A stretch of 64,000 nt of DNA from Tepidimicrobium xylanilyticum (GTDB lineage: Bacteria > Bacillota > Clostridia > Tissierellales > Tepidimicrobiaceae): contig NZ_FNNG01000001.1 of the NCBI RefSeq assembly GCF_900106765.1, forward strand, positions 415,366 to 479,365, read 5' to 3'. Numbering within the stretch: position 1 is the stretch's first letter; each line of letters begins with the position of its first letter. Below the pieces are notes generated by a model. It saw only the letters and a program-made list of their open reading frames with translations. It had not been told where the DNA came from and made no database searches. This document shows positions 1 to 64,000 of the stretch, piece after piece. The position numbers were made by a program, and so were the translations under genes.

Positions 1-54
1 TATGGAAAATATAATTACTAGAATTAATGAAAAGGAAATAAATCTTTTAATCAT
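1..54 (-). CDS. ABC transporter substrate-binding protein, N-terminal fragment (cut by window edge)
   Basis: An ATG with a well-placed GGAGAGGTAAT ribosome site begins 13 bases after the ATPase stop. The 18 codons in the window read MIKRFISFSLILVIIFSI, a positively charged start followed by a hydrophobic stretch, as in a lipoprotein or secretion signal. An exported solute-binding protein is the component missing from the ATPase-permease pair upstream, so I infer that this is it. Only the signal region is visible, so the ligand cannot be judged; the neighbours suggest molybdate or tungstate. Confidence 0.6.
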   Translation of the reverse strand, partial: MIKRFISFSLILVIIFSI

Positions 55-67
55 ATTACCTCTCCTT

Positions 68-841
68 TCATATTACTGGTAAACACATTTTAATATTCTT
101 ATCCCTAGAATTTAATTCGATAACTTTTAACTCTACATCATATAGGTTCTGCAGGTCTTCCTTCTTCAAATTTACACCAGGTTTATCGACTACTACAACT
201 TTTCCATCCTTTACTAATAGAGCCTTAGTTCCATATAAAAAAGTATGTTCTGGCAAATGAGTAGCCATTATAATGGTAATTCCTCTCTCTGCGCTTTGAA
301 TTAAATGCTTAATCATTACCATTTGATTCCCAAAATCTAAATTGTTGGTAGGTTCATCCATTACTATAATTTTCGATTGCTGGGCTAGTGCTTGAGCTAT
401 TTTTACCAACTGCCTTTCACCGCCACTTAATTGGGAATATATTTTATTCCTCAAATGGGATATTTTAAGGGTTTCCATAGCTTCTTCTGCAATTCTTTCA
501 TCTTCTTTAGAAGGAGATGAAGCAAATTTTAAATAGGAGGTTCTTCCCATTAGTATTATATCCTTAACCCGATATTGAAAAGTAGAATTAAAGGATTGGG
601 GAATATAACTAATTACCTGAGCCCGCCTCCTCCAAGCCCAATCCAAAATGGAATTGCCATCTATTAGCACATCTCCTTTATGAGGTTTTAACAATCCTAT
701 TATAGTTTTTATCAAAGTAGACTTGCCTGAACCATTGGAACCCATTATACAGACTATATCTCCTGGTTTGGCAATAAAATTTACATTCTCTAAAACCCTT
801 TCATTCCCGTAGCCACAGCTTAGATTCCTAACCTCCAACAT
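68..841 (-). CDS. ABC transporter ATP-binding protein, FecE/BtuD/MolC type
   Basis: This 257-residue cytoplasmic ATPase powers the partner permease. It has a Walker A motif GSNGSGKST near residue 35, the signature LSGGERQLVKIAQ near 138, Walker B IIVMDEPTNNLD near 157 and the switch histidine in ATHLPEH. The start follows GGAAGGAG, which lies at the end of the permease gene, so the two are translationally close. The family serves iron-siderophore, cobalamin and also molybdate/tungstate (MolBC-like) importers. The ModE-like regulator and molybdenum-enzyme maturation genes next to it favour molybdate or tungstate. That substrate is an inference. Confidence 0.9.
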   Translation of the reverse strand: MLEVRNLSCGYGNERVLENVNFIAKPGDIVCIMGSNGSGKSTLIKTIIGLLKPHKGDVLIDGNSILDWAWRRRAQVISYIPQSFNSTFQYRVKDIILMGRTSYLKFASSPSKEDERIAEEAMETLKISHLRNKIYSQLSGGERQLVKIAQALAQQSKIIVMDEPTNNLDFGNQMVMIKHLIQSAERGITIIMATHLPEHTFLYGTKALLVKDGKVVVVDKPGVNLKKEDLQNLYDVELKVIELNSRDKNIKMCLPVI

Positions 842-845
842 ATTA

Positions 846-1865
846 TTAACTCCTTCCTCTGTTTAATAATAGGAGTATGAAAAAGGGTGCTCCTATTAAC
901 GATGTAAGTATGCCAAGGGGAATTTCTACCGTAGTAAGAGTTCTTGCAATATTATCTATTAACAGCAGATAGGAACTGCCTAATAAAATAGTGGTAGGAA
1001 TCAATAACCTATAATCTGGTCCAACTAAAAATCTTCCTAAATGGGGAATTACCAGACCTATCCACCCAATTATGCCACTGACTGAAACTGCAGAAGCAGT
1101 CATTAGGGTAGAGCAAATTATTACTATAGCCCTAATCCTTCCAGTATCCAATCCTAAGCTTTTAGCCTCTTCTTCACTTAAGGAAATAATATTTAATTTC
1201 CACCTTAACAAATATAGTGGTATTATTCCTAATAGTATTGGAATAGAAATATTCTTTATATCCCTTTGCATTATTCCCGAAAGGCTTCCCATAAGCCAAA
1301 AGGTTATGGCAGGTAATTTATCTTCCGAATCTGCCATATACTTTACCAAGGATACAAGTGAATTAAATAGGGAACCTATTAATACTCCAATAATCACCAA
1401 GGTCATTAATTGATCGGCTTTAATACTTTGGCTAATAAGATATACTAAAACTACTGCCAATATGCCAAATATAAAAGCAGATAACTGAATACCGGTAGTA
1501 TTAAAGGACAGAAATATGGCTAAAGCTGCTCCAAAAGCAGAACCTGCTGAAACTCCCAATATATCTGGGGAAACTAAAGGATTTTTAAACATTCCTTGGT
1601 AAACTGCCCCAGATAAAGAAAGAGCTGCTCCTACCAAAATAGCCCCTATAATCCTTGGTAGCCTTACTTGAAAGACTATAACCTCAATAGTATCAGACCA
1701 GGTTTTGTCGATAGGCAAGACCCTTGACAAAAATACCTTCAATAAGGTTATGATATCTACTGGATATCTGCCAACGACAAAGGATAGCAGAAAAATTCCT
1801 ATAAAAAGCATTACAAACGGATAAATACTCAAATACTCCTTTTTTCTCTTTCTTAGAAAGTTCAT
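846..1865 (-). CDS. FecCD-family ABC transporter permease, probable molybdate/tungstate
   Basis: A polytopic membrane protein of 339 residues with the FecCD/BtuC signatures: VRLPRIIGAILVGAALSLSGAVYQG near the N-terminus, NPLVSPDILGVSAGSAFGAA, and GWIGLVIPHLGRFLVGPDYR near the C-terminus. It should have about ten membrane helices. A longer frame opens at 1898, but the ATG at 1865 (MNFLRKRKKEYL) follows GGTAAGGAGAGGG at ideal spacing, so I use it. It is cotranscribed with the ATPase downstream and the ModE-like gene upstream. FecCD permeases mostly move iron chelates or B12; the MolB subgroup moves molybdate. The genomic context supports the latter. Confidence 0.88.
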   Translation of the reverse strand: MNFLRKRKKEYLSIYPFVMLFIGIFLLSFVVGRYPVDIITLLKVFLSRVLPIDKTWSDTIEVIVFQVRLPRIIGAILVGAALSLSGAVYQGMFKNPLVSPDILGVSAGSAFGAALAIFLSFNTTGIQLSAFIFGILAVVLVYLISQSIKADQLMTLVIIGVLIGSLFNSLVSLVKYMADSEDKLPAITFWLMGSLSGIMQRDIKNISIPILLGIIPLYLLRWKLNIISLSEEEAKSLGLDTGRIRAIVIICSTLMTASAVSVSGIIGWIGLVIPHLGRFLVGPDYRLLIPTTILLGSSYLLLIDNIARTLTTVEIPLGILTSLIGAPFFILLLLNRGRS

Positions 1866-1915
1866 AGCCCTCTCCTTACCCGTTATTCTTTCAGTCATAT
1901 AACGCCTACAAAAAA

Positions 1916-2260
1916 TTAGATGTTTCTAAAGAACTTTTCATAAATCTTTTCTACCGTTTCCTCTGCTTCTTTAGTAAAATCCTCATAGGCCTTTATTAAA
2001 TCCTTAGCCTTATCGGTTAAACAAGAGCCTCCTCCATCGACTCCACCAGTTTCCCTGTTCAACAAATTATATCCCAATAGTTTTTCAGCCCTATTGATAA
2101 TAGCCCAAGCTTTACTATAGGACATGTTTAACTCCTTACAAGCCTTATTTAAACTTCCTAACCTATCTACTGTTTTTAATAACATATAAGGTCCTCTACC
2201 AAAAACCTTTTCCCCCTCTATGGTCATCCAAAACCTGCTTTCCAATTTCAAGATTTTCAC
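1916..2260 (-). CDS. ModE N-terminal-like winged-helix regulator
   Basis: A 114-residue DNA-binding protein with the LysR-like winged helix seen in the N-terminal domain of ModE. Key features are GRGPYMLLKTVDRLGSLNKACKELNMSYSKAWAIINRAE, then GGVDGGGSCLTDKAKDLIKAYEDF. It lacks the molybdate-binding MOP/TOBE domains of full ModE, as do many clostridial single-domain versions. It overlaps the xdhC stop by four bases (ATGA) and precedes the transporter. It probably adjusts transport or molybdenum-enzyme genes to metal supply, but its effector cannot be read from this sequence. Confidence 0.82.
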   Translation of the reverse strand: MKILKLESRFWMTIEGEKVFGRGPYMLLKTVDRLGSLNKACKELNMSYSKAWAIINRAEKLLGYNLLNRETGGVDGGGSCLTDKAKDLIKAYEDFTKEAEETVEKIYEKFFRNI

Positions 2261-3075
2261 CTACTCTTATAAAGATAGGGAGCATCCTTGCCATATTTAA
2301 CTGCCTGAATCTCTGCCATAATAGCTAAAGCTATTTCCTCCGGACTCTCTCCACCTAAATCTAAACCTATTGGAGTATAGACCTTTGATAGTTCTTCCTC
2401 AGTAAATCCCTTTTCCATTAAATTATTAAAACAGGTCTTAATTTTATTTAGGCTTCCTATCATCCCAATATATTTTGCATTACTTCTTACAACTGCCTCC
2501 AATACATCTTGGTCAAATTTATGACCATGAGTAGCAATTACTATATAGGTATTCTTATTAATGTCTAGATTATTTATATTATCCACTATGTCACCATGTA
2601 TAAGATTTCCCACATTGGGGAATAACTCTTTAGTCAGCCTTTCCTTCCTAGAATCTAAAACGGTAATAGAGTAGCCTAGTATATGAGCTATTTTGCACAA
2701 TTTTTCCGCTATATGCCCTGCACCAGCTACTATCAGTTCCTCTTGAGAAATATAAACCTTTATAAAGAGGCTCACCTTTCCACCACATATCATAGGTAGA
2801 ACATTTCCATTTCGAGACGATCTGTCCAAATCATAATCGATTAAAGTGGATTTTTTATGTCTTATGCAATCTACAGCATCTCTTTTAGCCTTTTCCTCTA
2901 AAATACCTCCGCCAATAGTACCTTCTATCAAATTGCCTTCCTCATCTACCAACATGGTGCTTCCAACTCCCCTAGGAGTAGAACCTTCAGCCTTTACAAC
3001 GGTTACAGTAGCAACTGATCTGTTTTTTTCTATGCATTTGTTTAGTCTTACTAAAATCTTCCTATCCTCTATCAT
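2257..3075 (-). CDS. xdhC: XdhC/CoxI-family maturation factor for a molybdenum hydroxylase
   Basis: This 272-residue protein has the XdhC N-terminal region (VTVVKAEGSTPRGVGSTMLV, GTIGGGILEEKA) and a C-terminal Rossmann-type domain (ELIVAGAGHIAEKLCKIAHILGY, then YIGMIGSLNK). XdhC proteins bind molybdenum cofactor, assist its sulfuration and insert it into xanthine dehydrogenase-type enzymes. The gene follows yqeB by one base and overlaps the ModE-like gene. Its client is most likely the split hydroxylase at 8.6-12.2 kb. Confidence 0.9.
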   Translation of the reverse strand: MIEDRKILVRLNKCIEKNRSVATVTVVKAEGSTPRGVGSTMLVDEEGNLIEGTIGGGILEEKAKRDAVDCIRHKKSTLIDYDLDRSSRNGNVLPMICGGKVSLFIKVYISQEELIVAGAGHIAEKLCKIAHILGYSITVLDSRKERLTKELFPNVGNLIHGDIVDNINNLDINKNTYIVIATHGHKFDQDVLEAVVRSNAKYIGMIGSLNKIKTCFNNLMEKGFTEEELSKVYTPIGLDLGGESPEEIALAIMAEIQAVKYGKDAPYLYKSR

Positions 3076-3076
3076 A

Positions 3077-3874
3077 CTAAGCCTCCCTTTTCAGTCGTAT
3101 ACATTCTAAGGCCTTTAATGTTCCATCTCCTATCACCTTAGCCTTATCGGATATGGAAAAAGCCAATTCCCTTCTGCACCTAGGGTCTATATCTCCAATT
3201 TTAAGCCCTTCCTCTACCATAATGCCTTCCTTTATCATACCTCTAAGGACACCATCAAACTTTGCTACTACCTCTTTATCTCCTACTTCACAAATAATTT
3301 CCCCTTTTCTTATCAAATCTCCTATATTGTGAAAAGGTTTTACTATACCAGAAGTTGGGGCCCTAAGAACTCTTTCCTCTGCATATCCCATTACAGGTGC
3401 AGGAATTCCTGTATTCTTTTCAGCTCTACCCTTAAAAATAACCTTTCCTAAATTAGCCCCCCTATTACTTTCTATTACACAATCAACATCTACTCCTGCT
3501 TCAAATCCAGGACCTACCCCTATAGTAATGGGAGCCATTCCTCTATAAGTACCAATATTTCTCTTAGCCATTATTGCATCTACTACTGCTAAGGGTTTAA
3601 TTTTATCGATAAGTTCTCCATTAGCATCGACACAAACAGGTATATGTCCTATCTCCAATATCCTGTAGATATCCTTTAGGTACCCTGCTAAAACTCCCTT
3701 GATGCCTTCAACTTTTGTCTCCCCTTCATAAACTGCTTCACTAAAAGCTACAGATCTTCTTACAGTTAAGGGCTTGTCTATTTCCAATATAACAACCTTA
3801 TAACTCGCATTATACAACTTGTAAGCAATACCCGATGCTAAGTCACCACCACCCCTGATGATTATGATATCCAC
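3077..3874 (-). CDS. yqeB: YqeB-type selenium-dependent molybdenum hydroxylase accessory protein
   Basis: A 265-residue protein of the YqeB/EF2563 family. It opens with a Rossmann-like IIIRGGGDLASGIAYKLYNASY, then GMAPITIGVGPGFEAGVDVDCVIESNRG. The C-terminal half resembles a biotinyl/lipoyl-like beta barrel (APTSGIVKPFHNIGDLIRKGEIICEVG). Together with YqeC it is a known genomic marker of selenium-dependent molybdenum hydroxylases; its exact reaction is not settled. The start is GTG at 3874 behind GGAGGTGA. It begins the leftmost operon (yqeB, xdhC, ModE-like, ABC transporter), separated from mocA by 86 bases. Confidence 0.88.
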   Translation of the reverse strand: MDIIIIRGGGDLASGIAYKLYNASYKVVILEIDKPLTVRRSVAFSEAVYEGETKVEGIKGVLAGYLKDIYRILEIGHIPVCVDANGELIDKIKPLAVVDAIMAKRNIGTYRGMAPITIGVGPGFEAGVDVDCVIESNRGANLGKVIFKGRAEKNTGIPAPVMGYAEERVLRAPTSGIVKPFHNIGDLIRKGEIICEVGDKEVVAKFDGVLRGMIKEGIMVEEGLKIGDIDPRCRRELAFSISDKAKVIGDGTLKALECIRLKREA

Positions 3875-3960
3875 TTTGTCACCTCCATGCCTGATTATAA
3901 ATCATTATATCGCAACCTTTGTTTATAAACATTGTTTATTATTCACAAAAGTTCGAAAGT

Positions 3961-4530
3961 TTAAAATAGTTGTTTTGTAAAATCCTCTAATACATCTAAA
4001 TCAAACCCTATCCTTTCATCTTCTATATAGACCTTTTTAACGGAAGCAATATTAGCTTTTATAATGTCTCTGCCTCCCTTATCTCCTTCAACCTTTAATA
4101 GTTCATCCCTATGTCGAGATGAAAAAATGGTGGGAGTGCCATTTCTACCATTATAACAGGGTATAATAATGGAGTATTCGCCTTTTTTATACTCCTCAAT
4201 CAATCTATTGATTAGTTTACTATTTATAAAAGGCTGATCCCCTACTAAAAACATATAAGCTTGGCTATCTAAAGATGCTCTAATTCCCAATTTCATGCTT
4301 TCCGACTGTCCTAGATGGGCATTAGGGTTATATATGGTTTGAATATCATATTTTTCTCCAATCCTTCTAACTTCTTCTTTCCTATACACTAATATGACTC
4401 TGTCTAAGATGGATTGAGTACAGCTTCTAATAACCCTTTCCAACATTTTTACCCCATCTATTTCCATCAATAATTTGTCTTTTCCCATCCTTTTTGAAAA
4501 TCCAGAAGCCATAATAATCCCGGTAATCAT
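3961..4530 (-). CDS. mocA: Molybdenum cofactor cytidylyltransferase (MocA-like)
   Basis: This 189-residue nucleotidyltransferase starts MITGIIMASGFSKRMGKDKLL, the GxGxSxRMGxxK nucleotide-binding loop of the MobA/MocA/NTP_transf_3 group. LVGDQPFINSKLINRLI carries the metal-binding GDQP motif, followed by CYNGRNGTPTIFSS. MocA attaches CMP to molybdopterin to make the MCD cofactor used by xanthine dehydrogenase-class enzymes. The ATG at 4530 lies seven bases after AGGAG; the longer frame from 4581 runs into the end of yqeC and has no ribosome site. It pairs with yqeC, ten bases upstream. Confidence 0.9.
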   Translation of the reverse strand: MITGIIMASGFSKRMGKDKLLMEIDGVKMLERVIRSCTQSILDRVILVYRKEEVRRIGEKYDIQTIYNPNAHLGQSESMKLGIRASLDSQAYMFLVGDQPFINSKLINRLIEEYKKGEYSIIIPCYNGRNGTPTIFSSRHRDELLKVEGDKGGRDIIKANIASVKKVYIEDERIGFDLDVLEDFTKQLF

Positions 4531-4540
4531 ATCCATTCTC

Positions 4541-5254
4541 CTAATAGAATTTTTTTGTTTTAATATCTGAAACCAGTACACTGCCCTTAAATCCTTTTTC
4601 TAATAGCTTATTCCTGATTTCATTCCCTTTAAAGGAATAATACTGATTAGAAGCCTTATTTAACAGGAGGATTTTTTCCCCTCTAGCTTCCTTAAATAAA
4701 CCCTCAGGATGGAATATAAGTTTTATAATAATGTCAGCATCTATTGTATCTGAATAATTAGAATTGGTAATTTCAATAAACTTCTCAGGTCTATGGACTA
4801 TATGGTCTATCCTTTTCTCAAAAGAATCTAATCCAATTACTCCTATGGTTTTAGTTGTGCACTTTGGAATTACAGGTTCATAATCATTAGGAGCCTTAAT
4901 GGGTTTTCCTTTAGAACCATCTGCTTCAATTAATATGAAATCGAATATATTTTTTTCAACAATTTCTTCAATTTCAATGGAAGAAGGGCCCTTTAACTTC
5001 CCTTCTTCTATCCTATTACCAAATATGGTGATGCTTCCTTCCTTTGGTGTAAAATATTCTAATTTGCCTAAAAAATAATAATCGTACTCTTCCTCCTTAG
5101 GACTGAATATGGCAGTAGTAGTGGTAACCAGCACCCTTTTGTTTAAATTCCTTAATTCATCAGCCAGTATAAAAAGGGTGGTAGTCTTTCCACCACCACC
5201 AACTATTGATATTACCTCTTCTTTCTTTAAGCCTAATTTTTTAAATAAATACAT
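4541..5254 (-). CDS. yqeC: YqeC-type selenium-dependent hydroxylase accessory protein (P-loop)
   Basis: A 237-residue protein with an N-terminal P-loop (ISIVGGGGKTTTLFILADEL) and the YqeC hallmarks VLVTTTTAIFSP, LIEADGSKGKPIKAPNDYEPVIP and TIGVIGLDSF. The family co-occurs with selenium-dependent molybdenum hydroxylases and probably uses ATP in making or inserting the Mo-Se cofactor; the precise step is not established. A GTG at 5263 is possible, but ATG at 5254 fits the AGGTGA site better. The gene lies 17 bases after the chemoreceptor-like gene and ten before mocA. Confidence 0.88.
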   Translation of the reverse strand: MYLFKKLGLKKEEVISIVGGGGKTTTLFILADELRNLNKRVLVTTTTAIFSPKEEEYDYYFLGKLEYFTPKEGSITIFGNRIEEGKLKGPSSIEIEEIVEKNIFDFILIEADGSKGKPIKAPNDYEPVIPKCTTKTIGVIGLDSFEKRIDHIVHRPEKFIEITNSNYSDTIDADIIIKLIFHPEGLFKEARGEKILLLNKASNQYYSFKGNEIRNKLLEKGFKGSVLVSDIKTKKFY

Positions 5255-5271
5255 CAATATCACCTGTGTTA

Positions 5272-6846
5272 TTAACTTAATAAGGATTCTAAGGATAAGC
5301 CCACTTCATATAATCTTTTCTTGTCATCTGCAATAGTTAAGAACTTAAATAGTTTTCCATCCTCTACCCTAATCTTAATGGGAGTTACCACATACTCTAC
5401 CTTTCCTTCCTTTAATGCTTGGAAGCTCTGATCCACTTTATAGAGATTTAGTCCTATAGCAGATTTCTCGTTAGTAAATTCTACTGTTCCCGATGAGTTA
5501 GTTATGTATATGGCGTCCATTTTGGTCTTTATCAACAATTCTTCTATGTCCTTTTCACTTAAATCACCCTTATTAAGGGCATATTCTCTAATATAATGGG
5601 CTTGTTTTAACATTATCTCTTCCATTACATTCCCAACGACAAATTGCTGCATATCGAAAACCTGTTTTTTAATGTCTTCTGCCATTTTTCGCAAAAACTC
5701 AGCTCTTGAATTCTGTTCTGAGGTTTCAAGGGCAGTTTCCGCTATTTGAGAAGATATTTCCTGCGAAAAAGAAGATACTTGCTCAATATTTTCCGAAACC
5801 CTTATAATTGCCGAGTTATTTCTTTCTATAACGTCAGTAATCTCTTCTAAGCTATACTTCCCTTTATTGAGCCTTTCTATAATGGATTCAAATTCCTTGC
5901 TGATATCCAACATTACTTCCCAATTTTCCTCCATATACTCCATTACATCCTCCATAAATCCCTTAGAAGAGGATATATGTCCTTTTAAATTTTGAATTAC
6001 TTCTTCTATCCTAGAAGAAGCTTTTTTAGTTTCCTCGGCCAGCTTTCCAATTTCCATTGCAACTATGGCAAATCCTTTTCCCTCCTGTCCAGCCCTAGCT
6101 GCTTCAATAGATGCATTTAAGGAAAGCATACTAGTTTCCTTAGAAATGGAATTGATTAAATCTATCAAGTTTACTATTTCATCTGAGTAACTGTTCAATC
6201 TCAATATCTGTTCCAAAGTTTTTTCAGTCATATCTTTTGATTGCCTTATTCTCTTTCCAATTATATTTGCATTTTTCATGCTTTCTTGTGCTGTGGTAAT
6301 GGATTCAGATATGAATTGGCTCTTATCGGTTATTTCCTTTTCTATCTTCTCTAAAGAATGGACTATTTCAGTAGCAGTGCTGCTGGCATCTATCAACATA
6401 TTGGACTGTTCAAGAGTGTTTTTATCCACAATATCCACAGAAGAAGCTATTAGTGCTGCAGAATTTAAACTGTCCATGGAGACCGAGTTCAATTTTTCAC
6501 ATATATCGAATAATCTGGTGGATATCTCCACTTGAGTCTTCAGATTATTTCTGATACTATCAGCTAATACATCCAATTCCCTTTTCATATATTCAGGTAT
6601 GAATTTTACACCATCAGATGTAAAATCCATACTCTTAAAAATATTTACATATCTTTTAATATGGTTAACAACTCTTTTCGTTAAGCCTTTATACAGAACA
6701 ATACTGGATAATAAGGCCATTAATGCAAACAGACCTAAAACTCCAATAAGCTCATCTATAATAGAAGCTAAATAATAGCTAATCCCCATGGTAACGAAAA
6801 TCGTTATAAATAATAAGGCAATCCCATTCTTGCTCTTAACATTCAA
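5272..6846 (-). CDS. Methyl-accepting chemotaxis-like protein with C-terminal sensor
   Basis: A 524-residue membrane signal protein. Two adjacent membrane helices (about residues 8-50) are followed by coiled coil and a receptor signalling domain with the hairpin [37 protein letters not shown] near 240-275. The last about 110 residues (from [10 protein letters not shown]) form a separate domain, with [22 protein letters not shown] resembling a PAS/cache-type sensor, here after the signalling domain and in the cytoplasm. There is almost no periplasmic loop, so it should sense something inside the cell. It is embedded between ade and yqeC, suggesting a purine or redox cue. Partners (CheA/CheW) are not in the window. 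Confidence 0.8.
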
Positions 6847-6883
6847 GTGTTATCACCTACCCCTTATATCAAATATTTGAACC

Positions 6884-8596
6884 TTATTGATTTAACTCAA
6901 TAAACTTAAACTCTCCTACATCGAACAACCCTAAATCCGTCAATTTAATCTCTGGTATAACAGGCAGTGCAATAAAGGATAGGGTCATAAAGGGATCTAT
7001 ATTTCTACTAACCTTTAATTTCTCATAAGCCATATCAAGCATTTTATTAAGCTTTTCATCTACTTCCTCCAAAGGTTCTTCCGACATGAGACCAGCTATG
7101 CTCAAAGGTAAAGTGCCCAATACCCTCCTTTCTGATACAATAGTCAAGCCTCCACCAACCCTTTCTAATTCCTCTATGGCCAGAATCATATCCTTATCAT
7201 TATCACCAATTACTATGAGATTATGGGAATCGTGAGCTACCGTAGAAGCAATAGCTCCATTTTCCAATCCAAAATCTTCTACTAAACCTAATCCTATATT
7301 TCCCGTCTTATTATGGCGTTCAATTACTGCAACCTTTAATAGATTTTCCCCTTTTACAAAATATCCATCTTCCACTACTATATCCTTCACATCCCTTACT
7401 GCCCTTTCAGTTATCAAGCTGTGAGAAAGTAATTTTATTACATTTAGCTTATTCCCTTTAATGGAGATTTTTAAGTCATCTATTTTAACCTTCTTTATAT
7501 TCACCGTATTTTTCATGGAAGCATTATCCCTGCTAGGAACGGAGAATAGAGCCTTATTATTTTCTGCCACCAATTTACCTTCTTTAAATACCTTTACTAT
7601 ATTGAAATCATCAAGGTTATCTATTACCACCATATCTGCAATATAACCTGGAGCTATGGCCCCTTTTCCTCTTAACCTGTAGACTTCAGCCGCATTTAGA
7701 GAAGCCATCTTTATACAATCTATTGGGTCTATCCCTTCCTTAATGGCCAATCTAATATTGTGGTCGATGCTTCCATCCTTTAATAAATCACTTGGATGCT
7801 TATCATCAGTACAGAAGATGCATCGCCTCAAATTATCCTTATTTACTACCTGGATTAATTCTCTTAAATTCTTCGCTGCAGAACCCTCTCTAATGTGGAT
7901 ATACATCCCAAGCCTTAACCTTTCCAACATTTCCTCCTTTGTAGAGCATTCGTGTTCAGTTTTTACCCCTGCAGCCACATAAGCGTTTAATTCCTTTCCA
8001 CTAATAAGGGGGCCATGTCCGTCAATTATCTTATCCTTAAATAGTTCCAGCTTCTTTAGTACCTTTTCATCCTTACCTATGACCCCTGGATAATTCATCA
8101 TCTCCCCTAGCCCGAGTACCCTTTCATCATCCTTTAATTTTTTCAAGTCCTCTGCTTCCAAAACAGCTCCTGCATTTTCAAAAGGAGTTGAAGGAACACA
8201 GCTAGAAGCCATTACATACACATCTAAGGGAAGGTCTTCGCTTTCCTCTAACATATACCTTATACCATCTATCCCTTTTACATTGGCTATTTCATGAGGA
8301 TCGGTTATAACTGTAGTAACCCCTCTTGGCACTACTGCCTTTGCAAACTGACCAGGCGTTACCATGGAAGACTCAATATGAACATGGGAATCTACAAAAC
8401 CGGGTGCCAGGTACTTCCCTTCTAAATCCATTTCTTCTTCTCCTTCGTATTCTCCAATTCCCACTATCTTCCCTTGAAAAACAGCCACATCTCCCTCTAT
8501 GATTTCATTGGTAAATACATTTATAATGTTGGCATTCTTTAATACTAATTCAGCTTTTTCTTCGCCCTTTGATATGCTTATAACCCTTTCCATCAT
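6884..8596 (-). CDS. ade: Adenine deaminase
   Basis: This 570-residue amidohydrolase-superfamily enzyme converts adenine to hypoxanthine and ammonia. The conserved set is complete: HVH at residues 71-73 (PGFVDSHVHIESSM), Glu165 in GLGEMMNYPGV, His194 in DGHGP, His215 in TEHECS, and Asp274-Asp275 in CTDDKHPSDLL. The C-terminal domain has HDSHNLIVIGDN, typical of the family. The length matches bacterial Ade. It overlaps the last hydroxylase gene by four bases, so hypoxanthine production is coupled to the enzyme that should oxidise it. The paralogue at 13.8 kb differs in active-site residues. Confidence 0.93.
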   Translation of the reverse strand: MMERVISISKGEEKAELVLKNANIINVFTNEIIEGDVAVFQGKIVGIGEYEGEEEMDLEGKYLAPGFVDSHVHIESSMVTPGQFAKAVVPRGVTTVITDPHEIANVKGIDGIRYMLEESEDLPLDVYVMASSCVPSTPFENAGAVLEAEDLKKLKDDERVLGLGEMMNYPGVIGKDEKVLKKLELFKDKIIDGHGPLISGKELNAYVAAGVKTEHECSTKEEMLERLRLGMYIHIREGSAAKNLRELIQVVNKDNLRRCIFCTDDKHPSDLLKDGSIDHNIRLAIKEGIDPIDCIKMASLNAAEVYRLRGKGAIAPGYIADMVVIDNLDDFNIVKVFKEGKLVAENNKALFSVPSRDNASMKNTVNIKKVKIDDLKISIKGNKLNVIKLLSHSLITERAVRDVKDIVVEDGYFVKGENLLKVAVIERHNKTGNIGLGLVEDFGLENGAIASTVAHDSHNLIVIGDNDKDMILAIEELERVGGGLTIVSERRVLGTLPLSIAGLMSEEPLEEVDEKLNKMLDMAYEKLKVSRNIDPFMTLSFIALPVIPEIKLTDLGLFDVGEFKFIELNQ

Positions 8597-9594
8597 ATCT
8601 CCTCTTTCCTTTCATTGTCCTCTTGAATTAGCTTGATTAGATTTTCTGGAGTGACTGGTAATTCAGTTACCCTTACTCCTATAGCATCATAAATAGCGTT
8701 CAATATGGCAGGCCCTACTGGAATCATAGTTGGTTCCCCTATTCCCTTAGCTCCATAAGGAGCAGTAGACTCTGGATCCTCCACTATTATATTTTCAACC
8801 TTTAATGTATCCATAGCAGTTGGAATTAAATATCTGGAGAATCTATCATTATAAATTTTACCTTCTTTTATGTTCAAATCCTCAAACAATATATAACCTA
8901 AAGCCATGGCAAATCCTCCATCCATTTGGCCTTCCACCAAATGTGGATTTACTGCTCTTCCCACGTCTTGAGCAAATACTGCCTTTAATATTTCTACCTG
9001 CCCAGTTAAGGTATCTACTTCTAATTCCACCCCACATGCATTAAAGGTATAAGGCCAATAAGGTGCTCCTTGTCCAGTTTCTGGATCCATCATCACCGTT
9101 TGAGCAACGAACTCGCCTTCAACTTCTATAATACTATCCTTATATATTTTGGACAATTCCTTATAGGAAATCCTCTTTTGTGGGAAAATTTCTAGGAATA
9201 TATGCCCATCTTCCGCCTTTAATCCATATACGCTATTTAAATTAAGCTGTTCCTTGGCCAACTCCTTTAGCCTTTCAACAAATTTTTCACAGGCTATCCT
9301 AATGGCATTTCCCGTATTATAGGTTTGACGGCTGGCAGCGGCTGTACCTGCATCTGGAGTCAAACTGGTGTCCTCAGCAATAAATACAATTTCCTCTACA
9401 GGCAATTTCAATGTTTCTGCCCCTATCTGAGTGAGAACCGTTTTGGCACCTTGACCTACTTCGGTACTCCCAACATAAATGCCCACTTTGCCATCCTCAA
9501 GCAATCTTACTTTAGCCTTTGATACATCAGGAAAGCCATTTCCATATCCTGTGCCATAAAAGGATAGCCCTATTCCCCTTCCTCTTTTTTTCAT
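8593..9594 (-). CDS. Molybdenum hydroxylase, molybdopterin subunit M (C-terminal half)
   Basis: A 333-residue protein equal to the second half of a xanthine dehydrogenase large subunit. It starts KKRGRGIGLSFYGTGYGNG, has GQGAKTVLTQIGAE, FNACGVELEVDTLTGQV and DVGRAVNPHLVEGQMDGG, and ends with GAKGIGEPTMIPVG, whose Glu287 is the catalytic base of this class. ATG 9594 sits seven bases after GAGAGGAGG; TTG 9597 is possible but crowded. The preceding gene ends in a different frame, so this is a separate gene. Eubacterium barkeri nicotinate dehydrogenase is split the same way (NdhL and NdhM). The substrate is probably hypoxanthine or xanthine by context. Confidence 0.88.
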   Translation of the reverse strand: MKKRGRGIGLSFYGTGYGNGFPDVSKAKVRLLEDGKVGIYVGSTEVGQGAKTVLTQIGAETLKLPVEEIVFIAEDTSLTPDAGTAAASRQTYNTGNAIRIACEKFVERLKELAKEQLNLNSVYGLKAEDGHIFLEIFPQKRISYKELSKIYKDSIIEVEGEFVAQTVMMDPETGQGAPYWPYTFNACGVELEVDTLTGQVEILKAVFAQDVGRAVNPHLVEGQMDGGFAMALGYILFEDLNIKEGKIYNDRFSRYLIPTAMDTLKVENIIVEDPESTAPYGAKGIGEPTMIPVGPAILNAIYDAIGVRVTELPVTPENLIKLIQEDNERKEEI

Positions 9595-10859
9595 CAATAG
9601 GCCTCCTCTCTTTTAATTGGAAAATCCATCCTTTCAATTACCCTTTCCAAACACTCCTGTAAAGGTACGCTTTCCTTTAACACTTGCCCTGTGGCAGTAA
9701 CGGAACCCTTCTTAAACATATTTTTAAGCCTAATGGTTATAGGGTCCACCCCTAATTTCTCTGCTAAAATGTCCATTTGCTGTTCATAAGCTATAGGCAC
9801 TTGGGTAGCTCCAAATCCTCTCATGGCTCCTGTAAAAGGATTGTTTGTATAAACTGCAATGCTGTCCACCTTCACATTTGGTATAACATAAGGACCTGTT
9901 GCATGAACTCCCGATTTTCTAAGAACATTCATTGCCCAGGATGCATAGGCTCCTGAATCGCCTATTATCTCTGCCTCTAAAGCTAGCAAATTTCCTTCCT
10001 TATCTGCTCCAGTTTTATACTTCATAACCATAGCATGCCTTTTAGAATGGGATATAAAAGATTCTGGTCTGGAATATACCGTTTTTACCGGTCTTTTTAA
10101 CTCCTTAGCTGCCAGAGCCAAGTGGATTTGTAAGCTAATATCCTCTCTCCCACCAAAGGCTCCTCCTACATTGGCGTTTATTACCCTTACAGTGTCCTCT
10201 GGTATTTTTAGAGCAGAGGCTATTTCTTCTTTATCGTAATGGGGATATTGAGTAGCAACTATCACTGTAATTCTGCCTTCCTCATCTATAAAGGATACTC
10301 CCGCTTCTGGCTGTAAAAAAGCATGGTCTACCATATGGGTCTTATAGGTATTTTCCACTATCACATGGCTATTTTTAAAACCCTCTTCCACATTCCCTTT
10401 TCTAATTTTGAAATGATATAATATGTTGGAATCCCCATGCACCTTGGGACAATCCTCTTTCATTGCTTCTATCGGATCAAATACGCCTTTTATTTCTTCA
10501 TATTCTACAATAATATTTTTTAAGGCCAAATCACAGATCTTCTGGTCTTTTGCTACTACAAAGGCTATTGGGTCCCCAATGCGTCGAACTTTTTCACTAC
10601 AAAAAACCTCATGGTCTTTAAATACTACCCCATGTTCATTATTCGGCACATCCTTGTAAGTAAATATTTTTAATACTCCATCTATTCTTTCTGCTTTGCT
10701 AGTATCCACCTTTATATAAGCATGGGGTACCTTAGATCTCAATGTTTTACCATAAACCATGTTTTCCATATATACATCCTCTGGAAATAAGGCCTTTCCA
10801 GTAACCTTGCTTTCAGCATCTACACGAATAATATTCTTACCCACAACATTAAGGCTCAT
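9594..10859 (-). CDS. Molybdenum hydroxylase, molybdopterin subunit L (N-terminal half)
   Basis: A 421-residue protein equal to the first half of a xanthine dehydrogenase large subunit. It has VTGKALFPEDVYMENMVYGKTLRS, then the Mo-cofactor loop NANVGGAFGGREDISLQIH and AMRGFGATQVPIAYEQQMD. It ends at KREEAY, about where the full-length enzyme would continue into the M half. The last codons contain the ribosome site for the M gene, showing that the split is designed and not a sequencing error. With the FAD and 2Fe-2S subunits it should form a cytoplasmic hydroxylase that takes oxygen from water and passes electrons to FAD. Confidence 0.88.
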   Translation of the reverse strand: MSLNVVGKNIIRVDAESKVTGKALFPEDVYMENMVYGKTLRSKVPHAYIKVDTSKAERIDGVLKIFTYKDVPNNEHGVVFKDHEVFCSEKVRRIGDPIAFVVAKDQKICDLALKNIIVEYEEIKGVFDPIEAMKEDCPKVHGDSNILYHFKIRKGNVEEGFKNSHVIVENTYKTHMVDHAFLQPEAGVSFIDEEGRITVIVATQYPHYDKEEIASALKIPEDTVRVINANVGGAFGGREDISLQIHLALAAKELKRPVKTVYSRPESFISHSKRHAMVMKYKTGADKEGNLLALEAEIIGDSGAYASWAMNVLRKSGVHATGPYVIPNVKVDSIAVYTNNPFTGAMRGFGATQVPIAYEQQMDILAEKLGVDPITIRLKNMFKKGSVTATGQVLKESVPLQECLERVIERMDFPIKREEAY

Positions 10860-10861
10860 GT

Positions 10862-11320
10862 CTACACCCCCTTAGCCCTATTTATGGCTTCGACTATCTT
10901 ATTATATCCGGTACACCTACAGAGGTTTCCAGATATCCCTTCCCTAATTTCCTCCTCCGTAGGGTCAGGATTTTTATCTAATAGAGCTTTAGCTGATAAA
11001 ATCATGCCTGGAGTACAGAATCCACATTGGACTGCACCCACCTCTATAAAGGCCTTTTGTAATGGATGAAGTTTTCCTTCCTCCTCCAGACCTTCTATAG
11101 TTATGATGTTGCTACCATGAGCTTGAAAAGCCATTACCAAACATGAATTTACCGTTTTCCCATCCATTATTACGGTACATGCACCACATTCACCTTCGCT
11201 GCAGCCTTCCTTAACTCCTGTTAATCCCAACTCTTCCCTTAATAAATCGATTAATCTCATATCCTCCCTTACTTCTAAGCTATGTTCCACTCCGTTTACC
11301 ACCAAATCTATTTTTACCAT
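10862..11320 (-). CDS. Molybdenum hydroxylase, 2Fe-2S subunit
   Basis: A 152-residue iron-sulfur subunit with both [2Fe-2S] sites of the family. The N-terminal plant-ferredoxin-like site is CSEGECGACTVIMDGKTVNSC (about residues 39-59). The C-terminal helical site is QCGFCTPGM and GNLCRCTGYNKI (about 99-141). It relays electrons from the Mo centre to FAD. It overlaps the FAD gene by seven bases and is two bases from subunit L, so stoichiometric expression is likely. XdhC-type and nicotinate dehydrogenase small subunits have the same architecture. Confidence 0.93.
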   Translation of the reverse strand: MVKIDLVVNGVEHSLEVREDMRLIDLLREELGLTGVKEGCSEGECGACTVIMDGKTVNSCLVMAFQAHGSNIITIEGLEEEGKLHPLQKAFIEVGAVQCGFCTPGMILSAKALLDKNPDPTEEEIREGISGNLCRCTGYNKIVEAINRAKGV

Positions 11321-12177
11321 GTTTCTGCCCCCTTTAGCCTTGCTATTCCTTGTCCTATTGCATCTTTAAATATCCTTTCTACGGCCCTTCTCTTATAAGG
11401 CAAAGTAGGTCTTCCCTTTAATCTCTCATCCATGGCCTCTTTTAATACTAAAATCGCTTCATCGATTACCTCATCGTTTAATTCCTTCCCTATTAAAAAT
11501 TCTTCCACCTTATGCTCCCTCAGAGGGTATCTGCCTAAGGAACCACTGGCTATCCTTATGGTTTTGACCATATTATCCTCATCTAATTCCAATAAAGTGG
11601 CTATAGAAAGTCTGGAAATAGCTAAGGCCTTTCTAAGACCTAGTTTTGAGAAAGATAAAACTTGGCATGATTTTGGCTTTTGAAACTGTATTGCAATTAT
11701 AAGCTCATCGTCTGCAATTTTAAAGTTTCCCTCATAATAATCTTTAAGTTTTATCTCCCTTTCTCCTCTTATGCTCCTTAAAATCAAGATGCTGTCCAAA
11801 CATAGAAGGGGAGGAACGGAATCAGCAGCAGGAGAACCATTAGCAATATTTCCACCTATAGTCCCCTTATTTCTTATCTGAGGGGAACCCACTTCCCTCG
11901 AGGCTTTCTTCAATCCATATAAATTATCTTCAAATAAAGGGTCTTCTACAAGCTGAGTAAAGGTAGTTGCTGCCCCTATCCTTATATACTCACCTATATC
12001 CTCAACACCTTTTAACTCATCTATGCTAGATATATCTATCAAAGCATCAACATTAACCTTACTTTCCCTCATAGCTATAATTAGGTCGGTACCGCCTGCA
12101 ATTAATTTGCCTTTTTCCTTATACTGATCTAATAACCTTATTACTTCATCTAGGGATTTTCCTTTATGTGCATACAT
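11314..12177 (-). CDS. Molybdenum hydroxylase, FAD-binding subunit
   Basis: A 287-residue FAD subunit of the xanthine dehydrogenase/CoxM type. FAD-binding signatures are KLIAGGTDLIIAMRE near residue 25 and RNKGTIGGNIANGSPAADSVPP near 101-122. The C-terminal CO-dehydrogenase flavoprotein domain follows (LRKALAISRLSIATLLEL). It is the first gene of the hydroxylase set, started by ATG 12177 behind AAGGAGG. That ribosome site lies only about 20 bases after a strong hairpin-plus-T-run, leaving no obvious room for a promoter. The gene order FAD, FeS, L, M equals ndhFSLM of Eubacterium barkeri. Confidence 0.92.
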   Translation of the reverse strand: MYAHKGKSLDEVIRLLDQYKEKGKLIAGGTDLIIAMRESKVNVDALIDISSIDELKGVEDIGEYIRIGAATTFTQLVEDPLFEDNLYGLKKASREVGSPQIRNKGTIGGNIANGSPAADSVPPLLCLDSILILRSIRGEREIKLKDYYEGNFKIADDELIIAIQFQKPKSCQVLSFSKLGLRKALAISRLSIATLLELDEDNMVKTIRIASGSLGRYPLREHKVEEFLIGKELNDEVIDEAILVLKEAMDERLKGRPTLPYKRRAVERIFKDAIGQGIARLKGAETW

Positions 12178-12197
12178 GCTTTAACCTCCTTCCCAGC

Positions 12198-12232
12198 TTT
12201 TTTTAAAAAAGCCGCCTCCAGCGGGAGGCAGC
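12198..12232 (-). terminator. Intrinsic terminator or attenuator between the purine permease and hydroxylase genes
   Basis: On the minus strand GCTGCCTCC pairs with GGAGGCGGC across a CGCT loop, then TTTTTT follows. The T-run is itself followed by AAAAAAAGC, which can form an alternative hairpin, and then by the ribosome site of the FAD subunit gene. It closes the permease gene and may gate read-through into the hydroxylase operon. Confidence 0.8.
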
Positions 12233-12250
12233 TTTAAGCATTTATATTAA

Positions 12251-13573
12251 TTATAGGAATATATACTTCAATATGAATAAAGCTGCTAGTATATACATTA
12301 TTAAAGATATATCCTTATATCTTCCGGTTATAAGCTTTAATACTACATAGGAAACCATACCAAATACGATACCTTCAGCAATACTGTAAGCAAAAGGCAT
12401 CATTACAATAGTTAAAAAGGCTGGTATAGCTTCGGTAAAGTCATCTAAATCGATTTCCTTAATTGGGCTCATCATGAATAATCCTACTAGAATTAATGCT
12501 GGAGCAGTTGCTTGACTTGGTATTATAGCAAAAAGTGGTGAGAAGAATAATGCCAATAAGAACATTACTGCTGTAGACACTGCAGTTAACCCGGTTCTGC
12601 CTCCATCAGCAACACCAGAAGCTGATTCTACATATGTAGTAACTGTACTAGTTCCTAAGCAAGACCCTGCAACTGTACCCACAGCATCTGAAAGTAAAGC
12701 TTGACTAACCCTTGGAAGTTGCCCTTTTTCATCTAGCATATTAGCTTTGGATGCAACTCCTACTAAGGTTCCTACAGTATCGAATACGTCTACAAACAGG
12801 AAGGTAAACATTACTACTAGCATGTCCATTGAAAATATATTGGCCCATTCAAATTGGAAGGCTACATTTCTTACAGAAGGAGGTAGTGTGAAAAATCCTT
12901 CAGGCATAGGTGTAATTCCAAGAGGTATACCTATTATGGTAGTAACAATAATGCCTATCAATAATGCCCCCTTAACATTCTTAGCTAACAATACTCCCAT
13001 TATTATTAAGCCTATTAATGCTAAAATTGGACCTCTTGAAACAAGATTTCCTAATCCCAAAATAGTTCCATCTCCAGTTTGAACTATACCTGCATTAACA
13101 AAACCTATTAGTGCAATAAACAATCCTATACCTACCGATACACCTTTTTTCAGGTTAATTGGTATGGCATTAAATATGGCCTCTCTTACTTGGAAAAATG
13201 ATAAAAGTATGAATATAATCCCTTCCAAAAATACTGCTGTTAAGGCAAATTGCCAAGTATGACCCATTCCCTTCACTACCGTATAGGTGAAGAAAGCGTT
13301 AAGACCCATACCTGGAGCCAATGCAAATGGATAGTTAGCAAGTAGTCCCATCATAAGAGTTGCAATTGCTGCAGATAAAGCTGTAGCTGTAAATACTCCT
13401 CCCCAATCCATTCCTGTTTCTGATAACATTCCTGGATTGACCATTAATATATAAGCCATGGTCATAAAGGTGGTAATACCCGCTAAAATCTCTGTTCTAG
13501 CATCAGTATTGTTTTCCCGTAACTTAAATTTTCTTTCTAAAAAACCATCATTACCTAGAGTTTTGTCTGACAT
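12251..13573 (-). CDS. NCS2/AzgA-family adenine/guanine/hypoxanthine permease
   Basis: A 440-residue inner-membrane purine:proton symporter. It begins with the AzgA/PbuG hallmark TEILAGITTFMTMAYILMVNP, followed by GLLANYPFALAPGMGLNAFF and FLFVDVFDTVGTLVGVA, with ATAPALILVGLFMM near the end. About 13 membrane segments can be drawn. AzgA-type permeases carry adenine, guanine and hypoxanthine, which suits the adjoining adenine deaminase and hydroxylase. The GGGGGAT ribosome site precedes ATG 13573. A hairpin terminator follows the gene. Confidence 0.93.
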   Translation of the reverse strand: MSDKTLGNDGFLERKFKLRENNTDARTEILAGITTFMTMAYILMVNPGMLSETGMDWGGVFTATALSAAIATLMMGLLANYPFALAPGMGLNAFFTYTVVKGMGHTWQFALTAVFLEGIIFILLSFFQVREAIFNAIPINLKKGVSVGIGLFIALIGFVNAGIVQTGDGTILGLGNLVSRGPILALIGLIIMGVLLAKNVKGALLIGIIVTTIIGIPLGITPMPEGFFTLPPSVRNVAFQFEWANIFSMDMLVVMFTFLFVDVFDTVGTLVGVASKANMLDEKGQLPRVSQALLSDAVGTVAGSCLGTSTVTTYVESASGVADGGRTGLTAVSTAVMFLLALFFSPLFAIIPSQATAPALILVGLFMMSPIKEIDLDDFTEAIPAFLTIVMMPFAYSIAEGIVFGMVSYVVLKLITGRYKDISLIMYILAALFILKYIFL

Positions 13574-13639
13574 AACAATCCCCCTTTATATAATTATTAA
13601 TAATATAATTGCTAATCGCTACCCTCCTTTCCTTTTCCA

Positions 13640-13818
13640 ATGCACAATTCACAATGTTTGACAATGCACAGTTCTCAACTCACAACTCACGATTATTAGG
13701 GGCTAGCCCTTAGGACTTTTAAACTACGAAAGACCGCTATGGAAACCCCAAAGCTAGACTTAAGTGCATCGCAAATTGTGAATTGATTAAAACTGTGCAT
13801 CGTGTACTGTGAATTGCC
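13640..13818. repeat. Intergenic palindromic repeat element A
   Basis: A roughly 180-base element with interleaved inverted repeats: CAATTCACAAT (13645-13655) against ATTGTGAATTG (13775-13785), and TGCACAGTT (13665-13673) against AACTGTGCA (13791-13799). The centre holds GGGCTAGCCC. Its right end abuts the TAG of the deaminase-like gene (13818-13820). It belongs to the same family as the elements near 15.7, 20.0 and 25.4 kb. No open reading frame lies inside. Confidence 0.7.
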
Positions 13819-15626
13819 TAAATTGTTGGCGAAAGGATTTTGAAGTTATTTACGTCTACAAGGCCTTTGTCGGTGATTTTCCATGTAGGTGATGTGGATA
13901 GGGATAAGAAGGATAGATGCATAAATGGCGCATGGACTTTACATCCTAGATCCTCTCTTGCTATCCTTTCTAGTTCAGCAATTTTTTGGCTCACCTCATG
14001 ACCACTTAATTCATCAGTTATTAATCCACCAACTGGAAGCCTCATATCGGACAAAATCCTTCCATTATTGGCTATAGCAATGCCTCCTCCCAGCTCTATA
14101 ACCCTGTTTACTGCTAAGGTCATATCTCTAATATTTGTACCTACTACTAAGATATTATGGGTATCATGAGCTACAGATTCAGCAAAAGCCCCACTCTTCA
14201 TTCCAAAACCCTTTACAAAAGCCTTCCCAATATTGCCAGTCCTACCGTACCTCTCAATACAAGCTATTTCTAAAGTATCAGTAGTAACATCTGGTTGAGC
14301 CACTCCATTGTAAACCCTTACAGTTTCTTCAGCTTTGCCAGTTAAATTTTGATCTGGAATAAGCTCTATACACCTTACTCTTGCAGTAGTACCTTCTGCC
14401 CTTATTTCCAAATCTCTTTCAGATATAGGCTTAATTTTAACTGAATTCTTAACTTCATCAGGATAAGTATAAGATGGTAAGTCTATTAGCAATTCCCCTT
14501 TTGACGCTACAAGCTTTCCATCTATAAATACTGCATCTACTACCATTTCTTCTAAATCGCTTATAACAGCTATGTCTGCTATCTTGCCTGGGGCTAATAC
14601 ACCTATATCTTCCAATCCAAAGTAAGTAGCTGGATTTATGGTAACCATCTGTATTGCCTCTACTGGATTTACTCCTTCTTTTATAGTCCTTCTAACTATA
14701 TCATTCATATGACCTGAAGTTTCTAAATCTGCTGCCACCATATCGTCGGAAGCTAGTATACATCTTCTGGAATCCATATTTTCTTCCGTAACAGCTCTAA
14801 TACATTCGGCCATATTCCTCTGAGTAGATCCTTCTCTCATGAATAGATAAACTCCCTGGCGAAGTTTTTCCACCGCCTCTTCTTTTGTTGTTGTTTCATG
14901 GCAGGAACACTTGCCTCCAGTTGAAATTATATGTGCGGCTAATTCCGCTCCAAATAATTCTGGTGCATTCCCATCCACTACCATGTTCTTAGATTTAGCA
15001 TACATGGTTGACGCCAATAGGTCTGTAATTATTTCTGGAGTATTCCTATATACATGTTTTGCATTGCTAAACCCTTGCAATTCTCCTATACCAATTATGT
15101 GTTTATAGTTAAGCAAATCTTCCATATCCTTAGAATTTGTATCATACCCTGCCGTCTCTAAATCTGGACAGTCAGGAGTTAAAGCTGGCACCACTAAATA
15201 AACCTTATTTGGCACCGAATCTATCTCATCGGCCATCGCCTTCATTCCTACAGGACCTAAGGCATTCCCTATTTCGTGGGGATCTGCAACTAAAGTGGTA
15301 GTTCCTGATGGAATAGATAGCCTGGAAAATTCAGTAATGGTAAGCATGCTTGATTCAAAATGCATATGGGAATCTATGAAACCAGGTGATAAATACTTGC
15401 CTTCCATATCTATAACTAAAGTATCAGGTCCAATTAACTTTTTACAATCTCCTACTAAAAGAATGTATTTCCCTTTAATGGCAATGTCTCCTTCGTATAT
15501 TTCTCTAGTAATTACATTTATTATCTTTCCATTGTATAGGACTATATCTGCATAATCTTTATCGCCCATTAGTACATCTATTAAATTCCTATACTCCATT
15601 GCCATCTTCGTATACTTAGAATCCAA
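13818..15626 (-). CDS. Adenine-deaminase-like amidohydrolase of the BMC operon; candidate 4-aminoimidazole deaminase
   Basis: A 602-residue member of the adenine deaminase family. It keeps HMH at residues 87-89 (PGFIDSHMHFESSM), Glu182, His243 and Asp294-Asp295. It differs from the window's ordinary Ade: GEMMNYPG becomes GELQGFSN, the His of DGHGP is Asn220 (DGNAP), and DDKHPSDL becomes DDMVAADL. The start is TTG 15626 seven bases after GGGGAGG. It is the last gene of the shell-protein operon. These substitutions and its position suggest a different substrate. In the xanthine fermentation pathway the analogous step is deamination of 4-aminoimidazole; this is inference. Ordinary adenine deaminase activity remains possible. 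Confidence 0.75.
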   Translation of the reverse strand: MDSKYTKMAMEYRNLIDVLMGDKDYADIVLYNGKIINVITREIYEGDIAIKGKYILLVGDCKKLIGPDTLVIDMEGKYLSPGFIDSHMHFESSMLTITEFSRLSIPSGTTTLVADPHEIGNALGPVGMKAMADEIDSVPNKVYLVVPALTPDCPDLETAGYDTNSKDMEDLLNYKHIIGIGELQGFSNAKHVYRNTPEIITDLLASTMYAKSKNMVVDGNAPELFGAELAAHIISTGGKCSCHETTTKEEAVEKLRQGVYLFMREGSTQRNMAECIRAVTEENMDSRRCILASDDMVAADLETSGHMNDIVRRTIKEGVNPVEAIQMVTINPATYFGLEDIGVLAPGKIADIAVISDLEEMVVDAVFIDGKLVASKGELLIDLPSYTYPDEVKNSVKIKPISERDLEIRAEGTTARVRCIELIPDQNLTGKAEETVRVYNGVAQPDVTTDTLEIACIERYGRTGNIGKAFVKGFGMKSGAFAESVAHDTHNILVVGTNIRDMTLAVNRVIELGGGIAIANNGRILSDMRLPVGGLITDELSGHEVSQKIAELERIAREDLGCKVHAPFMHLSFLSLSTSPTWKITDKGLVDVNNFKILSPTI

Positions 15627-15648
15627 TCTAAAACCTCCCCTCTTTCTT

Positions 15649-15745
15649 CAATGGACAATTGACAATAATTTAGGTTTAGCTTTTGCGCCACTTAGGCAAC
15701 CGCAGGTTGCCCATAATTGTCAACTGTGCATTGTCAATTGTCAAT
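15649..15745. repeat. Intergenic palindromic repeat element B, running into the pentamer-protein gene
   Basis: About 97 bases bounded by CAATGGACAATTGACAAT on the left and the inverted TTGTCAATTGTCAATTG on the right. The central hairpin is GGCAACC (15695-15701) with GGTTGCC (15705-15711). The right end supplies the last codons and the TGA stop (15734-15736) of the BMC pentamer gene, giving it the C-terminal residues TIDN. It is related to elements A, C and D. Confidence 0.7.
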
Positions 15746-16003
15746 TGTAATATCATCTACTATTCCTACTATGGCACAGTCGATGGGGGAGTCCATCTTT
15801 CTAGCCGCTATTCTCGAAGCAGTGCCTTTTACATAAAGAACTACCTCTCCTATCCCTGCCCCCACCGTATCTACAGCAATTATGGGTTCACCTATTGGTT
15901 TTAGGTCCATACTAAGAGGTTGGGTAATCATGAGCTTAGTACCTATTAAGTTTTCATCCTTCCTTGTTGCTACCACCGTTCCTATAACCTTTCCTAAATG
16001 CAT
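15734..16003 (-). CDS. BMC shell pentamer protein (EutN/CcmL family)
   Basis: An 89-residue BMC-P protein that caps the vertices of a microcompartment shell. Family features are HLGKVIGTVVATRKDENLIGTKL at the start, AVDTVGAGIGEVVLYVKGTASR in the middle and DCAIVGIVDDITID at the end. The length is normal for EutN/CcmL. The last residues are encoded inside a palindromic repeat element. It is the only pentamer gene in the window. It lies 14 bases after the flavoprotein-like gene within the shell operon. Confidence 0.93.
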   Translation of the reverse strand: MHLGKVIGTVVATRKDENLIGTKLMITQPLSMDLKPIGEPIIAVDTVGAGIGEVVLYVKGTASRIAARKMDSPIDCAIVGIVDDITIDN

Positions 16004-16017
16004 TTATAACCCTCCCT

Positions 16018-16767
16018 CTATTTTTCCATCTCTAATCTAATTCCCAATTCCTTAGCCTTATCTTTAGCTAAAGGGGTTATTATGGTACCCTTTCTTATTA
16101 CTAAAGGAGCTTTGGAATTATGGTTTAACAAATCCTTTTCAGTAATAACTTTATTATACTGTTTATCTTCTACTTTGTAATCAGGTTGGGATAAATTTTT
16201 ATTAAGTAATTTTTTCCCATGGTCCTGTGTATTTATTTCTACAGCTCCCATCCTTTTAATTTTATCTATTCTTTCCTCGATTAAATCCCTAATTACCTTG
16301 TTATTAGATGGGCTTCCAAGATAACTTCTTACGGAAGTAAAATCTAAATATACTGGCTTTTCTTTATATAGGAAAGTCCATATAACGTTGGATATAAAGC
16401 TATCTACCATGCCTAAAGTTACCTTGGAAAGGGTGTTCATGGTAATGTTGACTCCAATTACGGAAGAATGGCTGTTTACAATATCCTCCAATTGGAATAT
16501 GTCCTCTTCCCTATATACCTTTATGGGCTTCAAATTATTTATGATATAATCCACATCTAGAATCCTTTCACCCATAAAGGAAAATGCCAAGGAAAAATCT
16601 ATTCCTTTTTCTTTAAACCTTTTTAATTCTTCGATTTTCCCTTCCAAATCAATATTGGAGCCAGTAAAAACTATTAATACCTGTTCCTTATTCTTAGCAT
16701 AACTTTCTCCGCCAATCCTTCTACTAATGTCCGCCAATACATTTAAGGTAATTTTGTTTTTCACCAT
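16018..16767 (-). CDS. BMC-locus flavoprotein-like protein, function unknown
   Basis: A 249-residue protein between shell genes. The first about 180 residues look like a flavoprotein or other Rossmann-like fold (EQVLIVFTGSNIDLEGKI, VIGVNITMNTLSKVTLG, KPVYLDFTSVRSYLG). A charged linker follows. The C-terminus, VIRKGTIITPLAKDKAKELGIRLE, resembles the TPLAxDxAxExGI tail I recall from several BMC-associated proteins. No catalytic motif is obvious. Possible roles are handling flavin for the prenyl-FMN enzyme UbiD, a redox step, or shell assembly. None is demonstrated by the sequence. Confidence 0.6.
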   Translation of the reverse strand: MVKNKITLNVLADISRRIGGESYAKNKEQVLIVFTGSNIDLEGKIEELKRFKEKGIDFSLAFSFMGERILDVDYIINNLKPIKVYREEDIFQLEDIVNSHSSVIGVNITMNTLSKVTLGMVDSFISNVIWTFLYKEKPVYLDFTSVRSYLGSPSNNKVIRDLIEERIDKIKRMGAVEINTQDHGKKLLNKNLSQPDYKVEDKQYNKVITEKDLLNHNSKAPLVIRKGTIITPLAKDKAKELGIRLEMEK

Positions 16768-16786
16768 TTAATACACCCCAATGGGA

Positions 16787-17065
16787 TTATTCGTATTGCT
16801 TCAATATAACCCTTTCAACTTCTGAATGGGGTCTTGGTATTACATGAACTGAATGTAATTCTCCAACAGCTCTAGCTGCTTCTGCTCCTGCTTCAACTGC
16901 TGCTTTAACAGCACCTACATCCCCTCTAACCATTACTGTTACAAGTCCAAAACCTATTTTCTCATAAGCTATTAAAGTAACATTAGCAGCCTTTACCATT
17001 GCATCTGCTGCCTCAATGGAACCCACCAAACCTTTTGTTTCAATTAAACCTAATGCTTGACTCAT
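16787..17065 (-). CDS. BMC shell hexamer protein (BMC-H)
   Basis: A 92-residue single-domain BMC protein of the PduA/EutM/CcmK class. It has [55 protein letters not shown] and [11 protein letters not shown]. Hexamers of such proteins tile the shell facets and form the small central pore. Of the three hexamer genes this is closest to the generic consensus. It starts two bases after the stop of the next shell gene upstream, so the pair is probably translated together. Confidence 0.95.
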
Positions 17066-17067
17066 AA

Positions 17068-17451
17068 TTATTCCTCCTTATTTGATTTTTTATTTTTATT
17101 TTTGTCCTTTTCTTTTTGCTCTTTTCCTTGCTTTTCTATTTCTTTATTGTTTCCCTTTAAATTACGGGAAAACTTTTCCAGCAACTTATCCACCTCATCA
17201 TGAGGCCTTGGTATTACATGGCTAGCAATTACAGTTCCTACTCTGTTTCCTGCTTCCACCCCTGCAGCAACGGCAGCTTTCACAGCAGCTACTTCTCCAG
17301 CAATTTGTATATTTACCCCTACTGCTTTTCCTACACCGATTACCTTCTCAAACCCTATTAAGGTTACATCAGCAGCTTTGCTAGCCGCATCTAAGGCTGA
17401 AACAGCAGTAGTAAGTCCTAATGCTTCAATAAGTCCTACAGCCATTTGCAT
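17068..17451 (-). CDS. BMC shell hexamer protein with charged C-terminal tail (BMC-H)
   Basis: A 127-residue BMC-H protein. Residues 1-92 form the shell domain ([66 protein letters not shown]). Residues 93-127 add a lysine/glutamate/asparagine-rich, probably disordered tail ending [11 protein letters not shown]. The pore-loop region differs from the other two hexamers. The tail may contact cargo, other shells or the cytosol; this is inferred only from position and composition. Confidence 0.93.
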
Positions 17452-17469
17452 TTCTTAAAACCCCCTTTA

Positions 17470-17691
17470 CTAAAGGTTCTTCTTTACCATATCTACTGCC
17501 TGGTCTAAAGTAACCACATTTCCTTTACCGGTGTAATTTTCAACTTGTTTATTTCCCTTAATAAGGTCCTTCAATAACTCAACCTCTCTACTACTTAAAT
17601 TCCCAAAACTACCCTGTTCCCTATAAGGTGTTGAATCTTCCTTGTTTTTAGTAAGGTTGCTCATAACAACCCTAGCTAATGGATTAACCAT
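17470..17691 (-). CDS. Small protein inside the BMC operon, unknown function
   Basis: A 73-residue protein I do not recognise, starting at ATG 17691 behind GGTGGTGA. It is hydrophilic overall. The middle has NLSSREVELLKDLIKG, and the last 14 residues VTLDQAVDMVKKNL form a short amphipathic helix with hydrophobics at i, i+3/4, like the peptides that tether enzymes to BMC shells. It sits between two hexamer genes. It could be a linker or scaffold that brings cargo to the shell. There is no enzyme motif, no signal peptide and no metal-binding cluster. Confidence 0.7.
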   Translation of the reverse strand: MVNPLARVVMSNLTKNKEDSTPYREQGSFGNLSSREVELLKDLIKGNKQVENYTGKGNVVTLDQAVDMVKKNL

Positions 17692-17708
17692 AATATTTCA
17701 CCACCATG

Positions 17709-17972
17709 TTAAAATATTTTATCCACTTCGTCATGAGGTCTAGGAATTACGTTTGTGGAAACCACTTCAGCTACTTTGGCTGCTTCTTCCTTTCCGCTTT
17801 CAACGGCTGCCTTAACCGCAGCTACATCTCCTGTTACAACAACAGCCACTAATCCAGAACCTACAAAATGGAAGTCCAATATTTTTACATTAGCAGCCTT
17901 CGTCATAGCATCTGCTGCTTGGATGGCCCCAATTAAAGATCTGGTTTCTACCATTCCAATTGCTTCCTTCAT
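17709..17972 (-). CDS. BMC shell hexamer protein (BMC-H)
   Basis: An 87-residue single-domain shell protein. It has [52 protein letters not shown] and [14 protein letters not shown]. It is a normal-length BMC-H and the first shell gene after UbiD (15-base gap), so shell and decarboxylase should be made together. Three distinct hexamers in one operon imply a mixed facet with different pores. Confidence 0.95.
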   Translation of the reverse strand: MKEAIGMVETRSLIGAIQAADAMTKAANVKILDFHFVGSGLVAVVVTGDVAAVKAAVESGKEEAAKVAEVVSTNVIPRPHDEVDKIF

Positions 17973-17987
17973 TTTAACTCACCTTCT

Positions 17988-19340
17988 CTATACCAATTTT
18001 GGAAAATACTTTCTGATGTCTATGTCCTCATAACCCGGAATTCTAGCTCTCTCAAATCTTTCAGCCACTTCTCCTAAAGGCTTGGTAGCGTCAATTCCCA
18101 CTTTATCCGTTACACCTCTTAAATCATGGGATGGTTCTAAAGATGAACCTAATGCTCCAGGCACTATAACAAAATCCTGACTAGCTTGTGCTCTTGTAGT
18201 AATAGCCCATTCTATATCTTGTAAATCGAATATATCTACATCTCCATCTACTATTACTACCTGTTTTAAGTCTTTATTAGAGCCTAGTGCTGCTAAAATT
18301 GCTGATTTCCCATCTCCATCTTTCTTCTTATTTATGGAGGCAAAAGCGTTAAATCGATAGCCCCCTCCTTCTGTAACATTTACATCTATTACATCGACCT
18401 GATTCTTCAAGTAATTATATAATTCCACTTCCCTTATAAGGCCATTAGACAGGTGTTCCTCTCTACATGGAAATGCAATTTGGAATATGGGATCATTTCT
18501 ATACATAACTCCAGTTATTTCAATGATTGGATGAGGAGCCACCCCGCCATAATATCCCATTAGTTCACCAAAGGGACCTTCCAATTCCCTTCTTCCTGGT
18601 ACTAATTTCCCTTCAAGTACTATTTCACAATGAGCTGGCACCAATAAATCTACTGTCTCACAATGCACTAGTTCTAAAGGTTCTCCTCTTAAAGCACTAT
18701 CAATCTCAAATTTGTCCACTCCGTAGCTTTCCGAACTAACCTGACTAGCCATCAAGAAAAAGGCATCATATCCGAGAACTATAGCCACTTCCAAAGGCTT
18801 ATTTTCCTTTTCCAGTTGGAGGAAATCGTTAGTTAACTTTGGAGAAGCTATTAAAGCAGAAAGTTGATTGCCTCCATTTACCTGTAGTCGCCTTATGGAA
18901 GTAAAGTACTTTTTAGTTTCTGGATCCTTTACCACCATTACTCCCGCTGTAATAAAACTAGATGAGTCTTTTTCCTGATACTTAGGTATAGGGAACAGCC
19001 TTGATAAGTCGATATTTCTTGTAATTATATTCTCCTTTATAGGACCTTTATCAACTATCTTATAGGGTTTAGGATTAGCTATGGCCTCCATGAATTTAAA
19101 TAGCCTATTGTCATGTTCCATGTGTAATAGCTTATACATTATTTCCCTATTTCCATAAAGGCCTCCTATTCCTCTGACGGTGCTATTTTTAATTTTGGGG
19201 AATAGTATGGGCTTTTTATTCCTAAAATACTTTAAAACTCCGCCCAATTCATATATGGGGTCTACTTCCCTTTCACAGACTAGAATCTCTCCCATCTGAT
19301 CTAGCCTTTCCAAGGTATATCTGAGCATTTGTCTTTCCAA
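17988..19340 (-). CDS. UbiD-family prenyl-FMN decarboxylase
   Basis: A 450-residue UbiD-family enzyme. These use prenylated FMN to decarboxylate aromatic or conjugated acids reversibly. Conserved features are FITAGVMVV near 129, Arg150-Arg151 in TSIRRLQVNGG, and ELEGPFGELMGYYGG, whose Glu254 and Glu259 match the paired catalytic glutamates of the family. The start is TTG 19340, seven bases after GGGAGG. It follows its cofactor maker UbiX and precedes the shell genes. A ubiquinone role is unlikely in this anaerobe-type context. I infer decarboxylation of 4-amino-5-imidazolecarboxylate; other heteroaromatic acids remain possible. Confidence 0.92.
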   Translation of the reverse strand: MERQMLRYTLERLDQMGEILVCEREVDPIYELGGVLKYFRNKKPILFPKIKNSTVRGIGGLYGNREIMYKLLHMEHDNRLFKFMEAIANPKPYKIVDKGPIKENIITRNIDLSRLFPIPKYQEKDSSSFITAGVMVVKDPETKKYFTSIRRLQVNGGNQLSALIASPKLTNDFLQLEKENKPLEVAIVLGYDAFFLMASQVSSESYGVDKFEIDSALRGEPLELVHCETVDLLVPAHCEIVLEGKLVPGRRELEGPFGELMGYYGGVAPHPIIEITGVMYRNDPIFQIAFPCREEHLSNGLIREVELYNYLKNQVDVIDVNVTEGGGYRFNAFASINKKKDGDGKSAILAALGSNKDLKQVVIVDGDVDIFDLQDIEWAITTRAQASQDFVIVPGALGSSLEPSHDLRGVTDKVGIDATKPLGEVAERFERARIPGYEDIDIRKYFPKLV

Positions 19341-19355
19341 TAAATCCCCTCCCTT

Positions 19356-19916
19356 CTACAGTCCTTTCCACCTCTTAACCAGATTGTTGTCTATGCCTAA
19401 TGAATCCAGTATCCTTCCAGTCATATTTATAACAATATCCTCGATAGTCTCCGGATGATTATAAAATCCAGGGCTAGGAGGAAATATGGTAACTCCTATT
19501 CTTGATAACTTTAACATGTTTTCTAAATGAATAGGGCTTAAAGGGGTCTCTCTTGGCACTAAAACCAGTTTCCTTTTTTCCTTAATGATCACATCACAAG
19601 CTCTAGTAAGGAGGCTGTCTGTAAAACCATTAGCAATAGATGATAGGGTTTTCATAGAACAAGGCACAACTACCATGCCATCTACCTTAAAGGAACCGCT
19701 AGCTATTGGTGCAGCAAAATTCTTGTTGTCATGGAAATAGGTAGCCATCTTCTTTAATTCATGTAAATCTATTCCACATTCATGCTGAGTAACGAACTCC
19801 CCCATGGTACTTACCACCAAGTGAGTTTCTATATTCAATTGTTGAAGGGCTTTTAATAGGGATACTGCATAAATTGATCCGCTTCCACCTGATATTCCAA
19901 CTACTATCTTCTTCAT
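19356..19916 (-). CDS. ubiX: UbiX-family flavin prenyltransferase
   Basis: This 186-residue enzyme joins a dimethylallyl group to FMN to make the prenyl-FMN cofactor of UbiD. Motifs are GISGGSGSIYAVSLLKAL at the start, VVVPCSMKTLSSIANG near 83-98 and LVLVPRETPLSPIHLENML. I start at ATG 19916 (MKKIVVG), nine bases after AAAGG; an upstream in-frame TTG at 19943 lies inside a repeat element and would add nine unrelated residues. It is directly upstream of its UbiD partner. Confidence 0.93.
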   Translation of the reverse strand: MKKIVVGISGGSGSIYAVSLLKALQQLNIETHLVVSTMGEFVTQHECGIDLHELKKMATYFHDNKNFAAPIASGSFKVDGMVVVPCSMKTLSSIANGFTDSLLTRACDVIIKEKRKLVLVPRETPLSPIHLENMLKLSRIGVTIFPPSPGFYNHPETIEDIVINMTGRILDSLGIDNNLVKRWKGL

Positions 19917-19931
19917 ATCAAACAACCTTTC

Positions 19932-20086
19932 TTCAATTGACAATTGACAGTTGACAATTACCTAGCCCTAGTTTTCGGATTTTTACAGCAACCTCAAATC
20001 ACTCTTTAGACTAAAGAGTTAAACTTTAATAATTATCCGTTTCACACTGTCAACTGTCTAAAATTGTCAATTATCCATTGTCTAAA
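19932..20086. repeat. Intergenic palindromic repeat element C
   Basis: About 155 bases between the ureido-hydrolase and ubiX genes. The left end has CAATTGACAATTGACAGTTGACAATT; the right end carries inverted copies (ACTGTCAACTGTCTAAAATTGTCAATT). An inner hairpin is ACTCTTTA, GAC, TAAAGAGT at 20001-20019. The right edge abuts the TAG stop of the hydrolase gene. It belongs to the same family as elements A, B and D. Confidence 0.7.
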
Positions 20087-20698
20087 CTATTCTACTTTAT
20101 TCTCTGGATCGCCGCCGCCTTCCCATGGGTCTAGGCCTTTTTCCCAAGCATCTATATACTCGTCTACGGTCATAACCTTCGAGAATATGCTTAGGTCTTT
20201 AAGTCCAGCTTGGTGCATTTCTTCAGTTTTTGATGCACAAGCATCGCTTAAAGTAATAACTTTATATGCATAGTATAAAGCATCTGATGCAGAACTTCTA
20301 ACGCATACATTTGTCCAGGTTCCAGTAACTACTACTGTATCTATCTTTTCCTCTCTTAGGTACAAGTCTAAGTCTGTATGGGCAAAAGCGCTGTGCCTTC
20401 TCTTTTGAACTATATATTCACCTTTTTCTGGTTTAAGCTCATCTATAAATTCTGAACCCCAAGTCCCTTTTACAGCATGAACTGGTCTAACTTTAAAATC
20501 AGCATCATTTTCCCTATGAGCTTCTTGTATGTGAATTAGTTGTATGTCATCCTTGCCTTGGGCATTTCTCTCCCTAACCCAGTTCATAAGCTTTTGTAAT
20601 GTAGGAATTATAGTCCTATTGGTTGGGCAATATAATACTCCATCTGGATGAGCAAAATCGTTTAACATATCAATTATTAGTATACCATGTCTTGGCAT
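20087..20698 (-). CDS. Isochorismatase-fold amidohydrolase; candidate ureido-imidazole-carboxylate hydrolase
   Basis: A 203-residue cysteine hydrolase with the family triad: Asp10 (GILIIDMLNDF), Lys99 (QKRRHSAF) and Cys132 (GTWTNVCVRSSASDA). Relatives include N-carbamoylsarcosine amidase, biuret hydrolase and ureidoacrylate hydrolase RutB, all of which cut ureido or amide C-N bonds. A short acidic C-terminal tail (EGGGDPENKVE) follows the core. It lies between a cyclic amidohydrolase and UbiX/UbiD. In that order it fits removal of the carbamoyl group from 4-ureido-5-imidazolecarboxylate. That substrate is inferred from the pathway; other carbamoyl compounds are possible. Confidence 0.85.
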   Translation of the reverse strand: MPRHGILIIDMLNDFAHPDGVLYCPTNRTIIPTLQKLMNWVRERNAQGKDDIQLIHIQEAHRENDADFKVRPVHAVKGTWGSEFIDELKPEKGEYIVQKRRHSAFAHTDLDLYLREEKIDTVVVTGTWTNVCVRSSASDALYYAYKVITLSDACASKTEEMHQAGLKDLSIFSKVMTVDEYIDAWEKGLDPWEGGGDPENKVE

Positions 20699-20734
20699 AA
20701 TTCTTCCTCCTTTATTATTTACAAATTTTATTTA

Positions 20735-22336
20735 TTAATAGGTTATAGTTCTTGGTAGAACTTGAATGCTTTGTCTCTTAACAAATTTCCCAAATCCTGG
20801 TCTAACCTTAATGCCTTTAATTCCTCTAATATGTTGATCTATCAATTCAGGATGTTCTTTCCTATAGCTCTTTTCATATTCTTGGCTGTGTAGATTTGGA
20901 AACTCTTTAAATATTTCTGAATATCTTTCTTCTACGCCTTCAGGATACTTGTGAACAATTCTTTGTAATTCTTCGTCGCTTAAATCCTTCAAGGTGCTGC
21001 CTTCCACATCTTCAAATACCAAATGACCTCTAACTATGGTCTTAACTACCTTTCCTTTTAACTCCATTCCTTCTAATGGTGTATACCCACACATGGAAGC
21101 TTGGTCTTTAAGGTCGATAGTCCATCTTTTTTCTAAATCTATGATGGTAAAGTCAGCATCTGAACCAATATGCATTGCACCCTTCTTTGGATATAATCCG
21201 TAGTGCTTAGCTGCATTAGTACTTAATATATCCACCATCTTGGACAAGGAAATTCTTCCCTTGTTATATCCTTCACTAACTATAATTGGCACCATAGTTT
21301 CTACTCCTGGTATCCCGGGGAAAGCAGTCCAGATGTTCATGCCCTTCTTATGCTTTTCACTTTCTATTTCATAAGGAGCATGGTCAGTAGCTATAAAATC
21401 TACGCTTCCATTATTTAAGCCTTCCCATAGCATTTCGTTATCCTTCTTTTCCCTTAAAGGTGGAGCAATTTTAGCTAATGGACCGTACTTAGTCATAGCT
21501 TCTTGATAATTTAATGTTAGATAATGAGGACAAGTTTCACTAGTTACATTCAATCCTCTAGCTTTAGCTTCTCCTACCAATTTAGCTCCAATTCCTGTAC
21601 TCATGTGGACTATATGAAGTCTAGCACCTGTATCCTCAGCAAAGCTAATACCTAATTGAATGGCAACCTTTTCCGCTAGTTCCATTCTAGCTTCTGCCCA
21701 AGCAGGTCCGTCCATTCTACCTTCCCTTTGGAATTTCTTTACAAAATAGTCACACATAGCAAAGTTTTCAGCATGAATTCCTATTGGAAGCCCAGTTTCT
21801 GCTACAGCTTTAAAGGCTTCATACATTTCCGGATCAGAAACCCTCGGATAAGTTGGAACGGAAGGTGTCATATATACTTTAAAAGCTACGGCTCCAAAAT
21901 CTGCCTGCTCTTTTACATTGTGTAACCAACCTTCTCTTACGTCTTCTCCAGTTACTCCTCCCCACATAGCATAATCTACTAGGGCTTGAGGTTCTACTAA
22001 TTCGATTTTCAACTTCAACTGTTCAACACTTCTAGCCGATGGAACGGAGCAACAAGGCATATCTATAACAGTTGTAATACCGCCTCTTGCTGCTGCAGCC
22101 GAACCAGTTAGGAAATTCTCCCTATGTGGGAACCCCTGATACATGAAATGAGTATGAGAATCTATACAACCAGGTAGTGTTAAGTGACCGTTAGCATCTA
22201 TGACCTCTTTAGCTTCTATGCCAACCACATTGTCTAAAAATCCAGCAATCTTTTCGTCTTTTACCAGTATATTGGTGATAACGGTATCATCTCCTTGTGG
22301 AATCCTGGCATTTTTAATAATTACATCATATACCAC
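20735..22336 (-). CDS. Cyclic amidohydrolase (hydantoinase/allantoinase family); candidate xanthine amidohydrolase
   Basis: A 533-residue binuclear metal hydrolase. The metal ligands are all present: His61 and His63 (CIDSHTHF), Lys153 for carbamylation (AFKVYMT), His188 (GIHAEN), His244 (IVHMST) and Asp318 (ATDHAPY). Family members open cyclic amides such as allantoin, hydantoin or dihydropyrimidines. The usual fold ends near 450; here about 80 more residues follow, including DLSDEELQRIVHKY, a helix like shell-targeting peptides. The start is GTG 22336 behind AGGAGGG. It is the first enzyme gene after the permease. Ring opening of xanthine is the inferred reaction; allantoinase or dihydropyrimidinase are alternatives. 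Confidence 0.85.
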   Translation of the reverse strand: MVYDVIIKNARIPQGDDTVITNILVKDEKIAGFLDNVVGIEAKEVIDANGHLTLPGCIDSHTHFMYQGFPHRENFLTGSAAAARGGITTVIDMPCCSVPSARSVEQLKLKIELVEPQALVDYAMWGGVTGEDVREGWLHNVKEQADFGAVAFKVYMTPSVPTYPRVSDPEMYEAFKAVAETGLPIGIHAENFAMCDYFVKKFQREGRMDGPAWAEARMELAEKVAIQLGISFAEDTGARLHIVHMSTGIGAKLVGEAKARGLNVTSETCPHYLTLNYQEAMTKYGPLAKIAPPLREKKDNEMLWEGLNNGSVDFIATDHAPYEIESEKHKKGMNIWTAFPGIPGVETMVPIIVSEGYNKGRISLSKMVDILSTNAAKHYGLYPKKGAMHIGSDADFTIIDLEKRWTIDLKDQASMCGYTPLEGMELKGKVVKTIVRGHLVFEDVEGSTLKDLSDEELQRIVHKYPEGVEERYSEIFKEFPNLHSQEYEKSYRKEHPELIDQHIRGIKGIKVRPGFGKFVKRQSIQVLPRTITY

Positions 22337-22641
22337 AATATATCCCTCCTATTATTTTTTTATTTCCCAGTAATATATTATCATGGAGAAAAAAAATATA
22401 CCTTGTTGATGTTTGATAAAAATGTATTTTCTATTTATACATTTAAATTAATTTTTTGTAAGTTTTTAATGATATCTATTTTAAGTCTATTATTAATTTA
22501 TTCACAATCCATCTAATAAATAGCTTCCCTAGAAAGATGAAGTATTCAACTTGTCACAAACTACTTAGAAATTTTCTTTCAAGATAAACTAATTCTTAAA
22601 CCATTTCACTTTGTTAAGTTCTAAAAGTTCCGTTTTGTATC
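22337..22641. promoter_or_regulatory. Intergenic region with an inverted repeat upstream of the BMC catabolic operon
   Basis: 305 AT-rich bases between the permease gene and the cyclic amidohydrolase start. An inverted repeat AAATGTAT (22420-22427) / ATACATTT (22437-22444) lies about 85-115 bases before the GTG start and could be an operator. I see no convincing -35/-10 pair, gene or riboswitch fold. A promoter here would let the enzymes be expressed apart from the permease. Confidence 0.4.
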
Positions 22642-23997
22642 TTAATCTATAATTTCACTTACTGTATGTTGAGGACTTTCTTTTAATACCAAGCTAAGCA
22701 ATAAAGCTACAATTGTACCAGCTGAAATTCCTGAGCCAAATAAACTACCTAGAATTCCAGGAAGTTGCTCAACAACTTCAGGTCTAAAAGTAACCCCTAA
22801 TCCTATTCCTAAAGCACTTGCAATAATTAATATGTTTCTATTATTAAGTTCAACTTGTAACAAAGTTTTAACACCTGAAACTGTAATTGTACCAAACATT
22901 AATATACTAGCACCACCAAGAACACATGAAGGCATGATAGATATAATTGTTGAAAATTTAGGGCAAAGACTCATGAAAATTAGTAATAAACCCGTAACAA
23001 TACCTATATGTTTTGATGCACATTTAGTAAGTGGGATTAACCCTACATTTTGGCTAAAGGATTGCACTGGACCTGAACCAATAAATGGACTTAGGAAAGA
23101 ACCCACTGCATCAGCTCTAACACCTGCAACCATATCTTCATCTGTCATACTAGTTCCTGTAACTTGACCAAGTGTCTCCATAACCCCTACGGTTTCTATA
23201 ATTGTAACCAAATATCCTGCTAGGAATGGAACAACATATTTAAGTTCAAAATTAATTCCAAAGGGCAGTATTTTAGGTAATTGAATCCAGTCAGCTTCTG
23301 CTACTTGTGAGAAATCAACAAGCCCCATCGGAATACAAATTATATATCCTATTACAATCCCAATTAAAACAGCAGCTGTACTGATCATTCCTTTTCCATA
23401 AAGGTTTAATAATAATACTAGAACAAATACAATTACAGCAACTAGCAAATATTTCACATCTCCATAGTTTGGATTACCTACCCCACCAGCAACCCAGTCA
23501 AAAGCTACTGGCATCATAGACATTCCCATAAGTGAGATAACAGTACCTGTTACTGTTGGTGTAAATATTTTCATCAAAGGTTTTACAAAGAAGCTTAGGA
23601 TAAATTCAAATATTGCTCCTAATACTGTTGCACCAAAATAAGCTGGTAATCCTCCTCCCATAGTATTGATAACTATATTAGCAGGTGGCACAAATCCAAA
23701 ATCTGTTCCCATAACTGTTGGAAGTCCTACACCAATACGGAATTTTTTTGGTCCAATTCCTGCTGATTGTATTATAGATGTAATACCAGATGCAAGTAAT
23801 CCTGCTGATATTAAAAAAGCTGTCTCAACAACATTGCATCCTGCAATTCCTGCAATAATCAAAGGCACTGCAACAATACCACCAAAAGATGTTAAAATAT
23901 TTTGGAATCCTAAAATAATAGAAGTAAAAAACCCAGGTTTATCATGCACATCATAAAGTAACCCTAATTGTGATTTATCAACAACTTTATTTTCCAA
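22642..23997 (-). CDS. NCS2-family xanthine/uracil permease
   Basis: A 451-residue inner-membrane nucleobase permease. It shows GFQNILTSFGGIVAVPLIIA in helix 1, AGYLVTIIETVGVMETLGQVTG, then the NCS2 signature region SQNVGLIPLTKCASKHIG and PSCVLGGASILMFG. About 12-14 membrane segments can be drawn. It is distinct from the AzgA-type carrier at 12.3 kb, and this subfamily usually takes xanthine, urate or uracil. The start is TTG 23997 after AGGTGA. Its place at the head of the BMC operon makes it the probable importer of the pathway substrate. Confidence 0.9.
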   Translation of the reverse strand: MENKVVDKSQLGLLYDVHDKPGFFTSIILGFQNILTSFGGIVAVPLIIAGIAGCNVVETAFLISAGLLASGITSIIQSAGIGPKKFRIGVGLPTVMGTDFGFVPPANIVINTMGGGLPAYFGATVLGAIFEFILSFFVKPLMKIFTPTVTGTVISLMGMSMMPVAFDWVAGGVGNPNYGDVKYLLVAVIVFVLVLLLNLYGKGMISTAAVLIGIVIGYIICIPMGLVDFSQVAEADWIQLPKILPFGINFELKYVVPFLAGYLVTIIETVGVMETLGQVTGTSMTDEDMVAGVRADAVGSFLSPFIGSGPVQSFSQNVGLIPLTKCASKHIGIVTGLLLIFMSLCPKFSTIISIMPSCVLGGASILMFGTITVSGVKTLLQVELNNRNILIIASALGIGLGVTFRPEVVEQLPGILGSLFGSGISAGTIVALLLSLVLKESPQHTVSEIID

Positions 23998-24000
23998 TTA

Positions 24001-24622
24001 TTTTCACCTCTCATTTTTTGGTTGAACACTAATATGATATTTTCATCTATATTTCCCAGCTTGCATATCCAGTAGTTAAATAAATCAAGCTATTAGTATC
24101 ACCCCTTGCTTTCTCTAATCTTTACTAGTTATTAGGCCCAATAACTAAGATAAATAGATTTTTATATTTAATTGGCTTGATTCCCTATTATAAGCATTGT
24201 CTATACCTATAAAAAGGGAAGTTGTACCAATTTTAGCTAAATTGTTGGGAACGTTTGCTGGTATGCTGTAATAGCAATGTTAAATATTTGATTGTTTATT
24301 ATTAAACAATCTAGGTGAAATTTAAAAGGTTGTCCGCATTATTTATCATAAAATAAAATACAACCAACTATTATTACTTATGTAAATATTTGCAAAATTC
24401 ATTTTTTACAATGATTTTTAAATTCTTTGTAAGTATGTTAGCATATTATTTTAAAATAAACCTTGTAGATATCCTATAAAAAATATTTATAAACTAATAA
24501 GTCAAACCTATATTTTGTTATAACTTTTAATAATTTTGTGGACTTTATATATATTATTTTTTTACGATAAGAGTATATAATTTACATAACACTATAATGA
24601 ATGGAAGGAGGAAAGAGTAAAT
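24001..24622. promoter_or_regulatory. Divergent control region of the BMC operon with two palindromes
   Basis: 620 AT-rich bases between the permease (minus) and cyclase-family (plus) genes. Two perfect inverted repeats stand out: TAGTTATT/AATAACTA at 24126-24147 and GATTGTTTA/TAAACAATC at 24290-24311. A TATAAT at 24576-24581 could be the -10 of the cyclase gene, and ATTATA at 24187-24192 a minus-strand -10 for the permease. The PucR regulator gene nearby is the likely user. I found no gene or recognisable purine riboswitch here. Confidence 0.5.
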
Positions 24623-25318
24623 ATGAGTCTAAAACTAATAGATCTATCCCAAGAAATCTATGAAGGCATGTCCATATTTCCAATGCACCAAAGAACCTTT
24701 ATAATGACCAATATGACCCATGAAGAAAATATGAAGATGACTGGAAGCCCAACAGTAGGCTTTTCTGCTAGAAACCTATTAATATCGGAACACTGTGGAA
24801 CCCATAGCGATGGAGTGTCAGAATTTAAACCTGGAGGTCCTACTATCGACAAAATGCCCTTAGAATATTTTTGGGGTAGTGCTATATGTCTCGATGTAAG
24901 CCACGTAAGATATCCTAATTACATAGAACCAAAAGATTTAGAAGAAGCTGAAAGAAGGTCGGGACAAAAGATTATGAAGGGAGATATAGTGCTACTTTAT
25001 ACAGGCCATCATGACAGAACCTTCGGAACTGATAAATTCCAAACGGAATATACGGGCCTAAGCTATGAAGGAGCTAAATGGCTAGCAGAAAAAGGTGTAG
25101 TAAACATTGGAGTAGACGCTCCTGCCATAGATTTAACTCCAGACGACATTAGATTCTCAGGTCATTTAGTTTGCGGTGAATATAATATAACGAATACGGA
25201 AAACCTTTGCAATCTAGATAAGCTTGTAAACAAAAGATTCTTATACTTCGGACTACCTTTAAAAATAAGAGACGGCTCTGGCTCGCCAATAAGAGCAGTA
25301 GCACTTGTGGAAGAGTAG
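24623..25318 (+). CDS. Cyclase-family metal-dependent hydrolase; candidate 4-imidazolonase
   Basis: A 231-residue protein of the cyclase/kynurenine formamidase superfamily. The metal-binding motif appears as SEHCGTHSDGVSEF near residues 55-68, with LLYTGHHDR and GVDAPAIDL further on. Members include arylformamidase and isatin hydrolase, which opens a five-membered cyclic amide. It is transcribed away from the BMC operon and faces the pucR gene. Opening of 4-imidazolone to formiminoglycine would be chemically analogous to isatin hydrolysis, so I propose it as the last ring-opening enzyme. The sequence alone does not fix the substrate. Confidence 0.82.
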   Translation: MSLKLIDLSQEIYEGMSIFPMHQRTFIMTNMTHEENMKMTGSPTVGFSARNLLISEHCGTHSDGVSEFKPGGPTIDKMPLEYFWGSAICLDVSHVRYPNYIEPKDLEEAERRSGQKIMKGDIVLLYTGHHDRTFGTDKFQTEYTGLSYEGAKWLAEKGVVNIGVDAPAIDLTPDDIRFSGHLVCGEYNITNTENLCNLDKLVNKRFLYFGLPLKIRDGSGSPIRAVALVEE

Positions 25319-25326
25319 TTTTTTCA

Positions 25327-25436
25327 ATGCACCATTAATTAAGGGTCTCGCTATTGGGTCTCTTCGCCAACCGAAGGTCACTATAAAGGCCCAATAACTA
25401 GACCCTAACAACCGTGAATTGTGTACTATGAATTGC
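25327..25436. repeat. Intergenic palindromic repeat element D between convergent genes
   Basis: About 110 bases between the cyclase and pucR stops. Nested inverted repeats are AGGGTCT (25342-25348) / AGACCCT (25400-25406) and TATTGGG (25352-25358) / CCCAATA (25390-25396). The right end GTGTACTATGAATTGCC nearly equals the right end of element A and abuts the TAG of pucR. It probably folds as a bidirectional hairpin at the end of both transcripts. Confidence 0.7.
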
Positions 25437-27101
25437 CTATAGTAATTCTCTAATCTTCAAGGCTATTTCCAAATTTAGCCTATCACTTGGATCCTCTAAG
25501 TCCATTCCTGTAATTTCTTTTATTCTATTTACCCTATATAATATGGTATTGTAATGGGTGTAAAGGTATTCGGACATGCGGGTTAAGTTACCATTAAACT
25601 TAAAATAGGCTTCAAGAGTTTTTACCAATTCGGTAGATTTCTTTTCATCATAATCTACAAGCGGTTTCAGCGTAGTATTGTAGAAATCCTCCAATTCATC
25701 CGTTAAAAAATCCTGACATAATATTTTGAAAATGCCCAGCTCATTAAATGTAATAATCTCCTTACTAGTAAGGGCCTTCCCTGTTCTTATAGCCTTCAGT
25801 GCATCAGAAAAACTTTTGTTCACCTTATCCAAGCCCTTATATGCTCTACCTACTCCTATTCTTATCTCCATATTCTTGTATCTTTCCTTCAATGCATTAT
25901 GGAGTCTTTTATTAAAATTCTTAATTCTTTCCTCTACATGGCATAACTCGCTAAAACCTAATAGTATCTGAATTCCATTTAATTTAGTAGAAACTATTCC
26001 CTTTAAATTCAAATAATCCATTATCTCTTCTGCCATCATCACTACGCTATTAACATAATCCTTTAAGTACTCAAAATAGTATTCATCATCTTCATCATCA
26101 AATTGTAATTTAAAGCTCATTACCTCTGTTACATAGTAATCATTAGGGAGCAAATTGAAATAGTGAGCCCTCTCTAAGGCTTTCCTTTTTCTCTTAGAAT
26201 CTGCAGAAATTAAATCCTCAAAAAATTCAGACCTATATCTGATTTCCACTTCTCTAACGGACAATTCCTGTAATACTGCCAAAGCTATAGTGGTAGAAGC
26301 AGATTCTATAATTGATAAGTCAAAGCCCCCTAAAGGGGAGCTTATTGACCAAGTGAATATATGCCCATAAACGTTATTCTTAAGTACAATGGGCATCACC
26401 ATTCTAGTGACAAATTTACCGCTTATTAAAATCCTATCCTCATCTAATTTTTTCAATTCACTTCTACCATCTTTGGAGCCATAAAAGCCTTTCATATCCT
26501 CTAGAAGTTCTTCAACAATCCCATCATCTAAATCATCGAATTGGGTAAAAATCTCATTAGAATGTTTTAAATTTAAAACTACCGGATTTCTAACATTTTC
26601 ATGAACTACTTGCACTACTTGACCTATCCCCTGACCTTCTAACATTACTTCCATAAATCGTTCATGAACCCTTTCTATCCTTTCCAGCAAGGAAGCTTGT
26701 TTGTTAAATATTTCCTTAAATATTTCCATCATTACATCTGATAAGGGGATTGAATAGTGAATATCTATTATAGGAAAGTTTAGTCTTTCTGCATAATTGA
26801 TTACTTCATTTGGAAGAGCATCTAGATAGGGTAGAATTTTTATGCCTATACCTGCTAATTTCTTATCGGAGGCTTCTTTAATCAATCTTTTCTGAGCTTT
26901 TATATCGTCCTTTTTGAAAAAATAAGCTGTAGTTAATAAGAATTCACCTGGCTGTACCCAATCGAATATATCTGGGTCTGCCATAATATTAACCCTAGTT
27001 ATGGTATTTTTAATACCCTTAAACCCTGCAATCATCTTACAATTTTTCATTACCTCTAATCCCAGCATATCCTCTATACTGATACCATTTTTTCTAGACA
27101 T
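25437..27101 (-). CDS. PucR-family purine catabolism regulator
   Basis: A 554-residue activator-type regulator. The N-terminal PucR domain has ISIEDMLGLEVMKNCKMIAG and DIFDWVQPGEFLLTTAYFF. A central GGDEF-like region follows, and a C-terminal helix-turn-helix (NLTRMSEYLYTHYNTILYRVNRIKEITGM) binds DNA. I start at ATG 27101 because AAAGGTAGG lies just before it; the frame is open to 27131. In Bacillus, PucR senses allantoin and controls purine genes. Here it sits between guaD and the BMC cluster and is the obvious regulator of both. A good promoter lies upstream. Confidence 0.9.
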   Translation of the reverse strand: MSRKNGISIEDMLGLEVMKNCKMIAGFKGIKNTITRVNIMADPDIFDWVQPGEFLLTTAYFFKKDDIKAQKRLIKEASDKKLAGIGIKILPYLDALPNEVINYAERLNFPIIDIHYSIPLSDVMMEIFKEIFNKQASLLERIERVHERFMEVMLEGQGIGQVVQVVHENVRNPVVLNLKHSNEIFTQFDDLDDGIVEELLEDMKGFYGSKDGRSELKKLDEDRILISGKFVTRMVMPIVLKNNVYGHIFTWSISSPLGGFDLSIIESASTTIALAVLQELSVREVEIRYRSEFFEDLISADSKRKRKALERAHYFNLLPNDYYVTEVMSFKLQFDDEDDEYYFEYLKDYVNSVVMMAEEIMDYLNLKGIVSTKLNGIQILLGFSELCHVEERIKNFNKRLHNALKERYKNMEIRIGVGRAYKGLDKVNKSFSDALKAIRTGKALTSKEIITFNELGIFKILCQDFLTDELEDFYNTTLKPLVDYDEKKSTELVKTLEAYFKFNGNLTRMSEYLYTHYNTILYRVNRIKEITGMDLEDPSDRLNLEIALKIRELL

Positions 27102-27133
27102 AGTATACCTACCTTTTACTATTCTTTTCAAAA

Positions 27134-27162
27134 ATTATATCATAGTAGGAATACTCTGTCTA
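27134..27162 (-). promoter_or_regulatory. Probable sigma-A promoter of pucR
   Basis: Reading the minus strand, TAGACA (27162-27157) is followed by a 17-base spacer and TATAAT (27139-27134). Transcription would begin near 27127. The -35 overlaps the guaD stop codon, so pucR can be expressed independently of guaD. Confidence 0.7.
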
Positions 27163-28434
27163 CATAGGCTTTTCTACCCTTTTTCCATCCACATATCTTT
27201 CTACAATATTTCTATCATCGCCTATATAAATGAATCTTTGTAATCTATCTTCAAGAGATAGTCCATCCATATGACCAAGATCAGAATCATCAATCACTAA
27301 TGCATCCAGAGCATAACCTTCCTCAAAACTACCAACCTTACCAAAGAAACTACCTCCACCCTTAGTAGCTAGGAAAAAGGCTTCAGAGCTAGTAAGAGGT
27401 TTTAATTCCTTATTGGTTTCCAACCATTTCATCTTAGAAGCTTGAATGGCTGCAACCATAACACTTGGCATGCTTAAACTATGTCCACCAGAAACATCAG
27501 AACCTAAACCTACAGGTATCCCTTTATCCAAGAATTTTCTTACAGGCATAATTCCACTAGATAGATTGTAGTTAGAATGAGGACAGTGAGCAGCATAGAC
27601 TTGGTTCTTTTCCATTAGATCCAACTCATTCTCCGTATTATATATACAGTGGGCCATTATTGTCTTTGTCTGTCCAAATAGATTATAGGCATTGTAAACG
27701 GAAGCATAATCCTTAAACTCTGGATGTAAACTTTTAACCCATTCTACCTCATCAGTATTTTCGCTTAGATGGGACTGAACAGGAATATCGTACCTAATAG
27801 CTAAATCCCCTAACCCTTTCATCAGTTTTTCAGTACAACTAGGCACAAATCTGGGAGTAATTATAGGTTTTACTAGGGAAGATTTATCATTATATTCCTT
27901 TATTATTTCCTCCGTATCCTCCAATGACTTTTCCGTATCTTCAGACAGTTCGGGGATTGTATTTCTATCCATATTGACCTTTCCTACATATGCCCTTAAA
28001 TTTGAATCAATAAATAAGTCCATTAACAGTTTAGTACCTTCCTTATGAATGCTGCTGTATACTATCGAGCTAGTAGTTCCCTTTCTCCACAAATCATAAA
28101 TAAGCCTTCTATAAACTTTTTCTGCATACTCTAAATCATTATACTTGGCTTCTTCTGGGAATGTATAGGTATTTAACCAAGGGATAAGTTCCTTATCCAA
28201 GCCTAAGCCCAAATTAGGATATTGAGGTGCATGAAGATGTATATCCACAAATCCCGGTATAATCAACTTATCCGTATATTCTTTGACAGGGTAGTTTTTA
28301 TATTCTTCTTTCAATTCTTTAAATATACCTACTACCTTACCATCCTCTACAACAAGATAATGATCTTTATAGGTTTTAAAGGCATCCTTATTTGGAGTAA
28401 AAACTATATCCCCTTTCAATGCAATTGAGCTCAT
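27160..28434 (-). CDS. guaD: Guanine deaminase
   Basis: This 424-residue zinc amidohydrolase converts guanine to xanthine. Motifs are characteristic: PGFVDIHLHAPQYPNLGLGLDKEL with the HxH metal site, TPRFVPSCTEKL, QSHLSEN, MAHCIYN, HCPHSNYNLSSGIMPVRKFLDKGI and GLGSDVSGG with the metal aspartate. Length and motif order match bacterial GuaD. Its product is the predicted BMC pathway substrate, so it supplies a second inlet besides direct uptake and hypoxanthine oxidation. Confidence 0.95.
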   Translation of the reverse strand: MSSIALKGDIVFTPNKDAFKTYKDHYLVVEDGKVVGIFKELKEEYKNYPVKEYTDKLIIPGFVDIHLHAPQYPNLGLGLDKELIPWLNTYTFPEEAKYNDLEYAEKVYRRLIYDLWRKGTTSSIVYSSIHKEGTKLLMDLFIDSNLRAYVGKVNMDRNTIPELSEDTEKSLEDTEEIIKEYNDKSSLVKPIITPRFVPSCTEKLMKGLGDLAIRYDIPVQSHLSENTDEVEWVKSLHPEFKDYASVYNAYNLFGQTKTIMAHCIYNTENELDLMEKNQVYAAHCPHSNYNLSSGIMPVRKFLDKGIPVGLGSDVSGGHSLSMPSVMVAAIQASKMKWLETNKELKPLTSSEAFFLATKGGGSFFGKVGSFEEGYALDALVIDDSDLGHMDGLSLEDRLQRFIYIGDDRNIVERYVDGKRVEKPM

Positions 28435-28527
28435 TATATCACCCCTTATAAATTGAAAAGCAAGAATTTTCTATTATATTATAATACTGACTTGGAAGAA
28501 AATATATGTAGAACTTGCACAAATGAA

Positions 28528-28564
28528 AGAGTTCCCCCATACTTGGAAATGATAGGGGAACTCT
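28528..28564 (-). terminator. Hairpin terminator after the chemoreceptor gene
   Basis: AGAGTTCCCC pairs with GGGGAACTCT across a 17-base loop, six bases after the chemoreceptor stop on the minus strand. The following T content is modest (TTCATTTG), so efficiency is uncertain. Confidence 0.65.
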
Positions 28565-28569
28565 TCTTT

Positions 28570-30687
28570 CTATAATTTTATATTTTGAACTAATGCTTCT
28601 AATCCTTCTGCTAGACTAGCTAAGTTTTCTGTAGAAGATGCAATCTCTTCCATAGATGCCATCTGTTCTTGAGAAGCTCCAGATGCATTTTGAATTTGAG
28701 CTGATATATTCTTACTCATATTCTCTATAGTACCAGAAGACTCTGTCAAAGACGTCATGTGCCCTTCTACATTACTAACTGCTGCAGCAACTTCTTTTAT
28801 ACTAACAGCTATTTGAAGTATAGAACTAGCTATTTCATCAAATGCTTTTTTAGCTTCATTAACACCTATTACTCCAGCTTCAACTTCTTCACTATTTAAA
28901 TCCATCTTCTTATTGGCCTCTTCTATTAATTGGTTGTTACTTTCAATTATACCATATATTTCTTCAGTAGACTTTCTAGTTTCTTCCGCCAATTTTCTAA
29001 TCTCATCAGCTACTACAGCAAAACCTCTTCCATATTCCCCTGCACGGGCTGCCTCTATAGCTGCATTTAGAGCTAATAAATTAGTTTGTTCAGCAATACT
29101 TTCGATGATTTCTAACATTTGGTTCATCTTGCTAGAACTCAATGTAATATCGTTCAATGATATTTTAACGCTATGGGTACTATTTTCTATATTAGCCATC
29201 TGAGTTATTACATCATCTATTTTTTCTTTTCCTAAGTTTGTTTTTTCAAATACATTCTTACTATTGCTTTCTGCATCATGAATCTGATTGGATACATAAT
29301 TCATTTGCGTTGATATTTCATTTATAGAGGAGCTAATGTTTAATATCTCTTCTAACTGCTTTTGAGAATTCTCAGCAATATCATTGCTATTTTCAGCAAT
29401 ACTTGTTGCAGCAGCAGTAGATTCTTCAGATATAGCTGCCAACTCTTCAGAAGATGATGCAACCTGGATAGAAGAATCCCTTATCTCTTTAACTATATTC
29501 CGTAGATTATCTACTACAATTTGAATGGAGGAGGCCATTTTACCTAATTCATCTTTACGTTTTAAAGCCTTTTCACTTATATTAGAGCTTAAATCTAGCT
29601 CAGATAGTTTATTACAATAATCTGTTACCAAATTAATAGGTTTCGTAATACTTTTACTAATTATTAATGCGAAAACAGAACCCAATATAATAGCGAATGC
29701 CAATATAATTACAGTTAAATTTTTCAAAGAATCTAATTCCTTCAAAACTTCAGCCTCATCAATGGTAACAACTAAAGTCCAATTTTTTGATTTAATTGGA
29801 GCATATCCTATATGAATTGATTTACCTTCGCTAACATACTTTCCGCTTCCATTTTGACCTTTACGGATATTGCCATATATTTCATCTATTTCTACTTTAG
29901 AAGACTCATCTATCCGTTGTTCTAAAGCTGAAAAGTTGATGGGTGCATGGTAATAGTCTGCATTTTCAGTGCTGCTACCTATTATAGTAGGATGAGCAAT
30001 TATATCCACTACTTCGTTTAGTATATAAGCAACGCCCGTCTCACCAATTACTATATTTTCTACAATGCCATAAAGCTCATCTGCACTCTTGTAACCAAGT
30101 ATAACGCCTACAATTTCACCATTATATACTAAAGGCGATGAGATAACTACTTCATTTTTGCCAGTGAAACTATTTCTAATCGGTTGAGAAAAATATGTAT
30201 CGCCTTGTTTAGCCCTTTCAAAATACTTAGTTCCCTTAATATTACTCTCAACCAATGAGTCTAATACTAAGTTACCTTCTAAATCTACCAACCCAATACT
30301 GCTTAACCCAAGCCTCTCTTTCTCAGATTTTAATATTTCAAACTTTTCTTCTACAGGAACATTTGGGTTAGATATACTGCTTAAATGACCCAAAATTTCA
30401 AGGTTCTTATTATAGCTTCTTATTTGATTATCTACAATAGTTGCCGTATCAGTAGCCTTATGGAGTAGTAAATTCTCTGCAGATTTTATTAACCGCCTTT
30501 CTGAAATAATATATGATATGCTAGTTTGTATGAATACTATGCATACCAAAACAATAATAGTAGATATGCTTATCCTATTACCTATGCTACTAGATTTGAA
30601 AAGTTTGCGAGTGCGTTTTTGCTTAGGCCTCTTTTTCAAAAATTGCAAACCTATCTTCTTGGTTCTTTTTTTAAATATTTTGCCCAT
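28570..30687 (-). CDS. Methyl-accepting chemotaxis protein with dCache sensor
   Basis: A 705-residue chemoreceptor. A basic N-terminus precedes membrane helix 1 (about residues 43-65). An extracellular sensor of the double-Cache type follows to about 310 ([50 protein letters not shown]). Helix 2 ([20 protein letters not shown]), HAMP and the signalling hairpin [39 protein letters not shown] come next. ATG 30687 lies nine bases after GGAG. dCache receptors are known to bind purines in some bacteria; adjacency to guaD makes that plausible here. The ligand is an inference. Confidence 0.9.
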
Positions 30688-30823
30688 ACTTACCATCTCC
30701 TTTGCATGTCAACTATTATATTTAGTAGTTTTCCTAACCTAAATATATTTCGACATATTTTAACAAAGTCCTGCCTGTTTTTAAAAAATAGGACCATAAT
30801 TTGTATATTTTAATTAAACAATA

Positions 30824-30854
30824 TAAATAGGCCATGTATCACATGGCCTATTTA
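30824..30854 (-). terminator. Intrinsic terminator of the RelA/SpoT-like gene
   Basis: A perfect 14-base stem, TAAATAGGCCATGT with ACATGGCCTATTTA, closes on a three-base loop. The gene's TAG stop lies within the stem. It is followed on the minus strand by TATTGTTTAATT. Confidence 0.75.
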
Positions 30855-32212
30855 TAATTGTCAAACTTCATAGCTAGCTCATCAGTAAAATATTTGATAT
30901 TTTCCTTCCATGTCTCGTAATTCATAATCTTATTTAATGTAATATTGATCTTTCTATTCATACATTCTATATTATCATCATTGATAAACTCTATTTCCCT
31001 GTTTTTAATGAAACTATCTGCTACCAAATCCATTATATATTCTATTATCTCTTCCCTTTCCTCCTTAGTAAACTTACTGTTCAACGTTTGGTTATTTTCC
31101 AAATTCTTGTAAAAGCGATTTCTTAAGAATTTCAGGAATCCTTCAAACTCCTCTGCATTATTCCCTACCCCTAGCTGGAATATTATCTTGAAAAATAAAT
31201 TCCACTTAAAATCCTTATTGATTATCTCTAAAATAGCTTCTCCAATCTTCTTGCAAAAGCTATCCTCATATTGAATATCCCTTTCAAACTCTATGAGTCT
31301 ATCTATATATATTTCATTCTCCTTTATTTTATAGAGCCTTTCTAAAACCTTTAAAAATTCTTCGTCGTAACTTTTGTCTGGGGCCTCCTTTAAGCCATTT
31401 TTCCTTAAAACATAGGATACTATTACATCGCAGGACTTCCTATAATCTACAACAAATCCAAACTCCTCTTTGGTCTTTTCTGAATAGATTTCATATATTA
31501 TTTTAGAAAGGATAGATTCCAATTGTTCCCTTCTTTTATCTACATTATATTCATCTATATCCTTTAAATGATTATACAGAATCATAAGCTGTCTATCTAT
31601 CATGCTTAAATTTTCCTTTAAAGAATGCATTATATCCTTAAAAAGTTCCTCTGTAATCAAATATTTGTAGTTCTTATATAATACCTTATGCTCTACTTCC
31701 CCCCAAAATACGTTTACAAGAGATTTGATCTGTAATTCGAATTTTATGGTCCTTTTTTCCTTTATATATTTCCCCTCGATCTTATATATGCCAAAACCGT
31801 TTTTCTGTAGCCTAGGTTGTTTTCCGTCTAATCTGAGAAGTATATTGGGCTTTTCCTCATTATAATAATAGCCTTCTTCCCCTAGTTTATTAAATATTTT
31901 AAACAGCTTATTATATACTTGCTCCTCATCTTCAATAAATCTGCACTCTATCCTAATTCCAATTAAATCCGTCAAGTTTTCTACAAGTTCCTCAGGCGAT
32001 TGGTATTTTAAATAAAAATTGTTCCTAAATATCTTTTCCTTCAAGCTCATGGATGATTTGACCCTTGAGCTAACATTTAATATGTTGTCTAAGTCCAAAA
32101 ATTTCTCCTTAAAAAAATACTCCAATTCCCTGTTTCCATCCTCTAGTAAATCTCTCATCCCATCAACTATAGTAACGGTATCATCAATAAAATCAAATAT
32201 CTCTAAACGCAT
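30848..32212 (-). CDS. RelA/SpoT-type nucleotidyltransferase-like protein, divergent
   Basis: A 454-residue protein with a RelA/SpoT synthetase-like domain in the first about 210 residues. Recognisable parts are SSRVKSSMSLKEKIF (Arg50), LTDLIGIRIECRF (Asp82), and KFELQIKSLVNVFWGEVEHKVLYKN (Glu159). The substrate-stacking GYxSxH motif is absent; that region reads NGFGIYKIEGKY. The remaining 240 residues are helical and charged and match nothing I know. There is no HD hydrolase, TGS or ACT domain. It may make an alarmone-like product, act on RNA, or be an inactive regulator. Confidence 0.65.
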   Translation of the reverse strand: MRLEIFDFIDDTVTIVDGMRDLLEDGNRELEYFFKEKFLDLDNILNVSSRVKSSMSLKEKIFRNNFYLKYQSPEELVENLTDLIGIRIECRFIEDEEQVYNKLFKIFNKLGEEGYYYNEEKPNILLRLDGKQPRLQKNGFGIYKIEGKYIKEKRTIKFELQIKSLVNVFWGEVEHKVLYKNYKYLITEELFKDIMHSLKENLSMIDRQLMILYNHLKDIDEYNVDKRREQLESILSKIIYEIYSEKTKEEFGFVVDYRKSCDVIVSYVLRKNGLKEAPDKSYDEEFLKVLERLYKIKENEIYIDRLIEFERDIQYEDSFCKKIGEAILEIINKDFKWNLFFKIIFQLGVGNNAEEFEGFLKFLRNRFYKNLENNQTLNSKFTKEEREEIIEYIMDLVADSFIKNREIEFINDDNIECMNRKINITLNKIMNYETWKENIKYFTDELAMKFDNYK

Positions 32213-32271
32213 TTTTTGGCCCCCTTAAAATATGTTTTCAAATTAGCCTGCCTATAATATTATACCACAAA

Positions 32272-32300
32272 AATAACCAACTACATTCTAGTTGGTTATT
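32272..32300 (-). terminator. Intrinsic terminator of the ftsEX operon
   Basis: On the minus strand AATAACCAACT pairs with AGTTGGTTATT across a seven-base loop and runs into TTTTTGT. It lies 12 bases after the ftsX stop. Confidence 0.85.
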
Positions 32301-32311
32301 AGGAATAAATA

Positions 32312-33202
32312 TTAATTTTTTTCATTATGCTTAGCTAGCCCAAATAAGCTTCCTAGTACTCCTAAAATTCCGCTTATAGTTATAATAAATATTCCCACTG
32401 GAAGGATTAGTCTATCCTTAGTTGGTAAAGGCATAAAGGTCAGTGTAGTTGAAAGCTTTGAATAACCCAAATTAACCGTCAAGCTAAGGAGCAGACAAGC
32501 AATTAACCCACCTATCAAAGTTAGAAACAGGCCTTCCAATAAAAAGGGAAATCCAATAAACGTATCTGGTGCCCCCAATAGTTCTAAGGTATTAATTTGG
32601 TCCCTGTTATTATAAATCCCTTGTCTAATTATATGGGATACTACTATTAAAGTGGAAACTCCAATGGCAACTATGGCCAATACTCCAATTACCTTCAATA
32701 TAATTAAAATTCGCTGTAACCTATCTATAATATTCTTATTGTCGCGGATATAATCTATATTTTTTATAAACTCCAATTTAGCCAAAATGGAATCCACCTC
32801 TTCAATATGGATCTTAACCTCAATAAAAGGAGTAAAAGGATTTTCATCAAACAATTCTAAAATATGAGCTTCTTTCCCCAATATTTCTGCCATTCTATTA
32901 TAGGCTTCCTTTTCGCTAACTAATGTTACATGGCTAACTCCATCTATTTTTTCAATATCCTCCATTAAAAATTTAATCTCATCCTCTTTTAACTGAAGGT
33001 CAAAATAGACGTTTATCTCTGCCTCACTTTCCACTATTTCAATAATATAATTGCTAACCCTCCACCCTAGAAGAACTAATGATAGAATAAAAAATATTAA
33101 TCCAATGCTTATTATAGAAAATAGGTTGGAGAAGAAATCTATTTTAAATAAGGTCTTGGATTCCTTCAAAAAATACACTAAATTATAAATTTTTTTACTC
33201 AT
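32312..33202 (-). CDS. ftsX: Cell division protein FtsX
   Basis: A 296-residue membrane protein with four predicted helices: one near 23-48, an extracellular domain (EAEINVYFDLQLKEDEIKFL, GVSHVTLVSEKEAY), then three helices in the last 130 residues. FtsX couples the ATPase FtsE to activation of cell-wall hydrolases at the septum or in sporulation. ATG 33202 overlaps the ftsE stop and follows GGGAGG; the longer frame from 33232 would read into ftsE. The coiled-coil partner is encoded immediately upstream of ftsE. Confidence 0.93.
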   Translation of the reverse strand: MSKKIYNLVYFLKESKTLFKIDFFSNLFSIISIGLIFFILSLVLLGWRVSNYIIEIVESEAEINVYFDLQLKEDEIKFLMEDIEKIDGVSHVTLVSEKEAYNRMAEILGKEAHILELFDENPFTPFIEVKIHIEEVDSILAKLEFIKNIDYIRDNKNIIDRLQRILIILKVIGVLAIVAIGVSTLIVVSHIIRQGIYNNRDQINTLELLGAPDTFIGFPFLLEGLFLTLIGGLIACLLLSLTVNLGYSKLSTTLTFMPLPTKDRLILPVGIFIITISGILGVLGSLFGLAKHNEKN

Positions 33203-33878
33203 ATCCCAGTTCCTCCCGTCTCTCCAACTCAATATTTCCTCTCTCTATCTGAATAAAAATCCCTTCTTTTTTATCCTTTATTAAATGGGTTGCATGGGTG
33301 GTAATTATTACTGTGGTTGATTCATCTCTAAGGGAGGTAAGAATATCCATAATATTTAAAGCATTGTCAATATCTAAATTTCCTGTAGGTTCATCAGCCA
33401 AAATCAATTTGGGCCTTCTGGCAATGGCCCTCGCTATTGCAATCCTTTGACCTTCTCCCCAAGAAAGGTTGTCCACTAACGAATCCCTTTTATGTATTAA
33501 ACCAACCTTTTCCAGAGCCCTCTTGCTGTTTTCTTCCATCTCTTTGGGAGTAAAATCTAAAAATCTCATTCCCAATACTATATTTTCAAAGGCAGTTCTT
33601 CCCCTTATTAGTTTAAATTCTTGAAATACAGGTCCTATATTTCTCCTAAGCTTTCTTATATTATGCCTTTCCTCCTTTTTCATAGCTTGTCCCATTACCA
33701 TTAAATGGCCTTTAGTCGGATATTCCATGCCCATTAATAGTTTTAATAAACTGGTCTTTCCCGAACCGCTATGGCCGGTAATATAAACTATTTCCCCTGC
33801 TCCAATATGTAAATTTACATTTTTTAAAGCCCTAGTCCCATCCCCATAAACTAAATCCACATTATTGGCTTCTATCAT
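33195..33878 (-). CDS. ftsE: Cell division ATP-binding protein FtsE
   Basis: A 227-residue ATPase with Walker A GHSGSGKTSLLK, signature LSWGEGQRIAIARAIARRP and Walker B LILADEPTGNLD. The signature is LSWGE where most ABC proteins have LSGGE. VDLVYGDGTRALKNVNLHI at the start is FtsE-like. ATG 33878 lies seven bases after GGAGG; an in-frame upstream codon at 33902 precedes this ribosome site and is unlikely. It energises FtsX and is encoded between the coiled-coil regulator and ftsX. Confidence 0.93.
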   Translation of the reverse strand: MIEANNVDLVYGDGTRALKNVNLHIGAGEIVYITGHSGSGKTSLLKLLMGMEYPTKGHLMVMGQAMKKEERHNIRKLRRNIGPVFQEFKLIRGRTAFENIVLGMRFLDFTPKEMEENSKRALEKVGLIHKRDSLVDNLSWGEGQRIAIARAIARRPKLILADEPTGNLDIDNALNIMDILTSLRDESTTVIITTHATHLIKDKKEGIFIQIERGNIELERREELGYE

Positions 33879-33898
33879 ATGAAACCCTCCTATCAAAA

Positions 33899-35017
33899 TC
33901 AAAACATATTTATTTCAACAGTCAATTCTAAATATCCCTCCATAACCTTTATAGATTTTATACCATTTTTCCCTAATATAGGGCTAATATCTAATAAAAA
34001 ATATCCTTCTTCAAAGAATCTATCGATGGTTCCCCTATTAAGCAAAAACCCGTAGAAATTTCCTTCCTCCACTTGAAGCTGCAAGGTTTGTCCATCCAAT
34101 ATTAAAAAATTCCCCTTAAGGAGTAAATTTTCCTCTGGAAACTCCATCTCAATAAGATCTTGATGAAAATGGATTATTATATGGGGTAAATTGTCATTAG
34201 ATTGGAGTATTTTATTAAATGTATCCTCATATATTATGGCCTTTATCCCCTCCAAGTTAAGTTTCAATTCTAGCTCCTCTTCTGGTAAATTCCCACCTCT
34301 TATAATATGAGTAAACTCCTTTGTAGCATTTTGAATTAACAGGGTTAAGTCTTCAATCATTTTCAATATAATACCAAGCTGTTCTTCATAGTACTGTCTG
34401 TTCTCATTTAAGGATGCCAGATGGGCTTCTAGTTCTTTTATTTTGCTCTCTCTTTCCTCTAAGGTTTTAGCTAAATCCCCTTCCTTCTCCTGTAAAAGAT
34501 TAAGTTTTTCATCCAGATTCATTTTTTCTGCGGTCAACTCATCCCTAATCTGTTGAATAAAATCCAATAATTCACCAGTGTTCTTAGTTAAATCCCTTAA
34601 TATATTAACCCTCCTAAGTAAACTGGTTATATTATCTGCATCCAATATTACTTGAATGTAAGAAATAGGCCCCATCCTCTGATAGGATCTCAACACTTCT
34701 TTTAAAATATCCAACTTATCTTCATAGTTTTTAGTTTCTTCCTCTATCCTATCCTCTAAGTTTTCAATTACTTTTTTCATATTTTCTATGTCCAATTGAA
34801 TGCTTTCCTTCTGCCTTTCCAATTCTTCAATTTCCTGAACTTGGGTAAATAGCAATCCTAAAATCTCCCTTTCCTCTTCGGAAATATCAAATAATTTACC
34901 CTCAATATCCTCTATAGAATCCTCCTCCACTGCTTTTTCAGCGGAAATGAATATGGTGTTCATTAGTATTAACCCTACTAATACTAGCACTTTTACTCTA
35001 TACCTTCCCCTTTGCAT
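33899..35017 (-). CDS. Coiled-coil extracytoplasmic protein, FtsEX-linked murein hydrolase regulator (EnvC/PcsB-like)
   Basis: A 372-residue exported protein. It has an N-terminal signal (YRVKVLVLVGLILMNTIFISA) and then about 200 residues of coiled coil (residues 40-225, many E/K/L heptads). A C-terminal domain of about 140 residues lacks the LytM metal motifs and the CHAP Cys-His signature. Encoded directly upstream of ftsE, it resembles the coiled-coil partners of FtsEX, such as the N-terminal parts of EnvC and PcsB. It is therefore more likely an activator or adaptor than an enzyme. Confidence 0.75.
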   Translation of the reverse strand: MQRGRYRVKVLVLVGLILMNTIFISAEKAVEEDSIEDIEGKLFDISEEEREILGLLFTQVQEIEELERQKESIQLDIENMKKVIENLEDRIEEETKNYEDKLDILKEVLRSYQRMGPISYIQVILDADNITSLLRRVNILRDLTKNTGELLDFIQQIRDELTAEKMNLDEKLNLLQEKEGDLAKTLEERESKIKELEAHLASLNENRQYYEEQLGIILKMIEDLTLLIQNATKEFTHIIRGGNLPEEELELKLNLEGIKAIIYEDTFNKILQSNDNLPHIIIHFHQDLIEMEFPEENLLLKGNFLILDGQTLQLQVEEGNFYGFLLNRGTIDRFFEEGYFLLDISPILGKNGIKSIKVMEGYLELTVEINMF

Positions 35018-35090
35018 ATCCCCACCTCTTTTCCTTTTACTATTATATTAGACATAGAATTCTTTTTTCCTTCCTTTTTAAGCAAAATAA

Positions 35091-35131
35091 AATATCGGAT
35101 CAGGTGTCATATTTACCTATTATCCGATATT
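35091..35131 (-). terminator. Intrinsic terminator of the LD-carboxypeptidase gene
   Basis: AATATCGGAT pairs with ATCCGATATT over a 21-base loop, followed on the minus strand by TTATTTTGC. It lies nine bases past the stop at 35140. Confidence 0.75.
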
Positions 35132-35139
35132 TCATTAAA

Positions 35140-36102
35140 TTATAATATAGGCCGTTCCAACAATATCAATTCCTTCTTATCTGCATCCAACCTTGCCCTT
35201 ATTCCTAAGGGGATGGTTATTACAGGTTCACAATGGCCTGCTTCTAAATTGGTTATGGTTGGTTTATTTAAGGGCTTTATTATATCATCTATTACCTGTT
35301 CTAAGTTTAGGGTATTGTCATATTCAGAACTTTTAGTATCACAATCTTTAAAATCTCCTAAAATAATTCCTGCAACCTCCTCTAGTTTTTTTGAAAGCAT
35401 CAACTGGGTAAGCATTCTATCTACTGAATAAGGTTCTTCTCCTATTTCTTCAATCAATAGGATTTTTCCCCTAGTATCTATCTCATAGGGAGTTCCTATA
35501 GTAGCAGCTATTAATGATAAATTGCCTCCTATTATTCTCCCTTCTGCCACTCCTCCGTTAAGAGTTTTTATATCCTTCGTTGGATTCACTATATTAGGCT
35601 GAAAATCTCCATCTAATATGGAGTTTAATAGGCTCTCTCTAGAAAAATCCCCAAACCCTTCCACCATATCAGAAGCAGCCATAGGGCCATGGAAGGTTAT
35701 TAAGTTTGACAATTGGTTAAAAGCAATATGTAAAGCAGTTATATCGCTATATCCAATAAATACTTTCGGATTTCTTCTAATCATTTCATAATCCAATAAG
35801 TCTAGAATTCGAGGAGTTCCATAACCTCCTCTTAAACATATGATGCCATGGATTTTTTCATTCTTAAACATATTGTTTAAGTCCCTAGCCCTTAATTCAT
35901 CAGAGCCAGCCAGATAACCATAGTTTTCGTAGCAGCTTTCTCCCATAACCACATTAAACCCCAATTGTTTAAGTTTTTTATAGGCTAATTCCAACTTTTC
36001 TTTAGTTGTTGGACTAGCAGGTGCAACCACTCCCAGAGTAGCTCCCAACTTTAATCCCTTTGGCTTTATCATAGCCGCTAAATCAAAACCCTTATTCCCC
36101 AA
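35140..36102 (-). CDS. LD-carboxypeptidase family protein (peptidase S66)
   Basis: A 320-residue serine peptidase-like protein related to LdcA and MccF. LGVVAPASPTTKEKLELA opens the core. VFIGYSDITALHIAF holds the nucleophile serine, and the C-terminal LLIEEIGEEPYSVDRML and LEAGHCEPVITIPLG hold the glutamate and histidine of the Ser-Glu-His triad. LdcA trims D-alanine from recycled cell-wall tetrapeptides; MccF-type members cleave peptide antibiotics. No signal peptide is evident, so it acts in the cytoplasm. The start is TTG 36102 after GGGAGGG. Confidence 0.9.
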   Translation of the reverse strand: MGNKGFDLAAMIKPKGLKLGATLGVVAPASPTTKEKLELAYKKLKQLGFNVVMGESCYENYGYLAGSDELRARDLNNMFKNEKIHGIICLRGGYGTPRILDLLDYEMIRRNPKVFIGYSDITALHIAFNQLSNLITFHGPMAASDMVEGFGDFSRESLLNSILDGDFQPNIVNPTKDIKTLNGGVAEGRIIGGNLSLIAATIGTPYEIDTRGKILLIEEIGEEPYSVDRMLTQLMLSKKLEEVAGIILGDFKDCDTKSSEYDNTLNLEQVIDDIIKPLNKPTITNLEAGHCEPVITIPLGIRARLDADKKELILLERPIL

Positions 36103-36161
36103 TATATATATCCCTCCCTATTTAAACTTAGAAATATTATACCATAACATTAATATAAAGT

Positions 36162-36190
36162 AGAAAACCAGTCTAAAAGACTGGTTTTCT
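36162..36190 (-). terminator. Intrinsic terminator of the amidohydrolase/peptidase/membrane-protein operon
   Basis: A perfect 13-base stem, AGAAAACCAGTCT with AGACTGGTTTTCT, encloses three bases. It overlaps the TAG stop of the membrane-protein gene. Confidence 0.8.
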
Positions 36191-37391
36191 AAAACCAAGG
36201 AAGTACCTTTATTATAACCGATACTACTATGGTTGTAACTCCCATGGACGTAACATTTCCTATGGTAGGATGATATCCATCTGGAAGTTTATCACAAACA
36301 TATTCTGCTAAAGGAGGCCCTATTATTCCTCCCAATATACCTGCTATTGCAGCAACCCCTACTGATGAACCAAACATTAAAACACAAGCAGGCCCAACGC
36401 TTACCACTGGTACATAGGTACCATACCATCCTTTCTCCACATATTTGTCAAAGTATAAAAATACTCCTACTGCTGATCCTATAAATTGGGACAGTATAAT
36501 GGCTGGTATTGTTCCCGACCCATAGGCACCATGATTCATATTAAGTATCCAATCCAAGGAAGCTCCTATTATGACCAGTAGCCCTGCTATTTCGTTCCCA
36601 TAAAATTGAGCTTCAGAAAAATCTGCTAAGACCCTTCTTACAAACCATTGAGGTCCTTCCATTTCTTTTAAAACTTCTTCTTGAGATTTTTCCTTTCTAT
36701 TATAAGGTTTAGATGGCATCTTTTCCATCCATGGTAACGCTTTACATATAGCACAAATCAACAGTCCAGTAATGGCCATTGTAAATACGTTGGATACTAC
36801 TCCTGGCACATCTAGTACGGGTATAATATAATTGCTAATCCACATGGCTACTGGAAATCCCATTATTCCTCCAAGTATAGAGCTAGTAAATAATGCTTTT
36901 ATATTGGGGCCATAAAGTAGCATTATTGCTGGTGGAGCACCTACTACTGTTATGAAGGTTGGCAACCAAGTATATTCCCCCACATTAAAAAATCTAGTAT
37001 AGTTTAAAACGAATACTGCAATAAATAAGGAAAGTAACTGGGAAGCCAATACCCAAGGCCACAAGTTGGAACCATAAGATACATCAAACCCTCTAAATTT
37101 AGAATTCTTAACATCTAATCTCCAAGCTATAAATCCTCCTATTATTATTCCTAAGGAAGCAAAGAATCCTGCATAAAATTGGGCTTCTGTAAAATTCATA
37201 ATATACCATATAAGTTTATACAGTGGATTATTACCTGCGTTAGCTACGATTATATTGTAATCTAGCCAACCGCTGGCAATATTAATATTATTCAAAACAA
37301 AATAAATAATAAAACCAATTCCGACAGATATTATAAGCCCTGTTACTGAACCCTTACTATATTTTTTTACTTTGGATTTGGTATTTACCAT
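36189..37391 (-). CDS. Polytopic membrane protein with internal duplication, unknown function
   Basis: A 400-residue membrane protein with about ten predicted helices. I do not recognise its family. Its two halves look alike: NFTEAQFYAGFFASLGIIIGG (near 67) and DFSEAQFYGNEIAGLLVIIGA (near 260), and both halves contain a glycine/proline-rich VGAPPAIMLLYGP- or VGPACVLMFGSS-type segment. A soluble charged loop (PSKPYNRKEKSQEEVLKEME) separates them. Paired homologous halves are typical of secondary transporters. It is the third gene after an amidohydrolase and an M20 peptidase, so it may import their substrate or export a product. Confidence 0.7.
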   Translation of the reverse strand: MVNTKSKVKKYSKGSVTGLIISVGIGFIIYFVLNNINIASGWLDYNIIVANAGNNPLYKLIWYIMNFTEAQFYAGFFASLGIIIGGFIAWRLDVKNSKFRGFDVSYGSNLWPWVLASQLLSLFIAVFVLNYTRFFNVGEYTWLPTFITVVGAPPAIMLLYGPNIKALFTSSILGGIMGFPVAMWISNYIIPVLDVPGVVSNVFTMAITGLLICAICKALPWMEKMPSKPYNRKEKSQEEVLKEMEGPQWFVRRVLADFSEAQFYGNEIAGLLVIIGASLDWILNMNHGAYGSGTIPAIILSQFIGSAVGVFLYFDKYVEKGWYGTYVPVVSVGPACVLMFGSSVGVAAIAGILGGIIGPPLAEYVCDKLPDGYHPTIGNVTSMGVTTIVVSVIIKVLPWF

Positions 37392-37406
37392 ATCTATCCT
37401 TCCCTT

Positions 37407-38537
37407 CTAAGAGTTAATAATATAAGAGATATAAAGTTTTGCCATCCTCATAACGGATTCTATACTTATCCTTTCATTCCTCTGATGGCACATTTTTTCC
37501 TCACCAGGTCCTAGTATTACAAAGGGTATATGGTGAAACGGTATAAGCTGGGATGCATCAGTATAAAAGTTTAATCCCTTAAATTTCACTGGATAGGACA
37601 ACTTTTCATATGTTTTAATTATTTCCTTTATAAAAGTATTTCCTTCATCTATGGTTAATGGAGGCCTATTGTTTACTACCAATATTTCTATGGAAATTCC
37701 AGGCTTTTCCTCCTCCATTGTTTTGCAAATCTCATGGGCCTTCTTTAATATTTCTTCATGGTCAATTCCAGGTATTGTCCTTATATCCACAGATGCTTTT
37801 GCTTCTTCTGGTATAATATTGGTTTTTACCCCTCCGCTAATCAAAGTAATAGCAAAACTAGATTTCCCCAATAAAAAATGTTCTTTTTCTAAATCCATAT
37901 TTCCTTTCAACCTACAAACAAATTCATATAGCTTTTCTATGGCATTAATCCCCAAATCTGGCCTAGAACCATGGGAAGCCCTACCCTTTACATAGATATT
38001 TAGCCATAATGCTCCTTTCTCGCATATACCAATCTGTTCATCCGTTGGTTCTGGAATAAATACTTTGGATAAATCCTTTAAAAGGTCTTTATCCCTTAAG
38101 GCTTGTACCCCTATACCCCCTGATTCTTCGTCAGCTGTAAAAACGAATTTAAGGGTATGAGGAGGAGTTATGTTATTTTCTATGAAATGTAGGGCTGTCA
38201 ATATCATTGCTGTAACTCCACCCTTCATATCAGCAGTACCTCTTCCATACATATATCCATCCTTAGTTACTCCATCAAAAGGTGGATAAACCCAATTAGA
38301 TTCATCTGGTACTGGCACCGTATCTAAATGACCTATGAAACCTATTTTCTCTTCATCTTCTCCCTTAATCTCCAATATTAAAGAACCTCTATTATCTCCA
38401 TGTTCTACTATTTTATATGCTATATCTTCAGGGAAAAAGCCTAAAATAGTTTTTATTGCATCCATTTCGTTACCAGGTGGATTGGTTGTGTTTATGCTGA
38501 CTAATTTTCTTAAAATATTCTCCGTTCTCTCCTTCAA
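37407..38537 (-). CDS. M20-family metallopeptidase (ArgE/DapE/ACY1-like)
   Basis: A 376-residue dinuclear zinc amidase/peptidase. The motifs are IGFIGHLDTVPVPDESNW with the first metal histidine and aspartate, YGRGTADMKGGVTAMILTA with the bridging aspartate, FTADEESGGIGVQAL with the catalytic and metal glutamates, and a late histidine in GPGEEKMCHQRNERI. The dimerisation domain has KGRASHGSRPDLGINAIEKL. TTG 38537 fits a start six bases after GGAGGAG; the TTG at 38555 lies upstream of that site. It follows the amidohydrolase, suggesting stepwise hydrolysis of an N-acyl or carbamoyl amino compound. Confidence 0.88.
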   Translation of the reverse strand: MKERTENILRKLVSINTTNPPGNEMDAIKTILGFFPEDIAYKIVEHGDNRGSLILEIKGEDEEKIGFIGHLDTVPVPDESNWVYPPFDGVTKDGYMYGRGTADMKGGVTAMILTALHFIENNITPPHTLKFVFTADEESGGIGVQALRDKDLLKDLSKVFIPEPTDEQIGICEKGALWLNIYVKGRASHGSRPDLGINAIEKLYEFVCRLKGNMDLEKEHFLLGKSSFAITLISGGVKTNIIPEEAKASVDIRTIPGIDHEEILKKAHEICKTMEEEKPGISIEILVVNNRPPLTIDEGNTFIKEIIKTYEKLSYPVKFKGLNFYTDASQLIPFHHIPFVILGPGEEKMCHQRNERISIESVMRMAKLYISYIINS

Positions 38538-38564
38538 CTCAAACTCCTCCTTCAAAATCTATTG

Positions 38565-39917
38565 TTATCTTTTGTATGAAAACATTACCAAATCCCCTAC
38601 TCCTATTCTCTTAACCATACCAAATTTGCTTACAAATCCTCCTGCTCCACTGCCTCGCCTTACTGCCCTACTTTCAAAACCTACAATCTCTCCATTTACT
38701 ATGGTATAAGCAGCAGATTTTACTTCCCTATTAATTACAGTTACATTGGCTAATGCACCCTTTCCTAAATGCCCAACTTTTTCTATCCACCAGCCATTTC
38801 CAGTTCTTTCAGCTATGAGTCTTGCTGGATTAGAAGTCATAGTAGCCACTGAATTGGATAAGCTCAATACACCCATTTCTGCTAATTCTAATATGGCTGG
38901 TATATTATCCCTTGTATCTCCAAAACCTTTCATAGTCGCATCGTTCTGCCCATCAGATATTAACACATCTACTATTCCTTGTTCTAATGCACTATAGGCC
39001 AACTCTTGTGATTTCTTAGGCATTATGAGTCCTTCTCTACTTCCGCCGCCTTCTCTCAGCATAGTGGTTACAAATTCTCCCGTTACATTTTCCTTTTTAC
39101 ATAAATCTATTATAATCTTCATAGACTCAACTGCATCCTTGTGGGTACCACACCCAGCAGCCGTTGCATGGCCTAGATGAATTGGTCTTCCCTTAGACAA
39201 TTCAATTAGTCTTATAGCATGCTCGGGATCCTGGGTATGAGTCATATAGATTAATTTAGCTTTAGAAGTTATTTCAAATATTTTATCTATGTTTTCATTA
39301 GACATTAAGAAATGCCCCATATGATCCTTTATACCAACTATTAAGGGTGCTGTAGTATTTGTGATTGCATTTCTTGTCATCCTAGATGAGGCTATTTCTT
39401 CCTCAAGTTCACCTTTATATAGCTTGATTAACTCTTCAACAGATAACATTGTAGATAAAACACTAGCTGCTCCTTGGTATAATCCTAAATTTATTGGTAC
39501 TCCTCTATCCACTTCTGCCCCTAGTAATGATGGAGCCATAAAAGTATTTCCCGCTCCAGGAGAAAGAGCCATAGTTACACCATCAGCTGCTGCACCATAG
39601 ATTGGATCAGTACTTACTTCAAATAAATCTCCTAGATGAAGATGCATATCTAACAACCCCGGTACAACTAGCAAGCCTTCACAATCTATTACCATATCTC
39701 CCTTTTCTACATAGATATCTTTTCCTACTTCTACTATTTCATCACCTGATATAGCTACATCCAGTACTTCCTCTATCTTGTTTTTTGGATCTACTACTAG
39801 TCCATTTTTTAAAACAATTTTCCCAGTCCTATCCAATGCCTTATCAGGGTCTAATAATTGTCCCTCTTTGACGGAAGCCAAAACACCCCTAAGCATGCCT
39901 ACCTTTGTACTATACAT
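38565..39917 (-). CDS. Amidohydrolase-superfamily protein, substrate unknown
   Basis: A 450-residue binuclear amidohydrolase. Metal ligands are visible: His92 and His94 (LLDMHLHLGD), Lys197 (GIKDHMGH) as candidate carbamylated lysine, His227 (MTHTQD), His250 (HLGHATAAG) and Asp322 (ISDGQND). It has unusual stretches: a long N-terminal segment and an ALSPGAGNTFMAPSLLGAEVDRG insertion near 120. The start follows AAGGAGG. It leads an operon with an M20 peptidase and a transporter-like protein, with pucR next door. The ring or amide attacked cannot be named from the sequence. Confidence 0.82.
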   Translation of the reverse strand: MYSTKVGMLRGVLASVKEGQLLDPDKALDRTGKIVLKNGLVVDPKNKIEEVLDVAISGDEIVEVGKDIYVEKGDMVIDCEGLLVVPGLLDMHLHLGDLFEVSTDPIYGAAADGVTMALSPGAGNTFMAPSLLGAEVDRGVPINLGLYQGAASVLSTMLSVEELIKLYKGELEEEIASSRMTRNAITNTTAPLIVGIKDHMGHFLMSNENIDKIFEITSKAKLIYMTHTQDPEHAIRLIELSKGRPIHLGHATAAGCGTHKDAVESMKIIIDLCKKENVTGEFVTTMLREGGGSREGLIMPKKSQELAYSALEQGIVDVLISDGQNDATMKGFGDTRDNIPAILELAEMGVLSLSNSVATMTSNPARLIAERTGNGWWIEKVGHLGKGALANVTVINREVKSAAYTIVNGEIVGFESRAVRRGSGAGGFVSKFGMVKRIGVGDLVMFSYKR

Positions 39918-39960
39918 ACAATTACCTCCTTGTTAATTTTCTATTTAATAGCATTTTACA

Positions 39961-39978
39961 ACTATTATAAATAATAGT
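39961..39978. promoter_or_regulatory. Palindromic operator candidate over a -10 box
   Basis: A perfect inverted repeat, ACTATTAT-AA-ATAATAGT, lies 44-61 bases upstream of the amidohydrolase start. It contains a minus-strand TATAAT (39969-39964). An operator overlapping a -10 box would allow repression or activation by the PucR-type regulator encoded upstream. Confidence 0.5.
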
Positions 39979-39995
39979 CATTGTACTTAAGATAT

Positions 39996-40022
39996 AAAAA
40001 AGAAGACTATATATTAGTCTTC
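39996..40022 (-). terminator. Intrinsic terminator of the second pucR-type gene
   Basis: On the minus strand GAAGACTA pairs with TAGTCTTC over a short loop, followed by TTTTTTATA. The TAG stop of the regulator gene lies inside the stem. Confidence 0.85.
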
Positions 40023-41623
40023 ATGTACAATGAATATTGTTTACTTATATCCAGTAGTTTTAAACAAAGTTCTATCATAAACTTTTCTTCTCTATTATTT
40101 AAATTCAAGTTGATTATTTCACTAATTTTATTAAACCTATATTTCATAGTATTATAGTGGATAAACAAGTCCTCTGCTGTTTTCTTTAGATTCCAATCGT
40201 TTTCCACTAAACACCTCAAAGTTTCCATATACTCACAATTATTCTTTCTATCATAATCTATTAATTTCTCCAGGTATTGGCTACAAAAGTTATTTGCTTC
40301 TTCTCCTTGGGAAATATCGAAAAGCATTCTATAGACCCCTAAATCATCATAAACATGAGTATTATCCCCACCATAGATGGTTCTACCTATCCTCACCGCT
40401 TTTTGAGCCTCTATGAAACTAATATAGATATCTATTACCGATTCTTTATAACTTCCTATTCCTATGGTAGCTGTAAATTGACTATTTTCTCTAATTTCTT
40501 TTCTAATTTCTTCTGAAACCCTCTCAAGTTTTATAAAGAAATCCTTCATAGGACTTACATCTGGCTCTATTAGATATACTATACTATCACTATAGGTAGT
40601 ATAGAAACATTTATAAAATTTCTTCTTCATCTTCGCTGTAATGAGCCTAAATATAATATCCCTCTCTTCTTCTAACCCTTTTGTCTTTTCTAAGGATAAA
40701 AATCTCTTCTTATAATCATCTATATCCACTATTACACAAACAAGGCCTCTGTCCATTTTCCAACCATATAATGCTGCCCTGTTGTTTGCTTCCTCTATAG
40801 TCCTAATATTATTCAATAATAAGTCTTGAATAAACTCATCCCTATATTTTTGTTCAATTTGACGATTGGAAATCTCTTTCTGTATATTCAGTTTAATAAC
40901 TGTACTGGCATGTTCTATGGTTATTTTATCTAAATCCTCTAAGCTGTTAGTATCTTTGCTTTCATCAACTATTATATACCCATAAATAGAACTACCAATT
41001 TGAACGGGATAATTAAAATATTTACCCAACATACTATCTAGGCTTAAATTTTCAATATCATCCTTAAATTTATTAGATTTACTTACTATATAAATTCTAT
41101 TAAATACTAAATCTTTAAAAACAACATTCCTATTTAATATTCCGTAAAGAGTTTCAACTATATGATTAGTTCCCCTACCTTCAATAACTATCTGGGTAAA
41201 GGACTTATGAATTCTTTCTGACATCATCAATTTTTTTGCTTGAGCATTAACTATTCTGGATAGGGCAGGATGTATTACATCGCTAAATGCATAATTGATT
41301 GGTATATATATAATAGGAAAGTTTAGCCCATCTGCAGTATCCTTCACCTCATTAGGTAAATCTTCAATAAATCTACCTAATTTAATTCCTAAAGCTGATG
41401 CGCCATTTTTGTTTAGTTTAATTATCAAGTCCTCTAGCTCCAGCGGATTATCCTTCATTATATAGGCTGTAGTAATTAGGAATTCTCCTCCTTTCATCCA
41501 ATTATATATATCAGGAGCATCCATTACGGTTACAGTACTTACCTTTCTATCCAATCCACCAGCACCTGCTAATAGTTTAAATCCCTTAAACTGTTCTAAT
41601 AAATGCTTAACCTTTGTATCCAT
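40007..41623 (-). CDS. PucR-family transcriptional regulator (second copy)
   Basis: A 538-residue PucR-type regulator. The N-terminal domain has FKLLAGAGGLDRKVSTVTVMDAPDIYNWMKGGEFLITTAYIM; the centre is GGDEF-like (FTATIGIGSYKESVIDIYISFIEAQKAVRIG). The C-terminal helix-turn-helix is WNLKKTAEDLFIHYNTMKYRFNKISEI. It is clearly a paralogue of the regulator at 25.4 kb, but the two are diverged. It lies just upstream of the amidohydrolase/M20/membrane-protein operon and most probably controls it. Confidence 0.9.
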   Translation of the reverse strand: MDTKVKHLLEQFKGFKLLAGAGGLDRKVSTVTVMDAPDIYNWMKGGEFLITTAYIMKDNPLELEDLIIKLNKNGASALGIKLGRFIEDLPNEVKDTADGLNFPIIYIPINYAFSDVIHPALSRIVNAQAKKLMMSERIHKSFTQIVIEGRGTNHIVETLYGILNRNVVFKDLVFNRIYIVSKSNKFKDDIENLSLDSMLGKYFNYPVQIGSSIYGYIIVDESKDTNSLEDLDKITIEHASTVIKLNIQKEISNRQIEQKYRDEFIQDLLLNNIRTIEEANNRAALYGWKMDRGLVCVIVDIDDYKKRFLSLEKTKGLEEERDIIFRLITAKMKKKFYKCFYTTYSDSIVYLIEPDVSPMKDFFIKLERVSEEIRKEIRENSQFTATIGIGSYKESVIDIYISFIEAQKAVRIGRTIYGGDNTHVYDDLGVYRMLFDISQGEEANNFCSQYLEKLIDYDRKNNCEYMETLRCLVENDWNLKKTAEDLFIHYNTMKYRFNKISEIINLNLNNREEKFMIELCLKLLDISKQYSLYMKTNI

Positions 41624-41801
41624 ATTATCAACCCCAAATCATATATTTGCTCCTCATTAATTATTATATTTTAACCATATATTAAAGCACAATATTATAT
41701 TTCTCTATGAACATCTAGTTTCTATATGTTAGTAAACCGTTTAACAGGGTATTAATATAAAATGAGTTAAAACACTATAAAACTGAACAATGGAGGATAA
41801 C

Positions 41802-42752
41802 ATGGATAATAGCAAAGCTTTAAAGATATTGGAGAATATTAAAAGGATTATCATAGGGAAGGATGATGTAATCGAGAAGATTCTAATTGCCATACTGGCT
41901 AGAGGCCATATTCTAATAGAGGATATTCCAGGGGTAGGTAAAACCACTTTAGCAAAGGCTTTAGCAAGAAGTATGGACCTATCCTATAAAAGGGTTCAAT
42001 TTACGCCCGATTTAATGCCCTCAGATATTATAGGAATCAATATCTACGATAAGGACTTAGGAACTTTTTCCTTTAAGAAGGGTCCTATATTTAACCATAT
42101 ATTTTTAGCTGATGAGATCAATCGAACTTCCCCCAAAACCCAATCAAGTTTATTACAAGCAATGGAGGAGGGAGAAGTTTCTACAGAAGAAAAGGACTAC
42201 GTTTTAGAAAAACCTTTCATAGTAATCGCCACCCAAAATCCATTAGAATATCAAGGAACCTTTCCCCTTCCAGAAGCCCAACTAGATCGTTTCCTAATAA
42301 GAATATCCCTAGGATACCCAGAAAAACACTATGAAGTAGAAATACTTAAAAATCATCAATCCATTAAAAAATTAGAGGATATTGAAGCAGTAGTAACTAA
42401 AGAGAATATTTTAGATATGCAAAATATGGTGGACGGTTTAACAGTTCATGAGGATATTCTCGAGTACATAATAAATATAGCCAATGCTACTAGAAGCTCA
42501 AAGGAATTACAACTAGGTGCCAGCCCTAGAGCTTCCATAGATTTGCTTCGAGCAGCTAGGGGTAAAGCTTTTTTATCAGGTAGAGATTACGTTATACCCG
42601 ATGATGTTAAGGAAATGGCATTACCCGTATTAACCCATAGGTTGATACTTTCACCAGAATCGAGAATAGAAAGAAAAACCGTAGAGGAAGTACTTAAAAA
42701 TATATTAAATACCATATATATACCGGTGATAGCCAATGAAAAGCACTATTAA
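41802..42752 (+). CDS. MoxR-family AAA+ ATPase
   Basis: A 316-residue AAA+ ATPase of the MoxR group. It has Walker A IPGVGKTTLAKAL, Walker B IFLADEINRTSPKTQSSLLQAMEE, sensor 1 IATQNPLEYQGTFPLPEAQLDRFL and sensor 2 near GASPRASIDLLRAARGKAF. MoxR proteins act as chaperones with a DUF58/von Willebrand-type partner, here the next gene. ATG 41802 lies five bases after GGAGG; the frame opens at 41790 on an ATG overlapping that site. The gene overlaps the DUF58 gene by 17 bases. Confidence 0.93.
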   Translation: MDNSKALKILENIKRIIIGKDDVIEKILIAILARGHILIEDIPGVGKTTLAKALARSMDLSYKRVQFTPDLMPSDIIGINIYDKDLGTFSFKKGPIFNHIFLADEINRTSPKTQSSLLQAMEEGEVSTEEKDYVLEKPFIVIATQNPLEYQGTFPLPEAQLDRFLIRISLGYPEKHYEVEILKNHQSIKKLEDIEAVVTKENILDMQNMVDGLTVHEDILEYIINIANATRSSKELQLGASPRASIDLLRAARGKAFLSGRDYVIPDDVKEMALPVLTHRLILSPESRIERKTVEEVLKNILNTIYIPVIANEKHY

Positions 42753-43938
42753 GAATAAAAAAGTTTGGCTTATTTTCATAATCTTAATAGCTTTTTTGCT
42801 ACTAGTTGGAGGAACTATTCCTTATTTTTTGTTTTACATATTCCTACTAACCTTATTAGTCCCCCTAATTCACAACCTGATGGTCCTCCATAGGCTAAAA
42901 GGCTATGTTAAAATCCCAAAAGATTCAATATACGTGGGAGATGAAATCACCATAAGCTATGAGATAGATAATAAAAGCAGGTTTATAGTACCATATTTAG
43001 AAATAGAAAATACCATATTTAAAGACCTAACGGGTTCAAAAGCTCCTAATATAATCACCACCTTAGAGCCAAAGGAAAAATTCTATCATAAGGAAACTAT
43101 AACCTTGAAAAGAAGAGGCTATTATCAATTGGGACAAATAAAAGTTCTCATAAAAGATGGATTTGGCCTTTATACCCTTAATAAAAATATTCTTTCCCAA
43201 ACATCCCTTTTAGTATATCCAGAACCAATATCCCTTGATGCCTTTAGAAGCACTAAAGTAGAACAATTAGGAGAACTGATGATAGAGGACTTAGCTTTTC
43301 AGGATAAAAGCAGAATTTCTTCCGTAAGGGAATACAGGGAAGGGGACTCGGTAAAATCAATTCACTGGAAGTTATCGGCTAAATTAGGTGAACTTATTAC
43401 TAAGGAGTATGAAAACAAGGGCGATACTAATGTAGTAATATTCATGAACAATTACAAAAAATATCTTGAAAATGATGTAGACAGACGGTTAGAAGACAAA
43501 ATGGTAGATATTAGTCTAAGCATAATAAACTATTATTTAAATAGGAATATACCCGTCCAATTACTCACCCAATATGAAGATCAAATTGTTGATATAGAAG
43601 GACAGCAGAGTACTGATTTAAAACCCTTTTTAACTATCTTTGCTAAATTTAAAGGAAATGGTTATAAAAACCTTAATCCCTTTATTCAATATAGGAGCAA
43701 TATCCTTAAAAAAGGAACTACAGTTATAATAATTACACCAAATTTAGATAAAGCCACTGGTAGCCTTGGAATCTTCCTAAAGAGCAGATTCCTAAAACCT
43801 CTGATTATTATGGCTTGGGACCAACAGTATAACAACGGTTTTTTAGATTCTTCTGTAGAAAAAAGTCTTAGGCAGGATGGAATTCCAGTCTATATAATAG
43901 ACTATGGAACCAATATAAAAGAAGCCCTGGAGGGATAA
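42736..43938 (+). CDS. DUF58 domain membrane-anchored protein
   Basis: A 400-residue protein. Two N-terminal membrane helices (residues 10-50) precede a beta-rich domain and the DUF58 core. That core has SVREYREGDSVKSIHWKLSAKLGELITKEYE near 195-225 and a vWA-like region (NVVIFMNNY) after it. DUF58 proteins regularly accompany MoxR ATPases and transglutaminase proteins; their biochemical role is not firmly known. Overlap with moxR and a one-base gap to the next gene show a tight operon. Confidence 0.9.
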   Translation: MKSTIKNKKVWLIFIILIAFLLLVGGTIPYFLFYIFLLTLLVPLIHNLMVLHRLKGYVKIPKDSIYVGDEITISYEIDNKSRFIVPYLEIENTIFKDLTGSKAPNIITTLEPKEKFYHKETITLKRRGYYQLGQIKVLIKDGFGLYTLNKNILSQTSLLVYPEPISLDAFRSTKVEQLGELMIEDLAFQDKSRISSVREYREGDSVKSIHWKLSAKLGELITKEYENKGDTNVVIFMNNYKKYLENDVDRRLEDKMVDISLSIINYYLNRNIPVQLLTQYEDQIVDIEGQQSTDLKPFLTIFAKFKGNGYKNLNPFIQYRSNILKKGTTVIIITPNLDKATGSLGIFLKSRFLKPLIIMAWDQQYNNGFLDSSVEKSLRQDGIPVYIIDYGTNIKEALEG

Positions 43939-43939
43939 T

Positions 43940-46225
43940 ATGGTCAAACTCGTTTTAAATCGAAAGTTGGCAAAAAACCTTCTATATTCCTTAATAGTTT
44001 TCTCCTTAGCCTATCTATTTGGGATGCCTATTGGAATAAAACTCAATATATTTTCCCAGTTGCTTATGGTGACTTTAATAAGCACCCTAGTAAGCTTTTT
44101 CATACTTAATCCACTATCAATCTATTTTCTAATCTTCCTAACCTTTATATCCACAATAATAGTGAGTCGATTTTTTCCCTCCTGTATGAAAGTTTTTATA
44201 GAAAAGACTACCCATCTATTTAGCAACATATACTATCACATAAGGGATTTAAAAGTAATAGCCCCAGAAAATAGGCTCCCATTCTGGGGAATCCTCATAA
44301 TTTTGCTATCAATATATACTGGAATGATAATACTAAAGAATAGAAAAACAACCTTCCTATTACCCCTCTATATTGGCGGTTTTCTATATTATTGGTATTT
44401 GTATTATGATCAGGCCTATTGGATGATGGCTTTGTTTCTCTTTTTATTCTTAATCCTGTTGGGATTGGAAAGATACTTCAAAGAAATAAATGGAATTAAG
44501 TTTAAAAATAATATAGACTTCGAAAAACTTTATAACCTCTGGTCTAAAACCACTTTAAAATATGGAATAATTATTGTAATGCTTTCTCTAATAATTCCCA
44601 AGAGCTCCTATTCTATTCATTGGCCTTGGTTGGAAAATAGGATAGAAAGCTTTTTCCCTGGTATTATTAATTTACGCTCAACCAACACCCAAAGCAAAAA
44701 ATATATCAAAGCTGGGTTGTTCGATTTTTCGAAAACTGGATTCCAAAAGGAATCTTCAAGATTAGGAGGTCCAGTAGTCTTAGACAACACCTTAGTAATG
44801 ACCATCTATGGGGAAGGTCCCTTCTATTTAAGGGGAAATATAAAGCATATGTACACAGGATATTCCTGGGTAAAGGTACAGAATATTAAGGAAAGTTTTA
44901 AATTAGGTGAAGATTTCAGCAAAATTCCTCTGGAGATAAAGAAAAGATACTTCAACAGTACTTCTATAAAAATTACCTATGAATCCTTTGCATCTCAGAC
45001 CCTATTCAGTCCCTATAAAGGATATATTGTAAACTTTGAGGATAATGCCCATAATATAGAGGTAGATTACGATGGAGAACTGTTTTTCCCTCCAGGGGTT
45101 TATTCGAAAGAAAGCTATAAATTAGAGGTATTAACGCCCCTTAATTACAATAGTTTAATCGACTTAGGAATAGATGAAAAAAGAGAAAACCTACCAAACC
45201 TATCCCTCTATCTACAAATACCAGAGGACAAGATTACAGCCGAAACAGTTGAGTTGGTAAAGGAAATAGTAAAGGATAAGGAAACAGACTTAGAAAAGGC
45301 TTTAGCTTTAGAAGACTATCTTAGGAATAATTATAACTACAATTTAGAAGTAAAAGAAGTTCCAATAAACCAAGAATTCATACACCATTTCCTATTTGAA
45401 AGTAAAGAAGGATACTGTACCTATTTCGCCACTGCCCTAGCCATAATGCTTAGAATTGAAGGAATTCCTACTAGATACGTAGAAGGATATTTAGCCCATG
45501 AATCCATAGATAAAGGAATCTATCAAGTTAAAAATAGCCATGCTCACGCTTGGGTAGAAGCCTTTATAGAACCCATAGGCTGGATGACCTTAGACCCTAC
45601 ACCTGCTTATCCTCCAATAGATAGAACTAACACTAGTCCTGCAATAGAAACCGAAACAATGGAAAGACTCCCGGAAGACTTTGACGTTTTAGATAAAAGC
45701 CTTTGGGTCAACTTGGAAATCTCCCGAGGGGAAATAAATGGCGATTTAAAAGAAAGCAAAATCCAAAACAACACTTCTAAAAATAGATGGTATAAGCATA
45801 TAAAGAATTTACCAACTATACTAATGAGTTTAATCCTATTTGCTATGACTATGAAATTGATAACAAGATATTTAAAGATTAAAATTAAAAATGCTAGAGT
45901 AAAAAAACTACCGAATAAAGAGAGGGTCATCTACCTTTATGATGAAATAGTTAGACTAGCAGGTTTAATGGGATGCAGTCAGGAAAGCGGAGAAACTCAT
46001 TATGAATACGCCAATAGGCTTCACTACAATTACAATCTATTTACTGCAGAAAAGGATATAAGGGAAATTACGGGAATATTCGTAAGGAATAAATATGGTA
46101 ATTTTCCTACTACAAATGAAGATGTAATAGAGCTTGAAAGATATAAAGATACTATAGCAGCTAGAATTAAGAGACACATTGGTATTAAAGATTATTACTA
46201 TGGTATATACTTTAAAAGGAACTAG
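43940..46225 (+). CDS. Transglutaminase-like membrane protein (TgpA type)
   Basis: A 761-residue protein. It has five or six N-terminal membrane helices (1-220), an extracellular transglutaminase-like domain (about 430-560) and one helix near 625 before a cytoplasmic tail (DUF4129-like). The catalytic triad is visible: Cys in KEGYCTYFATALA, His in NSHAHAWVEAF and Asp in WMTLDPTP. Its start follows GGAGGG within the DUF58 gene end. The MoxR, DUF58, TgpA trio is widespread; the transglutaminase probably cross-links or cleaves envelope proteins. A terminator follows. Confidence 0.92.
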   Translation: MVKLVLNRKLAKNLLYSLIVFSLAYLFGMPIGIKLNIFSQLLMVTLISTLVSFFILNPLSIYFLIFLTFISTIIVSRFFPSCMKVFIEKTTHLFSNIYYHIRDLKVIAPENRLPFWGILIILLSIYTGMIILKNRKTTFLLPLYIGGFLYYWYLYYDQAYWMMALFLFLFLILLGLERYFKEINGIKFKNNIDFEKLYNLWSKTTLKYGIIIVMLSLIIPKSSYSIHWPWLENRIESFFPGIINLRSTNTQSKKYIKAGLFDFSKTGFQKESSRLGGPVVLDNTLVMTIYGEGPFYLRGNIKHMYTGYSWVKVQNIKESFKLGEDFSKIPLEIKKRYFNSTSIKITYESFASQTLFSPYKGYIVNFEDNAHNIEVDYDGELFFPPGVYSKESYKLEVLTPLNYNSLIDLGIDEKRENLPNLSLYLQIPEDKITAETVELVKEIVKDKETDLEKALALEDYLRNNYNYNLEVKEVPINQEFIHHFLFESKEGYCTYFATALAIMLRIEGIPTRYVEGYLAHESIDKGIYQVKNSHAHAWVEAFIEPIGWMTLDPTPAYPPIDRTNTSPAIETETMERLPEDFDVLDKSLWVNLEISRGEINGDLKESKIQNNTSKNRWYKHIKNLPTILMSLILFAMTMKLITRYLKIKIKNARVKKLPNKERVIYLYDEIVRLAGLMGCSQESGETHYEYANRLHYNYNLFTAEKDIREITGIFVRNKYGNFPTTNEDVIELERYKDTIAARIKRHIGIKDYYYGIYFKRN

Positions 46226-46245
46226 CATTAATAGCTGGTTCCTTT
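46215..46245 (+). terminator. Intrinsic terminator of the moxR operon
   Basis: AAAGGAACTAGC pairs with GCTGGTTCCTTT (one G-T pair) across seven bases, followed by ATTTTAC. The stop codon of the transglutaminase gene lies in the stem. Confidence 0.8.
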
Positions 46246-46363
46246 ATTTTACATATTAACATTTTTTCATAAAGAAATATCTAGTATTGATAATTTTTAT
46301 TGGATTTGGTGCTGGTTCTATGCTAATCTAAACTAGGATAGGAATTTGAAAGGAGAGATGTTA

Positions 46364-47293
46364 ATGGAAGGCATATTAAAAAAGTTGCCATTGCCTGCAG
46401 TGGCCTTGTTCTTGGCTTTAGCAGCTACAGGCAACCTAGTAGCATCCTATGGTGATACTTATAGGAACACATTTGGAATCATTGCAGGAATCTTCTTCAT
46501 TTTATTACTTATTAAGATTATAAAATATTCAAATAAGGTTAGGGAAGAATTAGATAACCCTGTAATTGCTAGCGTTTTTCCTGCCTTTTCCATGGGTATT
46601 ATGCTTATTGCCACCTACATTAAACCATTAGTACCGTCATTAGGTTTTATTGTATGGATTATAGGATTGATTTTACACATTATATTGATCCTTTATTTTT
46701 CCAAAAAGTTTCTGCTTAACTTCAATATTAAAAAAATATTTCCAAGTTGGTACATCGTCTATGTTGGAATCGTAGTAGGAGCTGTAACTGCACCAGCATT
46801 CGATATGGCACATATAGGGAGAATGGTATTCTGGTTTGGTTTTATATCCTATTTAATATTACTACCAATTATTTTTTATAGAGTCCTTAAAGTAAAGGAA
46901 ATTCCAGAGCCAGCATCACCTACGATAGTAATTTTGGCAGCACCTGCTAGCCTTTGTTTAGCAGGATATATGAACTCATTCCAAGATAAGAATATATCCC
47001 TAGTTTGGTTGTTATTATTTTTATCTCAAATTACTTTATTATATGTATTAACTCAACTTCCTAGATTATTAAAACTCCCCTTTTATCCAAGTTATTCCGC
47101 CTTTACATTCCCACTGGTTATCAGCGGAATATCAATAAAATTGACCAATGGCTTTTTAATAAATACCGGAAGGGAAATAGCTATTCTAAAATACTTAGTA
47201 AAATTTGAAGAAATTTTAGCAGTAGTCATGGTTCTCTATGTACTCTTGAGATATATTGGATTCTTATTTTCTACAACTGAAAAGGCTAAATAA
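46364..47293 (+). CDS. TDT-family transporter (TehA/SLAC1-like)
   Basis: A 309-residue membrane protein with about ten helices. It resembles the tellurite-resistance/dicarboxylate transporter family: KLPLPAVALFLALAATGNLVASYG at the start, PSWYIVYVGIVVGAVTAPAF and ILAAPASLCLAGYMNSF. Members of this fold include anion channels and malate or sulfite exporters. ATG 46364 lies eight bases after AAAGGAG; an earlier in-frame TTG (46346) precedes that site. It stands alone between two terminators. The substrate is unknown. Confidence 0.85.
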   Translation: MEGILKKLPLPAVALFLALAATGNLVASYGDTYRNTFGIIAGIFFILLLIKIIKYSNKVREELDNPVIASVFPAFSMGIMLIATYIKPLVPSLGFIVWIIGLILHIILILYFSKKFLLNFNIKKIFPSWYIVYVGIVVGAVTAPAFDMAHIGRMVFWFGFISYLILLPIIFYRVLKVKEIPEPASPTIVILAAPASLCLAGYMNSFQDKNISLVWLLLFLSQITLLYVLTQLPRLLKLPFYPSYSAFTFPLVISGISIKLTNGFLINTGREIAILKYLVKFEEILAVVMVLYVLLRYIGFLFSTTEKAK

Positions 47294-47295
47294 GA

Positions 47296-47330
47296 AAAGG
47301 AATGTAGCTAGTTTTTAGCTACATTCCTTT
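47296..47330. terminator. Bidirectional terminator between the TDT and aminotransferase genes
   Basis: A perfect 14-base stem, AAAGGAATGTAGCT with AGCTACATTCCTTT, surrounds AGTTTTT. It lies between convergent stops and can serve both strands. Confidence 0.85.
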
Positions 47331-48492
47331 ATCTATTTAAGATGGATAGCTTTTCAACTCTATTAAAGGCTTCCTCCATTTCTGAAACACCAATAGTTAA
47401 TGCCAACCTGATAAATCCTTCTCCGCACTCCCCAAAGGCTATGCCTGGTATGGTCAAAATATGGGCTTCCTTCAATAGCAGATCGCAAAACTCGGTGCTG
47501 TTTAATCCTGTTTCCTTTATATTGACAAACATGTACATACTTCCCCTAGGAGGTAATGTAGAGAGTTTTGGTATTCGTTTTATCCTATCATAGGCATACA
47601 TCATCCTATTCTTGATTTCGTTTATAATTGGTGGACAGACCTTCTTTCTCAGCCTTAAGGCATGCAAAGCAGCTCTCTGAGAAACAGAAGGAGCTGTAAA
47701 GACGTTGTTTTCGTTAATATCCTTCACGGTATCGACTATAAAATCAGGAGCCAATATATACCCAATTCTCCATCCAGTCATAGCAAAATTCTTTGAAAAA
47801 GAAGAAATGGTAATAGTCCTCTCCCTCATTCCTCCAAGGGAAACCATTGGAATAAAAGGTTCCTCAAAACTAAATTCAGTATACACATCATCAGCTATAA
47901 CTATCAAATCATATTTTTTTGCAATCATGGCAATTTCCTGCATAGTCCTCCTATTATAGCATGTACCTGTAGGATTATGAGGAGTATTAACTATTATAGC
48001 CTTAGTCCTGTTGGTTATTAGCCGTTCCAACCTTTCCACATTTATTTCAAACATCTCTTCTTCATAGGTTGGCAAAAATACAGGCTTTCCTCTAGCCAAT
48101 TTAATCTGCTGAGGATAGGGAGTAAAATAGGGATCAGGAATTATTACCTCATCTTCATCATCTAATATTGCTTCTAAAACCAGCCACATTGCATGACATC
48201 CACTGGTAGTAACCATTATCTCTTCCCGCTTAATATCTAATCCATATTCCTCTTTATAGAATTTAGTAATTTCATCCCTTAGCTCTGGGTCCCCATAAGA
48301 ATCAGTATAATGGGTATGGCCTTTTTTAGCATCTTCCATAGCTAAATCGATTATCGGTTCAGGGGTGTTAAAATCTGGATCTCCCAAACTAAAATTGATA
48401 ATATCGTCGAATTTTTCAAAAAGGCTTACGCTTTCTCCCATTGGTGTGGTAATTGAATTCCAATACCTTTTAGATATAAATCTATGCTTCAT
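47329..48492 (-). CDS. Class I/II pyridoxal-phosphate aminotransferase
   Basis: A 387-residue fold-type I aminotransferase. The PLP lysine is in TISSFSKNFAMTGWRIGYI. IVNTPHNPTGTCYNRRTM and VIADDVYTEFSFEE carry the PLP-contacting asparagine and aspartate-tyrosine. FIRLALTIGVSEMEEAFNRV provides the C-terminal substrate-binding arginine. The sequence is aspartate/aromatic aminotransferase-like, but the amino donor cannot be fixed. It is transcribed alone, divergent from the YjiH-type gene. Confidence 0.9.
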   Translation of the reverse strand: MKHRFISKRYWNSITTPMGESVSLFEKFDDIINFSLGDPDFNTPEPIIDLAMEDAKKGHTHYTDSYGDPELRDEITKFYKEEYGLDIKREEIMVTTSGCHAMWLVLEAILDDEDEVIIPDPYFTPYPQQIKLARGKPVFLPTYEEEMFEINVERLERLITNRTKAIIVNTPHNPTGTCYNRRTMQEIAMIAKKYDLIVIADDVYTEFSFEEPFIPMVSLGGMRERTITISSFSKNFAMTGWRIGYILAPDFIVDTVKDINENNVFTAPSVSQRAALHALRLRKKVCPPIINEIKNRMMYAYDRIKRIPKLSTLPPRGSMYMFVNIKETGLNSTEFCDLLLKEAHILTIPGIAFGECGEGFIRLALTIGVSEMEEAFNRVEKLSILNR

Positions 48493-48603
48493 TTATCTAC
48501 TCCTTTCTGTATATAAACTAATGTTACCTACTCTGGTTATAATAAGCAATCCGTTTTTCTTACTATCATACAATATAATTTGATTATTGACAAACTCTTT
48601 TTC

Positions 48604-48632
48604 TTGACACTTTTATTTTAGTTCATTATACT
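48604..48632 (+). promoter_or_regulatory. Sigma-A promoter of the YjiH/dehydrogenase operon
   Basis: TTGACA (48604-48609), a 17-base spacer and TATACT (48627-48632) form a near-consensus promoter about 70 bases before the start at 48702. Confidence 0.8.
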
Positions 48633-48701
48633 TAGAATAATAATTTTTTTTAGGGAATCATAGCATGCATAAACTATAGTAAAATGAAAGGAGTAGTATT
48701 T

Positions 48702-50069
48702 ATGAAGGAAGAAAACCTCTATACAAAACCTACAAAGAAACAATTATTAAAATTTATAATCCCTTCAGCAATAGGAATATTCCTTTTTCTGTTTCCCATT
48801 CCATGGAAAGATTCGGTTAACATTCCCTTAGGGGTTATTTCTGATTTCTTTGCAGCCCTCATCAAGCCAGCGGCTTCTCTTGGATTGATGATAGTAATTA
48901 CGATATCTGCACTCTTTAGTTTAATAACCTATCTATTTAAACCTAAATTTATTATGGATAATAAATTGCTATCAAAGCTATTTGTTACATCACCAGCTTA
49001 TATTATTACTCGCATATTAGGTTCAATAGTGACAATAATGTGCTACTTCCAAGTTGGTCCTGAAGTAATCATTTCTCCAGATACAGGAGGAACCATGATG
49101 GGGTTATTAGAAACCTTAGTGGCTTGGTTCTTCGCAGCATCTTTTTTAATGCCATTTTTGATGGACTATGGACTTTTAGAATTGGTTGGTACAATACTTA
49201 GGGATTTTACAAGACCTCTTTTTAAAATTCCTGGCAGAGCTACTATCGATTTGCTTGCTTCTTGGGTTGGAAACTGCAACGTAGGCGTTGTATTGACATC
49301 CCAGCAGTATGAAAAGGGTTATTATACGGCAAGGGAAGCCATTACCATTGCTACCTGTTTTTCTGCTGTATCATTGCCATTTTGTCTTGTAATTGCAGCT
49401 ATGTTAGGGGTAGATGATAAGTTTATACCCTTCTATGCTATTTTATGCATAACGGGAGTATTAAGCGTTGTAATAATGACTAGAATCCCTCCATTAAACA
49501 GATACCCAGATGAATATTACCCACTAGTAGGTAAACAAATTCAGGAGGAAGAACCAGAAGGAATTAAAAAAACTCAATGGGGCTTAAAATTGGCTGTAGA
49601 AAAGGCAGAAAAAGGCCTTAACATAAAACAAATACTCTATAACGGCGTAGAGACTTGGTTAGGAATAGTATTCTCCCTGACTCCAATAGTAATGTCCTTT
49701 GGCACATTAGCACTAGTCCTTGCCACCTATACTCCAGCTTTCGACTGGCTTTCCTTGCCCTTTGGATACTACTTGAAATTATTAGGACTGGAAGAAGCCT
49801 TTAAAGCAGCACCTGCTACAATCGTTGGATTTGCAGATATGTTCATACCTGCCATATTAGCAGCAAACATAGCTTCCTATAAGACTCGATTCGTAATAGG
49901 AATACTATCATTAGTTCAAATAATCTATATGACTGAAGTCGGCACCCTCATTATGACTTCTAAAATGCCCATAGGATTTAAAGGGCTATTAGCTATTTTC
50001 ATAGAAAAAACTATTATTTCCCTCCCAATCATCGTACTACTAACTAACCTATTTGGTATAACGGGATAA
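48702..50069 (+). CDS. YjiH-family membrane protein (Gate domain)
   Basis: A 455-residue membrane protein with about ten helices and two nucleoside-recognition (Gate)-like modules. Conserved parts are PFLMDYGLLELVGTILRDFTRPLF, IDLLASWVGNCNVGVVLTSQQYEKGYYTAREA and IVGFADMFIPAILAANI. YjiH proteins are putative transporters with no firm substrate. The ATG at 48702 lies eight bases after AAAGGAG; the frame from 48684 starts before that site. It shares a transcript with the 2-hydroxyacid dehydrogenase. A paralogue lies at 51.1 kb. Confidence 0.85.
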   Translation: MKEENLYTKPTKKQLLKFIIPSAIGIFLFLFPIPWKDSVNIPLGVISDFFAALIKPAASLGLMIVITISALFSLITYLFKPKFIMDNKLLSKLFVTSPAYIITRILGSIVTIMCYFQVGPEVIISPDTGGTMMGLLETLVAWFFAASFLMPFLMDYGLLELVGTILRDFTRPLFKIPGRATIDLLASWVGNCNVGVVLTSQQYEKGYYTAREAITIATCFSAVSLPFCLVIAAMLGVDDKFIPFYAILCITGVLSVVIMTRIPPLNRYPDEYYPLVGKQIQEEEPEGIKKTQWGLKLAVEKAEKGLNIKQILYNGVETWLGIVFSLTPIVMSFGTLALVLATYTPAFDWLSLPFGYYLKLLGLEEAFKAAPATIVGFADMFIPAILAANIASYKTRFVIGILSLVQIIYMTEVGTLIMTSKMPIGFKGLLAIFIEKTIISLPIIVLLTNLFGITG

Positions 50070-50090
50070 TATTTTATAAGGAGGAATAGA

Positions 50091-51092
50091 ATGGAAAGAC
50101 ATAACGTGTATTTTGGTGGCGTTCCCGGAATGAGCCAAAGCCAGATAATGGATATGGAAAGGGAATTAAAAAAGGAAATTCCAAATATCAATTACACCTT
50201 TTTTGGTGAAGAAGTACTTTCATCGGAGGAATTCATTCAAAGATGCCATGATGCGGAAATCATCATTACCTGGGACCAGATAATGGATGAAAAAATATAT
50301 TCTTCACTAAAGAATTTAAAAGCCTATTGTGCTGCCAGCATAGGTTATGATGGAGCCAATGTGGAACTGGCAGAAAAATATAAAGTAATAGTTACAAATG
50401 CAGGTAATTACTGTATAGAAGAAGTTGCAACCCACACAATAGCACTAATACTGGCCTGCAATAGGAAATTAAAATTGATGAATGAAAGCGTCATGAGGGG
50501 TATTTGGAACAGCGGTATTGGAGATCCAATAAAAAGATTTTCAGAGACTACAGTAGGATTATATGGTTTTGGAGCCATTGGGCAGAAGGTGGCAGAATGT
50601 TTAAAGGTTTTCGGCTGCAAGGTCATTGCAACAGACCCCTTTGCCAATTTAGAAAAGGCAAGAAGCTTAAATGTTGAAATAGTCGATTTAGAAAGCTTAG
50701 CAAGGGAATCGGATTATATTTCCATCCACGCTCCCCTGTTAGAGAGCACTAAATACACATTTAACAGAGAGCTCTTTAATATTATGAAAGACTCGGTATG
50801 CATTATAAATACCTCAAGGGGAAAAATAATAAAGCTGGAAGATTTATATGAAGCCTTACACAATGGGAAGGTATCCTTTGTTGCCTTAGATGTCCTCGAA
50901 AACGAACCTCCAATGGAGTTGGAGAAAAAGATCATAGAACACCCTAACGCCATCGTAACTCCCCATGCCGCCTTTAGCTCCACTGCTGCTTCAAGAGACC
51001 AAATTGCAAATACGGTACAGTGCGTCAAAAAAATCATAAACGGGGAATTACCTGACTTCATTGTAAACCCTAGTGTCATCAATAAACTATAA
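50091..51092 (+). CDS. D-isomer-specific 2-hydroxyacid dehydrogenase
   Basis: A 333-residue NAD-dependent dehydrogenase. The Rossmann motif is GLYGFGAIGQKVAECLKVFGCKVIATDP. The catalytic residues are Arg in INTSRGKIIK, Glu in VLENEPPMELE and His in VTPHAAFSS. The family reduces 2-oxoacids or oxidises D-2-hydroxyacids (for example phosphoglycerate or lactate). With no serine-pathway neighbours, SerA activity is not implied. The gene is 21 bases after a YjiH-type gene in the same transcript, hinting that the transporter carries its substrate. Confidence 0.9.
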   Translation: MERHNVYFGGVPGMSQSQIMDMERELKKEIPNINYTFFGEEVLSSEEFIQRCHDAEIIITWDQIMDEKIYSSLKNLKAYCAASIGYDGANVELAEKYKVIVTNAGNYCIEEVATHTIALILACNRKLKLMNESVMRGIWNSGIGDPIKRFSETTVGLYGFGAIGQKVAECLKVFGCKVIATDPFANLEKARSLNVEIVDLESLARESDYISIHAPLLESTKYTFNRELFNIMKDSVCIINTSRGKIIKLEDLYEALHNGKVSFVALDVLENEPPMELEKKIIEHPNAIVTPHAAFSSTAASRDQIANTVQCVKKIINGELPDFIVNPSVINKL

Positions 51093-51097
51093 GTAAT

Positions 51098-51125
51098 AAA
51101 GCCATTCCTAAAAGGGAATGGCTTT
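51098..51125. terminator. Bidirectional terminator between the dehydrogenase and second YjiH gene
   Basis: AAAGCCATTCC pairs with GGAATGGCTTT across a six-base loop. It lies between convergent stops, with TTTATC on the plus side. Confidence 0.85.
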
Positions 51126-51130
51126 TATCA

Positions 51131-52492
51131 TTAAAATATTAAATGAGCGATTATGGCTACAATAGGCAAAGTAATTAAGGTCCTCTCAATAAATATTATA
51201 AATAGCTCCCCTAAAGACACTGGAATCTTTGAGCCTAATATTACTGCTCCCACCTCTGATAGATATACTAATTGGGTAACGGATACTGCCGCCACAACAA
51301 AGCGAGTCATCTCATTTGGAATAGTAGCTCCAATTACTGAAGGCAGAAACATGTCTGCAAAACCAACTACCATAGTCTGGGAAGCCTCTACTGCATAAGG
51401 CACCCTTAATAGATTAAGCAATGGAATAAATGGCTTTCCCAACCACACAAATACAGGAGTAGCTTCAGCAATTATAAGTGCTATAGTACCAAAGGCCATT
51501 ATTACGGGCATCACTCCCATCCACATATCTAAAACGGTTGTAATTCCATTTGTAACAAAATGTTTAACATTCATACTTTGTTCTGCCCTATTAATAGCTA
51601 AATGAGTACCCCATGAAATGGTTGTAAATCCATCAGGAATATCTTCTCCAAGATCCCTTTTAAGCCCCGTAAAATAATCATCTTTTTTTCTAGATAAAGG
51701 TGGAACCCTTGGTATGATAATGGCTGCAATTACACTAGCAAGGGTTACTGCCAAATAATAAGGACCAAATAGGTGGGCTAAACCTACCTGGTTTAATACT
51801 ACTAGACAAAAAGTAATGGATACTGCAGAGAAGGTAGTAGCAATAACGGAAGCTTCCTTAGTAGTATAATATCCCTCTTCATACTGCTTATTGGTTATAA
51901 CTACACCAATGGTGCCATCCCCCACCCAGGAAGCAATACAGTCTATAGCAGAACGTCCTGGTAATTGGAATATTGGCCTCATTACAGGAGTTATCATCGC
52001 ACCAATAAACTCCAATAGTCCAAAATTTGTTAAAAAGGGTAATATGAATCCAGCAAAAAAAAATATGGAAAATAGCCCCAAAATCAAATCGTAGAGTATT
52101 AATCCTCCAGTATCCTCAGACCATATATATTCAGGTCCTATCTTGAAATACACCAAAAAGGTAAGTATAACTCCAACTACTCTAGCTGCAATCCAAAAGT
52201 CCGATATGCTAAATAGTGATTTTAAAAACTCATTATTCTCAATAAATGCAGGTTTAAAAAATCTGTAAATGACAGCCATAATTCCAGATAAAGCTATGAT
52301 AACTAAAATAATGGTAGGTAAAATAGGTTCTAGCAAACCCGTCAGCGTACTTGCCAATAAAGCAACTAGTATAGTAGTTTGACCTTCAACTTTTAATGGG
52401 AACATCAAAAGAAGTACACCTATAACTGAAGGCACAATAAATTTTAAATAGTCGCTTACTGTAAATCTTCTCCTTTCAAAGGAATTATGCAT
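51131..52492 (-). CDS. YjiH-family membrane protein (second copy)
   Basis: A 453-residue paralogue of the protein at 48.7 kb, with the same architecture and matching blocks: PFLTNFGLLEFIGAMITPVMRPIF, IDCIASWVGDGTIGVVITNKQYEEGYYTTKEA and VVGFADMFLPSVIGATI. The two copies face each other across the dehydrogenase gene. An inverted repeat lies about 30-58 bases upstream of its start. The transported compound is unknown. Confidence 0.85.
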   Translation of the reverse strand: MHNSFERRRFTVSDYLKFIVPSVIGVLLLMFPLKVEGQTTILVALLASTLTGLLEPILPTIILVIIALSGIMAVIYRFFKPAFIENNEFLKSLFSISDFWIAARVVGVILTFLVYFKIGPEYIWSEDTGGLILYDLILGLFSIFFFAGFILPFLTNFGLLEFIGAMITPVMRPIFQLPGRSAIDCIASWVGDGTIGVVITNKQYEEGYYTTKEASVIATTFSAVSITFCLVVLNQVGLAHLFGPYYLAVTLASVIAAIIIPRVPPLSRKKDDYFTGLKRDLGEDIPDGFTTISWGTHLAINRAEQSMNVKHFVTNGITTVLDMWMGVMPVIMAFGTIALIIAEATPVFVWLGKPFIPLLNLLRVPYAVEASQTMVVGFADMFLPSVIGATIPNEMTRFVVAAVSVTQLVYLSEVGAVILGSKIPVSLGELFIIFIERTLITLPIVAIIAHLIF

Positions 52493-52826
52493 ATAATACC
52501 TCCTTTTATTAATTTTTATGCTGCAAACTTAAAAATAAATTAAGTTTGCAACATTATAAAATTATAATATTCTTTTATTAATAGGTCCTAAAACTATAAA
52601 TACGCCACTAAATAAAAAGGGAGTTCACTGGATTTTTATAGACTTGAAAAGCTCCTTTAAACTCATTACGTGATTTGACAAGATGAAAGCAATTCAATTT
52701 TACTTGTTGAAATATTTATGGAAATATTCCCTTAATTTTGATTATATTGAATATTCAGGTACATTATACATAAAAAATTTTGACGTGTCAATCTCATTTA
52801 CTCTGAAAAAGTTAAACCTAGTCAAC
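52493..52826. promoter_or_regulatory. Intergenic region with inverted repeat upstream of the second YjiH gene
   Basis: 334 bases between the YjiH start and the ula operon end. TGCAAACTTA (52522-52531) and TAAGTTTGCA (52541-52550) form a perfect ten-base inverted repeat with a nine-base spacer. No T-run follows on either strand, so an operator is more likely than a terminator. The rest is AT-rich without a convincing gene. Confidence 0.45.
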
Positions 52827-52846
52827 CTAATGAGGCTGACTAGGTT
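52815..52846 (-). terminator. Intrinsic terminator of the ula-type operon
   Basis: On the minus strand AACCTAGTCA pairs with TGACTAGGTT over a 12-base loop and is followed by TAACTTTTTC. The stem encodes the last residues of the epimerase, and the TAG stop falls in the loop. Confidence 0.8.
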
Positions 52847-53693
52847 CTACCAACTCTATTGCCCTTTTTATTTTTTCTCTTAAGAAACCATTAGCTCCTA
52901 TTATTTTTTCCTTGTAATTTTCTTCACCTTGATACCAAAACTCTCCGGTGAAGATTCTTACTCCTTGTTTTAAAAGGACCGCAATGCAGGGAATATACTC
53001 TGTATGCCCTGTCCCAAAATCCATATTTCTATATACCCCTGTAATGGTTTCCTTTAAATGAGCAGCAAATATATGTCCCTTTCCAGAGTCTATTTCCTCA
53101 ATTATATCCCTCTTGTATAAAACACAAGCATTTTTTAAATTGCCTATATCAGGATAAACCCCTAAATAAGGTGAGTTTATTTCATTAATATAGACCATAG
53201 CCTTCGATATGGTGTCCATAAATTCAGTTTCCATAGTCTCAAAGCCCAGAACTACGCCATAGGAAGCTGCCATATTAACTACTTTTTTTAAATTGTTTCG
53301 GAAGTACTCCCTAGTTTCTTCGTCTCCTTCTTCATAATATACATCATATCCTGCCAATTGTATAATTCTAATCCCTAATTCATCCGCTAGTTTTAAAGCC
53401 TTTTCCATAATTTCTAAACTTTTATTCCTTATATTTTCATCATGGCTACCTAGTGGATATTTCCTATGACCACTTAGACACATAGTCCTTATGAAAAAAT
53501 CCTCTTCCTCCATGGCCTTCTTGATTTCAGAAATTTCTTCTTTTGTGTAATCAAGTCTCTGTAGCTTTTCATCACTTTCATCTATACTAATTTCCATATA
53601 GTCGAATCCAGCTTCCTTGGCTAATCTAAACTTCTCTCTAAAGCTTAAAAAGTTCGGCATAGCTTTCTCGTATATCCCAAGACTTATTCTCAA
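52827..53693 (-). CDS. ulaE: L-xylulose/L-ribulose-5-phosphate 3-epimerase (UlaE-like)
   Basis: A 288-residue TIM-barrel epimerase. It is very close to UlaE/Sga[69 protein letters not shown] and [11 protein letters not shown]. UlaE converts L-xylulose-5-phosphate to L-ribulose-5-phosphate in the ascorbate pathway. It is the last gene of the operon and overlaps the 4-epimerase gene by four bases. Its final residues are written in the terminator stem. Confidence 0.93.
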
Positions 53694-54397
53694 GTTATCA
53701 CCCGTTTTCCTTGACCATAATATGCATTTTTCCCATGTTTCCTTAAATAATGTTTATCCAATAAAACCTGCTGCATCCTTTCGCTTCTATGGATTACTAT
53801 ATTATGCCAGGCCATAAAAGCGACCTCCTCTAACACTACTGCATTATAAACAGCATCATGAGCTGATTTTCCGAAAGCAAAGGGGCCATGATCTGCTACT
53901 AATATTGCAGGTGTTTCCATAGGGTCAATGTTTCTCTCTTTAAAAGTTTCAACTATTAACTTCCCAGTTTCTAATTCATAATTCCCCATTATTTCCTCTC
54001 TACTCATAAGCCTTGTACATGGAATATCTCCATAGAAATAGTCTCCATGAGTAGTTCCTAGAGCTGGAATATCCATTCTACCTTGAGCCATTATAGTAGC
54101 CCATTTTGAATGGGTATGCACAATACCCCAGATATTATCATAATTTCTATATACTTCTAAGTGAGTTGGAGTATCACTTGATGGGTTTAATTTCCCTTCC
54201 ACTACATTTCCCTCTAAGTCTAATACAACCATATCCTCAATAGTCATCTTGTCATATTCTACGCCAGAGGGTTTTATTACCACATATCTTCGACTTTCAT
54301 CTATTGCCGAAACATTACCCCAAGTAAAAGTTACAAGTTCATATTTAGGTAATAAGATATTGGCTTCATAAACCTGCCTCTTTAAATCTTCCAGCAT
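53690..54397 (-). CDS. ulaF: L-ribulose-5-phosphate 4-epimerase (AraD/UlaF-like)
   Basis: A 235-residue class II aldolase-fold epimerase producing D-xylulose-5-phosphate. Motifs are [57 protein letters not shown] with two metal histidines, and [20 protein letters not shown] 54397 lies nine bases after GGAGG; the ATG at 54406 touches that site. It links the sugar operon to the pentose phosphate pathway. Confidence 0.93.
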
Positions 54398-54398
54398 A

Positions 54399-55433
54399 TT
54401 AATCATCCTCCACTATATATAGACAAGCCTCATGAAGAGTATTGTTTGCTGCCATAATAATATCCCTATCTTCTTCATTTATTACATAGACATTAGCTGG
54501 CCCTCTACCTTCATCTATTGTGATGATTTCATATTTCCCATCCACAAACTGTACCATGAATAGTTCTGCATTCTTTCTTCTAGCACCACCTATAAAGGTT
54601 CTTTTGCCCCTTATTTTACCACCCCAAACGACATGAACAAACTCCGTTTCATTTGGGTATTCATAAACCACCTGGTATTCTCCATCAATCTCTTTATTTA
54701 TTCTATATTCTGTACCATGAAAAGGCTCTATGGTAGCTAACTCTTCTAAGCCGTCTCCATCTATATCGCATAGAGCTATATCGCTAATTGGCCTTTTTAT
54801 AATGTTTTCAACAGCCCACTTATCTCCTTCTTTTTGAGGTGGTGTTACAACGAATACTCCTTCATCTGCAGTAATAAATCCTGATTCTAGACCTTTCCAA
54901 TTACCTCTATAATAGCCATGATTTCTGGTCAATCCTTCTTGAATGATTTCTAGTTCTACAGCTTCTGACAAATCCTTCGGAAGCTTTCCTACAAATATCT
55001 TTCCTGGATCAGACCAATCATTTCTATCCTTTTTAGATGTACATAAAGTTGCTCCAACAAAATAATTTTGTCCGCCAGCCTGCAATATATCAAATCTATG
55101 AACGTAAGGTAAATACATGAAATCTTTAATTTCCCATTTCCCATCTACATATTTTCCATGAACAATTTTAGATTCCTTTGCATTAAAACCTGGGAAAAAT
55201 CCTTGACTGGCTAAAAATTCTCCATTGGTTCCGGGTATTGGAATTATAGACATAGTTCCACCACCCTTGTCCCATACTACTTCTTTCTTTTCAAAATTCT
55301 CTCCACTGTAACTATAACAGGGACCATCAATTGCTTCACTTGCAAAGATTAATTTCAACTGGCCATCTACATATATGGCTCCTGTACTATAACATCTTTC
55401 TATTTCATCTAGTATCATCCTTCTTATTTTCAT
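54399..55433 (-). CDS. Beta-propeller-like (FG-GAP/VCBS-type) protein in the ula operon
   Basis: A 344-residue protein with repeated beta-rich units, as in a six- or seven-bladed propeller. [25 protein letters not shown] (about 220-245) is a typical FG-GAP calcium-loop motif. Other blades can be guessed around [22 protein letters not shown] and [24 protein letters not shown]. There is no signal peptide, so it should be cytoplasmic. It has no counterpart in the E. coli ula operon. It may be a lactonase, an isomerase or a sensor of the sugar; I cannot choose. Confidence 0.65.
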
Positions 55434-55442
55434 CGCTACTAT

Positions 55443-56273
55443 CTACCTCTTCAATAATATTTTTTCGATAGCTTTAGACACGCCTTCGCTATCATTATCA
55501 TCTGTAATATAATCTGCAACTCCCTTTAATTCCTCTACTGCATTGCCCATGGCAATGGATAATCCAGCCTTATTAAACATTGAAATATCATTATAATAAT
55601 CTCCAAAAACACAGACTTGTTCAAGCCTTATTCCTAACTCATTAGCTAGAAGCTCCACGCCTTTTCCTTTATTCACACCATTCGGACCAATATCCAGCAG
55701 ATTTTTCCTGCTTGATGTGCAGTAGAAGTTGGTATTTACCTTAATATATTCCTCAACCTTTTCTGCCTCTTCATCATGCTGTGTAAACACCAATAGTTTA
55801 GTTATATCTTTATCCTTTAGACCATCTAACACTTTAGGCACATATAAAATTTCCATAGACATATTAAAGGAAGCCGCATCCCTATTATAAAGTATAAAGT
55901 TTGTCTGAAAATCTCCTTCGCCAGTAAAATAAGCTTGGCAATCCGTTAGTACGGCAAATTGTATATTATTATTTCTTAAATATTCCATTACTCCTTTAAC
56001 CTGGCAGAAATCCATGACTTTTTTATAGATGGTATTTTGAAAATTTATATCCGTTATATAAGCTCCATTAGAGGCTATTGTAGGAATTTTTATATTCAAT
56101 TTCTTTGAATACAACCTCATCATGCCTGGAATTCTGCCAGTACATATGCTAAAAAGTATTCCATTTTGATGTAGTTCATCTACATTATTCTTTAACCTTT
56201 CTGTTATCTTCTTTTCAGAATTCAAAAGAGTACCATCTAAATCACAAATAACTAATCGAATATCCTTTGTCAA
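55443..56273 (-). CDS. Cof-type HAD-superfamily phosphatase
   Basis: A 276-residue HAD phosphatase of the Cof subfamily. It has DLDGTLLNSEKKIT with the nucleophile aspartate, SICTGRIPGM as motif II, and VCVFGDYYNDISMFNKAGLSIAMGNAVEELK as motifs III and IV. Motif IV reads GDYYND where most relatives have GDxxND. Such enzymes dephosphorylate sugar phosphates. The start is TTG 56273 behind GGAGG. It lies between the PTS genes and the propeller gene, so it may remove phosphate from a dead-end pathway product. Confidence 0.9.
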   Translation of the reverse strand: MTKDIRLVICDLDGTLLNSEKKITERLKNNVDELHQNGILFSICTGRIPGMMRLYSKKLNIKIPTIASNGAYITDINFQNTIYKKVMDFCQVKGVMEYLRNNNIQFAVLTDCQAYFTGEGDFQTNFILYNRDAASFNMSMEILYVPKVLDGLKDKDITKLLVFTQHDEEAEKVEEYIKVNTNFYCTSSRKNLLDIGPNGVNKGKGVELLANELGIRLEQVCVFGDYYNDISMFNKAGLSIAMGNAVEELKGVADYITDDNDSEGVSKAIEKILLKR

Positions 56274-56282
56274 TTTTTCCTC

Positions 56283-56570
56283 CTAGCACAATCCCGCTTC
56301 TTTTAATCTATCCTTAGCCTCTTCAACTGATAGAATGTTCTTCATGCCTATAATCTTAACTCCTTTGGCCTCGGCGTCCTTAAACATATCTACGAAATTT
56401 GCTGAACAAAATACTACATCATAATTCTTTGCTGCTGATTTACCTTCAGAAATTGAGCAATGACGAATTTCCCTTATTTCTATTCCTAATTCCTTTAAGG
56501 CCTGTTGAACCTTCATCTTCATCATCAAACTTGTACCTGCGCCATTAGCACATGATACTAAAATTCTCAT
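56283..56570 (-). CDS. ulaB: PTS ascorbate-type EIIB component
   Basis: A 95-residue phosphotransfer protein. The phosphorylated cysteine lies in ILVSCANGAGTSLMMKMKV, the loop of the lactose/ascorbate EIIB fold. It passes phosphate from EIIA to the sugar in EIIC. It lies 17 bases downstream of the EIIC gene. Confidence 0.92.
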   Translation of the reverse strand: MRILVSCANGAGTSLMMKMKVQQALKELGIEIREIRHCSISEGKSAAKNYDVVFCSANFVDMFKDAEAKGVKIIGMKNILSVEEAKDRLKEAGLC

Positions 56571-56587
56571 ACTAACCCTCCTTAATA

Positions 56588-58033
56588 TTAATTTTTAGCT
56601 ACAATTTTGCTATATTCTTCATAGTCATCAGTAACTAAGAAGTATGTCTCCTTATTTCTTCTATATTGAATTTGTGGTATAACAACTAGGAATGCTACTA
56701 CCAATGCTAGACCAAGGTAGCTTAAATTTTTCATTACTACTGTAAATGTAGGCCATACAACTGCCCAGTCCCACATTCCAAGGTAACCACCATATTGTGA
56801 TAATCCAACCATTCCAGCAATAAATGCTGAACCAAATACTTGACATAGACCAGCTATAAATGGTGCTATCATAGCTGCCTTATATCCACCCTTGTTATTA
56901 GCAAATACTGCAATTGTTGCATTATCAAAGAATACAGGAACGAAACCTGCCACTATTATTGTAGGACTCTTCAATGCTATTAAGGCTATTATGGCTAAGA
57001 ATTGTCCCAATGCTCCAAATAAGAATCCTATAGTAACAGCATTTTGTGACCCAAAACCATAAGCTGCAGCACAGTCAATGCCAGGCACAGCTCCTGGTAG
57101 CAATCTTGAAGAAATACCTTGGAAGGATTCAGTTAACTCTCCTACGAATGTTCTAACTCCAAGTTGTAATATTGCCAGATAAACAGCAAAGTTAAGTGAA
57201 GTAGTTAGAATGTAGAAGAAGAAGTTGGCTCCTTCATTCATAAATCCTTGTTCTACCAGGTAAGGTTTTCCTAATACTAATAAAATAGCTCCAAAGAAAA
57301 TGGTCATTAGTATTGAAGTAGATACCATATTTTCATTAAATATTGATAAAAATCCTGGTAATTCTACATCTTCTAATTTCTTACTACTACCTTTTTTACC
57401 AATCTTATCAGCTAATTTAGAGAAAACATAAAGTCCAAACATCTGTTGATGAGCTATACAGAAACCTGCTCCACCAGTCAATTCCTGACTAATTTCTACA
57501 GTTAAATTGGAACCAACTGCCCAGTAAAGTCCAAGAACTATTGACATAATTAATAGTATTTGAGTATTACCCAATTGAGGGAAGCAAAATAGTATAAGCC
57601 AAAAAGCAGTTGCAGCTTGCTGCATTTGCACATGACCTGTTGTAAATAATGAACGTATTTTTGTATATTTCTTAAATCGTACTAGTATAATATTGAAAAT
57701 AAATGCGATAAGCAATAATATCATAACTTGAGTAAATGCTCTACCCATTCTTTCCATTCCTGCTGTAACAGCATTTTGACCAAAATACGGATCTATTACT
57801 ACTGCCGATAAGTTAAATCTATCCTTTAGTCCAACTAGTATTGGTCTAAAGTTAGATACTAATCCACCAGAACCAACTTGCAAAATCATGTATCCTACTG
57901 TAGCTTTAATAAATCCTGCCAAAGACTCATACCAAGGCTTTCTCAATAATATATACCCTACTAAAACCATCAAACCAATAAAATATGCTGGTTGTGTCAG
58001 AATATTGCTGACAAAAAAGTCCCAAATAAACAT
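56588..58033 (-). CDS. ulaA: PTS ascorbate-type EIIC permease
   Basis: A 481-residue membrane channel with about 11 helices, of the UlaA/SgaT family: NILTQPAYFIGLMVLVGYILL, GFIKATVGYMILQVGSGGLVSNFRPI, TTGHVQMQQA and AAYGFGSQNAVTIGFLFGALG. UlaA carries L-ascorbate while it is phosphorylated. Homologues may take other acidic sugars, and the missing downstream UlaD leaves the substrate open. Confidence 0.92.
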   Translation of the reverse strand: MFIWDFFVSNILTQPAYFIGLMVLVGYILLRKPWYESLAGFIKATVGYMILQVGSGGLVSNFRPILVGLKDRFNLSAVVIDPYFGQNAVTAGMERMGRAFTQVMILLLIAFIFNIILVRFKKYTKIRSLFTTGHVQMQQAATAFWLILFCFPQLGNTQILLIMSIVLGLYWAVGSNLTVEISQELTGGAGFCIAHQQMFGLYVFSKLADKIGKKGSSKKLEDVELPGFLSIFNENMVSTSILMTIFFGAILLVLGKPYLVEQGFMNEGANFFFYILTTSLNFAVYLAILQLGVRTFVGELTESFQGISSRLLPGAVPGIDCAAAYGFGSQNAVTIGFLFGALGQFLAIIALIALKSPTIIVAGFVPVFFDNATIAVFANNKGGYKAAMIAPFIAGLCQVFGSAFIAGMVGLSQYGGYLGMWDWAVVWPTFTVVMKNLSYLGLALVVAFLVVIPQIQYRRNKETYFLVTDDYEEYSKIVAKN

Positions 58034-58056
58034 AATCTTACCTCCTCATTGGAATA

Positions 58057-58512
58057 TTATAAATTGTATTTTGAAACAATTGCCTTCAAATCCTCTAAAC
58101 CCTTAGCATCTAGCAATTCATCAACTATATCTTGGTTAGATAACATTTCCGCCAATTTTGTTAGATTTTCAAGATGTTTATCGTGATTTTCCGAGGCAAT
58201 TGTAAAAAACAATTTGGCATCCTTTTCCCTGTCTTCTTCGTCGAACTTGACTACCTCTTCAACCTTCATAAAAGAAACTGCAGTTTTATAGACTCCCCGA
58301 GCATTTTCCTGAGCATGAGGCAAAGCTATCATCGGCGCTATTACTATATATGGACCATATTTTTTAACACATTCTATTATCTCATCAGCATAACTAGGAT
58401 CTACAGAGCCATCCTTAATCAGTGGTTCGCAGGATGCCCTTATGGCATCCTCCCACGAATCAAAGGCTATTTTAAAAGTGTAATGTTTATTTTCTATAAT
58501 CTGCCCTAACAT
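58057..58512 (-). CDS. ulaC: PTS ascorbate/fructose-type EIIA component
   Basis: A 151-residue EIIA of the mannitol/fructose/ascorbate type. The phosphorylated histidine is in VIAPMIALPHAQENARGV. FKIAFDSWEDAIRASCEPLIKDGSV marks the N-terminal part. It receives phosphate from HPr and passes it to EIIB. It is encoded between the lactonase and EIIC genes. Confidence 0.92.
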   Translation of the reverse strand: MLGQIIENKHYTFKIAFDSWEDAIRASCEPLIKDGSVDPSYADEIIECVKKYGPYIVIAPMIALPHAQENARGVYKTAVSFMKVEEVVKFDEEDREKDAKLFFTIASENHDKHLENLTKLAEMLSNQDIVDELLDAKGLEDLKAIVSKYNL

Positions 58513-58523
58513 TTAACTTCCTC

Positions 58524-59582
58524 CTATAAAATAGATCTAAATGGCACATTTTGCTCTTCAGTAAAGCAATCTTCGAAGCCTCTTCTATAATGATACTGAA
58601 TTAAATCTTTATCCCTAGGCCATACATACTTTCCGCCTACATCCCAAATAAATGGATGAAATTTATATTGCAGCACATCTTTCTTATAGTTGTAAAGTAG
58701 CAGTATTTCCAGCGGATCTGCCTTGAAATTCGTCCATACATCATAATGGATTGGAATAACTACCTTACAGCGGAGAGCTTCCGCCATTCTTAATATGTCT
58801 ATTGATGTCATCTTATCTTGACAACCTACTGGATTCTCACCATAAGATCCCAATGCAATATCAATGTTATAATCTTTTCCATGCTTAGCATAGTAAATTG
58901 AATAATGTGAATCCCCACTATGATATACACTTCCAGCAGGAGTTTTAATTAAAAAGTTAACCGCCTTTTCATCCATATCCGTTGGGCAAACTCCCCTAAT
59001 GTCTTCATCAGTAGTTACAAGACACGTTCTATCAAAACTATCTAAGACTATAATTTCTACATCATTTATCTTTACCACATCTCCTGGGACTACAACCTTA
59101 CATCTTTCTTCCGGAACTCCATAGCTTATCCATTTTTTAACTGATTCCTTTGGTCCAATAAACGGAACGTTTTCATCACAGTTTTTAATAACTGCTGCTG
59201 CAAAGAATGGATCAATATGATCATTGTGATAATGGGTTGATAATACAGCATCAACTTTGGTAACTGCAAAAGGGTCAAGTACTATAGGTGCAGCTCTTAA
59301 GTTTGGTTGAGTCATCCTACCACCAGTCATATTTCTCATTTGATGGAAAGGAGCCATTTCCTTAACCTTTTTAGTTCTCTTACCATTTCCAAACCAAAGG
59401 TCAATAGCAATATTCGTATTGTTTTCAGTCTTTATCCAGATACCAGTACAGCCAATCCACCACATTGCAAAAGTACCAGGCTCTACAATTTCCTCATCAA
59501 TTTCTTCATTTAACCACGTGCCCCACTCAGGAAATGCTCCGAGTATCCAACTTTCCCTTGTGATCTCATCTATCATCTTCAT
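58524..59582 (-). CDS. ulaG: L-ascorbate-6-phosphate lactonase (UlaG-like)
   Basis: A 352-residue metallo-beta-lactamase-fold hydrolase very similar to E. coli UlaG along its length: [40 protein letters not shown], the metal motif [27 protein letters not shown] and [15 protein letters not shown]. UlaG opens L-ascorbate-6-phosphate to 3-keto-L-gulonate-6-phosphate. ATG 59582 sits six bases after GGAGG, and the upstream ATG 59600 has no site. It is the first gene of the operon. Confidence 0.95.
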
Positions 59583-59600
59583 AATATCCCTCCAATTCAT

Positions 59601-59962
59601 TAGTCATGCCTGTTTTCATAATTTATTATGCACTGCTTCTTTTAATTAAAGTATATTACTTTTTCCTACACTTTTCAATAAGTTTATGGATTTTTTGATA
59701 GATATTTTATGAGCTTTTTGAACGTTTTATGTTTTTTGTAGATATTTTCGTTCTTTTAATGAACTTTTAAGGTAATTCAACGAATCTTTTATTAAAATCT
59801 TGATTGTTTAGAAAAACTTGATATAATTATATATAAATATGTTGAGACAAAATGGTTTGACTTCTAAAATATTTAAATTCACATTATATGATTTAATGCC
59901 AGCCGCGACTATTGATTTTTATACCGGTTACAATTATTAACCAATAAAGTTAGGAGAATTCT
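59601..59962. promoter_or_regulatory. Divergent control region of the ula-type operon
   Basis: 361 AT-rich bases between ulaG and the DeoR-type regulator gene. Half-sites of a likely operator recur: TTGAACG at 59718-59724 and the inverted pair GTTC (59750-59753) / GAAC (59761-59764), with TTCAACG at 59777-59783. For the regulator gene, TTGATT (59800-59805), a 16-base spacer and TATAAT (59822-59827) make a good plus-strand promoter. Confidence 0.6.
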
Positions 59963-60727
59963 ATGAAAAACAATATGAATATTGTCAATTCCAGACGCGA
60001 GAAGATAATGAACATTCTTAAAACAGAGAGATCCATTAAAGTTGCAGATCTATCGGAAATTCTTGAAGTATCTCCTTTGACTATAAGAAGGGATTTAGAA
60101 TACTTGGCAAAACTTGGCCTAATTGAAAGATTTCATGGAGGAGCAAATCTAGTAGAAGAACCCATCGATAAGGAAAATATGATTTTAAGCCAAAAGAAAA
60201 ATGCCATTGCTAAAAAAGCCGCAGAGTTTATCAACGATAATGAAACTATATTTATAAATTCTTCCTCAACAGCCCTTTTAACTTTACAACATTTAAAAGA
60301 TAAAAGGGTTACCGTTATTACCAATAATGGTAAAGCTTTAGGTTTAGATATAGACAGTAAAATATCTTTGGTATTAACCGGTGGAGATATTAAATTCCCT
60401 AAAGCAGCATTATCAGGAGAATTTGCCATAAGCAACTTATCCAAGGTTACAGCAACTAGATCCATAATTGGTGTAAGTGGTTTAAGTTTTGAAATGGGGT
60501 TAACTTCCTTCTATTTGGATGAAGTAGCTGTAAACCAGCTCATGCTTACTAGAGTGTCGGAAGGTGCCATAGTAGTAACAGACAGCAGCAAACTGGGCCG
60601 TAACGAAACTTTTGTATCTGGAGAAATTTCAACTATATCCATGTTAATAACCGACAGAGACGCAGATAGAGCCTTTGTAGAAAAGTTAGAAAAAATGGGC
60701 ATACAAGTTATTTTAGTTGATTATTAA
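59963..60727 (+). CDS. DeoR-family repressor of the ula-type operon
   Basis: A 254-residue regulator. The N-terminal helix-turn-helix is RREKIMNILKTERSIKVADLSEILEVSPLTIRRDLEYLAK with the DeoR signature. The C-terminal sugar-phosphate isomerase-like domain has ETIFINSSSTALLTLQHL and TAVVTDSSKLGRNETF-type segments. Such repressors release DNA on binding a phosphorylated sugar. It is divergent from the ula genes, as expected for UlaR. AGGAG lies six bases before the ATG. Confidence 0.92.
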   Translation: MKNNMNIVNSRREKIMNILKTERSIKVADLSEILEVSPLTIRRDLEYLAKLGLIERFHGGANLVEEPIDKENMILSQKKNAIAKKAAEFINDNETIFINSSSTALLTLQHLKDKRVTVITNNGKALGLDIDSKISLVLTGGDIKFPKAALSGEFAISNLSKVTATRSIIGVSGLSFEMGLTSFYLDEVAVNQLMLTRVSEGAIVVTDSSKLGRNETFVSGEISTISMLITDRDADRAFVEKLEKMGIQVILVDY

Positions 60728-60730
60728 TTG

Positions 60731-60772
60731 AACCTCCATTATGCAAATCAATTTGTATAATGGAGGTTTTTT
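60731..60772 (+). terminator. Intrinsic terminator of the deoR-type gene
   Basis: AACCTCCATTAT pairs with ATAATGGAGGTT and leads into TTTTTT. A nearly identical hairpin lies at 61853-61892. Confidence 0.9.
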
Positions 60773-60873
60773 AATGTAAAATTTTCTTAATATAATATTA
60801 TATTCTTTAAGTTTACAAGTAATTCTTTAAAATATATAATATATGTATTATCGAAGTAGGAAGGAGCATATAC

Positions 60874-61806
60874 ATGAAAAGATTTATGTTTTCACTATTA
60901 ATAGCAATTATACTAATAGGAAATATTACCCCTATAGCCTACGGAGAAGAGGTAGAGCTATCCATAGAAGAAGAAAAGTATCTATTACTTAAGGAAGAAA
61001 ATTTAAGATTAAGAAAGGAAATACTCAGGTTAAGGAACCAATTAAGTAAAAGAAAAGCGATAAAAATACCAGTCCTCATGTATCACCATCTATTGAAACA
61101 AGAGGATATAGAAAAATACAATTGGTCTAATAATACTAATATAATATCAGTAGAAGCCTTTCAAGAACAAATGGATTATCTGTACGAAAATGATTTTTAT
61201 ACTGCAACCTTAGATGAACTTAGGTCCTTTTTAGATGGAGAAATTACTCTGCCAGAAAAAACTGTAGTTATTACCTTCGATGATGGTTATTTAAGCAATG
61301 CTTTGTACGCTTATCCAATTCTAAAAAATTATAATTTCAGAGGAACCATCTTTATGTTAGGATATAGGGTCAATGATGTTCAAGCTCCTTTTGACCCCAG
61401 TACTACCCAATCTATCAGCATATACGAAGCCTATAAATATGAGGATGTATTCGATTACGAGAGCCATACCTACGCCCTTCATGATGAAGATGAAAATGGA
61501 GGCAAATTGCTCATATCATCAGATAAAAACCTAATCCTTGAAGACTTAAAAAAGAGCAAGGAATTATTAAATGCTAAATATTTTGCCTATCCCTTTGGTA
61601 AGTATGATGAAAATACCATAGAATATTTAAAGGAAACTGGATACGAAATGGCCTTTACAATCAAACCAGGATATATAACTAAAGAATCGGATAAATACGA
61701 ATTACCAAGATTCAATATATCTCCTCATACGCCTTTAAGTAGGTTCAAGAGAATAGTAAATGGAATTGAAGATATAGTGCCACAATCTAACAAAGACCCA
61801 TCCTAG
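60874..61806 (+). CDS. Exported polysaccharide deacetylase
   Basis: A 310-residue secreted NodB-type deacetylase. A signal peptide (RFMFSLLIAIILIGNITPIAYG) is followed by a short coiled coil (30-62) and the catalytic domain. Motifs are IPVLMYHHLL, TFDDGYLSN with the catalytic aspartate pair, FDYESHTYALHD with metal histidines, and AKYFAYPFGKYDE. It removes acetyl groups from cell-wall or surface polysaccharide outside the membrane. It resembles the PgaB/IcaB-type group more than peptidoglycan PgdA. The start follows AAGGAG. Confidence 0.9.
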   Translation: MKRFMFSLLIAIILIGNITPIAYGEEVELSIEEEKYLLLKEENLRLRKEILRLRNQLSKRKAIKIPVLMYHHLLKQEDIEKYNWSNNTNIISVEAFQEQMDYLYENDFYTATLDELRSFLDGEITLPEKTVVITFDDGYLSNALYAYPILKNYNFRGTIFMLGYRVNDVQAPFDPSTTQSISIYEAYKYEDVFDYESHTYALHDEDENGGKLLISSDKNLILEDLKKSKELLNAKYFAYPFGKYDENTIEYLKETGYEMAFTIKPGYITKESDKYELPRFNISPHTPLSRFKRIVNGIEDIVPQSNKDPS

Positions 61807-61852
61807 AACCTTATGATGCCATATTCTATGGCAAAACCTCCTTTAATAATAA

Positions 61853-61892
61853 AACCTCCATTATACAAATTAATATTTGCATAATGGAGGTT
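61853..61892. terminator. Bidirectional terminator between the deacetylase and ThiS-like genes
   Basis: AACCTCCATTATACAAAT pairs with ATTTGCATAATGGAGGTT-type sequence around TAAT. It lies between the deacetylase (plus) and carrier gene (minus) and matches the hairpin at 60731-60772 in sequence. Confidence 0.85.
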
Positions 61893-61907
61893 TATATATT
61901 TAGATTT

Positions 61908-62102
61908 TTAGCCTCCACCAAGAAGACTAAATATCTCTACATTGCTGTTTTCACTAAGTTTTGTTTTATCATAGTCTTTCATGGCTATTTTCTTGCCATC
62001 AACTTTTACCATTACAATATTTATAGAAAACCCCATTCTTTCGACTAATTCATAAACAGTGATTCCTGAAGGAAAATCCCTTTTCTTCCCGTTTACTATC
62101 AT
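61908..62102 (-). CDS. ThiS/MoaD-like sulfur carrier
   Basis: A 64-residue ubiquitin-fold protein ending in the diagnostic SLLGGG (double glycine). It starts MIVNGKKRDFPSGITVYELVERMG. Such carriers are thiocarboxylated and give sulfur to thiamine (ThiS) or molybdopterin (MoaD). The start is the ATG at 62102, overlapping the oxidoreductase stop (ATGA); the longer frame to 62174 would run inside that gene. Coupling to a pterin-tungsten enzyme points to a MoaD-like role in its cofactor. No thi genes are nearby. Confidence 0.85.
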   Translation of the reverse strand: MIVNGKKRDFPSGITVYELVERMGFSINIVMVKVDGKKIAMKDYDKTKLSENSNVEIFSLLGGG

Positions 62103-63991
62103 TTTTCTAACAACCACCCTAGAGATAGTTTTTTTAATGTCCCCTCTGTTGGGTTTCCTGTTTCTAAATCCCATCCAGCTATTTTGTAATATGTGGTTAA
62201 TGCTTTCTCAAATTTTTCCTTATCTAATGCTACTCCTTTTGATGGTCCATCTTTAAATGGTTCAAATATCCTTTCTGGTAGATAATCGTCTTCTTTGTCA
62301 AAACCAGCTTTAAAATTGAAGTACCTCATCATGTTTATTCTTCTTTCTCCAATTAACATTAGTTCATGTATTGATGTATCCCAACCTATGGCTACTTTTG
62401 CTAATTCAACTACATCTTTAGGCCCATATAGTTCCCAAGAAGGCCCCCATACAAATTGGCATAAACAAAGTATATCCATCAATGAATAGAAGCATTGGGT
62501 GTTAAATGCAAATCTTACTTTTTCATCATCTAACTCCCTTATATTTTCATAGCCTTTCCAAACACCTAGGTGACTTAAATTAATTCTTTCTTTGCTATCC
62601 TCTGGTAGTGCTAATACTGGGTCGTGTTCATGGGATTGGTGATCTGCTCCAAAGGGATTTACAGCATAGATAACACCAAGGGTAGGTTTCATCTCAGGCA
62701 TATGTGCAGGAAGTTCTTGTCCCTTTACTGAGATGCTGTATTTATGAGCTTGTCCACCTATTTTTTTAGCTGCTCTATAGCTTCCTTCTGCAAGCAAGTC
62801 TCCAATTCCTTCTCTTCTTGCTATTTTCTCAATTAGGATTGGTATCGCTTCGTCATTTCCAAAGGTTAATTCTAATCCATCTGTATGAGATTTGTTTATT
62901 AAGCCTTTTTCATAACACTCCATTGCAAAGGCTATGGTTGCTCCTGTAGAAATAGTGTCTAATCCATACATATTGCATAGTTGATTGCCTAATGCTACAG
63001 TTTCTAAATTCGTTATGCCACAATAGGAACCAAGGGCAGCACAAGTTTCGTATTCTGGCCCTCCATATAGAGGATCTACCTTTCCTGGTACTTCAACTAC
63101 CCTTTTACATCTTACAGCGCAAGCATAACAAGTATCCCTTTTCTTCAATATGGTATTAGTCATTGTAATTCCCGTTATATTATTGGCTCCCTCTGGAAAC
63201 CATCCTGTTGTCCAATTTTTAGTTGGTAGAAATCCTTCTTCGCTGAATCCTTCAAGGTCTATATCTGTTCCGTGCTCTCCCATTCCTTGTACGCCTGGAT
63301 TGTTTTCAAGTTTTTCTATAACGCTTTTTGCTAAATCTTTAAACCCTTCCTTATCTACTGGCTCTCTCCTCGTTATCTTCTTGACTGCTATTGCCTTTAA
63401 ATTCTTTGAACCCATTACCGCTCCTGTTCCGTTTCTACCATTGGCTCTGTTACACATATTTATTATGCAGGCATATTTAACTAGATTTTCCCCTGCTGGA
63501 CCTATTTGAGCTATATCGATATTATCTATTCCTAATTCCTGTCTTATTGTTTCTTCTGCTTCTCCTGTCACTTTGCCCCATACATTGCTACCATCTTTTA
63601 TTGACACATCTTCTCCATCTATATATACATATACTGGTTTTTGAGCTTTGCCTCTAATTATTATTCCGTCCCAACCATTTCCTTTTAGATAAGCTGGAAA
63701 AAAGCCTCCTGCTTGGCTATCTCCTATGGTATTGGTTAGAGGGCTCTTAGTAGTAGCTGTCATCCTATTGGCTCCGCTAATAGGAAAGCCTACCAAAGGG
63801 GACACGGAAAGGACTAAAATATTATCAGGAGATAAAGGGTCTACCTTTGGGTCCATATCATTGAGTAAAATATATAATCCTAATGCTGAACCTCCAGGGT
63901 ATAATCTATATACTTCTCCTGGTATAACTTTTTTCTTTATTTCTCCATTAGTCAAGTCTATATCTAGCAGTTTCCCATCTGGAAATCTCAT
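62099..63991 (-). CDS. Aldehyde:ferredoxin oxidoreductase (tungsten type)
   Basis: A 630-residue AOR-family enzyme, oxidising aldehydes to acids with ferredoxin as partner. It has LYILLNDMDPKVDPLSPDN, SGANRMTATTKSPLTNTIGDSQAGG, and GRNGTGAVMGSKNLKAIAVKK. The [4Fe-4S] ligands are in CYACAVRCKR and the later CQFVWGP cysteine. Two pterins and tungsten normally sit in the active site. The length equals the family norm. GGTGA precedes ATG 63991 near the window edge. It could serve amino-acid-derived aldehydes during fermentation; the aldehyde is not identifiable. The ThiS-like gene is coupled to it. Confidence 0.93.
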   Translation of the reverse strand: MRFPDGKLLDIDLTNGEIKKKVIPGEVYRLYPGGSALGLYILLNDMDPKVDPLSPDNILVLSVSPLVGFPISGANRMTATTKSPLTNTIGDSQAGGFFPAYLKGNGWDGIIIRGKAQKPVYVYIDGEDVSIKDGSNVWGKVTGEAEETIRQELGIDNIDIAQIGPAGENLVKYACIINMCNRANGRNGTGAVMGSKNLKAIAVKKITRREPVDKEGFKDLAKSVIEKLENNPGVQGMGEHGTDIDLEGFSEEGFLPTKNWTTGWFPEGANNITGITMTNTILKKRDTCYACAVRCKRVVEVPGKVDPLYGGPEYETCAALGSYCGITNLETVALGNQLCNMYGLDTISTGATIAFAMECYEKGLINKSHTDGLELTFGNDEAIPILIEKIARREGIGDLLAEGSYRAAKKIGGQAHKYSISVKGQELPAHMPEMKPTLGVIYAVNPFGADHQSHEHDPVLALPEDSKERINLSHLGVWKGYENIRELDDEKVRFAFNTQCFYSLMDILCLCQFVWGPSWELYGPKDVVELAKVAIGWDTSIHELMLIGERRINMMRYFNFKAGFDKEDDYLPERIFEPFKDGPSKGVALDKEKFEKALTTYYKIAGWDLETGNPTEGTLKKLSLGWLLEK

Positions 63992-64000
63992 TTTATCACC

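Follow-up and report, generated by a model that had tools for sequence, protein, structure and literature searches.

The window analysed here, a stretch of 64,000 nucleotides from Tepidimicrobium xylanilyticum, carries genes for microcompartment (BMC) shell proteins among genes of purine metabolism, which raises the question of what pathway such a shell would enclose and how the enzyme core would be joined to it. A first-pass annotation had read the enzymes as clostridial xanthine fermentation, step by step. The four shell genes (three BMC-H, one BMC-P), the enzymes, the permease and the divergent cyclase were all recovered where it had placed them, the best Pfam match of each being well above cut-off (Table 1), and microcompartment and purine genes do share one locus, as it had claimed. 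We read the locus as probably a xanthine-utilisation (Xau/BUF1-type) BMC operon that lacks BMC-T, with a pathway from xanthine to formiminoglycine predicted from the gene products and a 73-residue protein as the likely separate linker of core and shell.

Table 1. Genes of the purine and microcompartment locus, by position in the window.
Feature	Position	Strand	Evidence
Selenium-dependent molybdenum hydroxylase maturation genes yqeB, mocA/ygfJ, yqeC	3077..5263	-	TIGR03309, TIGR03310 (slightly under cut-off), TIGR03172
Xanthine-dehydrogenase-type molybdenum hydroxylase, four ORFs	8593..12177	-	PF20256, PF02738, PF01799, PF00941
Second purine permease, presumably AzgA-like	12251..13573	-	PF00860 160 bits
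Adenine-deaminase-like enzyme (ade2), predicted 4-aminoimidazole deaminase	13818..15626	-	PF13382, PF01979; TIGR01178 495 bits (cut-off 472)
BMC-P vertex protein	15734..16003	-	PF03319 108.7 bits
BMC-associated flavoprotein-fold protein, TIGR02536-like, 249 aa	16018..16767	-	PF02441 23.4 bits (cut-off 22.7)
BMC-H shell protein, 92 aa	16787..17065	-	PF00936 105.8 bits
BMC-H shell protein, 127 aa, C-terminal tail lysine-rich	17068..17451	-	PF00936 74.2 bits; sequence
Small gene, 73 aa, predicted core-shell linker	17470..17691	-	ORF, sequence, HMM, AF2
BMC-H shell protein, 87 aa	17709..17972	-	PF00936 92.7 bits
UbiD-family prenyl-FMN decarboxylase, predicted 4-amino-5-imidazolecarboxylate decarboxylase	17988..19340	-	PF01977 190 bits
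UbiX-family flavin prenyltransferase	19356..19943	-	PF02441 155.9 bits; TIGR00421 252.5 bits (cut-off 108.9)
Isochorismatase-fold hydrolase, predicted 4-ureido-5-imidazolecarboxylate hydrolase	20087..20698	-	PF00857 152 bits
Cyclic amidohydrolase, predicted xanthine amidohydrolase (xanthinase)	20735..22336	-	PF01979 101.6 bits
Nucleobase permease	22642..23997	-	PF00860 264.7 bits
Cyclase-family metal hydrolase, divergent, predicted 4-imidazolonase	24623..25318	+	PF04199 125.9 bits
PucR-type regulator of purine catabolism	25437..27131	-	PF07905 109 bits, PF13556 78.5 bits
Guanine deaminase	27160..28434	-	TIGR02967 397.7 bits (cut-off 375.4)

In the proposed pathway, xanthine would be imported by the permease and its six-membered ring opened by the cyclic amidohydrolase, giving 4-ureido-5-imidazolecarboxylate, from which the isochorismatase-fold enzyme (solved relative 3hb7, E 9.4e-95) would take off the carbamoyl group. 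UbiD, with prenyl-FMN made by UbiX, would decarboxylate the product to 4-aminoimidazole, which the adenine-deaminase-like enzyme would convert to 4-imidazolone, and the cyclase (relatives kynurenine formamidase and isatin hydrolase) would open this ring to formiminoglycine, to be used outside the compartment by folate enzymes. Because the steps are hydrolyses and one decarboxylation with a bound cofactor, neither CoA nor NAD would have to pass the shell, which would retain 4-aminoimidazole and 4-imidazolone, both presumably small, neutral and reactive. UbiD, whose closest solved chain is 6h6v (E 9.8e-107), contains the stretches EGPFGE and SIRRLQ, which we take to be catalytic. Residues H60, H62, K152, H187, H243 and D317 of the amidohydrolase, presumably its metal ligands, are invariant in an alignment of 27 sequences. 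The C-terminal insertion of this enzyme (∼60 aa, residues near 440-505) was considered as a packaging signal and rejected, as insertion-less forms also occur in shell loci (L041, L129). The adenine-deaminase-like enzyme has an adenine deaminase paralogue at 6884-8596, which scores 653 bits against TIGR01178 compared with 495.

A Pfam scan of the 20 gene products from 6884-28434 and the small ORF gave no match to an aldehyde dehydrogenase core, and formiminotransferase is not among the scanned genes of the locus. An FTCD_N match lies ∼1.2 kb past the left end of the window and FTCD_C on a different contig; homologues of FTCD_C, FTCD_N and glycine reductase are all encoded in the genome. No purine or xanthine riboswitch family of Rfam reached its gathering score in the window, the Rfam search over 5000-29000 gave only two weak unrelated matches at E up to 1, and the window holds no tRNA genes.

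Relatives of the locus were collected through the amidohydrolase alone, giving 80 named loci that include those truncated at contig ends. The isochorismatase gene accompanies the amidohydrolase gene in 72 of the 80, UbiX and UbiD in 64 each, the cyclase in 63, BMC-H in 61, the deaminase in 60 and BMC-P in 59; since partner genes recur in loci found in this way, their co-location is not due to chance. The genome search for this gene set proposed in the first-pass annotation was carried out, and located the enzyme-and-shell block in known purine fermenters, namely Gottschalkia acidurici 9a (G018), G. purinilytica (G019, on two contigs) and a MAG of Andreesenia angusta. Its presence in the two Gottschalkia species and the MAG is new as far as the literature was searched, and the genome papers available for these purine fermenters make no mention of a microcompartment. 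The G. acidurici locus includes a formimino-THF cyclodeaminase; inverted repeats in this locus yielded nothing useful. This distribution is our own support for the xanthine reading, which holds up and was already in print as a prediction (Ravcheev 2019, in its accessible part). The accessible accounts date the elucidation of purine fermentation in Clostridium acidurici and C. cylindrosporum to the 1940s-50s; C. cylindrosporum is absent among the best 120 proteins listed in each of two relative searches. In Thermosyntropha lipolytica, which has no PF00936 domain, four of the enzymes have homologues and the cyclase is represented by a fragment, so a shell is not always needed.

Two genes of the locus are absent from the first-pass annotation, the small gene and the gene for the flavoprotein-fold protein. 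The latter protein scores 40 bits against TIGR02536, under the cut-off of 152.6; its AF2 model (pLDDT 87.7) predicts a helix (2-18) followed by a linker and a domain, and its top Foldseek matches are UbiX and PPC decarboxylase folds.

The small gene sits between two BMC-H genes, and its product has no family match in Pfam or NCBIfam. An HMM built without the window picked the ORF out of 776 six-frame segments at E 4.1e-18 (runner-up E 6), and AF2 predicts helices at 4-15, 34-44 and 62-71 on unstructured linkers (pTM 0.29). Members of the family are rich in Lys, Asn and Ser, with few aromatics and low-complexity linkers, and include long forms that reach 260 aa and carry repeated motifs, the motif of the later helices having been defined post hoc, after inspection of the data. 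The family is present in 61 of the 66 shell-bearing loci of the main set (slot ORFs, n = 59, with L012 and L039 added via HMM), every copy belonging to a locus that has BMC-H and none to one that has BMC-T. Before the set was built, seven ORFs were set aside as frames that overlapped or as genes for BMC-T or BMC-T-like proteins; five came from L079 and one each from L065 and L082. L058 (at a contig end) and L076 have BMC-H and neither the small gene nor a BMC-T-type gene. Cross-clade HMMs recovered 39/42 and 17/17 held-out copies at E 1e-3, and their extra hits among 5,296 ORFs were just the small gene itself in two truncated loci. The small gene is under purifying selection, with dN/dS of 0.16-0.56 in all nine close pairs, which were hand-picked.

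In Carboxydothermus, the slot of the small gene is held by a PduB-type BMC-T gene, and the slot proteins of L068 and L079 score 359 and 288 bits against the NCBIfam PduB model (cut-off 173). In nine Paenibacillus-order loci this slot is filled by a divergent gene, which matches nothing in Pfam, NCBIfam or PDB sequences; a profile from L068 and L079 alone finds no Paenibacillus slot protein at E 1e-3, and the link to PduB-type BMC-T comes only from profile-to-profile comparison (89% probability, E 2.1e-6, 173 columns; control 0.1%). In no locus does the small gene occur together with a BMC-T or BMC-T-like gene. The profile behind the slot-state calls contained the Paenibacillus protein, so these calls are no proof for that protein; the shell was missed at first in 10 of the 12 Paenibacillus-order regions and reached in six of those 10, and the loci of G530, G451, G537 and G322 stand outside every slot count. 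Slot state changes once on the UbiD tree, a count that omits four rows without a state and L157, which gave no full-length UbiD row; it was equally low in 0/500 shuffles, and the branch separating the two states has an SH-aLRT of only 81. Both the small gene and its slot exchange with BMC-T or BMC-T-like genes are new as far as the literature was searched.

We infer that the small protein is likely a free-standing core-to-shell linker in the role of the PduB N-terminus. Its helix 1 would join the core's bundle of encapsulation helices and its later helices would engage further partners, much like the PduB N-terminus or CsoS2 in other compartments. Sequence comparison gives no significant sign of descent from PduB: the N-termini of the small family and of PduB-type BMC-T line up in profiles at E 0.051 and 1.1% probability. 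With the flavoprotein-fold family they line up at E 0.13 and a probability of about 1% or less, also not significant, and no alignment is obtained with the Paenibacillus slot proteins; significance is reached for none of the three. Among 5,296 ORFs ordered by N-terminal score, the Paenibacillus protein comes at rank 257 and the two PduB-type proteins at ranks 61 and 920. The flavoprotein-fold family makes up six of the 13 top matches outside the small family among the matches listed (p 4.6e-9). The fuller proposal, that textbook clostridial purine fermentation runs in a protein organelle whose clostridial form has, instead of a PduB-type shell protein, a free-standing, CsoS2-like disordered linker, is put forward tentatively, at close to even chances.

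A role of the small protein as internal cargo or regulator, placed between shell genes by chance and linking no core to a shell, is unlikely but a serious contender. Such a role would suit the N-terminal helix, whose hydrophobic moment is not significant (p 0.115 for the window protein, and below 0.05 in eight of 55 members, four of the 59 N-terminal windows with scores <7 being excluded from the N-terminal profile and this test), as well as the non-significant profile match to PduB. The C-terminal helix of the window protein gave p 0.015. Against cargo or regulator stand the company of shell genes in 61/61 cases, the low-complexity linkers with three predicted helices, and the occupation of a slot that otherwise holds a BMC-T or BMC-T-like gene.

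The same pathway and compartment could be served by enzymes in other roles. In the accessible part of Ravcheev (2019), the cyclase is given the opening of xanthine, an allantoinase-like enzyme that of 4-imidazolone, and a guanine-deaminase-like amidohydrolase the deamination of 4-aminoimidazole; this arrangement has the standing of a published prediction, and by gene counting between its anchors in Alkaliphilus metalliredigens, Amet_4587 would be the cyclase, Amet_4584 the amidohydrolase and Amet_4572 the guanine-deaminase-like gene. We consider it improbable here. Gene conservation favours the deaminase assignment of the first-pass annotation over that of Ravcheev 2019: the adenine-deaminase-like gene is found in 57 of the 61 BMC-H loci, the remaining four reaching a contig end. 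The cyclase is less constant, being within reach in 55/61 and missing from six. No gene of the Amet_4572 type was seen among the window genes that were scanned, which offer just a true guanine deaminase, and the isochorismatase-fold gene follows within 900 bases of the amidohydrolase gene in 72/80 loci, as expected of consecutive steps. The Tong 2023 abstract reportedly names four hydrolases from different families and a prenyl-FMN decarboxylase, which agrees with the first-pass roles.

Action of the operon on another ring, such as allantoin, hydantoin or a pyrimidine, is very improbable. Many models of allantoinase, hydantoinase and dihydroorotase type match the amidohydrolase, although among the 25 listed only one, for a general dihydroorotase subfamily, is above cut-off and allantoinase AllB falls just under (350.7 against 357.9), and the isochorismatase-fold enzyme has weak matches to RutB and biuret hydrolase models. 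The neighbouring genes, by contrast, are purine genes (xanthine dehydrogenase, guanine deaminase, adenine deaminase and PucR), the block is carried by known purine fermenters, and a UbiD decarboxylase with a formimino-THF enzyme suits the xanthine route. From its position in the same slot and its far shorter length, the small ORF might be taken for what is left, in decay, of a BMC-T gene that was lost, but this is scarcely credible for a gene with dN/dS below 1 in 9/9 pairs, kept in 61 loci, found by HMMs across clades and extended in long forms with repeated motifs.

An organelle dedicated to purine fermentation, if indeed present in Andreesenia and the two Gottschalkia species, would be open to an immediate check in purine-grown cells and would be a compartment for cofactor-free chemistry, in contrast to the aldehyde organelles. 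The locus also bears on a puzzle of the G. acidurici genome paper, which reports adenine deaminase genes although the organism does not use adenine. A free-standing linker would be a new way of joining core and shell in a catabolic microcompartment, and at 73 residues a minimal stand-alone counterpart in nature of the PduB N-terminus, possibly useful as a shell-loading tool.

The central idea of the locus (BUF/BUF1, xanthine, Xau) is already published, and the earlier guess that BMC surveys list such a locus proved right, the type being named BUF by Axen (2014). As far as the accessible parts of these papers go, BUF/BUF1 (Axen 2014; Sutter 2021) likewise combines shell genes with amidohydrolases, deaminase, isochorismatase and carboxy-lyase and has no metabolosome core, and BUF1 is listed by Sutter (2021) for Maledivibacter halophilus, of which the strain M1 locus (L044) carries the small gene. 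The BUF locus of Axen (2014) encodes BMC-T and formiminotransferase, whereas the T. xylanilyticum genome has instead three PF00936 domains in all, each single-domain, and the small gene in the slot. As the A. metalliredigens locus shows no BMC-T either, we read its absence as a variant and not as failed membership. Xau, as far as Ravcheev (2019) could be consulted, is alike in cluster type and proposed substrate, the amidohydrolase family of the window including the A. metalliredigens protein, and unlike in three of five ring-step assignments as we map them; formiminotransferase is absent from two of its Bacillus loci, and we take this gene to describe the type rather than to be required for it. 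The accessible account of Xau does not mention the small linker gene. The 'xanthinase pathway' (Tong 2023, as cited in the available part of a 2025 paper) is similar in its anaerobic xanthine hydrolysis and in a gene cluster found in Clostridia and Bacilli, its xanthinase being slow.

For the linker itself, CsoS2 of alpha-carboxysomes is comparable, in the accounts available, as a disordered linker organising cargo and shell; unlike the protein proposed here it serves an anabolic compartment, and the likeness is one of description. CsoS2 is also far larger than the 73-residue protein. In the Pdu metabolosome, residues 1-37 of PduB and PduM are described in the sources at hand as connecting core and shell through a short N-terminal helix; in PduB this helix belongs to a BMC-T shell protein, whereas here the predicted linker is a separate gene with more helices.

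The genes listed by the first-pass annotation for a xanthine microcompartment locus are all present, and its main idea is right but already in print as a prediction. Microcompartment surveys do list such a locus, as had been suspected. The BUF locus, reported from four Firmicutes species, was put forward as perhaps a third microcompartment type (Axen 2014); xanthine use was later predicted and the locus named Xau (Ravcheev 2019, PMC6620236); and BUF1 is listed for Maledivibacter halophilus (Sutter 2021), strain M1 of which has the present locus type (L044). A 2025 paper, which gives a xanthinase turnover of 0.1 per second (PMC12507026), credits Tong 2023 with identifying in Clostridia and Bacilli the gene cluster of a "xanthinase pathway". 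The pathway and the locus type are predictions known before; what is added here is that known purine fermenters carry the shell block and that a conserved linker-like gene occupies the slot between BMC-H genes that can also hold a BMC-T gene.

Minus-strand transcription of the operon runs from a permease through the cyclic amidohydrolase, the isochorismatase-fold hydrolase, UbiX and UbiD to a BMC-H gene, a small ORF, two further BMC-H genes, a flavoprotein-fold protein, BMC-P and the adenine-deaminase-like enzyme, with the cyclase gene divergent from the operon. It is surrounded by a PucR regulator, a guanine deaminase, a second permease, a xanthine-dehydrogenase-type enzyme, a true adenine deaminase and selenium-molybdenum maturation genes. 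A genome-wide domain search returned no PF00936 domains elsewhere in this genome. Xanthine is very probably the substrate of the operon.

Comparison of the gene set with known purine fermenters, a check that the first-pass annotation had proposed, finds the shell block in Gottschalkia acidurici 9a, G. purinilytica and an Andreesenia angusta MAG. The amidohydrolase is present at E 1e-150 or better in 41 of 249 searched genomes of the order (the window's genome counted), and its close relatives include proteins named for the two Gottschalkia species. G. acidurici 9a (L115, located by a 100% amidohydrolase match) has the entire block and the divergent cyclase. One G. purinilytica contig (L116) carries the block from the deaminase to the amidohydrolase, at which the contig stops, and another (L117) carries a cyclase beside a second amidohydrolase copy. 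The deaminase-to-amidohydrolase block is also found in the A. angusta MAG (L119, same record as L025), near a contig end, and in a genome that shares its genus code (L118), in both cases with no cyclase in the stretch. Apart from the shell block, a second, shell-less pair of cyclase and amidohydrolase occurs in G. acidurici (L114) and G. purinilytica (L117).

None of the genome papers on G. acidurici, A. angusta, G. purinilytica and C. cylindrosporum uses the word "microcompartment" in its main text, and among openly accessible main texts no paper was found with both "Gottschalkia" and "microcompartment". The authors of the G. acidurici genome paper state that they found no candidate genes for the steps between 4-ureido-5-imidazolecarboxylate and formiminoglycine; they also report that adenine is unused though three adenine deaminase genes are present. 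One G. acidurici adenine deaminase gene, Curi_c29030, is numbered directly after selenium-molybdenum genes; the deaminase gene of the block adjoins a molybdenum-cofactor gene and so may be Curi_c29030. A formimino-THF cyclodeaminase within the G. acidurici locus fits formiminoglycine as the end product. The window's genome has homologues of FTCD_C, FTCD_N and glycine reductase, the FTCD_N (formiminotransferase) match lying ~1.2 kb beyond the left end of the window on the same strand; glycine reductase (PF07355) gave no match in G. acidurici.

The abstract of Tong and colleagues reportedly lists four hydrolases from different families and a prenyl-FMN-dependent decarboxylase. In the order proposed by the first-pass annotation, the amidohydrolase opens xanthine and the cyclase acts last. 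In the prediction of Ravcheev 2019 (PMC6620236) for Alkaliphilus metalliredigens, Amet_4587 opens xanthine, Amet_4572 carries out the deamination and Amet_4584 opens imidazolone. Section 15 of that paper gives step 3 to Amet_4587, already used for step 2, which is probably a slip for Amet_4583. The A. metalliredigens locus was located via a 100% match to a named amidohydrolase-family protein, and its genes were counted between the anchors of Ravcheev 2019, xanthine dehydrogenase (Amet_4568-69) and the decarboxylase (Amet_4581). By this count we infer that Amet_4587 is the cyclase, Amet_4584 the amidohydrolase, Amet_4572 a guanine-deaminase-like gene, Amet_4574 the adenine-deaminase-like gene and Amet_4579 the small gene. 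The scanned portion of the window shows no gene of the Amet_4572 type.

The 61 named BMC-H loci all have the isochorismatase-fold gene; the counts for the others are 60 each for UbiX and UbiD, 57 each for the adenine-deaminase-like and flavoprotein-fold genes and 55 for the cyclase. All four loci that lack the deaminase (L011, L012, L039, L058) reach a contig end. The cyclase is missing from L025, L065, L068, L075, L078 and L079, among which L065 and L068 have full 10-kb flanks, so it is not a constant neighbour. In 72 of 80 named loci the isochorismatase-fold gene comes within 900 bases after the amidohydrolase gene. An adenine deaminase model with a cut-off of 472 gives 495 bits for the window's adenine-deaminase-like protein and 653 for the true adenine deaminase; the former might be a paralogue with an altered substrate, which its lower score fits. 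The amidohydrolase has a ~60-aa insertion near its C-terminus (residues about 440-505), present in Tissierellales-type copies and missing from others, with no tie to shell presence.

Features of the window and of the compared loci
Feature	Position or loci	Strand	Description
True adenine deaminase paralogue	6884-8596
Microcompartment operon and cyclase	13818-25318
Adenine-deaminase-like enzyme	13818-15626	-	601 aa
Flavoprotein-fold protein	16018-16767	-	249 aa, TIGR02536-like
Small gene	17470-17691	-	between two BMC-H genes; ATG at 17691, GGTGGTG before ATG; 73 codons, stop
Cyclic amidohydrolase	20735-22336	-
FTCD_N match	G000:C1:413592-414134
Paenibacillus-order slot protein	L082, L146, L157-L163		helix-like N-terminal start, long low-complexity linker, divergent C-terminal part
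Thermosyntropha loci	L059, L063, L168-L172; L061		T. lipolytica (L168-L172 from the genome of L059); L061 a Thermosyntropha MAG stretch
Short flavoprotein-fold members	L041, L043, L047, L057, L069, L021, L023		74-138 aa

The slot scan covered the window plus 84 other loci, 80 of them named. At least three BMC-H ORFs are present in 62 loci, 61 of which have an unassigned ORF in the slot; removal of seven slot ORFs (BMC-T or BMC-T-like genes, overlapping frames) left 59 small proteins of 71-260 aa. In G. acidurici the candidate linker has 203 aa. A profile from 17 Tissierellales-type copies recovers 39 of the 42 others at E 1e-3 and all 42 at 0.1, while the reverse profile, from the 42, recovers all 17 held-out copies. 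Among 5,296 ORFs, the only further matches at 1e-3 are the same small gene in two truncated loci. With a profile built without the window copy, the window's small gene is found at E 4.1e-18 and the next best ORF at E 6. All nine close pairs, which were hand-chosen, have dN/dS of 0.16-0.56. The small proteins match no Pfam family (four members tested) and no NCBIfam family (two tested), and the 46 relatives that a database search returned likewise have no Pfam domain, the few usable names being "hypothetical".

Lys, Asn and Ser are abundant in the family; Cys, Trp, Phe, Tyr and His are scarce, together making up 4.5% of it versus 11% of the pathway enzymes. AlphaFold2 models the window's small protein with three helices (4-15, 34-44, 62-71) and unstructured linkers (pLDDT 72, pTM 0.29). 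The motif [ST][LIF]x[DES][LIMA][AVG], picked after the data were seen, occurs past residue 20 in 53 copies in 39 of the 59 proteins (at most four per protein), compared with 1.0 per shuffled set (maximum 6). The amphipathic moment of the N-terminal helix is not above shuffles. On balance, the small protein is probably a linker between core and shell, a reading that we hold with some reserve.

In a scan of N-termini, the flavoprotein-fold protein accounts for 6 of the best 13 outside the small family among the matches listed (p 4.6e-9); profile comparison of the two families alone gives E 0.13, which is not significant. For the flavoprotein-fold protein, AlphaFold2 predicts a helix at residues 2-18, then a linker and a UbiX-like domain. 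Short members of its family, seen in Caloramator, Lutispora and Romboutsia, retain the helix region at the N-terminus and the C-terminal segment without the flavoprotein domain, which suggests that the conserved function lies in the ends.

The proposed route would need neither CoA nor NAD, and only UbiD would need a bound cofactor. The shell would retain the small neutral intermediates 4-aminoimidazole and 4-imidazolone, predicted to be reactive and liable to leak, and may help by holding the product of the slow first enzyme close to the next one. Aligned with solved relatives, UbiD (6-445 of 450 residues) and the adenine-deaminase-like enzyme (19-596 of 601) have no clear terminal extension, so that recruitment by a separate linker would be reasonable. 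The isochorismatase-fold enzyme aligns with 3hb7 over 1-202 of 203 residues, and other relatives stop at least 13 residues short of its C-terminus; a short C-terminal tail is possible. 3hb7 is an A. metalliredigens protein and may thus itself belong to a locus of this kind.

In Thermosyntropha lipolytica four of the enzymes (amidohydrolase, isochorismatase-fold hydrolase, UbiD and adenine-deaminase-like enzyme) have homologues and the cyclase is represented by a fragment, with no PF00936 domain genome-wide and no small gene in the loci examined; judged from gene content, the xanthine chemistry may therefore run without a shell in some bacteria. In the MAG locus L008 (5979-9443), the flavoprotein-fold gene directly follows UbiD, BMC-H, the small gene and BMC-P are not found, and two genes are split, reflecting either natural loss or assembly error. 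The locus, otherwise mostly from Firmicutes, also occurs in records titled Lutibacter sp. B2 (L034), Calditrichales bacterium MX18-03 (L066) and, in part, Brenneria sp. 4F2 (L076), through either transfer or misnamed or contaminated records.

In the main set of 85 loci (80 named, the window, L115, L116, L118 and L129), 66 have a BMC-H gene; 61 of these have the small gene, three a longer gene in the slot (L068 from Carboxydothermus, L079, and L082 from Paenibacillus), two neither and none both. No main-set locus without BMC-H has the small gene. The slot genes of L068 and L079 encode PduB-type BMC-T proteins (NCBIfam PduB, 359 and 288 bits, cut-off 173), each with two PF00936 stretches. Twelve more Paenibacillus-order genomes were partly read, and an L082-like slot gene is present in 8/8 where the shell was reached. 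The L082 protein has no Pfam, NCBIfam or PDB match, and a profile from L068 and L079 alone does not recover the Paenibacillus protein; nine Paenibacillus copies compared profile-to-profile with the PduB-type pair align over 173 columns (89% probability, E 2.1e-6; unrelated control 0.1%). From this profile comparison, its one link to the PduB type, we take the Paenibacillus protein for a divergent BMC-T that carries a long linker at its N-terminus. A UbiD tree of 75 rows shows a single change of slot state (SH-aLRT 81), and 0/500 shuffles are as low.

The small family lines up with PduB-type profiles at residue 1 (E 0.051, not significant), and nothing aligns in its profile comparison with the Paenibacillus slot proteins. 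By N-terminal score among 5,296, the PduB-type proteins rank 61 and 920 and the Paenibacillus protein 257. Support for a Paenibacillus BMC-T and for homology of the N-termini is thus weaker, which slightly lowers two of our odds, one staying somewhat above even and the other slipping from even to just below it. In Salmonella, residues 1-37 of PduB join core to shell (PMC12108088, PMC9132943). There the joining segment is the N-terminal part of a shell protein, whereas the clostridial Xau candidate is a separate protein; by analogy, the role played elsewhere by the tail of a PduB-type shell protein would, on the simplest reading, fall to a separate protein in clostridial Xau compartments.
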